Shown one piece after another: positions 1 to 64,000 of a stretch of DNA of 64,000 bases. The notes beneath the pieces are model-generated. The model had not been told where the DNA came from and ran no database searches. It saw only the letters and a program-made list of their open reading frames with translations. Source of the DNA: Peronospora farinosa (taxonomy: Eukaryota > Oomycota > Peronosporomycetes > Peronosporales > Peronosporaceae); the NCBI GenBank assembly GCA_947646735.1, contig CANTFK010000661.1:1-64000 (forward strand). Reading direction: 5' to 3'. Numbering within the stretch: the first letter of the stretch is position 1; each line of letters opens with the position of its first letter. The position numbers and the translations under genes are program-made.

Positions 1-1200
1 TTTTCTTCGTTGGGTCCTGCGGATTGTTCTCCACCAACGTTCGCTCCCCTTCGGGGCCCCTGTCTCTCTGGTCCCTTGTCCCTGACCCACGGTCTATCCT
101 CCGAATCCAACTAGATTCTGGGACTCCCACATCACAAAAACAACACTTCACCACATCCGCGCATAGCTCCCACTCTCGTGGACCCAGACCTGTTCATCGG
201 CTATATTTGCCTCGGCTCCATTATCTTGTTGGCCCTACCTCATCCATCCCGAACTCGTCAATTTTTGGGGCTTCTTTGCTCAGGCTGACTTCTGCTGGTT
301 GGTTCCCGTCAAAAGTGTCTTCTCCTACCTCCTAGTCAGGCGGTTCTGACTCGGGGCTCCTCGGATGAACGCTCAGCACTGTAGTAACCACTGAGGCTTG
401 GGCCCCTGTTCGTGACAATATTCTTTCTGGGGTCTTATACTGGGATTTCTCGACCATCGGACCTTGGTATCCTTCTTCTTGAAAGGGTTCGGAGTCTTCT
501 TCGTCAGTGGTAGCTTGGTAGGCCACGTTCTGTCATTCAGCATACCTCCTAAAACCTACTGACACAAATCCTTAAGATCGAGGGACCCGGTCCTTTGGTT
601 AGCCAAATGCCCAGTTTAGTGTCTTCATGCAGAATTAAGTTCTTGTCACTAACATTGGTGACCCTTAAACACTGGCGTCGTCTATACCCCTGTACCATTG
701 TTGTCACCCATCGTTCTCCACGGGTAATCCATAATTTCCACTGGTCTGATACAGATCTTTTCAATGGAACTTACACGAACTTAGTCACTGACAGATTCAC
801 ATACTGGCCCAATTTCACTTCCAAAATATGTCCGCTATACAAGGTCTTGCGACCTTCCAGCTGGCTTCGCACTTCATCTGGTAAGCAAATAGTTCCATCT
901 GCCATGTCCAATCGTATTCCGGCTGGCACCATAAAATCCATTCCCAGGGGTACATCCTGACCAACCCGGTAACCAACCCATACATCGAAAAAATATACCA
1001 ATACTCCATTAAGCGTAATCTTCACTTTTGTTCGTCCTTCCGTGGTGTATACCACTTCTCCAATACCCACACACTCTTGTCTCTCGCTCGTATCGATTTG
1101 GCAGCCTACCTTACGAGCAAAGGCGGTATCCAAAATAGATAACTCGGCACCGTAATCGAAGGGCAGATTCGCGCGAGTATTTTTGACCTTCCCAGAGGCC
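1..1200 (-). pseudogene. gypsy C protease region and pol linker, broken
   Basis: Minus-strand fragments lying after gag. The stretch from about 1165 to 771 reads like a retroviral-type aspartic protease: an FDYGAELSI active-site-like segment followed by DTAFARKVGC, then an ILxx-type strand region, with LGMDFM further on. The expected active-site DSG/DTG is here DYG, a variant I associate with this oomycete gag-pol family. Positions 764-549 continue as a linker (SDKNLILHEDTKLGIW) that precedes reverse transcriptase in the family, and 526-332 as an acidic linker. Stops and frame changes separate the pieces. The polymerase itself is beyond the left edge. Confidence 0.7.
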
Positions 1201-1459
1201 TTGGACTGCTTAAACCACTTTTATGGAGCATGATGCTTCCAGTATCCTCTTGATTCTCTCGACAATAATTCCAGCATCATCACCGGCTCTTCCCGTGTAT
1301 ATTCATTGGATATATGTGCATAGGCCACAACAGCTAAAGAATTAATACAAAAGTCCGATGTATTTCCAATCAATTCTTTCTCCTTAACGAAATTTTCCAC
1401 CGGATGCTTCTCCACAAATGCATAAATGTAGCAATCAGAACGCTCGGCTCGTACCAGAT

Positions 1460-3948
1460 TTAAACCTGGTGAGAGTCCCTATTTAAAATATTCTCGGCAG
1501 CCTCTGGCAGCTGTCCCGCATGCTTGGTCGGGTTGTACCATTGGCGAATCAAGTTGTAAAACGCCTCCATCTGGCACTTCCCCGCGTCGTGGATTTCGTT
1601 ACAACCGCGACACACAAACAAACAGCGGTCGGCCGGGTGCCCCATCTTTCCACATCGTTCGCATACTAGTCGCTTCCAACAGTCCAGGTCCCCATGCTTC
1701 CTGGATCCACAATGGGTGCACTTCGTCAGCGGGGCCTCTGGACCCGGTCTTTGTCCGGGGCCCTCCGGCGCAAACCGGCCCTATCCGGATTCGGGTCCTG
1801 ATGGTCTCGAGGTCCATCCACGTCCCGAGGACTACCAGTATGGGCTTCGGTCGCCGCCGCAAAAATTCGTCTCAGGTCTCCCTCCCTCTTAAATCCACTG
1901 GAGCTGGACTCTTGCTCACCTTCACTTCCTGATGTAGCTCGAATAGCTTGGACAGGACGTCTTGGTTGATTTTTGGTATACTCTCGGTCAGGGGGGGTCG
2001 GGGCCTTTTGGCGAAACTTGCTTGAGCCAAACAGGAACTTTCCGTGACGCGCCTTCGCTCGCTGGCGCGCTAGCAGAACTTCTTTCAGGTCATCTGCATC
2101 CAAATCTGAGCATGGTGAGCTGGTCCGCCAGTTCTCGATCGTCCAAAGTCTCCACGTAATGTTCTACATGTTCACGTTTCACCTGAGGGAGGTCCGTTTC
2201 ATTTTTTAACTTGGCTCTGAGCCCCGCCACGTTCAAACGGTACAAGTATTCCAGTGGTGACTCGTCGGATCTCTTCCTTGCATGATAATACTGCCGGGCC
2301 CCAGACACACCTAGGCCGCAGAAGTGGGCTTCAATTTCTTGCAAAAGTAGCTTCCAGTCGCCAAGTACCGTCCGACCCAATTATCGGTACCAGTTCTGAG
2401 CCGGGCCCGTGGGAAGGCCCCCAAAAATAAGACATTTCTCATTGTCTGGGGCCTGGTCTCGGATAAATGCAGTATTCACTTTGAAGCTCCAGCTTCGGGC
2501 ACGGCCCTCATCATGGTCCCTTCGTTGAATTGCTTTAAGTCCGATGAGGCCGACACTCGTATATGGGGAATAACCGTAGGGGCCCCACCTGCTGAAGCCG
2601 TGGCCACAGTCGCTCGCGCCGACGTAGCCGGGAACGTCAAATCATCCGGATCGTACTCTCCTTTAGAAGACTCTGCTGATTCCATGTCCACATCCGGAAA
2701 TTCACGTGGTGACCCCAGGTGATCGGCTCTCTGGGAGGGCCCAGGGTAAAGTGAACCTCAGCCCCTCATGATCTGTCCCCTGTCCGATGCGTTTCGGGTG
2801 GGTCCCTGCTCTTTTAGGAACTTGGCCATCGCCTTTTCGAAATATGACTGGAGCGCACCAGGGGAACCTGACTCAGGCTTTACATTCTGATCAATTGCTG
2901 TTCCCAGCGACCCTGGCTCCACTTTGCACCGGGCTCCTGTCACATCTTCACGTACTTGTGGGCTGGGCCTTCGGTATCGCTGCATCCATCTTTCCTGCTT
3001 CGAGCAACGCTGCACCGGATGGCCCCAGCTGCATCCGATCCACGGTATCCATTAGCGCCAAGACCATAGACGAAGTGGCCAACTCGTACTGGGACCTCAA
3101 TAACGATTCAACGTGGGAACCTGCTGAAGAGCCTAGGCCAGGAACAGCTGCTGTGCCCACATGACGGGGTACCTCCTTGTGGGAAATCTCGCCCACTAAC
3201 GCCTTGATATGACCATGCAAGGCTACCAGGGTCTTCTTCAGGGTCTAGAACCCAAAATCAAAGAGGGTCTCAGCAATCAAATTTCCAGCGGCCATCCCGG
3301 CTTCGTGAAGCAGGTTCATCAGGGCCTTGAGAACCTCCAGGTCTGTCGTTGCGATGGGCAGGGACGTTATCGGGAAATGGACCTGAACTAGTATCTTGAA
3401 CTTGAGCGTCTTCATCACCGGATCTTTTCGCAAGAACGTCTTCAACTTTCTCGATTGATATGCTTCTTCCTGGTCCTCTTCTGTCCAATCCCTGCTAGCC
3501 ACACCTTGGCTCTCTCCCGACTCGTCCGTCGTGTCTCCTCCTCTCATGCCTTCAACTTGGCAATCCTCTTTTTCTTGTTCTTAGGCACAGATGATTCTTG
3601 AGTAGTGGCATGGGAGACTTGTTTCGGGGTCCCTTGTTTTTTAGCTTTCGCTGTCAAACTTGGGACCCCTGGACCATAAAATTTATTATGGCCCATGTTG
3701 TCTTCTTAAACGAAGACGTAAGGGGGAGGATTTTGTGGTTGGTTTTTCATCATATTCCACCTTGACCTCAATAGCAGAGCTCCTCCCCGGGCTCTGCAGG
3801 TCCTCAGATCCTCAGATCCTTCTTAATCACTGGTGATCCGGGTTCCAGTGTCTTGGTTGTCCCTTGGTCCATCTTGACCGTTGTCTTTTCTACTTCGTGG
3901 GACTAACGGTGAAATCCCGCGTCTCCCGAAGATCCGGGCACGCGCACC
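1460..3948 (-). pseudogene. gypsy C gag polyprotein, frameshifted
   Basis: Gag of the family C element, broken into several frames. It would start at the ATG that overlaps the primer-binding site near 3950. The best preserved part is the Retrotrans_gag-like core at 2380-2090, with the motif YYHARKRSDESPLEYLYRLN, continuing in another frame at 2103-1726 (MDADDLKEVL...). The C-terminal cysteine region at 1645-1460 contains MGHPADRCLFVCRGC and a KCQMEAFYNLIRQWYNPTKH stretch. Upstream fragments at 3547-3245 and 3220-2948 are less conserved linker sequence. The frame breaks show a dead copy. Capsid function is inferred from the family. Confidence 0.8.
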
Positions 3949-3949
3949 A
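3931..3949 (-). promoter_or_regulatory. primer-binding site of gypsy C, left copy
   Basis: The minus strand reads TGGTGCGCGTGCCCGGATC one base after the LTR end. A start with TGG next to an LTR is the expected complement of a tRNA CCA end. I could not assign the tRNA. The mirror copy is at 15704-15722. The gag ATG overlaps the first base pair of the site. Confidence 0.6.
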
Positions 3950-3950
3950 T

Positions 3951-5066
3951 TGTGGTGGAGTGGATTCTCAAACGACGTGAGAGAACCACAAACACACAAA
4001 GCGCCGGACTGCCGACTTACGGAGGGGGTACCCCGATACCGTGTCGCGTCAACCTTGGGTCTCACCTTGTGTACCCGTCGGCTTGGCTGGTCTTGCTCCT
4101 CGTTAGACGCAGAAGACTTAAAGACTTGGTCTTGTATGGAGGGACTTGGGGGCCACGAGTGGATATGCTTCACTCGGGCCCAGGGTTTCTTGGGCTCAAT
4201 CGACTGGGTCGAGATCAGCGCACCTGGTACTATGTACCCCTTCGGTGGCTAACGGTTTCTTGGTCTTTCGACCCCTTTTCTTGTTCCCCGTAGGGAAACC
4301 GCTTCCTATAGCGGGTCGTAGAATGGGTACGAACCCACAGGCCAAAATACTTCCTGGGGTTCGTTCGAGCTTGAATCTTACCACACGTCTGTCTTCAACG
4401 GGGGGGGCCAAAATAAATCCCTCCCCCGGAACAGGTAGGTAGATCGAAACAAGCTCGCACTTGAGTCTTGACACTAACTTGACACCTCAGGCCAACTATC
4501 CTGAGGTTCAACTTGCGTTGCTTGAGCCGTCACCTCACCTGACGTCGGTGGGCCAAAGGGTATCCCGCCCGGAATAGGTGAGGTGACGGAGAAGCTTGAA
4601 GGAGGCGCTTGGAGCTGCCACGTGTAATGCAAATTCGAGTGTGTTTATTTTCCTTATACTTTGTATGTTTTTTCTTGCCTAACCCTAACCCTTTGATCTG
4701 GATAGTGCCACGTGTCGACTCTTGGAGGAAGAACTGGCTCCTTGGTACCTTTACTTTCTGTGATCTTCGATATTATGTGTACCGATTCTGCACCCTCGGG
4801 CATTGAGCCCTGGTACCCCTGGGCCCCTGTACCTCTGGTACCCCTAGGCCCCTGTACCCCTGGGCCCCGGTACCCTGTACCTGTACCCTGTATCCTGGGG
4901 CCTGTACTGACTCCGCACGTCTGGGTCCTTATATTCTTAATAAGGCTGGGGCCTGGTGTGAGGTTGGAGATCTGCGAGGTCACTCCCTCGATGGAGTGAC
5001 CAGAAATTCCCTTGCTCTCTGTTCCCATTCCCTTTAAGCTCTGATTTTCCCTGGCACTTCACCACA
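3951..5066 (-). repeat. LTR of gypsy family C (left palindrome arm), 5' LTR
   Basis: A 1116-bp LTR beginning TGTGGTGAAGTGCCAG (minus strand, from 5066) and ending in CTCCACCACA at 3951, so it has TG...CA ends and a longer terminal inverted repeat. On the minus strand the next bases are A and then TGGTGCGCG, a typical primer-binding-site start. Inside lie a short GTACC-rich block (about 4805-4915) and a CCCTAACCCTAACCC telomere-like tract (about 4680-4695). Near-identical copies are at 14587-15702, 16580-17370 and (reversed) 19860-20430. Confidence 0.8.
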
Positions 5067-5407
5067 GATACGGATCTCCCTCAGTATGAATTGGGGTGAT
5101 TTTCTCACCTCTCCCAACATCATAGGGAGGTGGCAGAGCACTTGGTGCAGGGACTTGGTAAACAAGCTTTGACCAATCTCTTAAATTGTCCTCCTGAGCA
5201 TCATGTTACTCAGTTGGAGCAATTAGAGGCGTTTGTGCTCGGATAGCGTTGAAATGCGTCCAAGGCAACAGCCAAGCAACGACTGAGTCCATTAATAAGA
5301 CTTAGGATGAGCTTTTGCGTGAGCAATCTTGGAATGAGGCGCTCCACAGAACTGTTGTTGCTGATGCGTTTCCATCATAGAAGATCTTTAAGTCAAAGAT
5401 TCGTGCC

Positions 5408-5894
5408 ATGTACCAGCCGCCTAACAATGAAGGATTACTCCAGGCGCGATTCTTTGGAGCACGAAAGGTGAAACGATCTCTGCAAGATTATGTGCAGGAG
5501 ATGCGTTCGCTGTCCGCGTCCATTAATGTGGGTCTGATACCGGAACATATTAAGGTGCCTACGTTCATAAATGGACTACGACATGGCCCATCGCGTCAGG
5601 ATCTTTTTAGAAAGGTGCCAAAGCCGTTGGATGGTTTAGGAGCAATCCTACAACAGTTCCTCCGCGACAGCTTTTTATAATCCGTCAGCCGAGAAGTCGG
5701 ATGTCACTCCAATGGAGTCAGGTAATGCAGACGTGGTCTGCTACAAGTGCGGAAAGCACGGCCATATGATGGCTCGCTGCTATGCCAAACTTGCTGCTGG
5801 TGCTAAGACGCCCTGCAGGAAGGATCCCTACCCGAAGGGTTGGTGCGAAAAACCAGCGTGCACGAAGCACGGGTTCAGCACCTACCCAAGATGA
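5408..5894 (+). pseudogene. gypsy A gag fragment with zinc knuckle, left arm
   Basis: Remnant of a second gypsy family on the plus strand. Positions 5408-5680 encode a gag-like helix-rich stretch (DYVQEMRSLSASIN, then FINGLRHGP). Positions 5712-5894 carry a CCHC knuckle, CYKCGKHGHMMARC, spaced C-x2-C-x4-H-x4-C. The sequence between 5070 and 5408 looks like the N-terminal part of the same gag with stops. A stop near 5680 separates the two readable parts. The mirror copy is at 13759-14245 on the minus strand. Confidence 0.75.
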
Positions 5895-6059
5895 GTTAGG
5901 AAATGTGGGAGCGCAGTAGGGGCGGGATGCCCTAATGTCGCGGACTCTGAAGCTACCCCTATGTTCAGAGCTATCAAACAAATGGGTAGCATAGTCTCTG
6001 AGGTGCCAAAGGTCGGACCTCAACCCTTTTGGTCGATAGCGCTCGAGTACGAGGCTATG

Positions 6060-6693
6060 ACCAAGTGATGACCCTTCTCGTTGATTCGGGTGCATCACAG
6101 ATTTTGTACAACTCGCAGCTCTGAAAAGGAGACCGGCGAGTTATGAGTCGCTTTGCCAGTATGGTAAGCGAGAAGAGGCAACCGTTCGTTTAGCGAACGG
6201 CGCGCTCGTTAAATCGGAGGTAGTTCAGGTTGAACTCTCTTTCAGCTTCAGTGACTTCTCTTGTAAAGAGAAGTTTACTGTGCTAGGTATGGAGAGTCCG
6301 TATGACCTCATCCTAGGAATGCCTTGGTTGGATAAACACCAACCATGGATTGAATGGCGTACACGCACAGTCGCTAGATCTACGCATGACACCGTGAAGG
6401 ATGTGCTCTTGCGAGAGGCTTATGTGACTGATGCTGTGTCCAACACAGTCGAGGGTGCAATGACGGTATGTCAATCGACACCAGGTACTACCCAGCTCGT
6501 TGAGCCTGGTGTAGTTGAAAGTGTCCTGACAGAAAGTCAGGTGACACAAATTTCTACCCAGCTCGAGGAGACTGGTGTAGTGAATGGGACGATGACAAGT
6601 ATTCATGCGTCTAATGGTCCTGCACAGAGTCAAAAGCCTTTGGCAGTTGATGGTGGGCTGACAGGAATTCAAGCGCCACAAGAACCGGCATAG
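6060..6693 (+). pseudogene. gypsy A aspartic protease region, left arm
   Basis: Around 6070-6110 the plus strand encodes LLVDSGASQI, an intact retropepsin active-site motif. From 6280 it reads MLGMESPYDLILGMPWL, the typical flap-to-C-terminal motif (ILGMPWL) of gypsy proteases. A stop interrupts the segment between these two. After about 6370 the frame continues into a low-similarity linker with imperfect internal repetition (two copies of a TxxTQLxExGVV-like segment). The mirror copy is at 12960-13590, minus strand. Confidence 0.75.
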
Positions 6694-7107
6694 AGCCATG
6701 GGCCTGGTGCAGTTAGAAGGAGTGCGTATCAACGAAACCTTCTTCCAGGTCAAAGGTCGTGGTGACTCGAACAACGAGCAGCAGGCGTATTAAGACGATC
6801 GAGGGCACGTCGAAAAGAGCGATCCTTGGGACAGTCTCGGTTCAAGAGGACGGACCTACGAACGAGTTGTTCGAGGTCGTCGAAGACAAGATGCCGGAGG
6901 CATTCTCTGTTGAGGTGCTCCAACTTGTCTTGGCATCTGCCGAGTAGATAATAAAAATCTCTCGGAGATGACGTGAGATCTGTTCCTGTCCGAACTTAAG
7001 GAAGGAATGATCCACGAGATAGTCGCACCAGTTCCAGAAGAGAACGTGGTGGACTGTTGCTCGTCGTTCACAATGGATGAGAGCGTCTTGGAAACCGACA
7101 AGAAAAA

Positions 7108-7966
7108 ATGGTTCATTGTTCAAGGCTAGGATGCAGCCCGTTCTATGATGTTTTGTGGAAACACCGTGATATATTTCCAGCAGAAGTGCCGAGCCGCCTA
7201 CGGGCCGATAGGGACATCAGGAACGACATTGATCTGGAGCCTGACACCAAGTATTGTCTGACCAGGCAATGTCCGTTGCCGAAGGAACAAGCCGATTACA
7301 TCGATGAGTTCCTCGACAAGCGAGCTAAGGCGGAGCATGTACGTGAGAGCAAGTCGCCTCACTGCAGCCCGACCTTCTGTGTGCGTAAAGCAACAGGTGG
7401 ATGGCGCGTGGTTCATGCTTATAATAAGATGAACAGGGCCACCATTCCGTAGCAAACGCCAATCCCGCGGAAAGATGTCTTGTTGAACTCCATGGGTAAG
7501 TCAGCTATCTTTCGCGTTGGGTATGAAGAATCGTTACTACCAAGTTCTCATGAGAGATACTGATGTAGCCAAAACGGCAGTAAGCACTCCAAGCGGTATG
7601 CTGTGGGAGTGGCTTGTGATGCCACAAGGGTTGAAAAATGCTCCAGCAACATTCAATCTAGTGGTATGCGTCAGCACCGTGCCTACGCGCCCCATTACTT
7701 TGACGACGTATTCGTGCATAGTAGGGCGGAGGATGGTCTGAGCGCAATATAGTCGCACAAGCTTCATTTAGACGCTGTGTTGCAGACTCTGGGTGACGCC
7801 CAATTATACGTTAGCCTGCAAAAGTGCGTAATAAGGGTCCCCGAGATACCTGTACTGGAAACATTGTAGGTGCACACGGTGTACGAGCAGATCCAGAAAA
7901 GGTAAAGGCTGTAGAGGAATGGCCAGTCCCACGACACGTGAAGGATCTGCACCAATTCCTTGGGCA
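7108..7966 (+). pseudogene. gypsy A reverse transcriptase, N-terminal two thirds, left arm
   Basis: Broken reverse transcriptase domain. Recognisable in order: IFPAEVPSRL (about 7165), the DIDLEPDTKY segment, WRVVHAYNKMNRAT (about 7400-7445), MPQGLKNAPATF (about 7620), the YFDDVFVHS catalytic box (about 7690, in another frame), and VRADPEKVKAVEEWPVP running to DLHQFLG (about 7880-7965). The domain stops abruptly there, where the thumb and RNase H should follow, and fuses to gypsy B. At least two frameshifts make it inactive. Mirror copy at 11687-12545. Confidence 0.85.
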
Positions 7967-7969
7967 TGC

Positions 7970-9418
7970 CCAAAAGGCAATTAAATGTATGATTCATCTC
8001 GATCACCAAGAAATCATCATTACTGCGAAAGCCATCAAACGTGTACGGCAACGACACTTCGCGCCGCCATACGCGGTGTGGTTCCCGTCAGCCAACTTGA
8101 CGACGACTTGGCCAGGTCCCTCACGATCCTGAATGCTGGGAGGCAGCATCGATAGACAAGATTCACGAAAGAAATTATCCGTCGCTACTGATCCCAGGAG
8201 TGTATGTAGAGGTCGCCGGACACCGGAGACATGTAAACTGACAACAATCAGACGTGAATCACCACTCGTAGTAAGGGAATTTAACCGTGCGCGTAGCGCA
8301 GGAGGACTGGAGGGTTGGGCTGCCACCGGAAGACCCGGACATCCGCTCCTTCTAGTAGGGCACCCTTCACCTACTGGTCCCGACCGTTTTTTGGACGTGC
8401 GGCCGGTACAGCACCCTCATGATGGGCATCCACTACTTGCACCGATATCGGCGCTGGCGCACGGCACTCAGCCGCGCGATGTCCTGGATTGCGACAACGA
8501 AAGCAAACCATTTGACGCCCGGTGCGAGCGTCACCCTTATGGGGAGTGGCATGTCGTCGGTCACCCGACGACTCAATCACGTCGATCTCCATAGGCTCCG
8601 GACCAGAAGGCCGGGAACGGTGACGACCGAGGGTTTGACATTGGCCTTTGTGACCCTTTAGTCCTCACGGAGGGCAATAGCAACTGCCTCCTCCAATGTG
8701 GCAGTCTCCGCGCGCTCGAGCGATAAGCGGGTCTGCACTTCCCGCATACCATCCACAAAGACATTCACCTGCGTGTACATATCCATGGGGTGCGTGATGA
8801 TTGACGACACCAGATGCCTATCCATCTGCACGTAATCGCGCATCGTCATTTTACCCTGTCGCATCGACAGGAATCTTGATCGCACCAGTTTCTACTCTTG
8901 CGGTGGCTCGAAAGCAAGACGAAGATCGTCCTAGATGGTATCCAAGGTGGGGAATGCGTGCTCGTCTACAACGAGCTTACCAAGGGCCCACTCCTTGACC
9001 TCCCGATGAGGCGGGAAAGAAGAAAGTTGACCTTTGCCTGGGGTGCCTCAAGAAGTCTCGAGGCGATGGCGATATCAACTTCTCGGAACCACCGATTCAG
9101 CGACAACCGGTCCTTACCTTCTCTAGAGTAGGAGGAGGTTTACATCTTCACGGCCTCATTACGTGAAGGTCGCGAGGGAGTTAAGCCTCGCCGGTTGGAT
9201 TCGGCAAGCTCGCGTGCCATTGACTCATGTATGTCGAGATGTTGCGCATCAGGGGTCGCTGATCTCATCAGCGACGCGACGAATGCCTCTCCCGACATCG
9301 TCGCGAGGCGATTAAGGGCATCCCACTTAACACCAGTAAGATGGGGGAAGGTCGCGTGCTCCAAAAATAAATCTAGAGCGTCAAAGTACGACGATTCGCT
9401 CATCCCAAACTCGAACAT
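7970..9418 (-). pseudogene. gypsy B gag and protease, left arm
   Basis: A third gypsy family, minus strand. In coding order: a gag N-terminal piece at 9418-9140 (MFEFGMSESSYFDALDLFLE), a gag core at 8885-8658 (QGKMTMRDYVQMDRHLVSS), a CCHC knuckle at 8592-8371 (CFRCRNPGHRAAEC), and a protease tail at 8057-7970 that reads YTFDGFRSNDDFLVIEMNH and then CLLGMP. Frames change between the pieces. The protease stops at the family A junction at 7960-7973. The same block occurs in mirror image at 10235-11683. Confidence 0.8.
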
Positions 9419-9444
9419 AGGATGGACTACTAAGTGCTACCAGG

Positions 9445-9781
9445 TGGAACGGGGCTAGAACGTACCGTCACTAGCTTACACGCGCGCTTGAGGAAGACTC
9501 AAGCCCAAGTATTAGGTACTAAGTAAATTTAACTCTGATTTTTTTTGCTTTAATTTGTACTAATTACGAAGATTTTAGTCGTAATAAATACGACAGTGTT
9601 CCCGCCTTTCGGGTACCACACAATTTCAGGTTGATTTATCATTGGTCCATATTGGGACTTTAGTCCCCAATAATAGACCAATAATAAATTGCCACGCTGT
9701 GCCCGCTATTCGGGCCCAGCACCTGTCTACATATGTAATTGTTTATTTGTGTTAACTGTGTGTGTAATGTAGCCCATTACA
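9445..9781 (-). repeat. LTR of gypsy B, left arm
   Basis: An AT-rich segment with several hairpins, for example GTGCCC and GGGCAC halves near 9695-9715. On the minus strand it begins near 9781 with a TGGGC(T/C)ACATYACACAC sequence and ends just before the gag of family B. It is the mirror partner of 9872-10208. LTR borders are approximate because only this inverted pair is available. Divergence between the arms rises toward the loop in this segment. Confidence 0.6.
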
Positions 9782-9871
9782 CACGATTTACGAGCAGACC
9801 CAGAAAAGGTAAAGACTATCAAGGTATGGCCAGTCCCACGACACGTGAAGGATCTGCGCCAATACTTAGTA
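9782..9871 (+). other. palindrome loop: reverse transcriptase fragment of gypsy A type
   Basis: The single-copy spacer between the arms. It reads RADPEKVK...WPVPRHVKDLRQYL, a diverged copy of the reverse transcriptase piece at 7872-7960 in the left arm and in the same orientation as it. By eye about 12 of 87 aligned bases differ. It ends at the same codon (DLxQxL) at which the left-arm copy is cut off. Confidence 0.8.
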
Positions 9872-10208
9872 TGATGGGCCACATCACACACACACCATCA
9901 ACATAAATAAACAATTGCATATGTAGACAGGTGCTGTGCCCGAATAGTGGGCACAGCGTGGCAATTTATTATTGGTCTATTATTGGGGACTAAAGTCCCA
10001 ATATGGGCCAATGATAAATCAACCTGAAATTGTGTGGTACCCGAAAGGCGGGAACACTGTCGTATTTATTACGACTAAAATCTTCGTAATTAGTACAAAT
10101 TAAAGCAAAAAAAATCAGAGCTAAATTTACTTAGTACCTAATACTTGGGCTTGAGTCTTCCTCAAGCGCGCGTGTAAGCTAGTGACGGTACGTTCTAGCC
10201 CCGTTCCA
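9872..10208 (+). repeat. LTR of gypsy B, right arm
   Basis: Begins TGATGGGCCACATCACACAC and is followed after about 335 bp by gag of family B. It contains a stem at about 9931-9958 (GTGCCC/GGGCAC) and a long imperfect stem around 9965-10020. The start coincides with the edge of the palindrome loop. End placed at the base before a TGGTAGCAC sequence that could be a primer-binding site; approximate. Confidence 0.6.
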
Positions 10209-10234
10209 CCTGGTAGCACTTAGTAGTCCATCCT

Positions 10235-11683
10235 ATGTTCGAGTTTGGGATGAGCGAATCGTCGTACTTTGACGCTCTAGATTTATTTTTGGAGCACGCG
10301 ACCTTCCCCCATCTTACTGGTGTTAAGTGGGATGCCCTTAATCGCCTCGCGACGATGTCGGGAGAGGCATTCGTCGCGTCGCTGATGAGATCAGCGACCC
10401 CTGATGCGCAACATCTCGACATACATGAGTCAATGGCACGCGAGCTTGCCGAATCCAACCGGCGAGGCTTAACTCCCTCGCGACCTTCACGTAATGAGGC
10501 CGTGAAGATGTAAACCTCCTCCTACTCTAGAGAAGGTAAGGACCGGTTGTCGCTGAATCGGTGGTTCCGAGAAGTTGATATCGCCATCGCCTCGAGACTT
10601 CTTGAGGCACCCCAGGCAAAGGTCAACTTTCTTCTTTCCCGCCTCATCGGGAGGTCAAGGAGTGGGCCCTTGGTAAGCTCGTTGTAGACGAGCACGCATT
10701 CCCCACCTTGGATACCATCTAGGACGATCTTCGTCTTGCTTTCGAGCCACCGCAAGAGTAGAAACTGGTGCGATCAAGATTCCTGTCGATGCGACAGGGT
10801 AAAATGACGATGCGCGATTACGTGCAGATGGATAGGCATCTGGTGTCGTCAATCATCACGCACCCCATGGATATGTACACGCAGGTGAATGTCTTTGTGG
10901 ATGGTATGCGGGAAGTGCAGACCCGCTTATCGCTCGAGCGCGCGGAGACTGCCACATTGGAGGAGGCAGTTGCTATTGCCCTCCGTGAGGACTAAAGGGT
11001 CACAAAGGCCAATGTCAAACCCTCGGTCGTCACCGTTCCCGGCCTTCTGGTCCGGAGCCTATGGAGATCGACGTGATTGAGTCGTCGGGTGACCGACGAC
11101 ATGCCACTCCCCATAAGGGTGACGCTCGCACCGGGCGTCAAATGGTTTGCTTTCGTTGTCGCAATCCAGGACATCGCGCGGCTGAGTGCCGTGCGCCAGC
11201 GCCGATATCGGTGCAAGTAGTGGATGCCCATCATGAGGGTGCTGTACCGGCCGCACGTCCAAAAAACGGTCGGGACCAGTAGGTGAAGGGTGCCCTACTA
11301 GAAGGAGCGGATGTCCGGGTCTTCCGGTGGCAGCCCAACCCTCCAGTCCTCCTGCGCTACGCGCACGGTTAAATTCCCTTACTACGAGTGGTGATTCACG
11401 TCTGATTGTTGTCAGTTTACATGTCTCCGGTGTCCGGCGACCTCTACATACACTCCTGGGCTCAGTAGCGACGGATAATTTCTTTCGTGAATCTTGTCTA
11501 TCGATGCTGCCTCCCAGCATTCAGGATCGTGAGGGACCTGGCCAAGTCGTCGTCAAGTTGGCTGACGGGAACCACACCGCGTATGGCGGCGCGAAGTGTC
11601 GTTGCCGTACACGTTTGATGGCTTTCGCAGTAATGATGATTTCTTGGTGATCGAGATGAATCATACATTTGATTGCCTTTTGG
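10235..11683 (+). pseudogene. gypsy B gag and protease, right arm
   Basis: Mirror image of the left-arm copy, now on the plus strand: gag N-terminal piece at 10235-10513, gag core at 10768-10995, CCHC knuckle CFRCRNPGHRAAEC at 11061-11282, and a protease part ending in CLLGMP near 11690. One visible difference from the left arm is an Asp in place of Asn in the NHTF(D/N)CLL segment. Truncated at the junction with family A and frameshifted, hence not functional. Confidence 0.8.
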
Positions 11684-11686
11684 GCA

Positions 11687-14245
11687 TGCCCAAGGAATTG
11701 GTGCAGATCCTTCACGTGTCGTGGGACTGGCCATTCCTCTACAGCCTTTACCTTTTCTGGATCTGCTCGTACACCGTGTGCACCTACAATGTTTCCAGTA
11801 CAGGTATCTCGGGGACCCTTATTACGCACTTTTGCAGGCTAACGTATAATTGGGCGTCACCCAGAGTCTGCAACACAGCGTCTAAATGAAGCTTGTGCGA
11901 CTATATTGCGCTCAGACCATCCTCCGCCCTACTATGCACGAATACGTCGTCAAAGTAATGGGGCGCGTAGGCACGGTGCTGACGCATACCACTAGATTGA
12001 ATGTTGCTGGAGCATTTTTCAACCCTTGTGGCATCACAAGCCACTCCCACAGCATACCGCTTGGAGTGCTTACTGCCGTTTTGGCTACATCAGTATCTCT
12101 CATGAGAACTTGGTAGTAACGATTCTTCATACCCAACGCGAAAGATAGCTGACTTACCCATGGAGTTCAACAAGACATCTTTCCGCGGGATTGGCGTTTG
12201 CTACGGAATGGTGGCCCTGTTCATCTTATTATAAGCATGAACCACGCGCCATCCACCTGTTGCTTTACGCACACAGAAGGTCGGGCTGCAGTGAGGCGAC
12301 TTGCTCTCACGTACATGCTCCGCCTTAGCTCGCTTGTCGAGGAACTCATCGATGTAATCGGCTTGTTCCTTCGGCAACGGACATTGCCTGGTCAGACAAT
12401 ACTTGGTGTCAGGCTCCAGATCAATGTCGTTCCTGATGTCCCTATCGGCCCGTAGGCGGCTCGGCACTTCTGCTGGAAATATATCACGGTGTTTCCACAA
12501 AACATCATAGAACGGGCTGCATCCTAGCCTTGAACAATGAACCATTTTTTCTTGTCGGTTTCCAAGACGCTCTCATCCATTGTGAACGACGAGCAACAGT
12601 CCACCACGTTCTCTTCTGGAACTGGTGCGACTATCTCGTGGATCATTCCTTCCTTAAGTTCGGACAGGAACAGATCTCACGTCATCTCCGAGAGATTTTT
12701 ATTATCTACTCGGCAGATGCCAAGACAAGTTGGAGCACCTCAACAGAGAATGCCTCCGGCATCTTGTCTTCGACGACCTCGAACAACTCGTTCGTAGGTC
12801 CGTCCTCTTGAACCGAGACTGTCCCAAGGATCGCTCTTTTCGACGTGCCCTCGATCGTCTTAATACGCCTGCTGCTCGTTGTTCGAGTCACCACGACCTT
12901 TGACCTGGAAGAAGGTTTCGTTGATACGCACTCCTTCTAACTGCACCAGGCCCATGGCTCTATGCCGGTTCTTGTGGCGCTTGAATTCCTGTCAGCCCAC
13001 CATCAACTGCCAAAGGCTTTTGACTCTGTGCAGGACCATTAGACGCATGAATACTTGTCATCGTCCCATTCACTACACCAGTCTCCTCGAGCTGGGTAGA
13101 AATTTGTGTCACCTGACTTTCTGTCAGGACACTTTCAACTACACCAGGCTCAACGAGCTGGGTAGTACCTGGTGTCGATTGACATACCGTCATTGCACCC
13201 TCGACTGTGTTGGACACAGCATCAGTCACATAAGCCTCTCGCAAGAGCACATCCTTCACGGTGTCATGCGTAGATCTAGCGACTGTGCGTGTACGCCATT
13301 CAATCCATGGTTGGTGTTTATCCAACCAAGGCATTCCTAGGATGAGGTCATACGGACTCTCCATACCTAGCACAGTAAACTTCTCTTTACAAGAGAAGTC
13401 ACTGAAGCTGAAAGAGAGTTCAACCTGAACTACCTCCGATTTAACGAGCGCGCCGTTCGCTAAACGAACGGTTGCCTCTTCTCGCTTACCATACTGGCAA
13501 AGCGACTCATAACTCGCCGGTCTCCTTTTCAGAGCTGCGAGTTGTACAAAATCTGTGATGCACCCGAATCAACGAGAAGGGTCATCACTTGGTCATAGCC
13601 TCGTACTCGAGCGCTATCGACCAAAAGGGTTGAGGTCCGACCTTTGGCACCTCAGAGACTATGCTACCCATTTGTTTGATAGCTCTGAACATAGGGGTAG
13701 CTTCAGAGTCCGCGACAGTAGGGCATCCCGCCCCTACTGCGCTCCCACATTTCCTAACTCATCTTGGGTAGGTGCTGAACCCGTGCTTCGTGCACGCTGG
13801 TTTTTCGCACCAACCCTTCGGGTAGGGATCCTTCCTGCAGGGCGTCTTAGCACCAGCAGCAAGTTTGGCATAGCAGCGAGCCATCATATGGCCGTGCTTT
13901 CCGCACTTGTAGCAGACCACGTCTGCATTACCTGACTCCATTGGAGTGACATCCGACTTCTCGGCTGACGGATTATAAAAAGCTGTCGCGGAGGAACTGT
14001 TGTAGGATTGCTCCTAAACCATCCAACGGCTTTGGCACCTTTCTAAAAAGATCCTGACGCGATGGGCCATGTCGTAGTCCATTTATGAACGTAGGCACCT
14101 TAATATGTTCCGGTATCAGACCCACATTAATGGACGCGGACAGCGAGCGCATCTCCTGCACATAATCTTGCAGAGATCGTTTCACCTTTCGTGCTCCAAA
14201 GAATCGCGCCTGGAGTAATCCTTCATTGTTAGGCGGCTGGTACAT
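11687..14245 (-). pseudogene. gypsy A gag, protease and reverse transcriptase, right arm
   Basis: Mirror image of 5408-7966. In coding order on the minus strand: gag 14245-13973, zinc knuckle 13941-13759, protease about 13590-12960, reverse transcriptase 12545 to about 11687. The same truncation after DLHQFLG and the same frame breaks occur as in the left arm, so the damage predates or was copied by the inverted duplication. One residue difference (Ser for Ile in the antisense frame near 13720) is among the few substitutions seen. Confidence 0.8.
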
Positions 14246-14586
14246 GGCACGAATCTTTGACTTAAAGATCTTCTATGATGGAAACGCATCAGCAACAACA
14301 GTTCTGTGGAGCGCCTCATTCCAAGATTGCTCACGCAAAAGCTCATCCTAAGTCTTATTAATGGACTCAGTCGTTGCTTGGCTGTTGCCTTGGACGCATT
14401 TCAACGCTATCCGAGCACAAACGCCTCTAATTGCTCCAACTGAGTAACATGATGCTCAGGAGGACAATTTAAGAGATTGGTCAAAGCTTGTTTACCAAGT
14501 CCCTGCACCAAGTGCTCTGCCACCTCCCTATGATGTTGGGAGAGGTGAGAAAATCACCCCAATTCATACTGAGGGAGATCCGTATC

Positions 14587-15702
14587 TGTGGTGAAGTGCC
14601 AGGGAAAATCAGAGCTTAAAGGGAATGGGAACAGAGAGCAAGGGAATTTCTGGTCACTCCATCGAGGGAGTGACCTCGCAGATCTCCAACCTCACACCAG
14701 GCCCCAGCCTTATTAAGAATATAAGGACCCAGACGTGCGGAGTCAGTACAGGCCCCAGGATACAGGGTACAGGTACAGGGTACCGGGGCCCAGGGGTACA
14801 GGGGCCTAGGGGTACCAGAGGTACAGGGGCCCAGGGGTACCAGGGCTCAATGCCCGAGGGTGCAGAATCGGTACACATAATATCGAAGATCACAGAAAGT
14901 AAAGGTACCAAGGAGCCAGTTCTTCCTCCAAGAGTCGACACGTGGCACTATCCAGATCAAAGGGTTAGGGTTAGGCAAGAAAAAACATACAAAGTATAAG
15001 GAAAATAAACACACTCGAATTTGCATTACACGTGGCAGCTCCAAGCGCCTCCTTCAAGCTTCTCCGTCACCTCACCTATTCCGGGCGGGATACCCTTTGG
15101 CCCACCGACGTCAGGTGAGGTGACGGCTCAAGCAACGCAAGTTGAACCTCAGGATAGTTGGCCTGAGGTGTCAAGTTAGTGTCAAGACTCAAGTGCGAGC
15201 TTGTTTCGATCTACCTACCTGTTCCGGGGGGAGGGATTTATTTTGGCCCCCCCGTTGAAGACAGACGTGTGGTAAGATTCAAGCTCGAACGAACCCCAGG
15301 AAGTATTTTGGCCTGTGGGTTCGTACCCATTCTACGACCCGCTATAGGAAGCGGTTTCCCTACGGGGAACAAGAAAAGGGGTCGAAAGACCAAGAAACCG
15401 TTAGCCACCGAAGGGGTACATAGTACCAGGTGCACTGCTCTCGACCCAGTCGATTGAGCCCAAGAAACCCTGGGCCCGAGTGAAGCATATCCGCTCGTGG
15501 CCCCCAAGTCCCTCCATACAAGACCAAGTCTTTAAGTCTTCTGCGTCTAACGAGGAGCAAGACCAGCCAAGCCGACGGGTACACAAGGTGAGACCCAAGG
15601 TTGACGCGACACGGTATCGGGGTACCCCCTCCGTAAGTCGGCAGTCCGGCGCTTTGTGTGTTTGTGGTTCTCTCACGTCGTTTGAGAATCCACTCCACCA
15701 CA
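14587..15702 (+). repeat. LTR of gypsy family C (right palindrome arm)
   Basis: 1116-bp LTR with TGTGGTGAAGTGCCAG at the start and CTCCACCACA at the end, exact mirror partner of 3951-5066. It is followed by A and then TGGTGCGCGTGCCCGGATC, so here too it acts as a 5' LTR. The GTACC block is at about 14740-14850 and the telomere-like tract GGGTTAGGGTTAGG at about 14958-14973. Confidence 0.8.
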
Positions 15703-16451
15703 ATGGTGCGCGTGCCCGGATCTTCGGGAGACGCGGGATTTCACCGTTAGTCCCACGAAGAAGAAAAGACAACGGTCAAGATGGACCAAGGGACGACCAA
15801 GACACTGGAACCCGGATCGCCAGTGATTAAGAAGGATCTGAGGATCTGAGGACCTGCATAGCCCGGGGAGGAGCTCTGCTATTGAGGTCAAGGTGGAATA
15901 TGATGAAAAACCAACCACAAAATCCTCCCCCTTACGTCTTCGTTTAAGAAGACAACATGGGCCATAATAAATTTTATGGTCCAGGGGTCCCAAGTTTGAC
16001 AGCGAAATCTTACAAACAATGGACCCCGAAACAATTCTTCCAAACTGCCAACGGTGCCCAAGGACACGAAGAAGAAACAGAATCGATTTGAAGCAATGCG
16101 AAGTCACGATGAGTAGAGGGGAGAGTTCATCTTGGGAAGGCCAAGATGATGCAAGAAGGAGGCGGTATTTGTTCTACATTTACGAATGGGTCAGGTTACA
16201 GATTCGAGAGTGCGGCAGCACAGAAGAAAATGCGAAGTATTGTGCAGCCCCGAAGGCTCAAGGCCCCGAGGGTCCAGGGCCTGAGGATACAGAGCCCCAC
16301 TCGGACGAGGATCAGTATATAAAATTGAAGTGACTATGGAGAAGCATTGAAATGAAATGACCACATGGACATTTACTGCTATTCCAAAAGGACAGGACAA
16401 GGGTGCACGTGGGCTTGTCGCAGTTCGGAAGACCAGCGCACAGGGGACAAC
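15703..16451 (+). pseudogene. gypsy C gag N-terminal fragment, right copy
   Basis: Starts with the ATG at 15703 (MVRVPGSSGDAGF), overlapping the primer-binding site at 15704-15722. The reading is interrupted by stops but continues as a QGTPKQ...VPKDTKKK segment near 16000-16060, homologous to VPKNKKKR on the minus strand near 3575-3600 of the left copy. Positions 16019-16333 form an open frame ending in an acidic tail. The element is cut off at 16452, where another LTR begins. The part after 16003 belongs to a diverged family member. Confidence 0.6.
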
Positions 16452-17433
16452 TGTGGTGAAGTGCCAGGAGAATCGGGGCCCAGGGTACCAAGGGCCCAGG
16501 GTACAAGGGCCCAGGCCTCGCAAGGTCCCAAGGTTCAATCGAGGGTCGCCAGGGACAGGGTTTCCAGTCACCAGGGAGTTGTGGTGGAGTGGATTCTCAA
16601 ACGACGTGAGAGAACCACAAACACACACAGCGCCGGACTGCCGACTTACGGAGGGGGTACCCCGATACCGTGTCGCGTCAACCTTGGGTCTCACCTTGTG
16701 TACCCGTCGGCTTGGCTGGTCTTGCTCCTCGTTAGACGCAGAAGACTTAAAGACTTGGTCTTGTATGGAGGGACTTGGGGGCCACGAGTGGATATGCTTC
16801 ACTCGGGCCCAGGGTTTCTTGGGCTCAATCGACTGGGTCGAGAGCAGTGCACCTGGTACTATGTACCCCTTCGGTGGCTAACGGTTTCTTGGTCTTTCGA
16901 CCCCTTTTCTTGTTCCCCGTAGGGAAACCGCTTCCTATAGCGGGTCGTAGAATGGGTACGAACCCACAGGCCAAAATACTTCCTGGGGTTCGTTCGAGCT
17001 TGAATCTTACCACACGTCTGTCTTCAACGGGGGGGGCCAAAATAAATCCCTCCCCCGGAACAGGTAGGTAGATCGAAACAAGCTCGCACTTGAGTCTTGA
17101 CACTAACTTGACACCTCAGGCCAACTATCCTGAGGTTCAACTTGCGTTGCTTGAGCCGTCACCTCACCTGACGTCGGTGGGCCAAAGGGTATCCCGCCCG
17201 GAATAGGTGAGGTGACGGAGAAGCTTGAAGGAGGCGCTTGGAGCTGCCACGTGTAATGCAAATTCGAGTGTGTTTATTTGCCTTATACTTTGTATGCTTT
17301 TCTTGCCAAACCCTAACCCTTCGCTCTGGATGGTACCACGTGTCGACTCTTGGAGGAAGAACAACTGACTCTTTTAGGACATGGGACTTGTACCGGCTCT
17401 GCACTTTAAGGAAGCCTTGTGCCTTCTATTCCC

Positions 17434-17922
17434 TGGGGTCCACCGGTCACCTGGGTCCACCGGTCACCTGGGTCCACCGGTCACCTAGGTCCACCGGTCA
17501 CCTGGGTCCACCTGTTGTCTGGGGTCCACCTGTCACGGGGGGCCCACCTGTCACCTGGGGTCCACTGGACCTGGGGTCAACCTGTCGCCGGGGGTCCACC
17601 TGTTACCGGGGGTCCACCTGTCGCGGGGGTCCACCTGTCACCTGGGGTCCACTGGCCACCTGGGTCAATCTGTCACCTGGGTCAACCTGTCACTGGGGGG
17701 TCAATCTGTTACCTGGGGTCCACCGGTCACCTGGGTCCAACAGTCACCTGGGTCCACCTATCGCCTGGGGTCCACCTGTCACATGGGACCCACCAGTTGC
17801 CTGGGGTCCACTGGTCACCTGGGTCCACCGGTCACCTGGGTCATCCTGTCACCTGGGGTCCACCGGTCACCTGGGTCCACCTGTTGTCTGGGACCCACCT
17901 GTTACCTGGGGTCCACCTAAGC
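17434..17922. repeat. 18-bp minisatellite, about 27 units
   Basis: Tandem array of a unit close to GGTCCACCGGTCACCTGG with many variants (CCGGTCAC, CTGTCACC, CTGTTGTC). Unit length is mostly 18-19 bp, so all three plus-strand frames stay open over long distances. It sits inside the expanded family C LTR. Confidence 0.9.
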
Positions 17923-18115
17923 TGCCCTAGCAGCACTAGTCCTTTGGTCTGTAGCGTAGGACATCCTAGTACCTTCTCCGAACTCGGGACCTTGGACCAG
18001 TTCGGGGCCCTGGTCACTCCCTGTCACTCATTCAAGAGAGTGACCGAGATCTTTCACGCCAGTTATTATAATAACTTCGAAGGCCCCCCATTTCTCTGGC
18101 ACTTCTCCACAGCTG

Positions 18116-18400
18116 GGCCCCGGTACCCCGGTACCCCTGGGCCCCGTTACCCTGGTACCCTGGTACCCCGGTACCCCTGGGCCCCGTTACCCTGGTACCC
18201 TGGGACCCTGGTACCCTGGGACCCTGGTACCCTGGTACCCTGGGACCCTGGTACCCTGGTACCCTGGGACCCTGGTACCCTGGGCCCCGTTACCCTGGTA
18301 CCCCGGGCCTCTGGGCCTCGGTATCCTGGGCCCTGTACCCTGGGCCCTGTACCCTGTACCCTGGGCCTCGGTACTCCGGTACCCTGCACCCTGTACCCAG
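18116..18400. repeat. GGTACC-rich (KpnI-site) satellite
   Basis: Short irregular tandem repeats of GGTACCCTGG and GGGACCCTGG, with many GGTACC palindromes. An expanded version of the GTACC block found at 4805-4915 and 14740-14850 in the shorter LTR copies. Confidence 0.9.
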
Positions 18401-18415
18401 GTCCCTGATACCCTG

Positions 18416-19140
18416 GTCTCTTGTACCGTGGGCCCTTGGAGCCTGTACTGTCTCTGCACGTAGAAATACCTTGTACCTTCTTTGAACTTAGGACCTTGGA
18501 CCACCTCGGGGCACTGGACCCTTCGAATCCTAGTGTGCGCCCGGTAGGGTAACCTTGTACCTTTGACCCTGGACGTTCGATACCCCTGTCTCCGATAGCT
18601 GGTACCCCTGTCCCTGGTGCCCTGTCCCTGGTGATTGGAAACCTTGTCCCTGGTTACTAGAAACCCGCGTCCCTGGTGACTGGTACCCCTGTCCCTGGTG
18701 ACCCTCGGTTGAACCTTGGAACCTTGCGAGGCCTGGGTTCTTGTACTCTGGTACCCTAGTCTCTTGTACCGTGGGCCCTTGGACCTTGGATCCTGTACTG
18801 TCTCTGCACGTAGAAATACCTTGTACCTTCTTTGAACTTAGGACCCTGGACCACCTCGGGGCACTGGACCTTTCGAATCCTAGTGTGCGCCCGGTAGGGT
18901 AACCTTGTACCTTTGACTCTGGACGTTCGATACCCCTGTCTCCGATAGCTGGTACCCCTGTACCTGGTGCCCTGTCCCTGGTGATTGGAAACCTTGTCCC
19001 TGGTTACTAGAAACCCTGTCCCCGGTAACTGGTATCCCTGTCCCCGGTAACTGAAAACCCTGTCCCTGGTGACTAGTACTCCGGTCCCTGGTGACTGGAA
19101 ACCCTGTCCCTGGTGACCCTCGATTGAACCTTGGGACCTT
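18416..19140. repeat. two direct units of about 343 bp inside the expanded LTR
   Basis: Unit 1 starts at 18416 and unit 2 at 18759, both with GTCTCTTGTACCGTGGGCCC, followed by the same sequence through AACCTTGTACCTTTGA and a run of CCCTGTCCCTGGTGACTGG-type short repeats. Unit 2 carries extra short repeats. The reverse complement of the same unit occurs twice at 19228-19850. Confidence 0.85.
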
Positions 19141-19227
19141 GCGAGGCCTGGTCCCTTGTACCCTGGGGCCCCTGTACCCTGGGGCCTTGGTACCCTGGGC
19201 CCCGATTCTCCTGGCACTTCACCACAG

Positions 19228-19850
19228 GTACAAGGTTGCCCTACCGTGCGCACACCAGGACCCGAAAGGGCCAGTGCCCCGAGGTGGTCCAGGGTCCTAA
19301 GATCAAAGAAGGTACAAGGTATTTCAACGTGCAGAGCCATTACAGGCTCCAAGGTCCAAGGGCCCACGGTACAAGAGACTAGGGTACCAGGGTACAAGAA
19401 CTCAGGCCTCGCAAGGTTCCAAGGTTCAATTGAGAATCACCAGGGACAGGGGTACCAGTCACCAGGGACGCGGGTTCCAAGTCACCAGGGACAGGGTTTT
19501 CAGTCACCAGGGACAGGTCACCAGGAAAAGGGGTACCAGCTACCGGGGACAGGGGTACCAGTCACCGGGGACAAGGGTACCAGTCACCGGGGACAGGGGT
19601 ATCGAACGTCCAGGGTCAAAGGTACAAGGTTGCCCTACCGTGCGCACACCAGGACCCGAAAGGGCCAGTGCCCCGAGGTGGTCCAGGGTCCTAAGATCAA
19701 AGAAGGTACAAGGTATTTCAACGTGCAGAGCCATTACAGGCTCCAAGGTCCAAGGGCCCACGGTACAAGAGACCAGGGTACCAGGGTACAAGAACTCAGG
19801 CCTCGCAAGGTTCCAAGGTTCAATTGAGAATCACCAGGGACAGGGGGTAC
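19228..19850. repeat. two inverted units matching 18416-19140
   Basis: Reverse complements of the 343-bp unit: one around 19228-19480, one around 19610-19850, each containing GTACAAGAGAC preceded by GGGCCCACG. Together with 18416-19140 they form a second, imperfect palindrome centred near 19180. Confidence 0.8.
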
Positions 19851-20430
19851 CAGGGCCCAATGCCCGTGGGTGCAGAATCGGTTCACAGAATATCGAAGAT
19901 CACAGAAAGTACAGGTACCAAGGAGCCAGTTCTTCCTCCAAGAGTCGACACGTGGCACTATCCAGATCAAAGGGTTAGGGTCAGGCAAGAAAAAGCATAC
20001 AAAGTATAAGGAAAATAAACACACTCGAATTTGCATTACACGTGGCAGCTCCAAGCGCCTCCTTCAAGCTTCTCCGTCACCTCACCTATTCCGGGCGGGA
20101 TACCCTTTGGCCCACCGACGTCAGGTGAGGTGACGGCTCAAGCAACGCAAGTTGAACCTCAGGATAGTTGGCCTGAGGTGTCAAGTTAGTGTCAAGACTC
20201 AAGTGCGAGCTTGTTTCGATCTACCTACCTGTTCCGGGGGAGGGATTTATTTTGGCCCCCCCGTTGAAGACAGACGTGTGGTAAGATTCAAGCTCGAACG
20301 AACCCCAGGAAGTATTTTGGCCTGTGGGTTCGTACCCATTCTACGACCCGCTATAGGAAGCGGTTTCCCTACGGGGAACAAGAAAAGGGGTCTAAAGACC
20401 AAGAAACCGTTAGCCACCGAAGGGGTACAT

Positions 20431-20740
20431 GGGTGACTCATTCTTCGCGTCTGTGGAGTCTTCATCAGCAGAGTAAAAATTTAAGGTTTTTTTACATTAA
20501 AGGCAATTCAGGCAGCCGCGTGAGCGACCCTGCTGTTTTTGGACGGATATCCCGGAAGAAAGCGAAGCGTCGAGCAATCAAAGGCCCCCATATACTCGAC
20601 AATTGGGAGGTTACGTCGATGTAATTAGTCGATCTAAACGCCTTACTATTTTTATCATATTTGTACTATCAATGCATTATCATGGGATAAATAAATCTGA
20701 CTGTCAAGTGGTTGGGTTTCCAGAGTACATGATTCGTCCA
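20431..20740. other. retroelement/host DNA boundary, no gene seen
   Basis: Homology to the family C LTR stops at 20430. The following 310 bp contain no open frame with recognisable protein features and no repeat shared with the window. It is probably the 3' flank of the OB-fold gene on the minus strand. Confidence 0.6.
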
Positions 20741-22372
20741 TTAAATAGAAAATGCATCACATGGAACAAGGGACACCAAGCTAAATACCCGTTGAAACAT
20801 GCTCTCGTCGCCGAGACTTGAATCCTGGCAGTTGCTTATAACTTGGCTTGCATTGTCGCCGATTCTCACTACAGAACACACCAACTTTGCTTCAAACTTC
20901 TGGTTTGCATCTTCGACGAGAGCGTTAAGTAGCGATGCCACAGCAGATGCCGCATCAAACTGAGAGTTTAGCGAAGCATTGTGTTGAGCCTCGATTAGAA
21001 CTCGAGCCTCAATATTTCCTACTATTTCCAAAGTCGCCTGATTGTCAGCTCTAACATGCAGTCGTTGGTTCCGAGGATCACGCAAAAGTATTGAAAAACA
21101 GCGATACCGCCAGGCACATAAAGCGTTGTCAGCGCTACTTCGACGAGTCATGCATCGATTTGCGCAAGCTACAAAGTGACTTTGAGCTTTGCGGTCTTGA
21201 CAAGGAGATTCAGGAAGTGCTTGGTTGCACCCAGTACAATATCGTTCCGCCAAATGCGAAGCAAATCTTGCCAATACAGTTGCTGCATGACCAAAATGAC
21301 GGCCCAAGCATACTTGCTCGATACGAACGTTTTTCAAGGTAGCCAGGCCTTCAAACAAGGAGCCTGTGAGCTCTTCTAGGGTAGAAAAAGATGTTGGGCC
21401 GGTAGGTGCAGTGAATGTTGTACTTCCTTGGAAAACAATCCTAGAACGAGCAATTTTGTTTTCCAAATCGATTGAATCTGGGCCATCTGGGTCCAATAGC
21501 CGAAACGTCGTGTGCGGTGTTGTGTTTGCCAGCAACCTATTTGATAAAGCATGAAGACTCACAACGATGCCATCGATCTCTACTGCACCACGATGCTCAA
21601 GCAACTTTGCAACAAATCGTTTCTCAGCATGCTGATCACAAAGGTACAAAGACATCCCATCTCCCGCAGAGTCAAACATGACTAGCTCACACAGCAGCAC
21701 GCCATCCAGCTCTGAGCAAACACCTGTTCCTCCTCCAGGAGCTGCAGCTGATTTATTCTTTTTAGGTCGCAATTTGCAAAGAACTGACACGACCATATTC
21801 TCACGCAAGTCCTGAAGTGTCGACCTGTCCTTCGTCTTCTTTACTGCAGCAGATGTCGTTCTCTCATCCTCAGCACTGAATTTACGACGGTATTGCTTAA
21901 CCCATTCAATCATTGGATACAATTCCCGCAATGGAACATCTTGTGCACTAAAGTATCGGTCCTTCCTGTACAATAATTGGACCGTCGATGAAGTCGCCGC
22001 ATCATTGTTGCGCACAATAAACTGCGCCTCCACGTTGCCCCGATAGATTTGTATGCGACAGAATGAGAATAGCACAATGTCTCCATCTTGAAGCACTGCA
22101 TCAGTTCTTGACATTTGCATGAGGCCTACGTTTTGTTCCGGTTCCGATGTGAACGACGAATGTATCAATTCAGGTGGTGCATCTCCCCAGCATGTGATCT
22201 TGAAAAACTGTCGACTGGCATCACACACGTGCAATACATGACAAGGTAGAACTCTCTGACGCGCTATTAACACTCTTTTGCCAGTAGAAATCTGTTGTAC
22301 GGCCGCGATGAAGCGCACATTCTGTCCTACATGCGCTACCGCCTCGCTCAACGTGATAACGTCCATTGTCAT
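20741..22372 (-). CDS. OB-fold protein with zinc-ribbon-like third domain, RPA1/SHLD2-like
   Basis: Intronless frame of 543 residues if the ATG at 22372 (MTMDVITLSEAV) is used; an ATG-free extension reaches 22429, and I prefer the inner start because homology-like sequence begins there. The N-terminal 130 residues look like an OB fold (VGQNVRFIAAVQQI, then FFKITCWGDAP, then LQDGDIVLFSFCRIQIYRG). A second beta-rich region follows (LRENMVVSVLCKL). The C-terminal part has a possible zinc site, CTGCNQ...SHFVACANRC, followed by a beta-rich stretch typical of a third OB fold. This order resembles the single-strand DNA binding parts of replication protein A and of shieldin subunit 2 (FAM35A). Function is inferred from fold only. 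It is divergent from the neighbour at 22512, with about 140 bp between them. Confidence 0.5.
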   Translation of the reverse strand: MTMDVITLSEAVAHVGQNVRFIAAVQQISTGKRVLIARQRVLPCHVLHVCDASRQFFKITCWGDAPPELIHSSFTSEPEQNVGLMQMSRTDAVLQDGDIVLFSFCRIQIYRGNVEAQFIVRNNDAATSSTVQLLYRKDRYFSAQDVPLRELYPMIEWVKQYRRKFSAEDERTTSAAVKKTKDRSTLQDLRENMVVSVLCKLRPKKNKSAAAPGGGTGVCSELDGVLLCELVMFDSAGDGMSLYLCDQHAEKRFVAKLLEHRGAVEIDGIVVSLHALSNRLLANTTPHTTFRLLDPDGPDSIDLENKIARSRIVFQGSTTFTAPTGPTSFSTLEELTGSLFEGLATLKNVRIEQVCLGRHFGHAATVLARFASHLAERYCTGCNQALPESPCQDRKAQSHFVACANRCMTRRSSADNALCAWRYRCFSILLRDPRNQRLHVRADNQATLEIVGNIEARVLIEAQHNASLNSQFDAASAVASLLNALVEDANQKFEAKLVCSVVRIGDNASQVISNCQDSSLGDESMFQRVFSLVSLVPCDAFSI

Positions 22373-22511
22373 GTTTCTACGTGTCTGATAGGTCAAAATT
22401 TTGATGTTGAAGTACAAGCTTGTAACCAATCAACAACAGATAAAAAGATCGCGTCTCTGACCAATCTGATTCTCAGTAAGTTTCTACTTCACATTTAAGT
22501 AAATTTTAACG

Positions 22512-23552
22512 ATGCTGAGTATGCTCCGAGGTGCTGCTGATGTCAACACCACTGCCTCGCTGCAGGTGGCAGTAGATCTCGTGTACACTATCGCCGCTCC
22601 ATGTGATTCAGTTACAGTGCTTGCGAGCTCTAGCGACGCGCTGACGACAAGTTTGCTGCCAGCTAGCGCAGTATTCCGGGGCAAGATGCAGATAACCAAG
22701 GCTGCTAGTAATGACGGTTGTACACTGGATCTGACCATAAATGGCACTATCTCTGCTACAGCCACCGACTTTCAGGATGCCTTTGATGTGGCGCGTTATG
22801 TGCATCAACAAGTAATGGAGCGACTGAGCTCCAAAGACCTCAAGAACGTCGCACTAACACAAGCAACAGTGGCTCTAGATGGTAACAAGCTCCTGACAGT
22901 GTCTCTGATGGCTGAAGACTCAGACGCAGCGTCTGGTAGTGTTTTAACAGTACAAAAAGGAGCTTGCAAGGAGCTGTTGGACACTTTACAAGGCGAAAAA
23001 GATAATGACATGCTGTTGCCGAGAAATGTAGAGACCAGCACCTTGAAAATTACCAAGCTGACCATCGAAGATGAGACTGCAAACTGTGTTGTGGCTTTAA
23101 ACATTTCTGCACTTGTCCCGCGTATTAATGCTGACGCTGAGGCGTTCCAGCTGCTGAAGACTGTGGATGAGAAGATGGAAACTTTCTTTGCTGGACGATC
23201 CAGTGCGGCGCTTGCCAGTGCCAATGTGCGACTGCATATAAAGTCGACCGAAGAGAGTATGGCACTGAATTATGCTGTGAAGAAGGGAAGTGTAAACACA
23301 GCCTCTTCAACGAATATGACGCTTAACTTACCGTCGTCTGAGGAGGCATTGGGCATTTTTGCTCTTCTTGCTATGCTCGTGGCCATGATGATGGGTGTGG
23401 TGGTTCTAAAGAAGCGTAATGATCGTCGGAGTCGCCAGCGTTATGAGCGTGCAAACCAAGCCGCGCAGATCCGTCGTGTGTCCATTCGTATGAGTAAGTA
23501 TGATCAAAATGAGGATCAAGACTACGAAGGCGAAGAAGACACTCTGCTATAG
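22512..23552 (+). CDS. single-pass membrane protein of unknown function
   Basis: 346 residues as an open frame. Residues about 288-310 (LGIFALLAMLVAMMMGVVVL) form one clear transmembrane helix followed by a basic, then acidic tail (KKRNDRRSRQRYERANQ; EDQDYEGEEDTLL), which fits a type I protein with a 40-50 residue cytosolic end. The preceding 285 residues contain NGT, NIS and NMT sites and two cysteines per half, as in an ectodomain built from two similar units (residues about 20-130 and 170-270 share TLDLTINGTIS / NCVVALNISALVP patterning). No signal peptide is seen at the annotated start, so a 5' exon may be missing; GTAAGT at 22476 and a CTGAG at about 22523 could be the splice ends. I do not recognise the family. 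Confidence 0.6.
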   Translation: MLSMLRGAADVNTTASLQVAVDLVYTIAAPCDSVTVLASSSDALTTSLLPASAVFRGKMQITKAASNDGCTLDLTINGTISATATDFQDAFDVARYVHQQVMERLSSKDLKNVALTQATVALDGNKLLTVSLMAEDSDAASGSVLTVQKGACKELLDTLQGEKDNDMLLPRNVETSTLKITKLTIEDETANCVVALNISALVPRINADAEAFQLLKTVDEKMETFFAGRSSAALASANVRLHIKSTEESMALNYAVKKGSVNTASSTNMTLNLPSSEEALGIFALLAMLVAMMMGVVVLKKRNDRRSRQRYERANQAAQIRRVSIRMSKYDQNEDQDYEGEEDTLL

Positions 23553-23897
23553 GTAAGTGCCGGCAGCAAACGTTGTTTGGGCATCGCACAGTGCACAGCG
23601 AGTGGCACTGTCGGGAGCACAAATTTTATGAATCCGGGCATTTCACGCAAAAGCTACGAGCCTAGTGTGTCCATGTCGGACCCAAATGCATATTGAAGAC
23701 CAACGATATTAAACATAATATCGGCATTTATGTGTATGTGGAGACTACAAGTACATGTTTACTTGAGTCAATACTTTTGCAAAAGGTTTTTATCAGTTCG
23801 TTCATTGTCGTGAATGTTGATATTGCATTTCGGTGGCTACAACCATTTCTTGCCCTTCGTCCTCTGAGGCTGGCGGACTGGTTGTTGCGTCTGTTCT
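23553..23897. other. short convergent intergenic stretch
   Basis: 345 bp between two gene ends facing each other. AT-rich, no further feature seen. Confidence 0.5.
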
Positions 23898-26394
23898 TCA
23901 TGTGGTACATAAGCTCTCCATGAGATATGCTTTCGTGACGACGCCAGCCTGGGACACCTCAGTTTTAAAAATGACACTGGAAGAATCTCTCCATTGCGTG
24001 TTGCAAGACACGAGCTCGCACTTGTACTCGTCTGTCTCTTCCCCAGCGCCTTTCAACACAACGCTGGTCACATTGCTAATAGTCGAGCCTCCGCTCACCA
24101 CAAGGCACACCTGACCATTACGTATCATATCCCAATACTTTGCTCGAAGCTGTCAATGTTCAAAAGGTGTTAGGTCTTTGTCGGGGATTCAGAAAGATAA
24201 TTGCCACTAACCTGCTCGGGGACTCCTACACACGAGGCTGCCTGTTCGTCATTTCTTTTTTCTTGAGTACCCAAAGCTGTCCAATAAAGCGAGTGACCCG
24301 AAAATACCACAGTGCCTCGAGCACACAGTTTCCCATTTTCTAGCTCTTTCTTCATCCATTCTAACAAAGACACGTTTAGCATCATTTACATTGTGCATGA
24401 AAGTGTAGCATAAGGAAACGTAGGCTCCGATCACTCACCAGTCTGTGCTGTAACTTCCTCTGAAAATTCTTGTTCACGACAGAGTGTCGTAGTGTTGGCA
24501 ACAATACACTTTATCCCGCCGAACCTACAATGACAAAATGATAGGTTAGTCATGTAACCAAAAACATTGTTTACAGAGTGTTCTCACCAAAAGCTGAATC
24601 GAGTGTCACCGAAGTTTTCTTGGTATTTATTCATTTCATCTGGTGTGTCAAATTCGTCTAGCCCTGCAACAAAAACCTATGGCATTGGGAATGAGCTTTA
24701 CGAGAGAGAGAAAGAGGATTTACACCAGAACATACCAGGCGAATTTGGGGTATAATTTGATTGAGCAGCTCTTGGAATGCTGTGACTTGAGCATCATAAT
24801 ATGTTTGACTCGGCTTCGAGTAAACAAACCCTCCGCATATCACAACAAATGCCGGTCGTTGCGAGTTCAAAACATCAATCGCTTTGAGGAACGCTTTCGA
24901 TTCTGCTTTCCACGTTGAGCCTCCTTGGTTGTCTGCTTCAGCCAAGGCGGTTGCCTGGCCTAGCTTCGGTCCAGACAACTAGTACAGAGACATGCAAGAA
25001 GCAGCATGACATCGGATACGTAAATTACACTTGCGTATATCAATACTGATAAGCTTTTTCCACCAACCTGTATGAAAGAGAAATTGTCGCTCCATTGACT
25101 TTGAAGATCGTGTGTAAATCCTACGTATCCTCGATTGCTGGCGTACAAGCACCGGCCGCGGCTACTCGAGCTAAAGAAGCGAGGGTATATAGCTAAATGA
25201 GAAAACGGTGTTAGCAAGCCATCCATCCTGTGTGCCGTTCTTTGCTGTTCGCGTACCTGGTAGGTGCAACATATGTCTACGTCGAAGAATGTGCATGACT
25301 ATACTCCTGTCACGTGGCGAAAGCGCATTCACTTGGTCCTGTATCACTCCACTAAAGTCTAGTGGGTGACGGACATTACGAGACTTTTCCGCACCACCGA
25401 GGCTGGTTATGAGTGGGAAAAACTCAGATCCACAAAATCGCGATAAGGGCATTGTTGCTTGCGTATGATTGTCGAAATCAATGCCTTTGAAGAAGGGGTG
25501 TGCTATGCAGTTACAAAAGTACGCATCTGGATCAGAATATAGCAACAAACCAGCAAGCGATAAGTACTCACCTTTGACTGCACTCATTGCGTTCGATCGA
25601 GTGCCACCGAGGCGCTCCGTAGGATCTTTCTGAAGTAGTTTGCTGATCAGGTCGCGAGCTTCGGGAGAGAGGTAGTCCGGCACAGAGTAACTTCCGGCCT
25701 TGACGCGCAGGAAAGTAAGATAAGCACTTCCTCCGCTAAATGGTGTCTCTCCTGTCAAAAGCTGGTAGACGATGCAGCCAAATGCCCATATGTCACTTGC
25801 ATAGGTCGGTTTCTTATTGTCTATTGTCTCAGGGGACATATACTCAGGCGTGCCAACAAAATTTGGTCCGTCGAGCTTCTTATCGACCAGGTTTTTAGCC
25901 GTACCGAAATCAATGAGCTTTAAATGTCCACCTGAAGCTTTACAAGTTACCATATTCTCCGGTTTCAAGTCACGATGGAGCACTTGGTTCGCGTGCATGT
26001 ACTCAATTGCATTCACGACGTCGGCCAGGTAGAAACGTGCAAGATCTTCGTCAAGACCCAATTGTTGACCTTCATGCAGCAGGTGACTAAGCAGCTCGCC
26101 GCCATTCAGTAGCTCCAGTAAGAAATACAGATTAGTTTTGTCTTGAAATGTCTGGTACAGACGAATGATGTTGGGGTGACGCAGTCGATTCAGTACGTCT
26201 TTCTCCATGTTGATCTCATTGTAAATGTTCCGGTGACGGAGTCGCAGCCGTTTAATGCGCTGCTTTTCAATTACTTTTAGTGCAAATTGCTCGCCCGTTG
26301 CTTTGTGTTTGACTTCAATGATGCGTGAGAAATTGCCTTCGCCTAGAGGTTTGCCTTGCACGAACTCGTCGATGCTGGGCTTCTCCAGCGCGTC
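23898..26394 (-). CDS. PDK1-like AGC kinase fused to a degenerate CPPED1-like metallophosphoesterase
   Basis: Seven exons fit one frame: about 26394-25257, 25192-25068, 24978-24736, 24676-24588, 24524-24439, 24360-24212, 24149-23898 (minus strand); each junction has GT...AG and keeps the frame. The kinase has LGEGNFSRI, FALKVIEK, HRDLKPEN, LIDFGTAK and NFVGTPEYMSPE, the DFGTAK plus FVGT pair being typical of PDK1. The second half follows the layout of CPPED1-type phosphoesterases (FIQLS.P.LG, VICGG, YQENFGDTRFSFWFGG, EWMKKEL), but its metal-binding residues are changed: LSGPKLG for LSDPQLG, CGGFV for CGD, VAGLDEF for SGNHD, FSGHS for the histidine motif, SGGST for SGHYH. It may therefore bind rather than hydrolyse. 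The 5' exon is not resolved: an acceptor-like CCACAG lies at about 26395-26400 and an in-frame stop just beyond it. No PH domain is seen. Confidence 0.8.
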
Positions 26395-26408
26395 TTTTGC
26401 TGTGGCAT

Positions 26409-26961
26409 ATCAAAATAGATAGCACTTGTCAGAATCCGCAGTCATCAGATACAAATATACACAAATAATGATAGATTCATGATGGACGCACGACTGATCG
26501 TCATCTCTTGAGTAAGTATCGCCGTAATGACGGTTTTTAACGTTATGTACATCGATATTAGCGTTTACCACACCTATTTATGATCCTTCAACACCATGTT
26601 TAGTGGCTACATTAAAGCCCCTTTTTCTTACGTTACGTAAGGAGAAAACGCCGAGCCGCCGCCTCATCTTCTTGCACCTCTTGTCATTGCTAGGACGACT
26701 ACTCTAGCAAAAAAATTGCGTGAAGGTACAGAGTGCATCTCTTTCATTCACTATCTTGCTTTCTGCGTCCTGTCACCTTTTTTCTCTCGATAAATGGCCA
26801 CGTTTTTCCGCCTTCTTTTGCGTCATCCGAGCGAAATGTAGCGATTTAATGTGTGCCGCGTAAAAAGACAAGTGGCCTTGGGGGACAGAGTGGTGTCATA
26901 CCGGTAACTTGTGTCCTTAGAAAGCTCACTACAAATTTGTGCTACAGATTTGTAAAGTTTC
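26409..26961. other. divergent promoter region between the kinase fusion and the Rab gene
   Basis: About 550 bp that must hold the 5' end of the kinase gene and the Rab promoter. It contains a TTACGTAA palindrome at 26633-26640 and an initiator-like TTTCATTCACTAT at 26742-26754. The first exon of the kinase gene probably lies in 26409-26560 but I could not place its ATG. Confidence 0.4.
26742..26754 (+). promoter_or_regulatory. oomycete-type initiator upstream of Rab gene
   Basis: TTTCATTCACTAT resembles the oomycete initiator (pyrimidine-rich around TCATT). It lies about 210 bp before the ATG, which is long for oomycete leaders, so another start site nearer to the gene remains possible. Confidence 0.35.
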
Positions 26962-27684
26962 ATGATGGCTCGTCATGAAAACCCCTTTGACATGCAGATT
27001 AAGCTGTTGATGATCGGCGATAGTGGTGCGTGCAAAAGGCATTGAATTGGCAACGCAACGCAGCGTTAGTTATTATTTTCATCTTGAGCTTTGAACGTGA
27101 ACGTTAAATTTCTTTTGATGTAACTGATCCTTGCAGGGGTCGGGAAGACGTGTTTGCTGCTGCGCTACGCGAATGACTCATTCTCTCCAACGTTTATCAC
27201 GACCATTGGCATTGATTTCAAGATCAAAAACATAGAGCTGGACAACAAGAAGGTCAAGCTACAGATCTGGGACACAGCTGGCCAGGAGCGTTTTCGTACC
27301 ATTACGACGTCGTACTTCCGCGGCGCGCAGGGTATTTTATTGGTCTATGACGTCACAGATCGTGCGTCCTTCCAGAGCATCCGAAACTGGGTAGGTCAGA
27401 TCCAGCAGCACGCCGACGTGCACGTAAATAAAATTCTCATTGGCAACAAGTGCGATATGACGGATGACAAGGTCGTAAGCACAGAGGAGGGTCAGGCATT
27501 AGCGGACGAGTATGGTGTAAAGTTTTTTGAGACGAGTGCGAAGAACAACATTAATGTGGAAGGAGGCTTTATCGAGATCGCACGCGAAGTGAAGAACAGA
27601 CTTATGGAAGAAGGTGGACCCCACAAAAAGGACAACGTCAACCTTAATGCAAAAGCAGCACCTGTGAAGAAGGGCTGTTGCTAA
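26962..27684 (+). CDS. Rab-family small GTPase, Rab8/Rab1 type
   Basis: Two exons, 26962-27025 and 27137-27684; the intron splits the P-loop codon (GTGCGT donor, TTGCAG acceptor) and gives a 203-residue protein. All GTPase motifs are intact: GDSGVGKT (about residues 17-24), the switch I effector TTIGIDFK, switch [19 protein letters not shown] and ETSAK. The protein ends in GCC, a geranylgeranylation signal for two cysteines, so it should be membrane anchored and act in secretory vesicle traffic. The switch I and switch II sequences fit the Rab8/Rab10/Rab13/Sec4 group better than Rab1 or Rab5. In the usual cycle it would be carried by GDI and switched by a GEF and a TBC-domain GAP. Length is normal for the family. 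Confidence 0.92.
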
Positions 27685-27827
27685 ACCTCACAGTCAGTTT
27701 GCTGGGGCGCGGTAGTGCTGTCCTTCATATATACATGTTATCTTACTATAGCTAACTTCCACTTAACTACCTTTTCAGTACTGTAAGCATCTCCTGTGCT
27801 GAAGACCTATAACTTTCAAGAACTTGT

Positions 27828-28456
27828 TCACTTATCTCCATCGTGTTGATACATGTCATATGAAGTAACACACCAATTGCAGTCTAGGACTTCCGCATCA
27901 CGACCGCATAGCATCGGAGCAAACATTCCACACAGCAGTTCTTTGCATGCTAAAAATAGACCCTCTGGTGGCCAAACAACGACAGCGCCAAGTCCCGTCA
28001 GGGTATCGTAGATACATGCCTTGCCGTCGGAGTCATATGACATAGCAAGGTCAATCACATTGTTGGCCTTCTCCGCCCACAATGTGAGACGTTAGGTAGT
28101 TATGCAGTGTGGTTCCCGATGCAACGAAACAGGCGCCATTGCGGGTAGCCCATAGCCTTGCGGTAGAATTCAGGAACAGTGACAATACGCTTGGTCTTAG
28201 CAGAGTCGAACGCCAGACATTGCACATCCGCAAAATAGACGGGGACGTGTAAGTCGCAAGCTTTCAGTCATGATATCCCCGGCGGCAGGTCCGTCGATTA
28301 TGTAGCTTCCATCACCATCGTTGCTGCTAGGTCCAGAAGCAACACAGAGCCCACGACCTTTCCTGAATAACCCCGAGGGACTCCAGTACGCTGTTCGTTT
28401 GTATGTTCCATAGTCGACTAGTTTTGCTGAATGATCCAGAAGCGAGCATGGGACAA
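27828..28456 (-). pseudogene. unrecognised host gene or eroded gene
   Basis: Two minus-strand open segments read as natural protein but need one frame change. The first, from about 28456, follows a good acceptor (TTTGTTCTTCAG) and reads SLLDHSAKLVDYGTYKRTAYWSPSG-type sequence, then in a second frame FADVQCLAFDSAKTKRIVT and GYPQWRLFRCIGNHTA before a stop near 28100. The last, 28082-27828, reads KANNVIDLAMSYDSDGKACIYD and ends at a stop. No intron with proper ends joins the segments, so either the exon structure is unusual or a small indel has broken the gene. I do not recognise the family; the alternation of short beta-like segments would suit a propeller-like protein. No function proposed. 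Confidence 0.35.
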
Positions 28457-28493
28457 GCTGAAGAACAAAGCAAACACTCGTCAGCATATGCAA

Positions 28494-29041
28494 CTAACAA
28501 TCTCGCAGTCCAACGTCAGCATATTATTGCGCAGAGATTGCTGAAGAGTCAGGTTATTAATCAAGAATCTTCGTGACGGCCACTGATACTAAGACGATGA
28601 GCCGACATGTCGAGCGAATCGAATGGTTGAACAATGTAATTGTCTTGTTAAAGCTGCTTGTACTTGAAAAGCACTGCTTTGCTCACGTACTTGATCTTAT
28701 TCACTAGTTCTTGTAAACAACCGTTCCTAGTCCATAAGTTATTTGCAACCACGGACTAAAAGGCCGATAAGATGATGCAATCGAGCTTCTGATGCCTGTT
28801 TTACCATTTGGTTCGGTGTAATCAACTCGTAGCGCGGTCAATAGTACTATCTATATAACTGGTAGAACAGCATGGACACTAGAGCCGGTCATAAGCGTCA
28901 CCTATTGGTTACACTTGACACGGATGATGTGGTACATATTCAAATGTTATCTCTATCGAGTCATTCTTGATTAAGTTGACGTCAAAACAAATTATCTAAT
29001 CTTTTATCGCAAAACATCTCGTCGATTACGTCCCTTTGAGG
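28494..29041. other. intergenic, possible promoter of VPS36
   Basis: About 550 AT-rich bases without a convincing reading frame. It may hold the 5' exons of the unrecognised minus-strand gene. Confidence 0.4.
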
Positions 29042-30509
29042 ATGAGCGGAGCGTCGTCTTCTCCTCGCTCCGTAAATTCCGACGCTTCCACGTCGAATTT
29101 AGGGAATCGAAGGGGTGGACGTCATGTCGAGCAGGTGTTTTCGAACGTCTCGGCGTTTGATGTACTGCAACGTATGCGCTCGTGTCGCTGAAAGTTAATC
29201 TTAAAATGTCACTAACTCGTTTTCTTGTCTTTCTTATATAGCGCTTCCATTGACGGCCGCAGGACGTCCCTCTCTCTTTGGCAACGAGGTGGAGATCTAT
29301 AGTGAAGAGCATATTGGTCTGTACGATCGCACCTTCAAGACACCGCATATTCATGGCCGCTGTTCCGTTACAACGCACCGCCTTTTCTTCACGGACGTAA
29401 CGTGCACTCCCCCCGTGGCATTCTTTGTACCATTGGAGTGGATTGGCCGTATCGCGAAAGAAGCAGGTTTCTTGCAACGTTCGGCTAAAGTACGGATAGA
29501 CGTCACGACCCGTACGCCACCTATGGCCACTTCTTTTTTCAAGTTATCGTTTAAAGACGGTGGACGTGACGATTTCTATACTCCACTGACAGCTTCGCTT
29601 AAACGAAAGGCATGGAAAGACACACAACCTAGTATTTTGGCTGATAGACGACTTGTGAAGAGACAGTTTAATGCCGCGGACGCTGGTATTGGAGGAATTA
29701 TACGTCGTCAGCAGGAGGCGCAGAAAGAGACGACGGAATTGGCGGCAACGGCATTCTCCGATTTGGCAAACCTGATGGTAAAGGCCAGAGATATGGTTGA
29801 TTTGATTGAACGATACGTGGATACGCAGAAAGCGGGCGAGTCGGCAGGAGAGGATGCTCAGACATCTAGAGAAGAAGATATCAATAAACTCAGCTCGCTG
29901 ATGCTGGAGATGGGTATTACCAGTCCGGTCACGCGAGAGAATTCTGGTGCAGCATACTACGAGCAACTTGCACGACAGCTTGCGGAGTACCTTAGTGACC
30001 ATATGCCACGGAACGGAGGGATAATGACTCTTTCGGATATCTATTGCATGTTTAATAGAGCACGCGGTGTGGAACTAGTATCTCCGGATGATCTGTACCA
30101 TGCAGCACTGCTGCAAAAAAAGCTGAAACTCGGATATAGCATGCGCAACTTTCCCGGTGGACTCATTGTGCTACAAACAGACTCACATCAAGAAGGCATA
30201 GTAGCCGAACGGCTCGCAAAGATGGCGCAAAAATCCAGCTCCGGCTACATCACTTCGACTGACGTATCGGTGGAGATGCACACGTCGTTTCCATTAGCTT
30301 GGGAGTATCTGAAGGTATGCACGTAGCAAGTGTTTTTTTACTTTTATGTGTGACTTGCGAACGCTGATAGGCAAATTGGATATTTGTCTTTACAGGTAGC
30401 AGAGGGTCTTGGAAAGCTGTGCCGGGACGAAACATTTGAGGGTACCAACTTCTATCCCAACAAGTTTGACCAGTTTGTTCAAGACACTGAAGCTACGTTG
30501 ACACTGTAG
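29042..30509 (+). CDS. VPS36: ESCRT-II subunit VPS36
   Basis: Three exons, 29042-29171, 29242-30314 and 30396-30509, give 438 residues; both introns have GTATGC donors and TATAG/TACAG acceptors and keep the frame. The N-terminal third is a GLUE-type split PH domain (VEIYSEEHIGLYDRTFKTPH, GRCSVTTHRLFF, FFKLSFKDGGRDDFY), which in the family binds phosphoinositides and ubiquitin. After a coiled linker (RRQQEAQKETTELAATAFSD) the EAP30/winged-helix part follows, with NGGIMTLSDIYCMFNRARG, DDLYHAALLQKKLKLGY and ending FYPNKFDQFV. ESCRT-II sorts ubiquitinated cargo at endosomes together with VPS22 and VPS25. Length and domain order are usual. No NZF finger inside the GLUE domain, as in animals and plants rather than budding yeast. 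Confidence 0.93.
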
Positions 30510-31025
30510 TAGGACTTTTGTGAAGTAGTGTGGGAAGGGTATCCGTATGAAAGATAGATGCAGCGAATATAGTGACCAAAGCTGGTGATAACTTATAGTT
30601 TCTGTGCTAGGCTTGCTTGCCTTGATATGTTGCGCATTTATATGCTGCTTAGACAAAATTGCTCGCTCACAACTGTAGATGATTTGCAGCTAACTCAATT
30701 TAATACTTATCTAGGTTGAGTGAGATGGGCTTTCGGCCGGATCGAAGAAACCAAAGGTAGGTAAGTTATCAATAGCTCTCCGCCATCCGATTGTTGTCCT
30801 CACTACATTGTCATGTGCAACATGTAACCTATCCACCTAGCTACAACATCACCCTTAACAACCTGGAACTCTAAGCTCTAGGGCTTTGCGTAGGTTACTA
30901 CTTAAACCGTCCTCGAGACGCAAACTAGTTCCTCTTTTGCCGTCTGGATCCGCTTGTTCTTGATTGCCCCTCTACATAAACAGCTCTTGCGCTCTGATAA
31001 ACAAAACGTCTCAGCAACTTCTTAA
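30510..31025. other. convergent 3' region, no gene seen
   Basis: 516 bp between the ends of VPS36 and the GT90 gene. No open frame with recognisable content. Confidence 0.5.
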
Positions 31026-33388
31026 CTAATGGCCACGAAAACTGCACTGACATGCGGATTTTGCGCGACGGCATTTCCGGCATTGTTGTACGCGCGGCCG
31101 CTTCGGACTCCTATCTTGACGCTCCGTATCATCGCGGCGATACGAAGTATCCGATCCGACACCGTACCCACGGTCATGGCGGTCATAGTCACCTCCTCGA
31201 TTATCACTACGGTTGTAGCGATCGTAGTTGCGATCACGATTGCGACCACGGCCCTGGTCACGACCATAATCATTGTAACTCCCACGTCCTCGGTCTGCGC
31301 GATTGTCATCTCGTGAGCTCTCGCGCTTGCGTTTGCGATTTACACGGGCTTCTTCATCATCGTCCTTCATCTCGAGGCAGCGCTTGCAATACCGAGGGCT
31401 TGCACCACCGACGCACATCCCACGACAGCGGCCAAAGTTGGGCTTTTCGGTCGATTCAACCCGCTCTGGTCGTTTGTACCAACCTGGTGTGGTCTGAAAA
31501 CGCTGTGCGACTCGATTGCAAATCACCTCCATGTAGTCATGGATAGCCTCTTTGGATACAAACCGTTCATACAGCTCATTGGCGCGAGCCGCAATCTGCT
31601 CGCACTTGTCATCATTTTCGCGGCACCACCGAATTTTTTCGGCCAAGTCTGAAAGATCGGCTTTGATCGGCACGTGGTCTTCAAATGGTTTGAGGACTGG
31701 GAAGTACCACATCTCATCGGCAACACAGCGCGACTCAACCTTCAAAATCACGCTACCCAGGCGCATCAAGAAGGCGTAACGGTTTGCAGCGCAGTGGCCT
31801 TCAACGTACAAAATGTACTTGAACTTGGACTGCTCGTAGATTGGGATGAAGTGTTGACGCCCGCCCTCAAAGATAAAATCCTCGTGGCGCAGAAACGTCA
31901 TGGGCTTGCCAGCAATCTTCTTGTCGCGGAGATTCCATGTCGTTACCTCAGCATTCAGCAATGGTACCAATTCCTGGTTAGCGTTGTCTTCACCTGTCGC
32001 ATCTTTCTCGGCCTCGCCATTCATTGCTGGATCCTTCTTCCATGTATTAGACAGATGTGCCAAGTGAAGACGCTGGTTGGTTTTAATAGTTGTACCACCA
32101 CCAGTCGCGCTACCACGGAAGAATGCGGTGCCTACCTTGTCTCCCCAGGGTTTATAAAACTTCCGAAAGTTGTTGGCCGTGAACAAGTCACGCGCGCCTT
32201 CAATACCATGTCTCTTTCGGCCGTTGGCGCCCACATCACAAAAGCACTTCCAATCATTATCGCAATGCAATGGACTACGGCACGGACACTGGTCACAATG
32301 AGTATGTCGAAACGACTGTGGAAATACAAGACCTGTGGCTGCTTCCCAGTCTTCTGAACATGGAAATGGAATGTCTGCAAAGCGCTTCGACACGTAGAAG
32401 CTCATAATTGGAGCGTACGTTGCGTATAGATGTTCTGTAAGCGGGATATCTTCGTCCGGGTTGCGGTCGTCTTTGTCGAACAGGAATCCGTAAGGCTCAG
32501 TCAAATTTTCCTATTCGTTTGCAAAACTTGACGCATTAAATAAAGTAGCACTCGTTTTCACGGTAACCCTCACTAACCACGCACCTTCAAATGCGGATAG
32601 TCACGCTTGTTAATAAAGAACTCGCAGTCGGCAATGTTGCGGTGTTTGCACGCATCCTCTAGCATGTCTCGCAATTGAGTAAGAAATTGGTCTCCCCAGT
32701 ATTGCGTCTCGTCCTCCTTATTACGATACCTACAATGTTCATTACAGATAATATTGCCATTGGCCCACCACTTGTTCACGTCAGGGATAATGTTCTCGCG
32801 TCGATAATAGCGTTGCTTTTCTCGATAATAGGAAAACATGCTGCCGTCCGAGCTGTCAAAAGTCACATTCTTTCCCCAGTTGTTCTCGTAGTCTTTGTTT
32901 GCGAACGGGGCAAAGATCACGACACGACGGCGACGAATCATCACAAAAATACCACAGCGCATGTGAAAGAACAAATAGTACAACGTATTGATTGTGGACT
33001 CGCGGTTTGTCTGCTGGTGAAAGGGCATGTTAACGCGATAATCCACGCCATCAGCTATAGGCAGCCCGTCGCCCTGCGCGAAGCGATTGTTTGCACTGAC
33101 TTCAGGTGTAGACTCCGGTGGACACTTGATATCGTATTCCTTTATCTTGGGGAGAAGAATATCCGTGATCTGCTGCCAATCCACGAGCATAGAGAAAACA
33201 TGCTGCAGTTTGGGAAAATCCGGGTTCGAGCCACGCCAGCAGTGCTTTCGAATAAAATCTTCACATTCCGCCTTGGTAGCAAACTTGGGTACACCGCCTG
33301 ATGTCTCAGACATGACCACGCGACGCCATTCCGGATTTTCCTCGTCCTCAAAGGCGAAGATGCCACGTAGCATCGGCCGTTCGTCCAT
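31026..33388 (-). CDS. GT90/CAP10-domain protein with Arg/Gly/Asp-rich C-terminal tail
   Basis: Two exons, 33388-32585 and 32510-31026 (minus strand), joined by a 74-bp intron (GTGCGT donor, GAATAG acceptor), give 762 residues. Residues about 400-640 carry the CAP10/GT90 signature: KVGTAFFRGSATGG, a later KYILYVEGHCAANRYAFLMR, LGSVILKV, MWYFPVLKP.EDHVPIKADLSDL and IRWCREND. Known family members transfer glucose or xylose in the secretory pathway. This protein starts MDERPMLRGIFAFEDEE with no signal peptide or transmembrane helix. After residue about 655 it has a cysteine cluster (CRGMCVGGASPRYCKRCLEM), a long tail rich in Arg, Asp, Gly and Tyr, and a final CRKCRRAKSACQC. That tail looks like a nucleic-acid binding region, so the cellular site and substrate are open. 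A further cysteine pair lies at HCDQCPCRSPLHC. Confidence 0.8.
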
Positions 33389-33420
33389 GGTGTGAATTGA
33401 CTAATAGATGATGTGAAAAA

Positions 33421-33440
33421 AGGGGAACCAATGAAATACA
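33421..33440 (-). promoter_or_regulatory. oomycete-type initiator of the GT90 gene
   Basis: The minus strand reads TATTTCATTGGTTCCCC about 40-50 bp before the ATG at 33388. Position and TTCATT core fit an oomycete initiator. Confidence 0.4.
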
Positions 33441-34226
33441 GGTCAAGATTTGCTGCTCTAATTATCTCTAATCACGTTCGTTGAACTCTATTCGAATGGA
33501 GGCAGCTCTATTTATAAATTACCAGCTTGCCATGTATAAAAAACTGGACATCACTATATGTAATTCTGCATGAATTATAGGAAAAATACGATTACTTCGA
33601 AGACAATGGAGTTACTTACGCCTTAGTAAGGGGAAAAACAATACCTATACATGTATATCCAATGTGACTATATCAAGCTCTTTACGCACGTATTAAAGAT
33701 GAATAACTTTACGGCAACATACGCTAATTATTGCCATTAACATCAGCTTCATGCACATGTTGAAAGCGCTGTAGTTCCTACTTTGTGCTTGCATTTATTT
33801 TCTGCACCAAGAAAAAATAGCAACAGAAATACAGAATCGATCTAAGGAGTCCGGCAGTTTATCTCCTCAAACGATGCACAATGACTTGCACAAATTCTAG
33901 GGGCTTCCTAGGGCGTCACTATGAATATATATGTACATTACGAATACATGTGCTACATCCATGGTCCTTCATAGCCATGGCATGGTCTTCCTGTAAAGAT
34001 GCACTTGCTTTTGATCTAGCACCCCAGTACTGCAGGAGTAGCGGTGGAGTCGGTACAACACGATGACAATTGATAAACTTGCTCATATATTGTATAACGT
34101 CATGTCAAGCAACCGTGCCTTTTCTCACGCCTTGCATACCCGGTACAAAACTACCACATGTCAACGACAATCCCATAGTCGCGGCCTGTCTCTCGACAGT
34201 TTTATTTGGGAAGCTCCGTAAAAGTC

Positions 34227-34241
34227 GTTCATTTCTCTTCC
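34227..34241 (+). promoter_or_regulatory. oomycete-type initiator of phospholipase D
   Basis: GTTCATTTCTCTTCC lies 33-47 bp before the ATG at 34274. Core and spacing fit an oomycete initiator. Confidence 0.4.
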
Positions 34242-34273
34242 GGCCGCCCAGCGATCGCACAACTTGTGCATTT

Positions 34274-37200
34274 ATGAGCCCCCCAGAGCAGACCGAGTCA
34301 GCATCATCCAGCGTTGAAGACGTGATGAATGCCACACAGGAACAGGAACAAGATGACTCGCAACAAGACGACTCGCAACATGCACCGCTAGCGCACATGG
34401 ACTCGTCCGACTTTAATGCGACGACCGACCGCGGTCCGGAGTCGACCGTTGGTGGCCGACCTCGATTTGCGTCCTCTGATTCCGTCAACCATTTTGGCTT
34501 TTTGCACCACAAAGACGAGGACATTTACGTGTTTGATGAGCCGCCGGAGGTACACGTGCTTCGCGGCCGTTGCGAAGAGTCCTGGCCTACGCGCTTTGTC
34601 GAGTACGACGTGGAGGTACGACACGATGGCATTGTATTGTAAAACTGCATTGAACAACGCTCATTTGTTGTGTGTGCTTTGTTTGATAATTAGTTAAAGT
34701 ACAAGACCTTTCAGTGGAAGGTCGAGATTTCCAAGTCGTCGATTTCAAGCCTCTGGTTTCACATCAAAAGCCGTCCGCATTTGCGTCATGCATCGTCGTC
34801 TACGGTAGCGGACGATCATGGTGCTGGGTCATCGGGTGTACCGGAGGCTACGCTCACAGCCAGCGAGTTCCGGTGGCCGCCGCTCCGCAAACTCTTTTTG
34901 ACATCTGGAGAAAAGTCCGTAAGTCCTGAGATGGTTGCGCTCGTGCAGCAGTTTCTGGATAAAGTCGTGAAGGTACCGCGGCTGCTACGATCACCGTTCG
35001 TGGCTGCATTGTTCCAGGTTAGCAATTCGACGTTTGACGAAGAAATGGGCAGAACTTCGATCCGGGAAGGTTGGTTGAAGACGCGCTTTTGGCTGAAAGG
35101 AAACCGTGAGAATGTTCGGATCAATCGAGCTTCCATGTCGTGTGATAATGAATGCTTCAACTGCATGTGCGTGGTGAAGCGCGTGAATTTTCGGGCAAAA
35201 CGTTTACGCTGGGTCTCACTAAAGACTTCGAGTATCGCTATCTATGACTCGATTGAAGATACGGTTGCGCGCAATGCCTTTCTGTTTGATAACAAATTCA
35301 ATATTGAACGTGGTCTTGCTACCACTGGTTCTAGCACGACGTTGTTGGTCTCCAACGCAACGTATGTGCTTCAAATGGAAGCAAAATCGAAACATGCGCT
35401 TAAAGTGTGGGCGAATGGAATTCGTCGGATGGCGGAGGCCTCGAGCTGGTCACAACTGCATCGCGATGGATCTTTTGCCATTCCACGAAACCCTGTACAC
35501 ATGACATCGTTTGCAAAATGGTATGTGGATGGCAGTGACGCGTATAAAGCTATATATCAAGGTATCCAGTCAGCCACGAAAGAGATCTTCATTGCCGGTT
35601 GGTGGGTCTGCCCGACCATCCATCTGTTGCGTCCCGCGGAGCAGTATCCTGAGTCGAGACTTGACCTTGTGCTGCAAAAGAAAGCGGAGGAGGGCGTGCA
35701 GGTGTACGTACTTATGTACAAGGAGATAGCGATGGCACTCACCCTGAACAGCTTGTACTCGAAGCAGGTTCTGAGCAAGTTGCATAAGAACGTTCACGTG
35801 CTCCGCGACCCCGATTTCCTGATGAAGCAGCTAGGCATGTGGTCGCATCATGAAAAGATCGTGAGCATTGATCAGAGAGTGAGTTTTGTGGGGGGCCTTG
35901 ATCTCTGCTTTGGACGCTGGGATACCCACGGTCATGAACTATTTGACGAACCAGGAAAGCCAACGAATTTCTTGGGCAAGGATTTTTCGAATCCGCGCGT
36001 CAAGGACTTCGTTGAAGTCGACCATCCTGACGAGGATATGATCGACCGCAATGCTGAGCCACGCATGCCGTGGCACGATTGCCACTGTCGCCTAGAAGGT
36101 CAACCAGCTCGTGATGTAGCCCGCCACTTTGTTCAGCGTTGGAACTATTCCGTTTGTACTCGCAGGAAATCACGAAAGTTGCACCACCTTGTTCCAATGA
36201 AAGATTACCCGGTCACGAACATTGACAAACGTGGCCCGCAAAAGCTGACAAAGCGGCTTCAGAAGGCTGTACACGCGGTGCGAGCAATGCGCGGATTATC
36301 ACGAGGTCGTGCGAATACTGATAATCGTGGGTTCAACAGCGGTCGACGGATGGCGCGCATGTTGAGCAATCAGAATGAATCGGGCAATATGCCTGTTATG
36401 CAAGACGATAACGCCGACGTAATTGTTGACCTGCCTGACGAGGATGACAATGATGAAGCCTTCGAGAGATGCCAGCAAGAAGTTGCTACCCGAGGATACC
36501 GTGTCAACACACAGATTCTACGCAGTTTGTCGCTATGGTCAGGAGGCGTGGCCACGGAACGCAGTATCCAAAATGCGTATATTCATCTCATTGGATCAGC
36601 TAAGCACTTCATTTACATTGAGAATCAGTTCTTTGTGTCAGGGCTGGAAGGAGATTACGGCTGTTCGAACCGTATCGCTAATGCTCTGGTGGACCGAATT
36701 GCGCGTGCGTCGGAAAACAACGAGAAATTCCGAGTTATTGTGGTTATGCCATTGTTGCCAGCTTTCCCTGGAAAACCTGATGACAATGATGCTAGTAGTC
36801 TGCGAGGTGTGATGCACTGGCAATACCGCACAATCTGTCGTGGCGAGCATTCGATGTACCAGCGTTTGTATCAAGAGCTGGAGGACGATGACCCGTTCAA
36901 TTACATTGCGTTCTATGGACTTCGTAATCACTGCAACCGCGAAGATGCTCAAGCCCGGACCGAGGAGGTGTACATCCACAGCAAGGTGATGATTGTCGAT
37001 GACCGATCCTGCATCATCGGCTCGGCTAACATTAATGAACGCAGCATGTGCGGCGACCGCGACTCTGAGATTGCCGTTCTTGTGGAAGATCATGAGATGG
37101 AGGAGTCGATCGCCATTGCTGATGGAGCGTACCGTGTGGGTAAATTTGGGCACTCTTTTCGCATGAAGCTGTTTGAGGAGCATTTTGGTGTGGAACCAGG

Positions 37201-37714
37201 CACGCCGCTTTATCAGAAGTACCAGGATCCTGTGGGGAAGGATGCATGGTTCTCCATGCAAGAACAGGCGATGAATAATCACCAGATCTACGACTCTGTG
37301 TTTGGCTGCTTGCCGTCCGACAATGTTACGACCTTCGCTCAGATCGATGCGCACATTCAGTCCGCGCAAGAACTTGATACATCAGGCCGCGGTGCAGAGG
37401 AGACGGTTGCCGAGGTGCTACGAAGCGGTGTTGGTATCTTGGATTCCATCAGCAACAACGAGGACAATGACCGAACGTCGTCGGTGAGCGGCACAGCCAT
37501 GTCACCTCAGAACAGTGCGAAAGGGAACAGCTCACGGGGGCACAAGTCGGTGTTCAGCGGTGCTATGAATGTGAACATGAACGAGAGGTCGCACATTGCC
37601 CAGAAGAAGCACGAGCTAAGCAACGTGCAGGGCCACATCGTGTACTTCCCGCTCAAGTTCCTCATGGACGAGCAGCTGGAGCCTGCGCTGTTCCCGGCCG
37701 AACTCTTCCAGTAA
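34274..37714 (+). CDS. phospholipase D with PX and PH domains
   Basis: Two exons, 34274-34615 and 34694-37714, give 1120 residues; the intron (GTACGA donor, AATTAG acceptor) lies inside the PX domain. The N-terminus is acidic and Gln/Ser-rich. The PX domain runs from about residue 110 (FVEYDVE then LKYKTFQWKVEISKSS), a PH domain from about 240 to 360 (REGWLKTRFWLKG to HALKVWANGIRRM). Both catalytic HKD boxes are complete: HHEKIVSID at about 499 and HSKVMIVDDRSCIIGSANIN at about 876, with the family's IYIENQFF and ERSMCGDRDSEIAV motifs. The enzyme hydrolyses phosphatidylcholine to phosphatidic acid at membranes, and PX-PH forms are bound and activated by phosphoinositides. The order PX-PH-HKD-HKD corresponds to animal PLD1/2 and to PXPH-PLD of oomycetes and plants. 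Between the HKD boxes is a basic, disordered insert (about 630-690). Confidence 0.93.
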
Positions 37715-39585
37715 TGAGGCCGCCGCGTCCTCGTAGCCTAACGTTTCTTGAACTGACTGCGACATGCACGTGCTCCACTGAAGTAAGGGTGAGGATACGA
37801 GATAATGCTACTTTGAAAAGAATAATCAATTTGCAATCGACAGACCTGCTAACTGCTTCGGCTTCACTTTGCAATATCTAAATGCGAGTGCATTGCATTG
37901 TAGAGAGTTTAAGAAACGTTTACCACCTACTTGCTTTCATCAGGTCGCCGAGCGTAGCCTTATGTCACAGCAGAAAAAGTAAGGCACACCTGCTAGATAC
38001 CAGCAACGCAGCTCCAAAATTTGACATGAATGTTTCTCTGCTGCTTGGCAACAGGTTAGATAGCTGCCAAGAATCCTTTATTCGCAACTATTACCGCAGC
38101 CTGCAGTTTTGCAAACAGAAACATTACTTCAGCGACATCAACTGCCCTTCCTTCGTTTGCGAGTAACAACTTCGTTTGCGAGTAACACCTCCGTTCGAAT
38201 CGTTATCATCGACACGTCCACACTCTAAAGGCCCTATCGAGCCGGAAAAAACGTCGTCTGCCGTATATCTCACCTTGTATCCAGGTTTGGATCATCGCCC
38301 CATAAACCCAAAGCACGGCCCGACAAGTGAGTGCCATTAGTATGTTATCGCCATCAGCTCAATGTTTCTCGAACGTGGTTAGCAGGTCATACGCGTCGTA
38401 CAAATTGAGACGCCTGGAGACTTAAGCAATTCCGGCGTCTTCAATACCTATAGTTTGTCAAAATGTTGCCTTCTTCATCATCGATCTTGATGTCTTTCGC
38501 AATCGCTCCAGTACTGTAACTGCAATCTTTATCACGAGCTGTCTTCTTCTTCGCATCATTCAGCACTTCTCGCAAAACCTCATCGAAATGTCAAAGCTGT
38601 GACGATTGCTGCGTCATCCGTTGCATCTTGTCTTCGAACTGCGCAACCTGTTTTTGCAATCAGTGGGTCCAAAGCAAAAGTAAGACGATCGACGGCGATT
38701 AAGTGCTGCAACAATTGTTGCATAATAGTGATGAATCAGCTGTTGGAGCAATGATTATGATGCCGATCTACATTCGCAAGCTTCTAAAACAGGACACAGT
38801 AATTACAACCGCATGGCCATGGCAACTATGACATCGTGTACACATCAGCGTGGAGAACGCAAAAGAGTTTAGCTACATTATTGTACTTGTACACCCCTTC
38901 AAGCGAGATCCGCTCAGGTGGGTCGACTTTCAACAAAATGGTTGGCTAGGGATCCACCAAACCTGTCAGTATAAATCAATAACACCCATCGTCATATCGA
39001 TTTTCGTTACTGCTAGCTTAATCGTTTGTATCACCCATTTTTCCTAGAAAAGTATGCTCTTTTTCCACATTCATTCACAAAAATTTCATCATGCTGTGGT
39101 TAAAGTATATATTCGTTGAATCGTACGACATCGACACCTCATAGACACCAGACAAGAAATCGACCTGATCATAGCTTGCGAGTAAGTACCTGTGCGGCTT
39201 TCATCTTGCCTTGAAATTTTCATGAGAATTGTATCAGTGCGATTCAAAGTATCATTAATGATAACTACAGTCTGATCGGTGTCTCAAGCTCACTACTCCT
39301 ACTTTCCCTTAACAGCTGTTATGATTGATAACCTGTCTAACCAATGATCCTTTTTGTTGATAATCTCTCTTGCTCAAAAGACCTCTTCAATAATCTTACA
39401 AACAAACAAATTTAAGTGTTAGAAATCACTGACGTATGCAACCCTACAGTGCCAAACCAGCCAATTGAGACATCACAACACAATTGTCGGCCAAGGTAGC
39501 GCTATCGTCGTCATACCTGAAGCTTCCTGCACGTTGCTTCACTTACTGTAAGCCAGTATTGACCCTATCATTTCATTCGGACGCG
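37715..39585. other. long intergenic stretch, no gene supported
   Basis: About 1.87 kb without a reading frame I can support. A perfect 18-19 bp tandem duplication (CTTCGTTTGCGAGTAACA twice) is at 38151-38188. The last 150 bp are likely promoter of the PH-domain gene, with TTTCATTCGG at 39571-39580. Confidence 0.5.
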
Positions 39586-41715
39586 ATGGGCTTAAAAGAG
39601 TGGTTGGGTTTATCGGCGTCGCAGTCCGTAGGGCACAGCGTTCGAGGCGATGAAACAAAGGAGGAGGAGCCCCTGGGCTTCGCACCTTCCTTGTCGCAGC
39701 AGCAACGACGGCGTCAGCGCCCACAGGATATCAACCGCCGTCACACGACATGGGAGGCACAGCAGGGACAGAGCCGCACGTCCACGTTTGTACCAACCCG
39801 CAGTGCCCCGCCCCAAAGTCAAGGTGTTTTCACTACCACGAGCTACCGAAAGCTGGACCGACGCTTCTCCTCCACGTCAATCGACGCGCAGAACGATAAC
39901 GACACCATGTCCACTATGGTAACGGCGATGCAGTCGCCACCGCCTCATCTGCCCGATCTGGACTCAGAGGACTCGGATTTGTCCATCGGAGCAGATGACG
40001 ACTTTGATCCGTCCCCATTACCATTTGTTGCAACGACACGAGCACAAATGACCACTGTGGCGGGTGCGTCGCCTGCCCCGCGACGCAATAGCGTCGAGAA
40101 CTCTTTTCGTTTCTCGTGGATGAACGTGTTGGGCCAGTCTACAACCTCGGAGATGAATCAAAAAAGCGTTATGACACAAGTGGCAGAAGAAGAAGCAATC
40201 AAAGTAAAACGAAAAAATAATCACGATCCAGATGTGGCCCTTGGGCCCCAAGACGACGAGATGGGAGTGATTATGCAGGGATGGCTGCAAAAGTGCGGTC
40301 AGCAGTTTAAGACGTGGAATTGGCGCTTTTTCGTGCTGCGCAATGACGGCGTACTGTCTTATTACACCGACGAGACTCTCAAGAAGCTGAAGGGGTCCAT
40401 GGATATCGGATGCAGTACCAAGGCGGATGTGTCGGTGCAATCCAACTCCATCGATAAGAAGTTTGTGTTCATGATTGCTACGCCACAGCGCAACCTCATG
40501 ATCTCGGCGCCGTCGCAGTGCATGATGGCTAAGTGGATTGCTCAGCTTCATGCAGCTGGAGCCGTCCCCACTGAGCCGTGGGATCCGCTATGCAAGACTG
40601 TAAAGTTTTACGTGCGCGACACGGAGTGCAACCAAGAGTGGAAGCGCTATGATGATCCTACGTCGTATATCCACATGGAGGGTTGTTTACTCAAGCGTGG
40701 CCATGTTAACAAGAGCTGGAAGAACCGCTTCTTTCGGATTGAAAAAGGTGAGCTGAGGTACTACACGGAGAATCAGAGCGAGCTCAAGGGATCGGTGTCG
40801 CTAAAGGACACAATCGTTAGTCCTGGCATGGCGCAGTGCCCTGATGGGCGGAAGTACTACTTTGTGCTGACGTCCAAGGATGGCAAGTTTGAGATACACT
40901 TGAACGCGCACAATGAGAACTCAATGCATTTGTGGATCGAGGCGTTGCAAGAAGCGCAGACAGCATTAGGCAGGATGACTGGCAAGCAGGACACTGTGTC
41001 TGGTTTGTCTCTCGTGGTTAAGCGGGCAGAGGAGATCCCACTAGGCAAGATTGGTGTACTCTTCAAAAGGCCTGAAGATATTGACATTGAAATGCAAAAA
41101 CGCACGGAGGCTCTCGTTGTGGCATCCAGTTCGAAGCATCGCGGTATCGCTATCGGTAGCCAGCTTATGTCTGTCGAAGGTCGTAGTATCCTTCGAAAGA
41201 CGTACGCAGAGTCACGCCAGCTCTTGCGCGCGTCCTCCTTCCCTCTTCAGCTGGAGTTCCTGCTGCCACCGTGCAAGCGTGGTGTTCTGATCAAGAAGTC
41301 TCGTTCTGGCTTTGAAAACTGGAAGAAGCGAGTGGTCGTCGTTACAAACGGTGAGATTCACTACTTTAAACAAGTATCGTCATACAGCGTAGGCAAAAAG
41401 GTGGCGGCCGAGCTCAAGCATCGTAAATCCTTCTCGCTGTACGGCTGCTACCTGAACCTGATCCAGATCCCAGGACGTGATATGTGCATCGTGGTAGCGC
41501 GCTCGCCTTCGGACAAGCTGGTTTTGCAGACCCGCACAGAGGAGGAACGCATGGAGTGGGCCAGTGTCATTTACTGCAGCATCCGGATGGTATCACAGGG
41601 CATCACGTCGGGTCACATTGAGACGCTGCAGCTGGAACACTCGCGACTGTCGTCAAAGCTCATGCCCTCCGATCTCAAAGGTAATTTCAAAGACCAAGAC
41701 CAACTCGAATTCTAG
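39586..41715 (+). CDS. triple PH-domain protein with an internal PDZ-like segment
   Basis: 709 residues from the ATG at 39586 (MGLKEWLGLSASQ); the open frame extends upstream without an ATG. A disordered N-terminus (about 1-225, rich in Gln, Ser, Thr, Pro) is followed by PH 1 (about 228-325, MQGWLQKCGQQFKTWNWRFF), PH 2 (about 363-465, MEGCLLKRGHVNKSWKNRFF), a PDZ-like segment (about 470-563, SLVVKRAEEIPLGKIGVLF to LQLEFLLPP), and PH 3 (about 564-665, RGVLIKKSRSGFENWKKRVV). Each PH domain ends with the usual Trp helix (AKWIAQLH, LWIEALQ, EWASVIY). Such proteins are membrane adaptors binding phosphoinositides; no catalytic domain is present. I do not know a named family with this exact order. 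Confidence 0.85.
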   Translation: MGLKEWLGLSASQSVGHSVRGDETKEEEPLGFAPSLSQQQRRRQRPQDINRRHTTWEAQQGQSRTSTFVPTRSAPPQSQGVFTTTSYRKLDRRFSSTSIDAQNDNDTMSTMVTAMQSPPPHLPDLDSEDSDLSIGADDDFDPSPLPFVATTRAQMTTVAGASPAPRRNSVENSFRFSWMNVLGQSTTSEMNQKSVMTQVAEEEAIKVKRKNNHDPDVALGPQDDEMGVIMQGWLQKCGQQFKTWNWRFFVLRNDGVLSYYTDETLKKLKGSMDIGCSTKADVSVQSNSIDKKFVFMIATPQRNLMISAPSQCMMAKWIAQLHAAGAVPTEPWDPLCKTVKFYVRDTECNQEWKRYDDPTSYIHMEGCLLKRGHVNKSWKNRFFRIEKGELRYYTENQSELKGSVSLKDTIVSPGMAQCPDGRKYYFVLTSKDGKFEIHLNAHNENSMHLWIEALQEAQTALGRMTGKQDTVSGLSLVVKRAEEIPLGKIGVLFKRPEDIDIEMQKRTEALVVASSSKHRGIAIGSQLMSVEGRSILRKTYAESRQLLRASSFPLQLEFLLPPCKRGVLIKKSRSGFENWKKRVVVVTNGEIHYFKQVSSYSVGKKVAAELKHRKSFSLYGCYLNLIQIPGRDMCIVVARSPSDKLVLQTRTEEERMEWASVIYCSIRMVSQGITSGHIETLQLEHSRLSSKLMPSDLKGNFKDQDQLEF

Positions 41716-42144
41716 TTGGCTACACGCATTGGCTTTAGGTCCACTTTCGGTGCAAAAGTATCTATTCGTCATGTACTGTTGACTCATACAAATTTCAAGA
41801 TTGTTTCTCATCATCTATAAGTAGAGTGCAAAGAATAACTGAACCTTGATGATCTCCTGTTTTACTTGAGCTAATTGACGGATTTCCATATAGTCATACC
41901 TAATTTCTGATTGGCCAATACTTATTCTCTCGCGCCCAGCGATCTTGAACACTAAAAAAATGTATCATAACAAAAATTAAGACCAGCAAAGTACTCACCT
42001 CAAAAAAAGTCGAAGATCCTATTTCTAGACTGGACGAGGTGCAATTTCATCCTCGAGAATACAAGTACTTAAAGGTGTTTTATACCCTAGATCTCGTCGT
42101 GCTCTCCTCGTTGTAAAGTACTAGAGTAGAGTAACGGCATACCA
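41716..42144. other. intergenic, promoter of PP2A A subunit
   Basis: About 430 AT-rich bases. No gene seen. Confidence 0.5.
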
Positions 42145-44369
42145 ATGGCGGCGGCAGTAGCTGGTAAGAATTGGATGATTATTATTATGTAGAGGGTGGA
42201 AATAACCTCTTATGTGTGATAATATTGCAATACAGAAGACAATAGTCTATACCCAATCGCAATTCTCGTGGACGAGCTCAAACATGAAGACGTTCAGCTG
42301 CGTCTTAATTCAATCCGTCAGATCCGTATCATTGGTAATTCCCCTTTATCTCTCTTTATCTATGATACAGTGGAAAATTCTTTGGTTTAACGTAAAGCAT
42401 CGGTTTTACTGACACTTTTAACAGCGGACGCACTAGGTTTTGAACGTACTCAGAATGAATTGCTGCCTTTTATGAATGGTACCACAATTTCTCGATTTAT
42501 TATTAATTTTTAGCTAAGAATATCCGCTGACTCGCTCTTTTTAAACGGTTGTAGACTCGCTGGATGATGAAGACGAAGTGCTGCTGGTGATGGCTGAAGA
42601 GCTTGGAGACTTTGTGGGTGTGGTGGGCGGCCCCACTCACGCTTATTTGTTACTCAAGCCTTTGGAATCGCTTGCGACCGTGGACGAAGCCTCTGTTCGT
42701 GACATGGCCGTGCGCTCGATTTGTAAAGTTGTGGAGGCGATGGAATCTGAACACGTCGCTGAGCACTTTGTACCGGTACTGCGGCGACTTGTCACGCGCG
42801 ACTGGTTCACGTCGCGCATTGCATCTTGTAGCCTTTTCCAGGTCGGCTACACGCGTCTTTTAGATGATATTCAGGCCGAGATGCGTGGTATGTTTGGTCA
42901 GCTCTGCCGTGACGACACACCGATGGTGCGCAAGGCTGCGTGTGCTGCCCTTGGTGGGTTTGCATCCGTGATGGACGGCCCTAGTGCCACCTCTGAGATG
43001 CTGCCGTTATTCTTAACACTAGCAACGGACCGGCAGGACTCGGTTCGGATACACACGATTGGCAACGCGGTGGCGCTGGCACGTCTGGTTCCGGCTGATG
43101 TGCTTCCGACGCAGGTCCTGCCGACCATTTTTGAGACGGCACGTGATGGCTCGTGGCGTGTGCGGTGGTCTGTTGCCAATCGATTTCCAGAGATCTGCGA
43201 AGCCTTGAATGCAGAGATCATCAACTCAACGTTCTGTGACTCTGCCGTCTTGTTGCTGGAGGATAACGAAGCTGAGGTGCGCACTGCGGCCACGTCAAAG
43301 ATTCTTGGTGTCGTTCGACTTCTGCAGCCTCAACGAATCGTGGAAAGGATTGTGCCGTGTTTTCAACGTCTGGCGCGTGATATGTCAGACCACGTGCGCT
43401 CTGCTTTAGCTTCTGTGGTGATGAAGGTCGCTCCATTTTTGGGCCGAGATCTGACAATCGAGCACCTACTCCCTCTCTTCCTGCTTGTATGTGTTGGATT
43501 CCTTTAGCGTGGGTAATGTGTTGTGTTACTGACACATTGTTGTTTGTTGCAGTTGCTAAACGATGAAAACTCAGAAGTGCGTTTGAATGTTATCTCGAAC
43601 CTGGAAGAGGGCAACACGGTAAGCGACGAAACGAATACTTTGTAAATAGATAACTTGTTGCGATCAAGGAGTCAGGGAGTTAGCTAATCGTTGTTGGTGA
43701 AAAGGTGATTGGAATTGAGCTGCTATCCCAGTCGCTCTTGCCTGCGATTGTGCATCTTGCGGAAGATCGCCAGTGGCGTATTCGTCTAGCGATTATAGAA
43801 TATATTCCGCTGCTGGCTGCTCAGCTGGGACGTGACTACTTTGAAGAGCAGTTGGCGGAGCTGTGCATGGCGTGGCTGGTGGATAACGTATTTTCGATCC
43901 GGGAGGCGGCCACGATTAACTTGAAAAACTTGACGGAGCACTTTGGAGTGGACTGGGCGCGGACAAGTGTTGTACCACGAATCGTTGCCATGCATTCGAA
44001 TGCTAATTTCTTGCATCGCCTCACATCTTTGTACGCGGTGAGGGTACTTGGTGGAGCCATGACCCCCGAATCGATTCAAACTCTTCTAATTCCTTTGGTT
44101 GTGGAGCTGGCACAGGTGAGGTCGCCGTGATGACGGGTATTGCTCTTGATAGTTGGTAAAACGAAAGGCTTACTGGTGACAATGCTGCTGTGTAGGATCC
44201 GGTTCCGAATATTCGCTTTAACGCGGCAAAAACACTGGAGGTGCTCAGCTTCAAAGTAGACGCGGACGCGTGCAAGAGTACTATAGTCCCATGTTTGACG
44301 GCGCAACTACAGGATAGCGACACTGATGTTGTCTTCTTTGCACAGCGAGCGCTTTCGACGCTCGACTAG
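42145..44369 (+). CDS. protein phosphatase 2A scaffold subunit A (PR65)
   Basis: Seven exons give 584 residues: 42145-42163, 42236-42334, 42425-42478, 42555-43486, 43553-43618, 43705-44115, 44196-44369. All introns are GT...AG, 56-90 bp, and the frame is continuous. The first exon has only 19 bp. The protein is a string of HEAT repeats from [20 protein letters not shown] through [48 protein letters not shown] and [20 protein letters not shown] to [18 protein letters not shown]65 has 15 HEAT repeats and about 589 residues, so this is full length. It bridges the PP2A catalytic subunit and the variable B subunits in cytosol and nucleus. This gene has far more introns than its neighbours. Confidence 0.95.
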
Positions 44370-45240
44370 TTTAGTTAGGTGTCGCCTACGCGCTGCGTGA
44401 TACACTCAATCATACATCAAAGCAAAAGTACTGGCTAGTGCTATGTATTTAGGTTCAAGTGTGTAAGCGTTTGTCTCTCGAATCTTGTTACGTATAAGCA
44501 TGGCGTTCCCGTAAGAGGTCATATAAAGTTTAAGCATCCCGACTTCCACAACGTTTCGAGTGAGTGGTCGCGCATTAGAAAGAGTAAACAAACACTTCGA
44601 GCGATCAAAATAGACTGAAAGTGGCATTTGAAAAACTTGTAGACACTAACGGGTTCCGATGAAAGATCAGCTAGATCTGAAACGTTCAAAGCTTGGAGAA
44701 GACAAGGCACAAATGTTGAGAAACCAGCGTAAATTATTCCAAGCTATGAAACTTTACGCATACCAGAATTGCTTCAGATGGTACAGCACAGCCAAATAGT
44801 GTCTGCACATGCAGCATCACGTTTGCATGATGTTACATTACGAGTATTGGATACAACTTGCTTTACACGTGTGCAGCTCCTATTTTCAAAAAGTATATGC
44901 CTTCCAACGTGAGGAAGCTACGAACAAGATCAGTAGATGAAAATAATCGATAGCATCGAGCACATAAAGCTCGTCGAAACACGTGTATTTGATAATAAAT
45001 GCGCCTATTTTTATGTGAAAAGATGCTTTTCTAAAAGCAGCTCCATTTGATTGTTTGCTCAACGAGCCTTCAAAGTTCAAACGTAAGCGGCTCGTGCTGA
45101 AACACGACTAGCTCTTTTATTCGTTTGGCCCTAATTTGTAACGAAAATGACAACGTGTATATCTTAAAATATGCTATGCCTCATTTGAAAGTGGAGTTAA
45201 GCTGCTGTATCGGTAACAAATGCTTCTGTTACCGGTCACC
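44370..45240. other. convergent 3' region, no gene seen
   Basis: About 870 bp between PP2A A and the RING gene. No supported reading frame, repeat or RNA gene. Confidence 0.5.
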
Positions 45241-46425
45241 TTACGTGGACGACGACGCCGCACGCCGCCGCTCATAATCAGGATCATCTGTGGGCAGCTC
45301 GAATCGACAAAGTGGACACGAGTTATGTTGCTTCAACCAAGGCAAGATACAGTCAGGGTGGAAAGAGTGCTCGCACGGTAGACGGTGGACCTCGTCATCT
45401 ACCGCGAAGAAATCCTTGCAAACGGTACACTCCGCGCTCCCATCCACTTCATTCTGAGTAATTTTCACCTTCGGTAGCTGCTCCACGATTTCTTTAGCGG
45501 CTGGAGGAGCTCCATGCTGGCAAATTGTCAATACATCATAACACCTCACATTAGTTTTTATCGTGCGATCCTGGATCGATCAGTTTCTTACCCGATTCTG
45601 ATCGTTTTGCATCAATTGGTTGATTACATTAGCCATGTTTCCAAACGCATAGTCGCCTGAGTTTCCTGTCAGCATAGGGAACATACCACCCAGAGCATTC
45701 AAAATTTCCAAGGGATCTCCGCCTTCTCCCAATTCACTGACGTAAACCTCAACAGGGTTCCCACTGCTGCTTATGAAGCGTGCACCGCGCCCATTCCCGG
45801 TAGCACCAGACAAAAACTGGAATAAACTATTCAACATCACAAGGTATCCAGCCTTAGTTCCCTTTTCTCTCGCAATGTACATAATCTGTAGCAAAAAAGA
45901 ACTAACTCAGGCAATGGTCGTCCTTCATCTGCAGCTGGAAATCGCGCTGCTCGACCTGCTGGACTATTTTGCACACATTTTACAGTTTCAAAATACATTT
46001 TTTCCACTAAAAAGATACATGAAAACGATTCTACCGCGGTAAGGGCCGAGTGCCGCCAAATTCATTACGAATCTCAGTACGAGCGTCAACTTCTGTAGAT
46101 GTTTCAGGTGTCTCCGACTGTGGGTGTGTCTCTTCCACTAAATCTGCTCGAAAATTCTGCGGTGGGTCGTCCTAATGAATGTAATAAATTAACAAGTTAT
46201 TAAAAAAATGGTTACAAAAGGCACAATACGTCTGAGAAAATCGAGAAATTGAAGACGTCGGACCTCGTCGATCTCTTCCACAAAATTACCGCCGCACTGC
46301 GTACAACAGACCTCCTCACTGGCATCATCTAATCGTGCTTCCACGTTGACACTGCATTCGTGGCAAAAGAAACGTGGTGATTCCTGCTGAGCAGACGTTG
46401 GCGTCGGAGTCATAATTGCTTTCAA
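45241..46425 (-). CDS. RING-H2 E3 ubiquitin ligase, RNF126/RNF115-like
   Basis: Four exons on the minus strand: 46425-46264, 46171-46035, about 45870-45592 and 45516-45241. The last junction (CGG|GTAAGA to TTGCCAG) and the stop at 45241 are clear; the 5' border of exon 3 and the weak GTCCGA donor of exon 1 are approximate. The N-terminus has a zinc ribbon (FFCHECSVNVEARL... EVCCTQCGGNFVEEID) as in the RNF126/BCA2 group. An acidic linker and a Gly/Asn-rich middle follow. The C-terminal RING-H2 has CTVCKDFFAVDDEVHRLPC, HSFHPDCILPWLKQH and CPLCRFELP with all eight metal ligands. RNF126-type ligases ubiquitinate misfolded cytosolic and trafficking substrates. Confidence 0.85.
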
Positions 46426-46888
46426 CTGACTTGATAAAAAGACTTGCGATGATACAATCCCATTGGTGAGAAAATAAACGACGTCGGAAACAGCTTAACA
46501 GAAGGAGTACGTAATTAGTAGCAAGCATAGACATCTTTTTATCGTCACGATGGTGCCATAGCAAGACCTAAAAGCAGTTTGTGGTCCTTCGAATACCGCA
46601 TCGTGTTCTGTAGTCACGGTGGGTGAAAAGCTCATACGAGTCAAAGGTTACCTGCCAGCGATAGCGCTCAGATATATAATGCACTGTCGAAATGCACGAG
46701 AAGGTGGACGAATGCTTGCAAGTTTGGTATACGCTCAAACGATCGATTCAACCCGCCGTCATGTTGTATACGTCTCGGTAGCTACGTTCTAACATCTCCC
46801 AAGATTCGCATCATATGGTGCATGCAAACAAATCAATAGTATTATTTTCTATCTCCTGCTCGGAATACTAACCCAAAGGCATGCAAAC
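46426..46888. other. intergenic between RING ligase and helicase
   Basis: About 460 bp without recognisable gene. Confidence 0.5.
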
Positions 46889-48877
46889 CTAGCGCCGGGC
46901 ACGACGTTGAGCTCTTTGCTGAGCGCGTTGAACGTGCTGCGTTTTTTTTCGCTTGCGAATACGTTCCTCACGCAAGGCAGCTTCACGTTTCTGAACTCCT
47001 GTCTTCACCACAGCCTGTTCCTTCTTTTTGAATCGCTCCTTTAGTTTCTCTTCTGCCCGCTGCCACTTTGGCTTTTCCTTCCTGCGATCTTTATCATCAC
47101 CATCGTCGACGCTAGCATCGTCAGAATCATCCGCTTTGCCCAGCAGCGCCTTCTCGTACTCCTCCTCCGTAATCTTGCCTTTTTTCAACTTCTTGTACGT
47201 CTTCTCTTCCTCTGCTAACTCGTCCCATTCCTCGACGATCTGCTGATGCAGACCCTTTTTCTTCTCACGACGACGAGGATGCTTTTGGTTCTCTTCCTCT
47301 AGCGGCCGTTTGCGCTTCTTCTCGCGCATCTCCGCATCTTTCTTATCGCGTGCTTCATTCTCCTTTGCAATGACTACTAGCTTCTTCTGGCGTTCTTTTT
47401 CACGGGCCTTGTCCTTAAATTTAATGTCAGCAGTCTTGATGTCAATCTTCTTAAAATTGATGCGCGCATTACGGAGCTCGTTAATTTTGGGTAGTTGAAG
47501 CAGACAAAATCCACGAGCCACAGCGCCCAAATCAAGCTCCTTGAAACGGAAGATGAACTGGCACTGGTGCTCCTTGTACGACCGCACAAAAGCCATAAAA
47601 CCCTTCGTGCCCTTTTCAAGCAAATCACGGTCTTCCAGAATGAGCGACTTTACCCTGGGCAGAACATTCTCCATCGTATCTAGTGGAAGCTCCATCTCTT
47701 CACACGGTACCTTGCGAATTTTCAAAAAATTCACGTACGCATCTTCGTTCGAAGACAGGAAGGAGAGAGCGCAACCAGAGCGTCCAGCACGGGCTGTACG
47801 CCCCACACGATGCACGAAAAAGTTCGGGTCCTGCGGTGGGTCATATTGCACGATCCAGTCTACGTCAGGCAAATCAATTCCACGCGCAACGACATCCGTG
47901 CACACTAAAAGTCCAGAATCCAGCGTGGAGAAGTGGTCATAATTTGCTGTCCTCTTCTTCTGCGGCATCTTGCCGTGCAATGCCACAACCAGGAAGTCTT
48001 TTTTGCCCTTGAAAAGCTCTTCCAGCACACGGCCGAAGTAGTCTACAGATGCACACGTTGAGAAGAAGACAATGAGCTTTTCGCCCTTCTTGATCTGCAC
48101 AAAGTGGTGCAGCGCTGACAATCTCTGATCATGGCCCACCAGGCAGAAGTAATTCTGCAGTGTTGCCGGTGTCACCTGCGTGTTGTTCGCCACTTGCACG
48201 GAGATTGTCGCCGGGTTTCGCAATCCAGCACGTGCGAGCGCCTTTACCTCTTGGGTTTGTGTGGCCGAAAACAACCCGGTACGTCTTTGCTTAGGCAGAT
48301 GTTCCAGAATCTTGTTCAGACTCACTTCAAAGCCCATATCCAGTAGAGTGTCGGCTTCGTCCAAAATGAGCATTTCGAAATCGCGCGTCTCGACACTGGA
48401 GCCCACGCAGCGGTTCAGCAAGTCCTCCGTTCTGCCTGGTGTGCCAACGACCACCGAGCATTTGCCCACAGCTCCTTGAATCAGTGAAAAGTCCTCGTCC
48501 ACACTCGTGCCACCCATGAACAGCAGCAACTGTACAGTGGGTAATGCACTTGCAAAAAACTTCTCGGCGCACTCAAAGATCTGACGTGCCAGCTCTCGCG
48601 TAGGTGAGACCACCATAGCCACAAGTTTGGTGAGGTTGGCGTGACGCGGCACCGTAATGCTTCCGTTCGCTAGCTTGGTCTTGAGCAGCTGTACAATAGG
48701 CAGTACGAAGGCCAAGGTCTTGCCGCTGCCTGTACACGCATCGACACACACGTCTTTGTTGGAGAGAAAAAGAGGAAGTGTAGCCGCCTGTACAGGCGTC
48801 ATGTGCTCAAAGCCGAGTGCATCGGTCTCCGCCAGGATCTCGGCACACAGTGGCGGCTGGAAATCGTGGAACCGCAT
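46889..48877 (-). CDS. DEAD-box RNA helicase, DDX55/Spb4-like
   Basis: Intronless, 662 residues from the ATG at 48877 (MRFHDFQPPLC); the upstream extension of the frame to 48955 has no family sequence. Motifs in order: TPVQAATLP (Q motif), DACTGSGKT (about residues 46-54), SPTRELA, TPGRTEDLL, DEAD, FSATQTQEVKALARAGLRNP, then FFSTCASVDYFGRVLE, DVVARGIDLPDVDWIVQYDPP and HRVGRTARAG. After the helicase core comes the region specific for this subfamily (KGTKGFMAFVRSYKEHQC; LDLGAVARGFCLLQLPK). The last 150 residues are Lys/Glu/Arg-rich and likely coiled coil, ending in an Arg-rich tail fit for nucleolar targeting. Yeast Spb4 acts in 60S subunit assembly on 27S pre-rRNA. TPGR is followed by TED where human DDX55 has LED, a minor variation. 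Confidence 0.93.
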   Translation of the reverse strand: MRFHDFQPPLCAEILAETDALGFEHMTPVQAATLPLFLSNKDVCVDACTGSGKTLAFVLPIVQLLKTKLANGSITVPRHANLTKLVAMVVSPTRELARQIFECAEKFFASALPTVQLLLFMGGTSVDEDFSLIQGAVGKCSVVVGTPGRTEDLLNRCVGSSVETRDFEMLILDEADTLLDMGFEVSLNKILEHLPKQRRTGLFSATQTQEVKALARAGLRNPATISVQVANNTQVTPATLQNYFCLVGHDQRLSALHHFVQIKKGEKLIVFFSTCASVDYFGRVLEELFKGKKDFLVVALHGKMPQKKRTANYDHFSTLDSGLLVCTDVVARGIDLPDVDWIVQYDPPQDPNFFVHRVGRTARAGRSGCALSFLSSNEDAYVNFLKIRKVPCEEMELPLDTMENVLPRVKSLILEDRDLLEKGTKGFMAFVRSYKEHQCQFIFRFKELDLGAVARGFCLLQLPKINELRNARINFKKIDIKTADIKFKDKAREKERQKKLVVIAKENEARDKKDAEMREKKRKRPLEEENQKHPRRREKKKGLHQQIVEEWDELAEEEKTYKKLKKGKITEEEYEKALLGKADDSDDASVDDGDDKDRRKEKPKWQRAEEKLKERFKKKEQAVVKTGVQKREAALREERIRKRKKTQHVQRAQQRAQRRARR

Positions 48878-49691
48878 GACCAACAAATATCTACAAGTAG
48901 TATTTGCAGTATTTAAGTCGCAATAATTGTGCACCATTATATATATACAATACATTTTAAAACCAATTATTATAATTTTCTTTGTGCTCTACATTACTAT
49001 TTTTAAAATAAAATTTCTTAAAACAATACAATAAATTAAGGGAGGCCTGTCCACCCCCTCATAAAATTGTGCTCTGATTTGTCAGAAAAGAGGGATGCAA
49101 CAAATAATTTCATCGATTTTCGTGGTAATTGCGCCATGCATCGATCTTAAAACCGACGACAGATTGCGACGATTCTTGTCCCTCTTTCGTCGCTGTAGCG
49201 CATGAAGCAGGCCAGGCCGACGGCACTGAAGCTCTTGAAGTCGCTTCTATGGAATTATGGAGTGCTGTAGAGCGAGCTCGGCAAAGTATTTGTCCACCAA
49301 GCTAGTTGACACAACCACAGCAAACCCGACCCGTAAGATGATAGGTAAACAGCGTCGCTGCTGTACTCAGCCAAGATGTCTTTACTATTCAGTACAAAAT
49401 TCTGATAAGCTTTTGTAGGATGACAGACTGGACAAGAGCAGTCTTTCATCTTCGCAGGTAAGATCATCACAACAACATAATTTATTGACCATTGCTGCGA
49501 TACTGCCGACTTGTGAGGAAGAGGTTGCAAGTGAACAGCAATTTTTGTGCAATTGTTTGGGTGGTCTTGAATGTGGCTCTATTGTGTTGACATTCAGACT
49601 CAATTCATCGTTCAGCGCACGGCACCGACCTACGCTAATCCACAGGTAACACGCGCAATTTTTCTGAACCGCTTGCAGTGACACGACCTTT
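48878..49691. other. intergenic, no gene supported
   Basis: About 810 bp; the first 200 are very AT-rich (promoter side of the helicase). The rest has no reading frame with recognisable content. Confidence 0.5.
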
Positions 49692-50939
49692 TTATGGATC
49701 GCGAAGCTTGGCAAGACGCTTGATGGCCTCTTCGATGGCCTCGTCAGTCTTGCAAAACGCGAAACGCGCCCACTGGCTGCCCTCCGCCTTATTTTCATGA
49801 CAGAAGAACGCAGTGGTCGGGATTGCTGTCACGCCCTTGGTGATAGTAAGCCACCGGCAAAATGCCCAATCATGCGTCATGTTGGGCTGGACAAAATTTT
49901 CGGGCACCTTCACGGCAGAAATATCCGAGTACAGAAAGATGCCACCGCCAGGCGTGATCGGGACGATGCCCACATCCACCAGCGCACGAGTAAGACGGTC
50001 ACGTTTTTGCTTGTACTGATCAGCAACGAAAGCGTAGAAGGTAGGATATTCCTTGTACGGCTTCTCTGCGAGCTCCAACATGTTTGCGACTGCCTCCTGT
50101 AATGGCGTCGCGACGCTAAACTGGATCCAGTTGTTGGCAAGACAGACGCCCTTGATCAGATTGCTAGGGCCAATAGCCCAGCCCACCTTCCAACCAGTCA
50201 CCGAAAAGGTCTTTCCGGCGCTCGAGACAGTTAGCGTGCGCTCCCACATGTCATCCATGTTGGCAATCCGCACATGCTTCTTACCATCGAACACAATGTG
50301 TTCATACACTTCGTCTGAAATAATAAGTACGCGTGGGTACTGGCGCACATACTTGGCAACAAGTTCCAGTTCTTCCTCCGTAAACACCTTGCCCGTCGGA
50401 TTGTGCGGGTTATTAAGGATTACGGCACGGGTCTTTGACGAAAAGGCCGCCGCCAGCGTTGGCTCGTCGACGTAAAATTCCTTGGCACCTGTTTGGTCGC
50501 TCACACGCACGGGTAGTGGCACAAAGCGACATATACCGCCTGCCATCTGCACCTGAGCAGAATAAATGTCGAAGGCCGGTTCGAACACGACCACTTCGTC
50601 TTCAGACTCTACGTACGAGTTGATGGCGGCGTAGATGGTCTCAGTTGCGCCAACACCCACTGCAACCTCATTGGCCCAGTTGATCTCGCGCTTCAGTTCC
50701 TTAGAATATTGCTTCGCCAGCACCTCCACAAGTTTCTTGTGGCCTTGAGGACGCGCATATTGGTTGAAATCAGCGTCGAGTGCATCCTTGGCCGCTTTTT
50801 TGACGAAATCCTCGCAGCGCCAGTCCGGAAACCCTTGTCCTAAATTGATCGCTTTGTGTTCCAAAGCCAGAGGAGTAAACTCGTGCCAGACCGTAGGCTG
50901 GTCGAAACCGTCGAGGCGCTTAGCGAGCTGCTCCGCCAT
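49692..50939 (-). CDS. PLP-dependent aminotransferase, kynurenine/glutamine transaminase type
   Basis: Intronless, 415 residues, starting MAEQLAKRLDGFDQPTVWHE. It belongs to class I aminotransferases and is closest to the kynurenine aminotransferase/cysteine-S-conjugate beta-lyase group: INLGQGFPDWRCEDF at the N-terminus, QYARPQGH, VGVGATETIYAA, NNPHNPTGKV, ISDEVYEHIVFDGKKH, and the lysine that binds pyridoxal phosphate in SSAGKTFSVTGWKVGW. The substrate-binding arginine is in ARFAFCK near the C-terminus. The family converts kynurenine to kynurenate and uses glutamine or methionine with oxo acids. The exact amino donor cannot be read from sequence. No targeting peptide is visible, so a cytosolic location is likely. 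Confidence 0.92.
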   Translation of the reverse strand: MAEQLAKRLDGFDQPTVWHEFTPLALEHKAINLGQGFPDWRCEDFVKKAAKDALDADFNQYARPQGHKKLVEVLAKQYSKELKREINWANEVAVGVGATETIYAAINSYVESEDEVVVFEPAFDIYSAQVQMAGGICRFVPLPVRVSDQTGAKEFYVDEPTLAAAFSSKTRAVILNNPHNPTGKVFTEEELELVAKYVRQYPRVLIISDEVYEHIVFDGKKHVRIANMDDMWERTLTVSSAGKTFSVTGWKVGWAIGPSNLIKGVCLANNWIQFSVATPLQEAVANMLELAEKPYKEYPTFYAFVADQYKQKRDRLTRALVDVGIVPITPGGGIFLYSDISAVKVPENFVQPNMTHDWAFCRWLTITKGVTAIPTTAFFCHENKAEGSQWARFAFCKTDEAIEEAIKRLAKLRDP

Positions 50940-52014
50940 GTTGCTGATTCAATGAATTTTGACCGGATGGATTCTGATCGTAGGAGCAAACCAATCAAAG
51001 TCTGTGTACCCGCAAATGATAGATCGGTACTTTGCAACATTAGTACCAACTCGATAACATAAAGATCTCTGCAGCATGAATTGAATCATTCAAGCTAGAG
51101 TAAAAAACAGTCGGTATTTTGCAGCAAGCGTATATTTCGAGCGCAGCATCATTCACATCTGCTCTTTCGGATATTTATTGAGAAATTCTGATTCCGTAAA
51201 CTAGTGCGATACTGACGTTATGCCATACATGTGGAGTACTCAGCGTAGTTTGGCGGTGGCACCAGCCATGATGAATTCAGGTGCGGGAGGCAAATCGATT
51301 GCAAAGCGTGTTGACGCGTCGGCAGACGTCGTAATAGGAGGTTGAAGCTTTCCCCAGACTATTCGTTTAGAAACAGCATTGTAAGTTTTTGAGCCGTGGT
51401 ACGGCGAATAGCTTCCACGTACAAAACTTTGCTACCTTTTACGTATTCATCGCTAAGTCTCCTGGCTCTAGACAGTATGACACTTCGATGAATATAGCAC
51501 GTCTTGCTAAGTTGCATTCCGACTACACCAGAAGTCGAGGCCCGCTAAGATGAGTAACTACGGCTTCCGTTCGGCTTTTGCCTTCAATTAGCATACGATA
51601 CTTCTTTTGGCGAAGCATCTCTGAGCGCTAAAATCTTGCTTTTAGCTACTATGAAGAATGAGATATGAAGAACTGCTTAACGTAGAAGTCTTCCAAGATT
51701 CTACAAGTTTCATAGTTACGACAACAGCGCCATCAACAATCGAGAAATTCAGATTGTCAGGCGTTCTCATGCATCTTATTGGCCTGTACAATTATAGATG
51801 ATAACTTCGACTTGACTCCGACATAAAAAATGTTGCGGGTACGTGTTGTGTTTGCCAGACCAGTGAGAGGTTTGCCTTCCGCTGGGTGCCCGGCTGAATA
51901 TGAGGCTAATATGTGCAATATATTTCCCGAGGCGTTTATAAATCGGGCTAATTGCATTTGCCCTTGTCGAGCAATCAATCAAAGGTTATTGCACTTGACA
52001 GTCTCAACTGTGTC
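50940..52014. other. intergenic, no gene supported
   Basis: About 1.07 kb. Short open frames here have no features of real proteins. Confidence 0.5.
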
Positions 52015-53735
52015 CTACTCGAACTCGAGTGGAATAAGCTTGATGTCGCAGCCGTCCCGGTGGGGGCTCAACTCAATGACGGTGTTCTTATAGGCCTGCA
52101 AGTGTGGCACCTTAGCGGCCTCGCACCCAGCAAAATAGCCCATGAGACAGCGCAAAATAGACTCACTGCAGATCACCAGCACGTCACGCTTTTTGCGTTC
52201 AAACTCCACAATCAGGGAGCGCAGACGCGAGATCACGTCCACATAGCTCTCACCGCCCACACCAGGGTAACGATAGCGTAGCTTATCCTGCAGCCGCGCA
52301 GTATAGTGTTTCGGATAAAAGCGTTCGATCTCCTCATACGTGAGACCTTCAAAGTCACCGCCTCCCAGCTCGTTGAGCAGCGTGGTGGTCACGTAGCGCT
52401 TTAAGTTGCGGGTGGGTAGGTAGTTTGCCGTTTCTCTTGACCGCTTCATGGGACTTGTCCACACTTCCATTGGGCGCTCGAGCTCCAGCTTTTCTACAAA
52501 GCGCGCGATCGCATACGCCACCCGGTGTCCCTCCGACGCCAGCTCCGAGTCAAGCCCAAGGATACCCTTGCAACTTGTGACACTCGGTCCCGGGCGCACC
52601 AGCCAGATTCGACGCGGGACTAGGTGGATATTTTGAAGGAGCGACACGATGTGGCTTTGCAGAAAACCCTGGCAGTACCTCGCCTGAATCTTCTCGCCGG
52701 CATTGTACACCTTGACGTAGCACGCGTTGCCGCTATCCTCCGTGTCCTCAACGGTTTCATAGACCTTCTCGTACTCCTGTACACGCTGCCTGAAGTCAGC
52801 GAGGGCCACTTCGGGGTCCATATCCTTATAATCAGCATTCAAGAGCTTTCTGTAATGCGCACACGCATAAAGCACAGCACAGCAAGTCAGCTTTCGTCTG
52901 TCAGTAACTATTGTCCCGCATTGCAACGCACCGATGGTAGTTTACCTCAAGCAGCTCCTCGTTGTCGCAAATGCTCTCCACAAACATGACGCGAATATTG
53001 CGGTGTGAGCTCACCTTTTCTAGAATGTGTTGTCTGCATATTCACGCACACAAAACTCCAAATTAATTTCTCTCCATTCCATCTTCCACATTCCTATCTC
53101 GTTGTGAACCTGCGCAGCTTGGTCGTATTAGTCGCATCAAAGACAGCAACGTGTCCCTCGGTCTCGATCCACTCGAGGAGTTCATCCAGTGCATCCATAG
53201 CCATCTCCTCACGTAGTCGCGTGGCGTCCGAGTTATTGGCACTGAAAAAGGTGGAATCCTCTCCTGCCTTGCCTAATTTGCGCCGCAAATTACCGACATT
53301 AAACATGCGTGTGGGAAAACCCATCCACTCGATGTAGCGCAGTGCCTTGTGCACCACAAAACTTTTGCCACGAGCAGGCAATCCCACCATGACAAGCACG
53401 ATCTTCTTCTGCGAGGCCATGAGGCCATCAGTGCTGCTTGTACCGTCGGCGCTTTCCTCGCTGCTGTCACCGTCCGAAGACATAGAAGCCTCCGCCCCCT
53501 TCTTCCACATCCACTGGGATTTACGGTCGTCGCCCAGACTGTTGAGGCGCTTGAGTCGCTGGTTAGCAAAGCGTCGATGCATAGTCTTTAGCACTAAGAG
53601 GCGCTTACGACCATCACGAATGGCATCCTGTAGCGTCTTACGGTAAAGAACCAGATGCAATGCCAAGGCCAGTGCGAGTGCAACGGACAAGCCGGTTTTA
53701 CCGGGGTTCGGAAGACTCGGCAAATTGAGCTTCAT
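52015..53735 (-). CDS. PFK-2/FBPase-2-like protein with inactive bisphosphatase half
   Basis: Three exons on the minus strand: 53735 to about 53110, about 53014-52932, 52849-52015; the second junction (GTGCGT/TTACAG) is clear and the first is approximate. The kinase half has an intact Walker A, GLPARGKSFV, and FDATNTTK. The middle exon reads IRVMFVESICDNEELL, and YKDMDPEVA follows as in the family. The C-terminal half aligns to the histidine phosphatase domain, yet the catalytic RHG is RPG (RIWLVRPGPS, about 52586-52600) and the second histidine is Ser (VICSESILRC, about 52155-52184). The acidic residue in FEGLTYEEIERFYP is kept. It should therefore make fructose 2,6-bisphosphate but not remove it. 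The N-terminus carries a hydrophobic segment (LSVALALALALHLVLY, about residues 16-31) that looks like a membrane anchor, unusual for this family. Confidence 0.88.
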
Positions 53736-54839
53736 GCAGTTGGTACGCGACTTATGTGACCAAATTTGTTAAATAAATTAATTGCACTATATTTTAGTGG
53801 AATGTAGCGAGGATTTAGAAACGTTAATAAATTACCATCAACGATTTTATATAATTTTCATTTATGTTATGCTCATTGTCATCTCCGACAAAAAAAGTGA
53901 TGTACGGTCGACGCCGTAAATGATACAAGCTGAATTTTGTCACGGGCTGTAAAAAGTGTGCCGACGACGTGGCGAGATACTTTCGTTCCCCATGCATCAG
54001 CTGTAGCAACGAAATCAATTGCGTGACGTGACTACGAGAAGGATTTGGCAACTTGTATTGATCTGACGCCAACAAACAACACGTGTCCCTTTGATGACAA
54101 AAGGTTAACTGAAGAGATCGACGCTTCTCATGATACGCTTTTGAAGTGTATCTTCCGTGGTTGACGGACACTTCACCGCCACGACGACATTAAATTGCTG
54201 GATGCCGGTATTTTCGGCGCGAGTTGGCCGGTGGGTGGATGCATGGACCATGTAGCAACGACAGCTTTCTTCTCGTCAAAGTGGCGCGTGCAGTACTCAC
54301 TTTTTGGCGTGTCAGTGCATTATAATGCAATGCTGCAGTCGTTCTCGGTCAAGGCGACATAATCGCACAGGGTGTTCACAGAGCTTTTGCTCAAGCATGA
54401 CACTGACCAAGTCGTTGGCACACATTTTCTTGGCGAACGCGAATCGCTAAGGGTCACCATTATTATCGTGGACACCAGGCGTGTTGGCCGTAGGGAATAC
54501 ACGGCGTCACTTTACTAGCAGAAATCAACGGACGTCAAGCGGAACACATGTATGAACCTCTGCAACGGCAAGCCGAGAAATCAAGACAAACTAATTTTTA
54601 TGAAGTTTTGACAACGCTCACGCGAGCAGATAATCTGCTGGAGCTCGAGTGAATGGCGTAACAAACGAAATATATGTATCGTGCTTTGTTAGCATAAAAC
54701 GAGTACAACCCTTGCCTAACATGTATGCTTCTGCAGTATCGACGATCTAAAAGGCGCATTGAGCGGCCACGGGTTCACTGAATAAATGGTGTTTTTAAAC
54801 GCGAAAGCATTCTGTTACGATACACGACTCGTACCATGC
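53736..54839. other. intergenic, no gene supported
   Basis: About 1.1 kb between the PFK-2-like gene promoter and the eL6 3' end. I see no reading frame worth calling. Confidence 0.5.
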
Positions 54840-55671
54840 TTAAAAGCGCATTTCGTGAACACGATCATTCTTGGTCAGTGTGAACTTAGCGTTCAGGTAT
54901 GCGAGCAGGTAGGACTCGTTCGCCAGTTTCTTCATCAGAAGGGCGTCCACCGTCTTCTGGTCCTTCTTGCGCTGCTCCGTAATCACAGCTGACGTCTGTG
55001 AATCACCAAATTCCACCGTCAGTTAATCAGATATAGGCACTTAAGCCGGTTATAAGCGCATTTTCAAAACTCTATCGCCGCTCGTTCGGGTTTCATAGAG
55101 ACGTACATCAATGCACATGCCATCGTCAACGTACCGGCGTTTGTTGCGCCGCAAAGAAGCATTCTTCCTTGCTGCTCTTCTTGGTCTGCTTGTCTTTGAC
55201 AAAGTAGCCATCGTCAATTTCTGGTAGTTCCACATCCGAAAGGTTCATACGCGTGGACGTAGCGATGACATAGGCCTGGTTCACACGTCGTAGCGGCACG
55301 CCGTTAACCTTGTACGGTCCTGTGATCAGTAGCGTGCCCGATTTCAGTTGTTTAAGAAAGACCACGCGCTTGCCACGAAAGCGTCCGGATAGCAGGATAA
55401 GGATGGTGCCGGGCGTTATGGACTTGCGGAGCTTGGCGGTCTTAATACTGTTGCGTTTTGTTTTGGCGGATGGCAGCGGCTTGGGAATAAAATCGGCCGG
55501 ATACCACTTCTTGGTCGAGTGCTGAAGGACTTTCTCAGCCTTTACGTGGCTCTTGACAGAACTGTGGGCGAAGACACGGCCGTTAGTTTTAGCCAAACTA
55601 TTGGCGGAGATGGCGTTGATGCCTCGTGCCAACTCGAAGTTGGTGCGCTTCGCGGGCTCTTGAACGCCCAT
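54840..55671 (-). CDS. RPL6: 60S ribosomal protein eL6
   Basis: Two coding exons, 55671-55135 and 54995-54840 (minus strand), with a GTACGT donor and a TTCACAG acceptor, give 230 residues. The core [25 protein letters not shown] with [18 protein letters not shown] and [13 protein letters not shown] is diagnostic for eL6 (KOW-type fold). The C-terminus [20 protein letters not shown] matches the family's last helix (EQRKxDQKxVD). The short N-terminus, compared with the animal protein, is as in plants and fungi. It is part of the large cytosolic ribosomal subunit. A pyrimidine-rich leader (TTCTCCTATCACTTC) precedes the start by about 40 bp, which fits a strong oomycete housekeeping promoter. Confidence 0.95.
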
Positions 55672-56223
55672 ATTGCACTAATCGGATACAGAAAGTGCAG
55701 TGCTGAAGTGATAGGAGAAAGCCATGGTTAGACGCACAAAAACTTGGACACTGGTGATGAGCTGGAAGCGGCATTCGCGTAGATGAAGACGGCATTACCA
55801 CGTACCTGTAACCTTATAAAAGTAGTTTTGACCAATAGTTAGGTACCCCAGATAGCCAATAATACATTGCATAGCGACTTTTCACCACGGAAGACCCGAT
55901 ATTCAAAACTGAAGCACGCGGAACGAAGTTGGTTGACGACCTCTTTTTAGATGACATTTCTCAGCGTACCCTTAAGTAGTGAGAACAGTACGCGATAAGC
56001 ATAAGCAAGGACATACTCAATACCGTGTGGATGCTTACGACCATTTTTAAACGTATGCACAGCATGTTGCGCTGGTCCTAACAAACAGCCCTCGATCAAT
56101 AAACGGCGAAGGTCACAAGAAGAAAACGGCCAAACCCGGAGCAACCGGGTCCAGTACCTGCGCTTCGGTGCGAGCAATTTATGTTTGATTCGAAAAATTA
56201 CGCCAAAACCCGGGTCCAGCTAA
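55672..56223. other. intergenic, no gene supported
   Basis: About 550 bp upstream of the eL6 gene. A GGACCCGGT / AACCCGGGTCC-like inverted pair lies around 56130-56220; otherwise nothing. Confidence 0.45.
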
Positions 56224-56658
56224 TTAAAAGCAATATGTGCTCAAGGACGGTGCACTGAGGTGCGACAAGTGTTGAGGAAGCGGCCCTCCGACGAAATGAC
56301 TAATCATCCGGGGATGGTGGAAGGCAATTTTGTAAGGACAGAAGGCTTCCTCTTTTTCTTCAAGCCATTTAAGATACCACGATATTGCTGCAACTTCACA
56401 GCACAATTTTGGCCCAGGTAGAAGGATAATTGCACTTCCGTCGAAGCGGGCAAAGTTCAATACCATCCAGCCGCGACGCACGAAGGCGCCTAAAGACAAC
56501 ATTCTGCTGGCAGAAAAAGTGTAAACAGACACTTTAAAAAATCTGCCACGTGCTATACAGACACATACCTTGGAGCAGCGTGAGGAAGCTCCGCGCGCGG
56601 TGGTGGTGGTCGTCGCCAATGCGCAGTACAAACCGTTGCCGGTCGCCAGTGATATGTG
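56224..56658 (-). pseudogene. possible host gene fragment next to the copia LTR
   Basis: On the minus strand, starting at the LTR edge (56658), a frame reads GDRQRFVLRIGDDHHHRARS and ends at a good donor (GTATGT, about 56569). An acceptor (GCCAGCAG) near 56503 is followed by an open frame of about 90 codons (GAFVRRGWMVLNFARFDGSA, then AAISWYLKWLEEKEEAFC) to a stop at 56224. The phases of the two pieces do not join cleanly. The upstream end would lie beyond the copia element, so this may be a gene interrupted by the insertion. Family unknown. Confidence 0.3.
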
Positions 56659-56817
56659 TGTCGAGTAAAGGGCAACTTGCATGGACAGTGGTCTTCGAAT
56701 GATTTGGATTGAGTGATCAGTTTATGAGGGGATTTCCACATTCGTTTTAGTAGTAGTTTAACTCTTTATACCACTTTTCATTTGGCAGCACAGAAAAGTA
56801 GTTGAGCTTTCGTTACA
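56659..56817 (+). repeat. 5' LTR of copia element
   Basis: Begins TGTCGAGTAAAGGGCAAC and ends TTTCGTTACA. Matches 61082-61240 with scattered substitutions and no large indel. A short LTR is usual for copia elements of oomycetes. Confidence 0.9.
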
Positions 56818-56829
56818 GGTTATGATCCC
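56818..56829 (+). promoter_or_regulatory. copia primer-binding site, half-tRNA initiator Met type
   Basis: GGTTATGATCCC directly follows the LTR end. It differs in one base from GGTTATGAGCCC, the complement of the initiator tRNA-Met anticodon arm used as a half-tRNA primer by copia of Drosophila and relatives. The gag ATG (56822) lies within it. Confidence 0.6.
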
Positions 56830-57517
56830 AAATGCGTTGGCTCCTAATGACATCCTCACGGATGACAATTACTTCATGTGGGAATTTAATGCACGCATGA
56901 CACTCGCACGCAAGGATCTTTTGGATCACGTTTTGATTAAGCCAGAGCCGGCAGTGCTGCGGGAGAATCCCGGATGGAAAGTCGCCGATATGAAGGCTCT
57001 GGCTGTACTGGTGAAGCTACTCTCTCCAACCTATCAGTGCATGGTTCGGGAATGTGAGTCTGCGTTTGAAGCTTGGAAGGTTCTGAAGACGTTCTTTGCG
57101 AAGAAAAATCTTCACAACCGAGTGCAACTTCGGAAAGAATTACATGAATTTGTGATGGAGACTGGTGCGAGTCTTATGGACCATCTACTAAAATTTGATG
57201 AGCTGTGTCTCAAGCTCGGAGCTGCCGGTGACAGCATGGATGATGATGAAAAGATAGTTTTGCTTTTGGGAAGTTTATTATTCGATTATGAAGATATGGT
57301 GCACATCATCGAGGCGCACAACAACGTGACGCTGTTGGACGCAAAAGAGATGCTCCGCAGGGGGTATGACATTCTTCAGAAGCAAGACAAAAAGGAAACG
57401 CTTTCAAGAAACATGCTCAATGTTATGAACCTCGACACTTTTAAGGTAACCGAGGACACCGTGGACAAAAAAGAAAATCGAGATCGCTTCCAACCTTCTA
57501 AGAAGATAAAAGGCTAA
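56822..57517 (+). CDS. copia gag protein
   Basis: Intact frame of 231 residues, the only undamaged gene of the element. It begins MIPNALAPNDILTDDNYFMW, continues with ALAVLVKLLSPTYQCMV and FEAWKVLKTFFAKKNLHNRV, and has MDHLLKFDELCLKLGAAGD with a VLLLGSL segment. This is the UBN2-type gag of copia elements. The zinc knuckle lies after the stop, at about 57530-57585, in a downstream frame (CFGCGRHGNKRSQC). The intact frame may just be chance survival. The ATG overlaps the primer-binding site. Confidence 0.85.
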   Translation: MIPNALAPNDILTDDNYFMWEFNARMTLARKDLLDHVLIKPEPAVLRENPGWKVADMKALAVLVKLLSPTYQCMVRECESAFEAWKVLKTFFAKKNLHNRVQLRKELHEFVMETGASLMDHLLKFDELCLKLGAAGDSMDDDEKIVLLLGSLLFDYEDMVHIIEAHNNVTLLDAKEMLRRGYDILQKQDKKETLSRNMLNVMNLDTFKVTEDTVDKKENRDRFQPSKKIKG

Positions 57518-60500
57518 TGCGAGTTTTCAAGGCAAATGCTTCGGGTGTGGACGGCACGGAAACAAAAGATCGCAATGTCGTAGCGTCAAACCATCGAGAC
57601 CTGTTATTGAATTCGTTATTTGGGCATTCAGTGAAGAACGAATTAAGAGTTCAACTTGGTTGATGAGTAGTGGTTCAAGTCGTCATATGACTGACGACAA
57701 GCAAAAATTTGTGAAATACGAAGGTTCAAATACCCCAATTGTACATCACTGTGGCGAATGGACATCAGTAGAAGTAACAAGGAACAGGCACAATTCGATT
57801 TATACTCGAGAATAGTCGCACAGTCAAACCGACGGAGGTGTTACATGTGACTGGGCTGGACAAGAAACTTGTATCTGGAGCAGCGTTGACGGTCCGAGTC
57901 GTGCTTGATCACTTTAAGCGCGATAAAGCAGTTTTGATAAGTGACAACGTGATTGTAGAAGTGATCAATCGAGCGGGAAAGCTATCTTTCGTGGAATGTG
58001 AAACAGCATATTACATTAGAGCCACACAATGCTGAGAGCAGTACACAAGGCTGAGAGCAGTTGTGCGATAATATGACACTAGTGGCCATGGCACGCTCGC
58101 CTCGGTAATGTATATACGAATAGGATTGTGCAATATATGAAGTCTTGCGATGGTATTTCGAGAGTTGTTGCATTTGATGGCGGTGTATGTGATGAATGTG
58201 CACGCAGAAAAATGACAAACAGCCCGTTCAGTCATACTTCAGGAAGTGAAGCTAAAACAAGTCGACCACTTAAGGTTGTACACACCAACCTTATGGGACC
58301 TATGAGCCCGAAGTCGAAAGGTGGGGCTCTAAACGTACTCACATTTATCGACGACTACAGTCAATTTGTCTACGTTTACTTGCTAGCAGCAAAATCCCAA
58401 GTTTTTGAGCGATTTGAAGGCAATTCGTGCTATGGTGGAGACGCAAACGGATTGCAAGATTAAGTGCATCCGAAGTGACGACGGTGGGGAGTATACGAAA
58501 CATCTCTTCAACAAGTACTTTGCATACCTAGTTATTATCCACCAAACGAGTGTGCCGTACAATTCTCACAAAACGGCTTGTCGAGATGGCCCGCTCAGTG
58601 ATATATCACATGAAAGTTAATCGTTCTTGGTGAAGTGAGGCAATTATGGCGGCTGCATACACCATCAATCGAATTCTGGATACTGCGCAACTTAATGCTA
58701 GTCCATTCGAAAGTCTGTATGGGCCGAAGCCAGACTTAAGTCATTATCGTGTCTATGGTTCGAATTTATGAGTCGCAGATTGAAAGCGCACTAAATGAGA
58801 AAGCAAGGAAAACAAGTGCATTTTGCTTGGGTGTTTAGAAACATCAAAGGAGTACGAGTGTGGGATATGGCGAGAGGACAATTGGTCATGGCTAGTTCCG
58901 TTACGATAAACAAGATACCTCCTTCGCAATATAAATATGTTGTTGTTTTAAGTGACCTATTTCCCCATGCAAACATTTTCATGATGATTCAAACGAAGTA
59001 AAGGTGGGAGTACCTGATTCGAACAAGAATCAAGAGGATGACGATTTGAACGGTGATGAGACTGCTGACAGTGATAGTAGTTGGGAAGACATGGTTGTGG
59101 ATGCGTCTGGAGGTCTTAATCAGTCACACAACTTAGATGTTGTTTCGATTGAGGGGAAGCGCACCGACATACAAGTCATTGACAAAAATTATATGACGAT
59201 TAGTCGCACTCCACACGAAATGGTCGCTGAGAGTAGCAATAATGGTACACACATGATCTCAGGAATACCTGATCAGTCGCGAGCTATTGTGATTTGTGAG
59301 AATACCCGCCCCCCAGATGATCGAATGGAGATATACTCAGGGTCTAACAAAATGCTTTATAGTATCTTCACGCCATCTCGTCTACTCACGAATGATGGTT
59401 TTGACGATGAGAGGATGAATCTACCGCTTCTAACTGATGGATCGCCGGTGGATAGCGATCAAGATGAGCCGGACCCTAAACGTCAGTGTGTTGATGATTA
59501 CGAAATCTCGCTTCTTGCTACTGAAGTCCGATGAAATTACGAGAGGCGTTACATTAAATGGACGAAAAAATATGGAATGCAGCAATTTAAGCAGAGATTA
59601 TTGCTCATCTTAAGAACTACACATGGGACGCTGTCAAGGTGTCAAGGTCATTGGTCACATGTGGGTATGTGGGTACGAGTACGATTACACGGTGATATTG
59701 TTCGTTACATAGCGCGTTTAGCTGCCCTCAAATATCTGCAAACGCATGATTTTAATTACTTCGACACATATTCACTTGTTGCATGCTCAAATACGATTCG
59801 TGTGTTTTTGTCTGTTTGTTGCAGCATGCAATATTTAATCCGGTAATTTGACGTGGAAACAGCGTGTTAAAATGGTGATTTGAAGGAAGACGTTTACATA
59901 AAGGCACCCCATGGAGTTGAAATTGCACCTGGAAAGGTGTGCAAACTACGACGTAGCTTATATGGAACAAAACAAGCGGCTGCGGTTTGGCACAAGAAAA
60001 TATGCTTTGTCTTTTCGGCCATGGGCTTCGAACAATGTCGAGCAGACACATGTCTTTTTGTTCGACGCAATAATGCAAAAAATAAACCACCCACATACAC
60101 AGTCTTGTATGTGGGCGACCTCCTTATTGGATGCAAGTCAAATGCAGAGGCGGACGATTTCAAAGAAATGTCAGAGCATTTTATTGTCAAGTCAATTGGA
60201 GCTGCGCGGTTTAATTTGGGCATGGAAGTGAACTACTCACAGGAAAAGGGGGATTTGTGTAATAACAGTCTTAATTTATTATGAAATTGGTCTCGAAGTT
60301 TGAGCAAAATGGAGCTTATGCAGTTCGCAACCCTATATGCACAGGGACCTAAATCCGGATAAATTACCTTCAGTTGTTAAGGACATCACTTCGTTTCAAA
60401 ATTTGGTCAGCTCGCTGTTGTATATTGCGAATACCACGCAACTTAACATACGCTACGCGATGTCAGTATTATCACAGTACTTGGACCAGCCACGACGAAT

Positions 60501-61051
60501 ACACTGGCTGCGGCTTTACGCGTTTAAAACTATCTCATGGAAACGAAATCAAACGGAATTACGCATAAGAGATCGGACGACAAAAAGATGATGCTTTGGG
60601 AAATAATTCACGTGAATCGGGATATGATAAGAAGACTTGTCAATTTATGTCTGGTGTGTTTTAACTCGAAGATGCAGTTGTCGTATAAAAAAGCTAACGC
60701 CAAAGTTAGGTAGCTTTATCCTCTGCTGAAGCGGAATATATGACACTGGCACTAGCTTATGAAAATTCGTTATTTGCTAAAGAGATGGGTGTCACGTGTA
60801 AGACTGCGACTACAGTGAACATGGACAACAAGTTGGCGATAAGTTTTGCGACAAATCAGGGATATACACCAAGATCTAAGCACATTGACCTTAAAATGCA
60901 TTTTGTTCGAGATCAAATTGAACAAGGTGATATCCAGCTCAAATATGTTCCGTCAGCTATGCAACTTGCTGATTACCTGACGAAGCCACTTGGTGCTCCA
61001 CAATTGATGCGACTACGCGACGAAAAAGGGATTCGCGAGAGTGCAAGTTGA
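57518..61051 (+). pseudogene. copia pol polyprotein, heavily mutated
   Basis: Order: zinc knuckle CFGCGRHGNKRSQC (about 57545), protease (TWLMSSGSSRHMTDD, about 57655, with SSGS where DSGA is expected), integrase (about 58190-58460: CDECARRKMTNSPF, VVHTNLMGPMSPKSKGG, IDDYSQFVYVYLL; HTN stands where HTD is expected), an acidic linker (59004-59534), reverse transcriptase (59880-60250: YIKAPHGVEIAPGKVCKL, RSLYGTKQAAAVWH, VLYVGDLLIG where YVDD is expected), and RNase H (60715-61051: SSAEAEYMTLALA, MDNKLAISFATNQGY, RSKHIDLKMHFVRDQI). At least six frame breaks separate these. Inactive in every catalytic domain seen except possibly RNase H. Confidence 0.88.
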
Positions 61052-61081
61052 AGAGAGTGAAGAGGATCACAGGTTACGAAA

Positions 61082-61240
61082 TGTCGTGTAAAGGGCAACT
61101 TGCATAGACAGTGATCTTCGAATGATCTGGATTGAGTGATCAGTTAATGAGGGGATTTACACATTCGTTTTAGAAGTAGTTTAGCTCTTAATACTACTTT
61201 TCATTTGGCAGCACAGAGAAGTAGTTGAGCTTTCGTTACA
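61082..61240 (+). repeat. 3' LTR of copia element
   Basis: TGTCGTGTAAAGGGCAAC to TTTCGTTACA, partner of 56659-56817. A purine-rich stretch (GAAGAGAGTGAAGAGGA, about 61050-61066) just before it fits a polypurine tract. Confidence 0.9.
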
Positions 61241-61388
61241 GCTTTGAGCGAACCGCGCAATGAACTTCTAATACAAGAGCTCCATTTACGAAACGCAAAA
61301 GCTTATTCATCTTCTCGTGCTGACAATGTTTAGCAAATTGAAGACTGATTTATATTTAATAGACATGTTTAAAAACACATCTAACTAC

Positions 61389-61692
61389 TGGTTGGTTAAC
61401 AGGTGCCATCTCTATAGATGCGCATCCCGGCGTGCGAGCTTATATGTATTTATGCTCGCTTAATGGCGTAATTGACTGAGGTCATTTGATTAACATTAAT
61501 GGGATGACGCCTAGTCCCAGTTGGGCGTCATCCCCACTAATGTTAATGCACCTAGTGTATATCACATACAAAAGGGTTTGACACATGGTGGTCTCACCGA
61601 AGCGACAGGTCTTATGTACTTACGTGCCTTTTAAGACCTACCCATTTAGTATCGCATACTTAACAGGTACGTGTAACTATTGGCCCGTTACA
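61389..61692 (-). repeat. candidate 3' LTR of gypsy D
   Basis: On the minus strand it begins TGTAACGGGCCAATAG and ends CAACCA at 61389, with TG...CA ends. It contains a strong stem of GGGATGACGCC (about 61499) and GGCGTCATCCCC (about 61524) on the plus strand. Only one LTR is in the window, so borders cannot be confirmed. Confidence 0.55.
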
Positions 61693-62645
61693 CCATGCTC
61701 CTCTATTAAGAAGAATCTACATTTATGTAATTTATCGATAGCATGGAAATTCCACTAAAACGTAATTGTTGGGGCGCCTGCAAATGCGCCCATGCAGACC
61801 AGCACAAAGCGCACACCACCCGATAGCTCTCGCAGCCGTCGCTTAGTATCTCTGTGACAAGGCCGACATCTAATGTCAGCTTGTCAGCAGAGAACACTGA
61901 TCCATACCACTATTGTGTGGATGAAGATATGTCTTTCATTGTAGATAACAATGAGACCGCGCAATCGCCATCACCTTGAAAGTGGTGATGAGCACAGTGC
62001 ATTGATGAGACATATGTATTCATCACTTGAGGTACCCAACATTTCAAGAAACTTCCATGCTTCCTAACAGTGAGTATAATACCTTGTCGTCTGCGCCAAC
62101 GAGCGCAGCAACCACAACTGAGCGCGCTGCTTCTAAAGAAACAGCCGTGGCTCAACAGCAGGTCGGCAATTCAAAATCGTCTGCTTTTGTTTACCCTACG
62201 TCTGACGTCTTGACAATATAATGGAGAGTCAGACTCAGGCGAGGGTGAGCAATAAATCCTTCAACTTCACAGTCGGCTTCACTAGCACGCCGTCGCTAGG
62301 GCGGCTACGTAAGTGATGGTTTGTCAGCAATGCCACCGGCATCCGAGTGGTCACGTTGAAGTGATATTATTGCGAAGATACTACTATTGACGCGAATAAA
62401 CGTTTTAGCGTCAATAGTCAGGGCAAAGTACTGGGTCGTGCTTTCTCTATCCCCGTCGTGTTGAGTTATAACGAAAGATCCTACAATTACGAGGCAGAGT
62501 TCCTGCGCCGTGTTAGACCGCATGCAGATGCAGTGAAACAGCGGTCGCAGCAATCAGCTTCGCTATGACGCGTGCGAGGGAAATATTGTGTGATAAATTA
62601 TCCCAAATTCTTCTCGTCACGCTACTCCTGCTAGTCCATCAGGAC
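61693..62645. other. 3' untranslated part of gypsy D
   Basis: About 950 bp between the LTR candidate and the chromodomain. Short open frames on both strands have no recognisable motif. Reading it as part of the element rests on position. Confidence 0.4.
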
Positions 62646-62860
62646 CTAGCAGAGCGGGTGCAGTTGGTGCTTCTGTTCGTAAGCAGCCACCAGCCCAGGC
62701 AAGTCAACGAGCAACGCGTCAACCGGTTTCCAAGAGTCGAAGATCTTCCGGTATTCTTTCCGGTGGACAAAAATCTGAAGCTTTTGCTTCACATGGCGGT
62801 GGACCAACAACCTTCCAACAAGGAAGCGTATTATCCCACCCGCATCCACCAACACAGGTG
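62646..62860 (-). pseudogene. integrase chromodomain of gypsy D
   Basis: The minus strand encodes RFLVGRLLVHRHVK, then FDSWKPVDALLVDLPGLVA, the pattern of gypsy chromodomains (RFLVEKLL.HR, then W.P...L..D.PGLV). It is out of frame with the integrase C-terminal part at 63165-63425, so the protein is broken. Confidence 0.75.
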
Positions 62861-63164
62861 GATTTGATAGGAGCGGCGATTACGCCGAAGTATTCGCGGC
62901 TGCCTATCCTGTTGTCGTTCAGTCGCAGGCGGAGATCGCTGCTCTGAAGAGAGGGGTGGCTGATCATTCGAGTCAATTCTAGCGACTGACTTCGGATCCA
63001 TGCGCTGTGAATGCAAGTGATCGTCAGGGGTATGACCGCCTGAAACTTCGTTTGGACCTATGGTGATGAAAGACCCGCTTCAAACGCGGAGTCCTCCATA
63101 ATAAACGAGTTATCTGTCGGCTTCCTCGTATACGAAAAGTCGTCGCCTGATCGGCAACGACGCT

Positions 63165-64000
63165 CTACTCACATTCGATGTCACCATCGGTCTCGTTAGA
63201 CTGATGCGGATATGTGATTCTTTGTGAATCCACATACCGTTTCAGGCGACCCACGTAAAATACAGGGTGCGTCTTCATATACGGTGGTAGAGTGAGCCTA
63301 TAGTTTAGGTCTCCAACCTCCTCGACCATCGTAAATGGCCCAATGATTCGGGGCAATAGCTTAGTAGTATCACCAGGTAGTACATAAATTTCATGTTTAG
63401 GTAGGGTAGCAGTACTCAATAGCACTTTTTACCCTACACTAAAGTGTTCGTTGTTTTTGCGACCATGCTGGTCTGCATATTGTTTTTGCTTGTCCTGTGC
63501 GCTTGCCATTGCGCCACGGACTTTACGTGCGATGGCTAATCGCTCATTCACGAATCACTGAGCTTCGATCACGCTTTTAGCATCCACCTCGTCTATGAAA
63601 CCTCCAAGAGGTCGGTCATAATTGACGCTGTTGACAACACGATAGTGTCATCTTCAAGGAGCACAGGCATTTCTTGCCGCGCCTCCTTATTGACACCTAT
63701 AGGTGTCGTGACCACTACTAAATTAGCAGTGTCACTAGGGTAACTTTTCCTCTCTTTGGCATTCGCACCGAGCAAAATGAGGGGCCCTCCCCCACTAAGA
63801 CGCACACGAGACTGGCGTCCGAGAATGGCGTAATCCTTTAATATATATAGTGTATCACCCGTACTGGCGTGAACACTGTAATTGTTAGCGAGATCCACGA
63901 AGAGCAAATGCTTTATCCATTCTTTAGGAGTCACTACTGTGTGCAATACACCTGCCAGGACGCTATTGGCTTGTTCCGTTTGGCCATCGGTATGGGGATG
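63165..64000 (-). pseudogene. integrase core end and C-terminal domain of gypsy D, partial
   Basis: From the right edge: HTDGQTEQANSVLAGVL, then VVTPKEWIKHLLFVDLANNY and VHASTGDTLYIL, the end of a gypsy integrase core with DGQTE intact. After a stop region (about 63430-63590) follows LLPRIIGPFTMVEEVGDLNY and THPVFYVGRLKRYV, the GPF/Y integrase tail. The catalytic DDE residues lie mostly beyond the window. Confidence 0.85.

Follow-up and report, generated by a model that had tools for sequence, protein, structure and literature searches.

Organization of the palindrome and its flanks

The window analyzed here, the whole stretch of 64 kb, is the beginning of contig C183 (643,695 bp) in a genome of 46.85 Mb assembled in 274 contigs. 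Pieces of three retroelement families, X, Y, and Z, lie in its first third and are arranged as follows.

156 to 3950, minus strand: family Z, subfamily A, with a protease, a zinc-knuckle-like stretch, a gag-like part, and the leader; 3646 to 3950 lie inside the palindrome
3951 to 5066, minus strand: LTR_Z, the LTR of family Z, left arm, with TG..CA ends
5067 to 7965, plus strand: broken piece of family X without LTR, left arm; 5079 to 7965 match loci L023 to L027 and L037
7963 to 9444, minus strand: 5' internal part of family Y, left arm, with a 3-bp overlap (GGC) at the joint with X
9445 to 9781, minus strand: LTR_Y, the 5' LTR of family Y, in the left arm; its end next to the spacer is undecayed in alignments of family copies
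9782 to 9869, plus strand: spacer, a fragment of X matching arm positions 7873 to 7956, with an LTR_Y terminus on either side
9870 to 10208, plus strand: LTR_Y of the right arm, with decay at its spacer end (137 columns there hold 10 private changes; the left counterpart holds 0)
10209 to 11690, plus strand: 5' internal part of Y, right arm, mirror of 7963 to 9444
11688 to 14586, minus strand: X piece, right arm, mirror of 5067 to 7965
14587 to 15702, plus strand: LTR_Z, right arm, mirror of 3951 to 5066
15703 to 16577, plus strand: leader and gag-like start of Z, subfamily B, truncated at 16577, beyond the end of the palindrome at about 16007
16579 to 20430: further LTR_Z pieces (16579 to 17362 and 19844 to 20430), with CCCTGG-type minisatellites between them

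A palindrome is present in this sequence. Comparison of the window with itself by blastn gave one inverted match at 3611 to 16042, with 99.05% identity and an axis at 9826.5, the point around which a preliminary description had placed a long mirror. Global base-by-base alignment of the arms located them at 3646 to 9781 and 9870 to 16007, with inner ends at 9781/9870 and a spacer of 88 bp. The outer border is sharp at about 3646/16007: 6 differences fall in 3611 to 3645, and the next is found only at 3794. The central 772 bases fold into one hairpin (z = -77 against 20 shuffles). A chance origin is excluded by the length and identity of the arms, and the palindrome is without evident function.

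The three families have paired LTRs with TG..CA ends, which identifies them as LTR retrotransposons; from their motifs, with limited Pfam support, they are tentatively placed in the Ty3/gypsy group, whose hallmark is a gypsy-type protease and RT in gag-pol order, and the RT assignment is likewise tentative. The fuller copy of X at L037 has 604-bp LTRs that are 99.67% alike, and the fuller Y element at L036 has LTRs of about 350 bp that are 97.4% alike, with an RT-like stretch on the opposite strand. A solo LTR_Y in L034 is accompanied by a 5-bp target duplication, GACCA. Matches to LTR_Z stop at 5066 to 5069 in L013, L041, L042, and L043, and the flanks differ in L041 and L042. The X piece, whose bases 5067 to 5078 are assigned by position only, lacks about 206 to 218 bp at 5357/5359 that are present in five other copies. 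Copies of Y match from 7963 onward and have in common a different sequence upstream of this point. The coding part of the left-arm Z extends outward into the left flank, where Pfam Asp_protease_2 scores above the cut-off at 771 to 1220 and zf-CCHC scores below it at 1460 to 1780.

The term retroelement chimera, used in the preliminary description, applies only loosely, since in the left arm X is read from the plus strand and Y from the minus strand, so that no single element spans the two, and Z contributes an LTR of its own. A single chimeric retroelement made by fusion of X and Y through template switching was rejected because Y is opposite in sense to X. The junction-spanning open reading frame gave four partial matches in other sequence sets, with 30 to 43% coverage, none of them shown to cross the junction. 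Nesting of these families appears to be frequent: at L033, L035, L041, and L042, an X piece has a Y or Z element within it or immediately next to it, at varying points.

To the right of the palindrome, the minisatellites at 17432 to 19853 have units of about 8, 17, and 22 bp and lie between the LTR_Z pieces; similar CCCTGG-type arrays on C55 and C179 are made of tandem units of about 2 to 3 kb. Beside the array, the open reading frame at 20741 to 22429 (minus strand, 562 residues) matches a protein of Peronospora effusa with 533 identical residues out of 541, and this single protein puts the genome near that species. Its relatives carry names such as CST complex subunit CTC1 and replication protein A OB domain-containing, and the protein had no Pfam match. 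Six further open reading frames in the window match a kinase, phospholipase D, a DEAD-box helicase, an aminotransferase, a glycosyltransferase, and a copia-type gag. The gag frame (Pfam Retrotran_gag_2) lies at 56762 to 57517, and the LTR ends of this copia-type element may be represented by a direct repeat of 163 bp (93%), with copies at 56659 and 61082.

The two arms as copies of one another

Whole-genome searches placed the LTR_Z/X junction only in the two arms among 40 scored of 669 candidates, and the X/Y junction likewise only in the two arms among 40 scored of 689. Since both internal junctions are confined to these arms among the scored matches, the arms are copies of each other. A tblastn match with the open frame of one X copy breaks into 7 pieces in either arm, and these agree between the arms in frame and in stop count, in keeping with the old frameshifts said earlier to be common to them.

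Private mutations were counted against 5 to 13 family rows per stretch, leaving out this place's own loci and L024, which overlaps L037, and dropping columns with a gap in an arm or with fewer than three family letters; a few overlapping loci enter the same copy twice. At 5082 to 9440, both arms jointly have 326 private columns out of 4336, the left arm alone has 3, and the right arm alone has 1, a pattern expected from recent inverted duplication or arm-to-arm conversion, the two processes named in the preliminary description. These mutations indicate that the elements first decayed and were then recently copied. One could imagine that the same composite inserted twice, independently and in opposite orientations, given that X, Y, and Z are abundant and are found elsewhere inside or beside one another; but both composite junctions are present at this locus only, among the scored matches, and 326 private mutations are common to both arms, and on these two grounds we rejected this origin as extremely improbable.

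Three zones of divergence along the arms

The arms had been described as one unit with scattered substitutions. The arm alignment instead has three zones of unequal divergence, and the 26 difference events between 3646 and 9781 cluster at both arm ends. The outer zone (3646 to 4422, 777 bp) contains 9 events, two of which are 1-bp indels; 1-bp changes at 4400 and 4422 correspond to the two compensating homopolymer changes noticed before. The middle zone or core (4423 to 9531, 5109 bp) contains only 4 substitutions and no indels, each a state found in one arm only, so that the arms are near-identical well beyond the central repeat. The inner zone (9532 to 9781, 250 bp) contains 13 events, one of which is a 2-bp indel. 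Both ends differ from the core (outer, p = 5e-6; inner, p = 7e-15).

Divergence at the inner end is polarized. Against 19 rows of family copies, in which one copy (L006/L036) is counted twice, the tail at 9645 to 9781 has 10 right-private changes, 0 left-private, 2 shared, and 1 ambiguous (10:0 asymmetry, p = 0.002). Private change thus amounts to about 7% at the right LTR_Y end and to zero at the left. In the rest of LTR_Y (9441 to 9644), 5 of 204 columns (2.5%) are shared private, 0 are left-private, and 1 is right-private. At the spacer, the left LTR_Y terminus is canonical and the right one altered.

The outer end has a different character. At 3651 to 4740, 11 of 1084 columns are private to both arms, 4 to the left, and 3 to the right, with 2 ambiguous. 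At 3950 to 4734, identity is 99.6% between the arms, 99.4% between either arm and the LTR_Z piece at 19844, and 98.7 to 98.9% between the arms and the piece at 16579. All five difference sites in this stretch are states found in one arm only, which fits later mutation as well as older paralogy. Outside the border, the left flank is of Z subfamily A, like a copy on C10 that runs on across 3646, and the right flank is of subfamily B, collinear across the border with seven loci (L011, L012, and L014 to L018, on C55, C224, C37, and C179; L011 and L012 overlap). The two subfamilies cease to be alike at the palindrome border, and we therefore rejected this border as the true limit of the duplication.

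The spacer matches arm X (7873 to 7956) at 89% over 84 bp. Both have two derived sites that are absent from 8 other X copies; within the 84 matched bases, the spacer has 6 further private changes and arm X has 3. Given these private changes in spacer and arm, copying from the X of the arm during the event that made the palindrome is not favored. The X end points are similar, at 7956 or a few bases beyond for the spacer and at 7965 for the arm. The common derived sites and similar end points hint at an older inverted duplication of X.

Inverted pairs at other loci

Four other contig starts, 8 kb each, were examined. One of them, that of C274 (L052, C274:1-8000), carries a second inverted retroelement pair, of a related element, at 1 to 2828 and 3248 to 6016. 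Its copies are 99.89% alike in the core (601 to 2400), the best of four other aligned copies reaching 94.5% (a rounded 94% in a wider search), and 97.17% alike in the outer 600 bp with gaps ignored (94% with gaps). Core private columns number 64 shared, 1 left, and 1 right of 1794; outer private columns number 10 shared, 8 left, and 4 right of 600 (p = 3e-6). The start of C272 has a 747-bp inverted pair at 91% and a shorter one at 81%, that of C186 only a 235-bp pair at 69%, and no inverted pair was found in the 8 kb at the start of C7. No inverted pair of at least 200 bp was found in six pieces of the window interior, and two of five other loci have short inverted pairs at 68 to 71%. Further along C7 (206200-217600), L038 and L039 are inverted Y-related copies, 97 to 99% alike over about 3.2 kb and about 4.5 kb apart. 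A direct pair on C5 has no step, with 99.72% identity in the core and 99.68% in the outer part.

Location at contig starts raises the question of an assembly or amplification artefact, in which one real copy was read twice, through a fold-back read or a wrong walk through LTR_Y and LTR_Z. The window begins at base 1 of C183, so that the palindrome lies 3.6 kb from the contig end; the pair on C274 also starts at base 1 of its contig; and amplification together with missed adaptors is described as a source of artificial palindromes (PMC6218980). Several features argue against a single molecule read twice. The flanks are unlike on the two sides, and none of the scored matches is a near-identical copy of the left flank: 33 of the 39 other scored places reach the end of the query (3641 to 3645), and the best other place is at 92%. 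The inner LTR ends differ between the sides, the core differences are the 4 substitutions without indels, and both arms carry private changes in their outer parts, as do both copies on C274. We consider an artefact improbable, and the palindrome is probably a genuine genomic structure.

The contrast between ends and core could also mean that the palindrome is older and that repeated gene conversion between the arms has kept them alike, failing near the loop and the outer border. Diverged ends around a homogenized middle are expected if conversion stops at the loop and where homology is lost. The collinear copies of the C274 pair step from the outer to the core value given above, whereas the direct pair on C5 has no step, a comparison of one case with one control. 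The spacer, 11% off arm X yet carrying two derived sites in common with it, looks as if it had aged outside conversion. Repeated conversion in an older palindrome covers most of the pattern, but it leaves unexplained the polarized changes of the inner tail, 10 on the right against 0 on the left. It is the main rival reading of the locus, in our estimate somewhat less likely than the one preferred below.

A model for the origin of the palindrome

Our tentative preference, held with somewhat less than even confidence, is that the palindrome arose as an inverted duplication, through fold-back copying or gap repair that involved two facing LTRs. As read from the sequence, the right side is an old, decayed nest of LTR_Y, Y, X, and LTR_Z beside the 88-bp X fragment, and decay is the same in both arms over the 5.1 kb that follow. 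The LTR_Y end that faces the other way across this fragment looks younger, an order of LTR ages that we infer from their decay. A younger Y element would have inserted in opposite orientation, 88 bp from the old LTR_Y. A break near the younger LTR_Y may then have let a single strand fold back, with the two LTR_Y ends pairing around the loop. Synthesis would have run outward along the right side, copying Y, X, and LTR_Z in turn, and the copy would finally have been joined to a separate Z element through LTR_Z/leader homology. Such a joining would account for both the greater divergence of the outermost 0.8 kb and the membership of the flanks in two Z subfamilies. It would also explain why the arms are hardly closer to each other in their outer part (99.6%) than to the local piece at 19844 (99.4%), since the outer ends would have been local relatives before the event, as expected under fold-back copying.

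Several observations fit fold-back copying: the composite junctions confined to the two arms among the scored matches, the 326 jointly private columns, and the unequal zones. The spacer is flanked by an LTR_Y pair with unequally decayed ends (10 right, 0 left), which may predate the duplication, and the outer border falls in LTR_Z/leader homology, where subfamilies A and B part. Other observations count against it. Decay in the right tail exceeds that in the remainder of the same LTR (2.5%), an excess for which the model gives no reason. The right-private sites 9532 and 9646 sit among shared-private ones at 9519 to 9664; therefore, the switch is not one clean point. A longer alignment scores site 9756 as left-private, and the outer part also has private variants common to both arms (the 11 of 1084 columns above). 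The break, the other end of the young element, and its target duplication were not seen at the locus.

Wider meaning and comparison with known systems

Long palindromes are unstable and have been studied mostly in yeast, in cancer cells, and on sex chromosomes. Among the literature titles and abstract openings in the matches listed, none concerned palindromes in an oomycete genome. The palindrome described here is a natural example of an already known kind of rearrangement. If real, it preserves, in the genome of an oomycete crop pathogen, a natural trace of copying between facing LTRs of retroelements, in which the start of the event, the copied stretch, and the end are all legible in the patterns of mutation. 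More broadly, facing LTR insertions in this downy-mildew lineage might repeatedly seed inverted duplications or conversions, producing near-perfect palindromes from decayed retroelements, LTR-driven local rearrangement, and contig breaks; we regard this generalization as speculative and on present evidence unlikely. Palindromes at contig ends call for caution, as they need read support before they can serve as evidence of rearrangement.

The structure resembles the artificial palindromes of long reads, as these are outlined in PMC6218980, in that an inverted copy lies across a short loop, in this case close to the end of a contig. Artificial palindromes are copies of one molecule, whereas here the flanks, the inner LTR ends, and the outer ends differ by side. 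A likeness to mammalian Y palindromes (PMC6790999) lies in the long, near-identical arms around a spacer, for which arm-to-arm conversion is plausible; those palindromes carry genes, and the one described here contains only broken retroelements.

For fold-back copying, our preferred reading, the relevant comparison is with the fold-back duplications of yeast, which, as presented in PMC10622511, have an inverted repeat at the center and delta elements or PAU genes at the outer end. The yeast events of that report were break-induced in laboratory cells, whereas the event here is inferred from one assembly. In contrast to the yeast cases described there, two 337-bp LTRs separated by an 88-bp spacer form the central repeat, and about 5 kb would have been copied. 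The likeness lies in the plan proposed for the whole: an imperfect central inverted repeat, one side copied outward from it, and an outer end in a dispersed repeat (PMC10622511).
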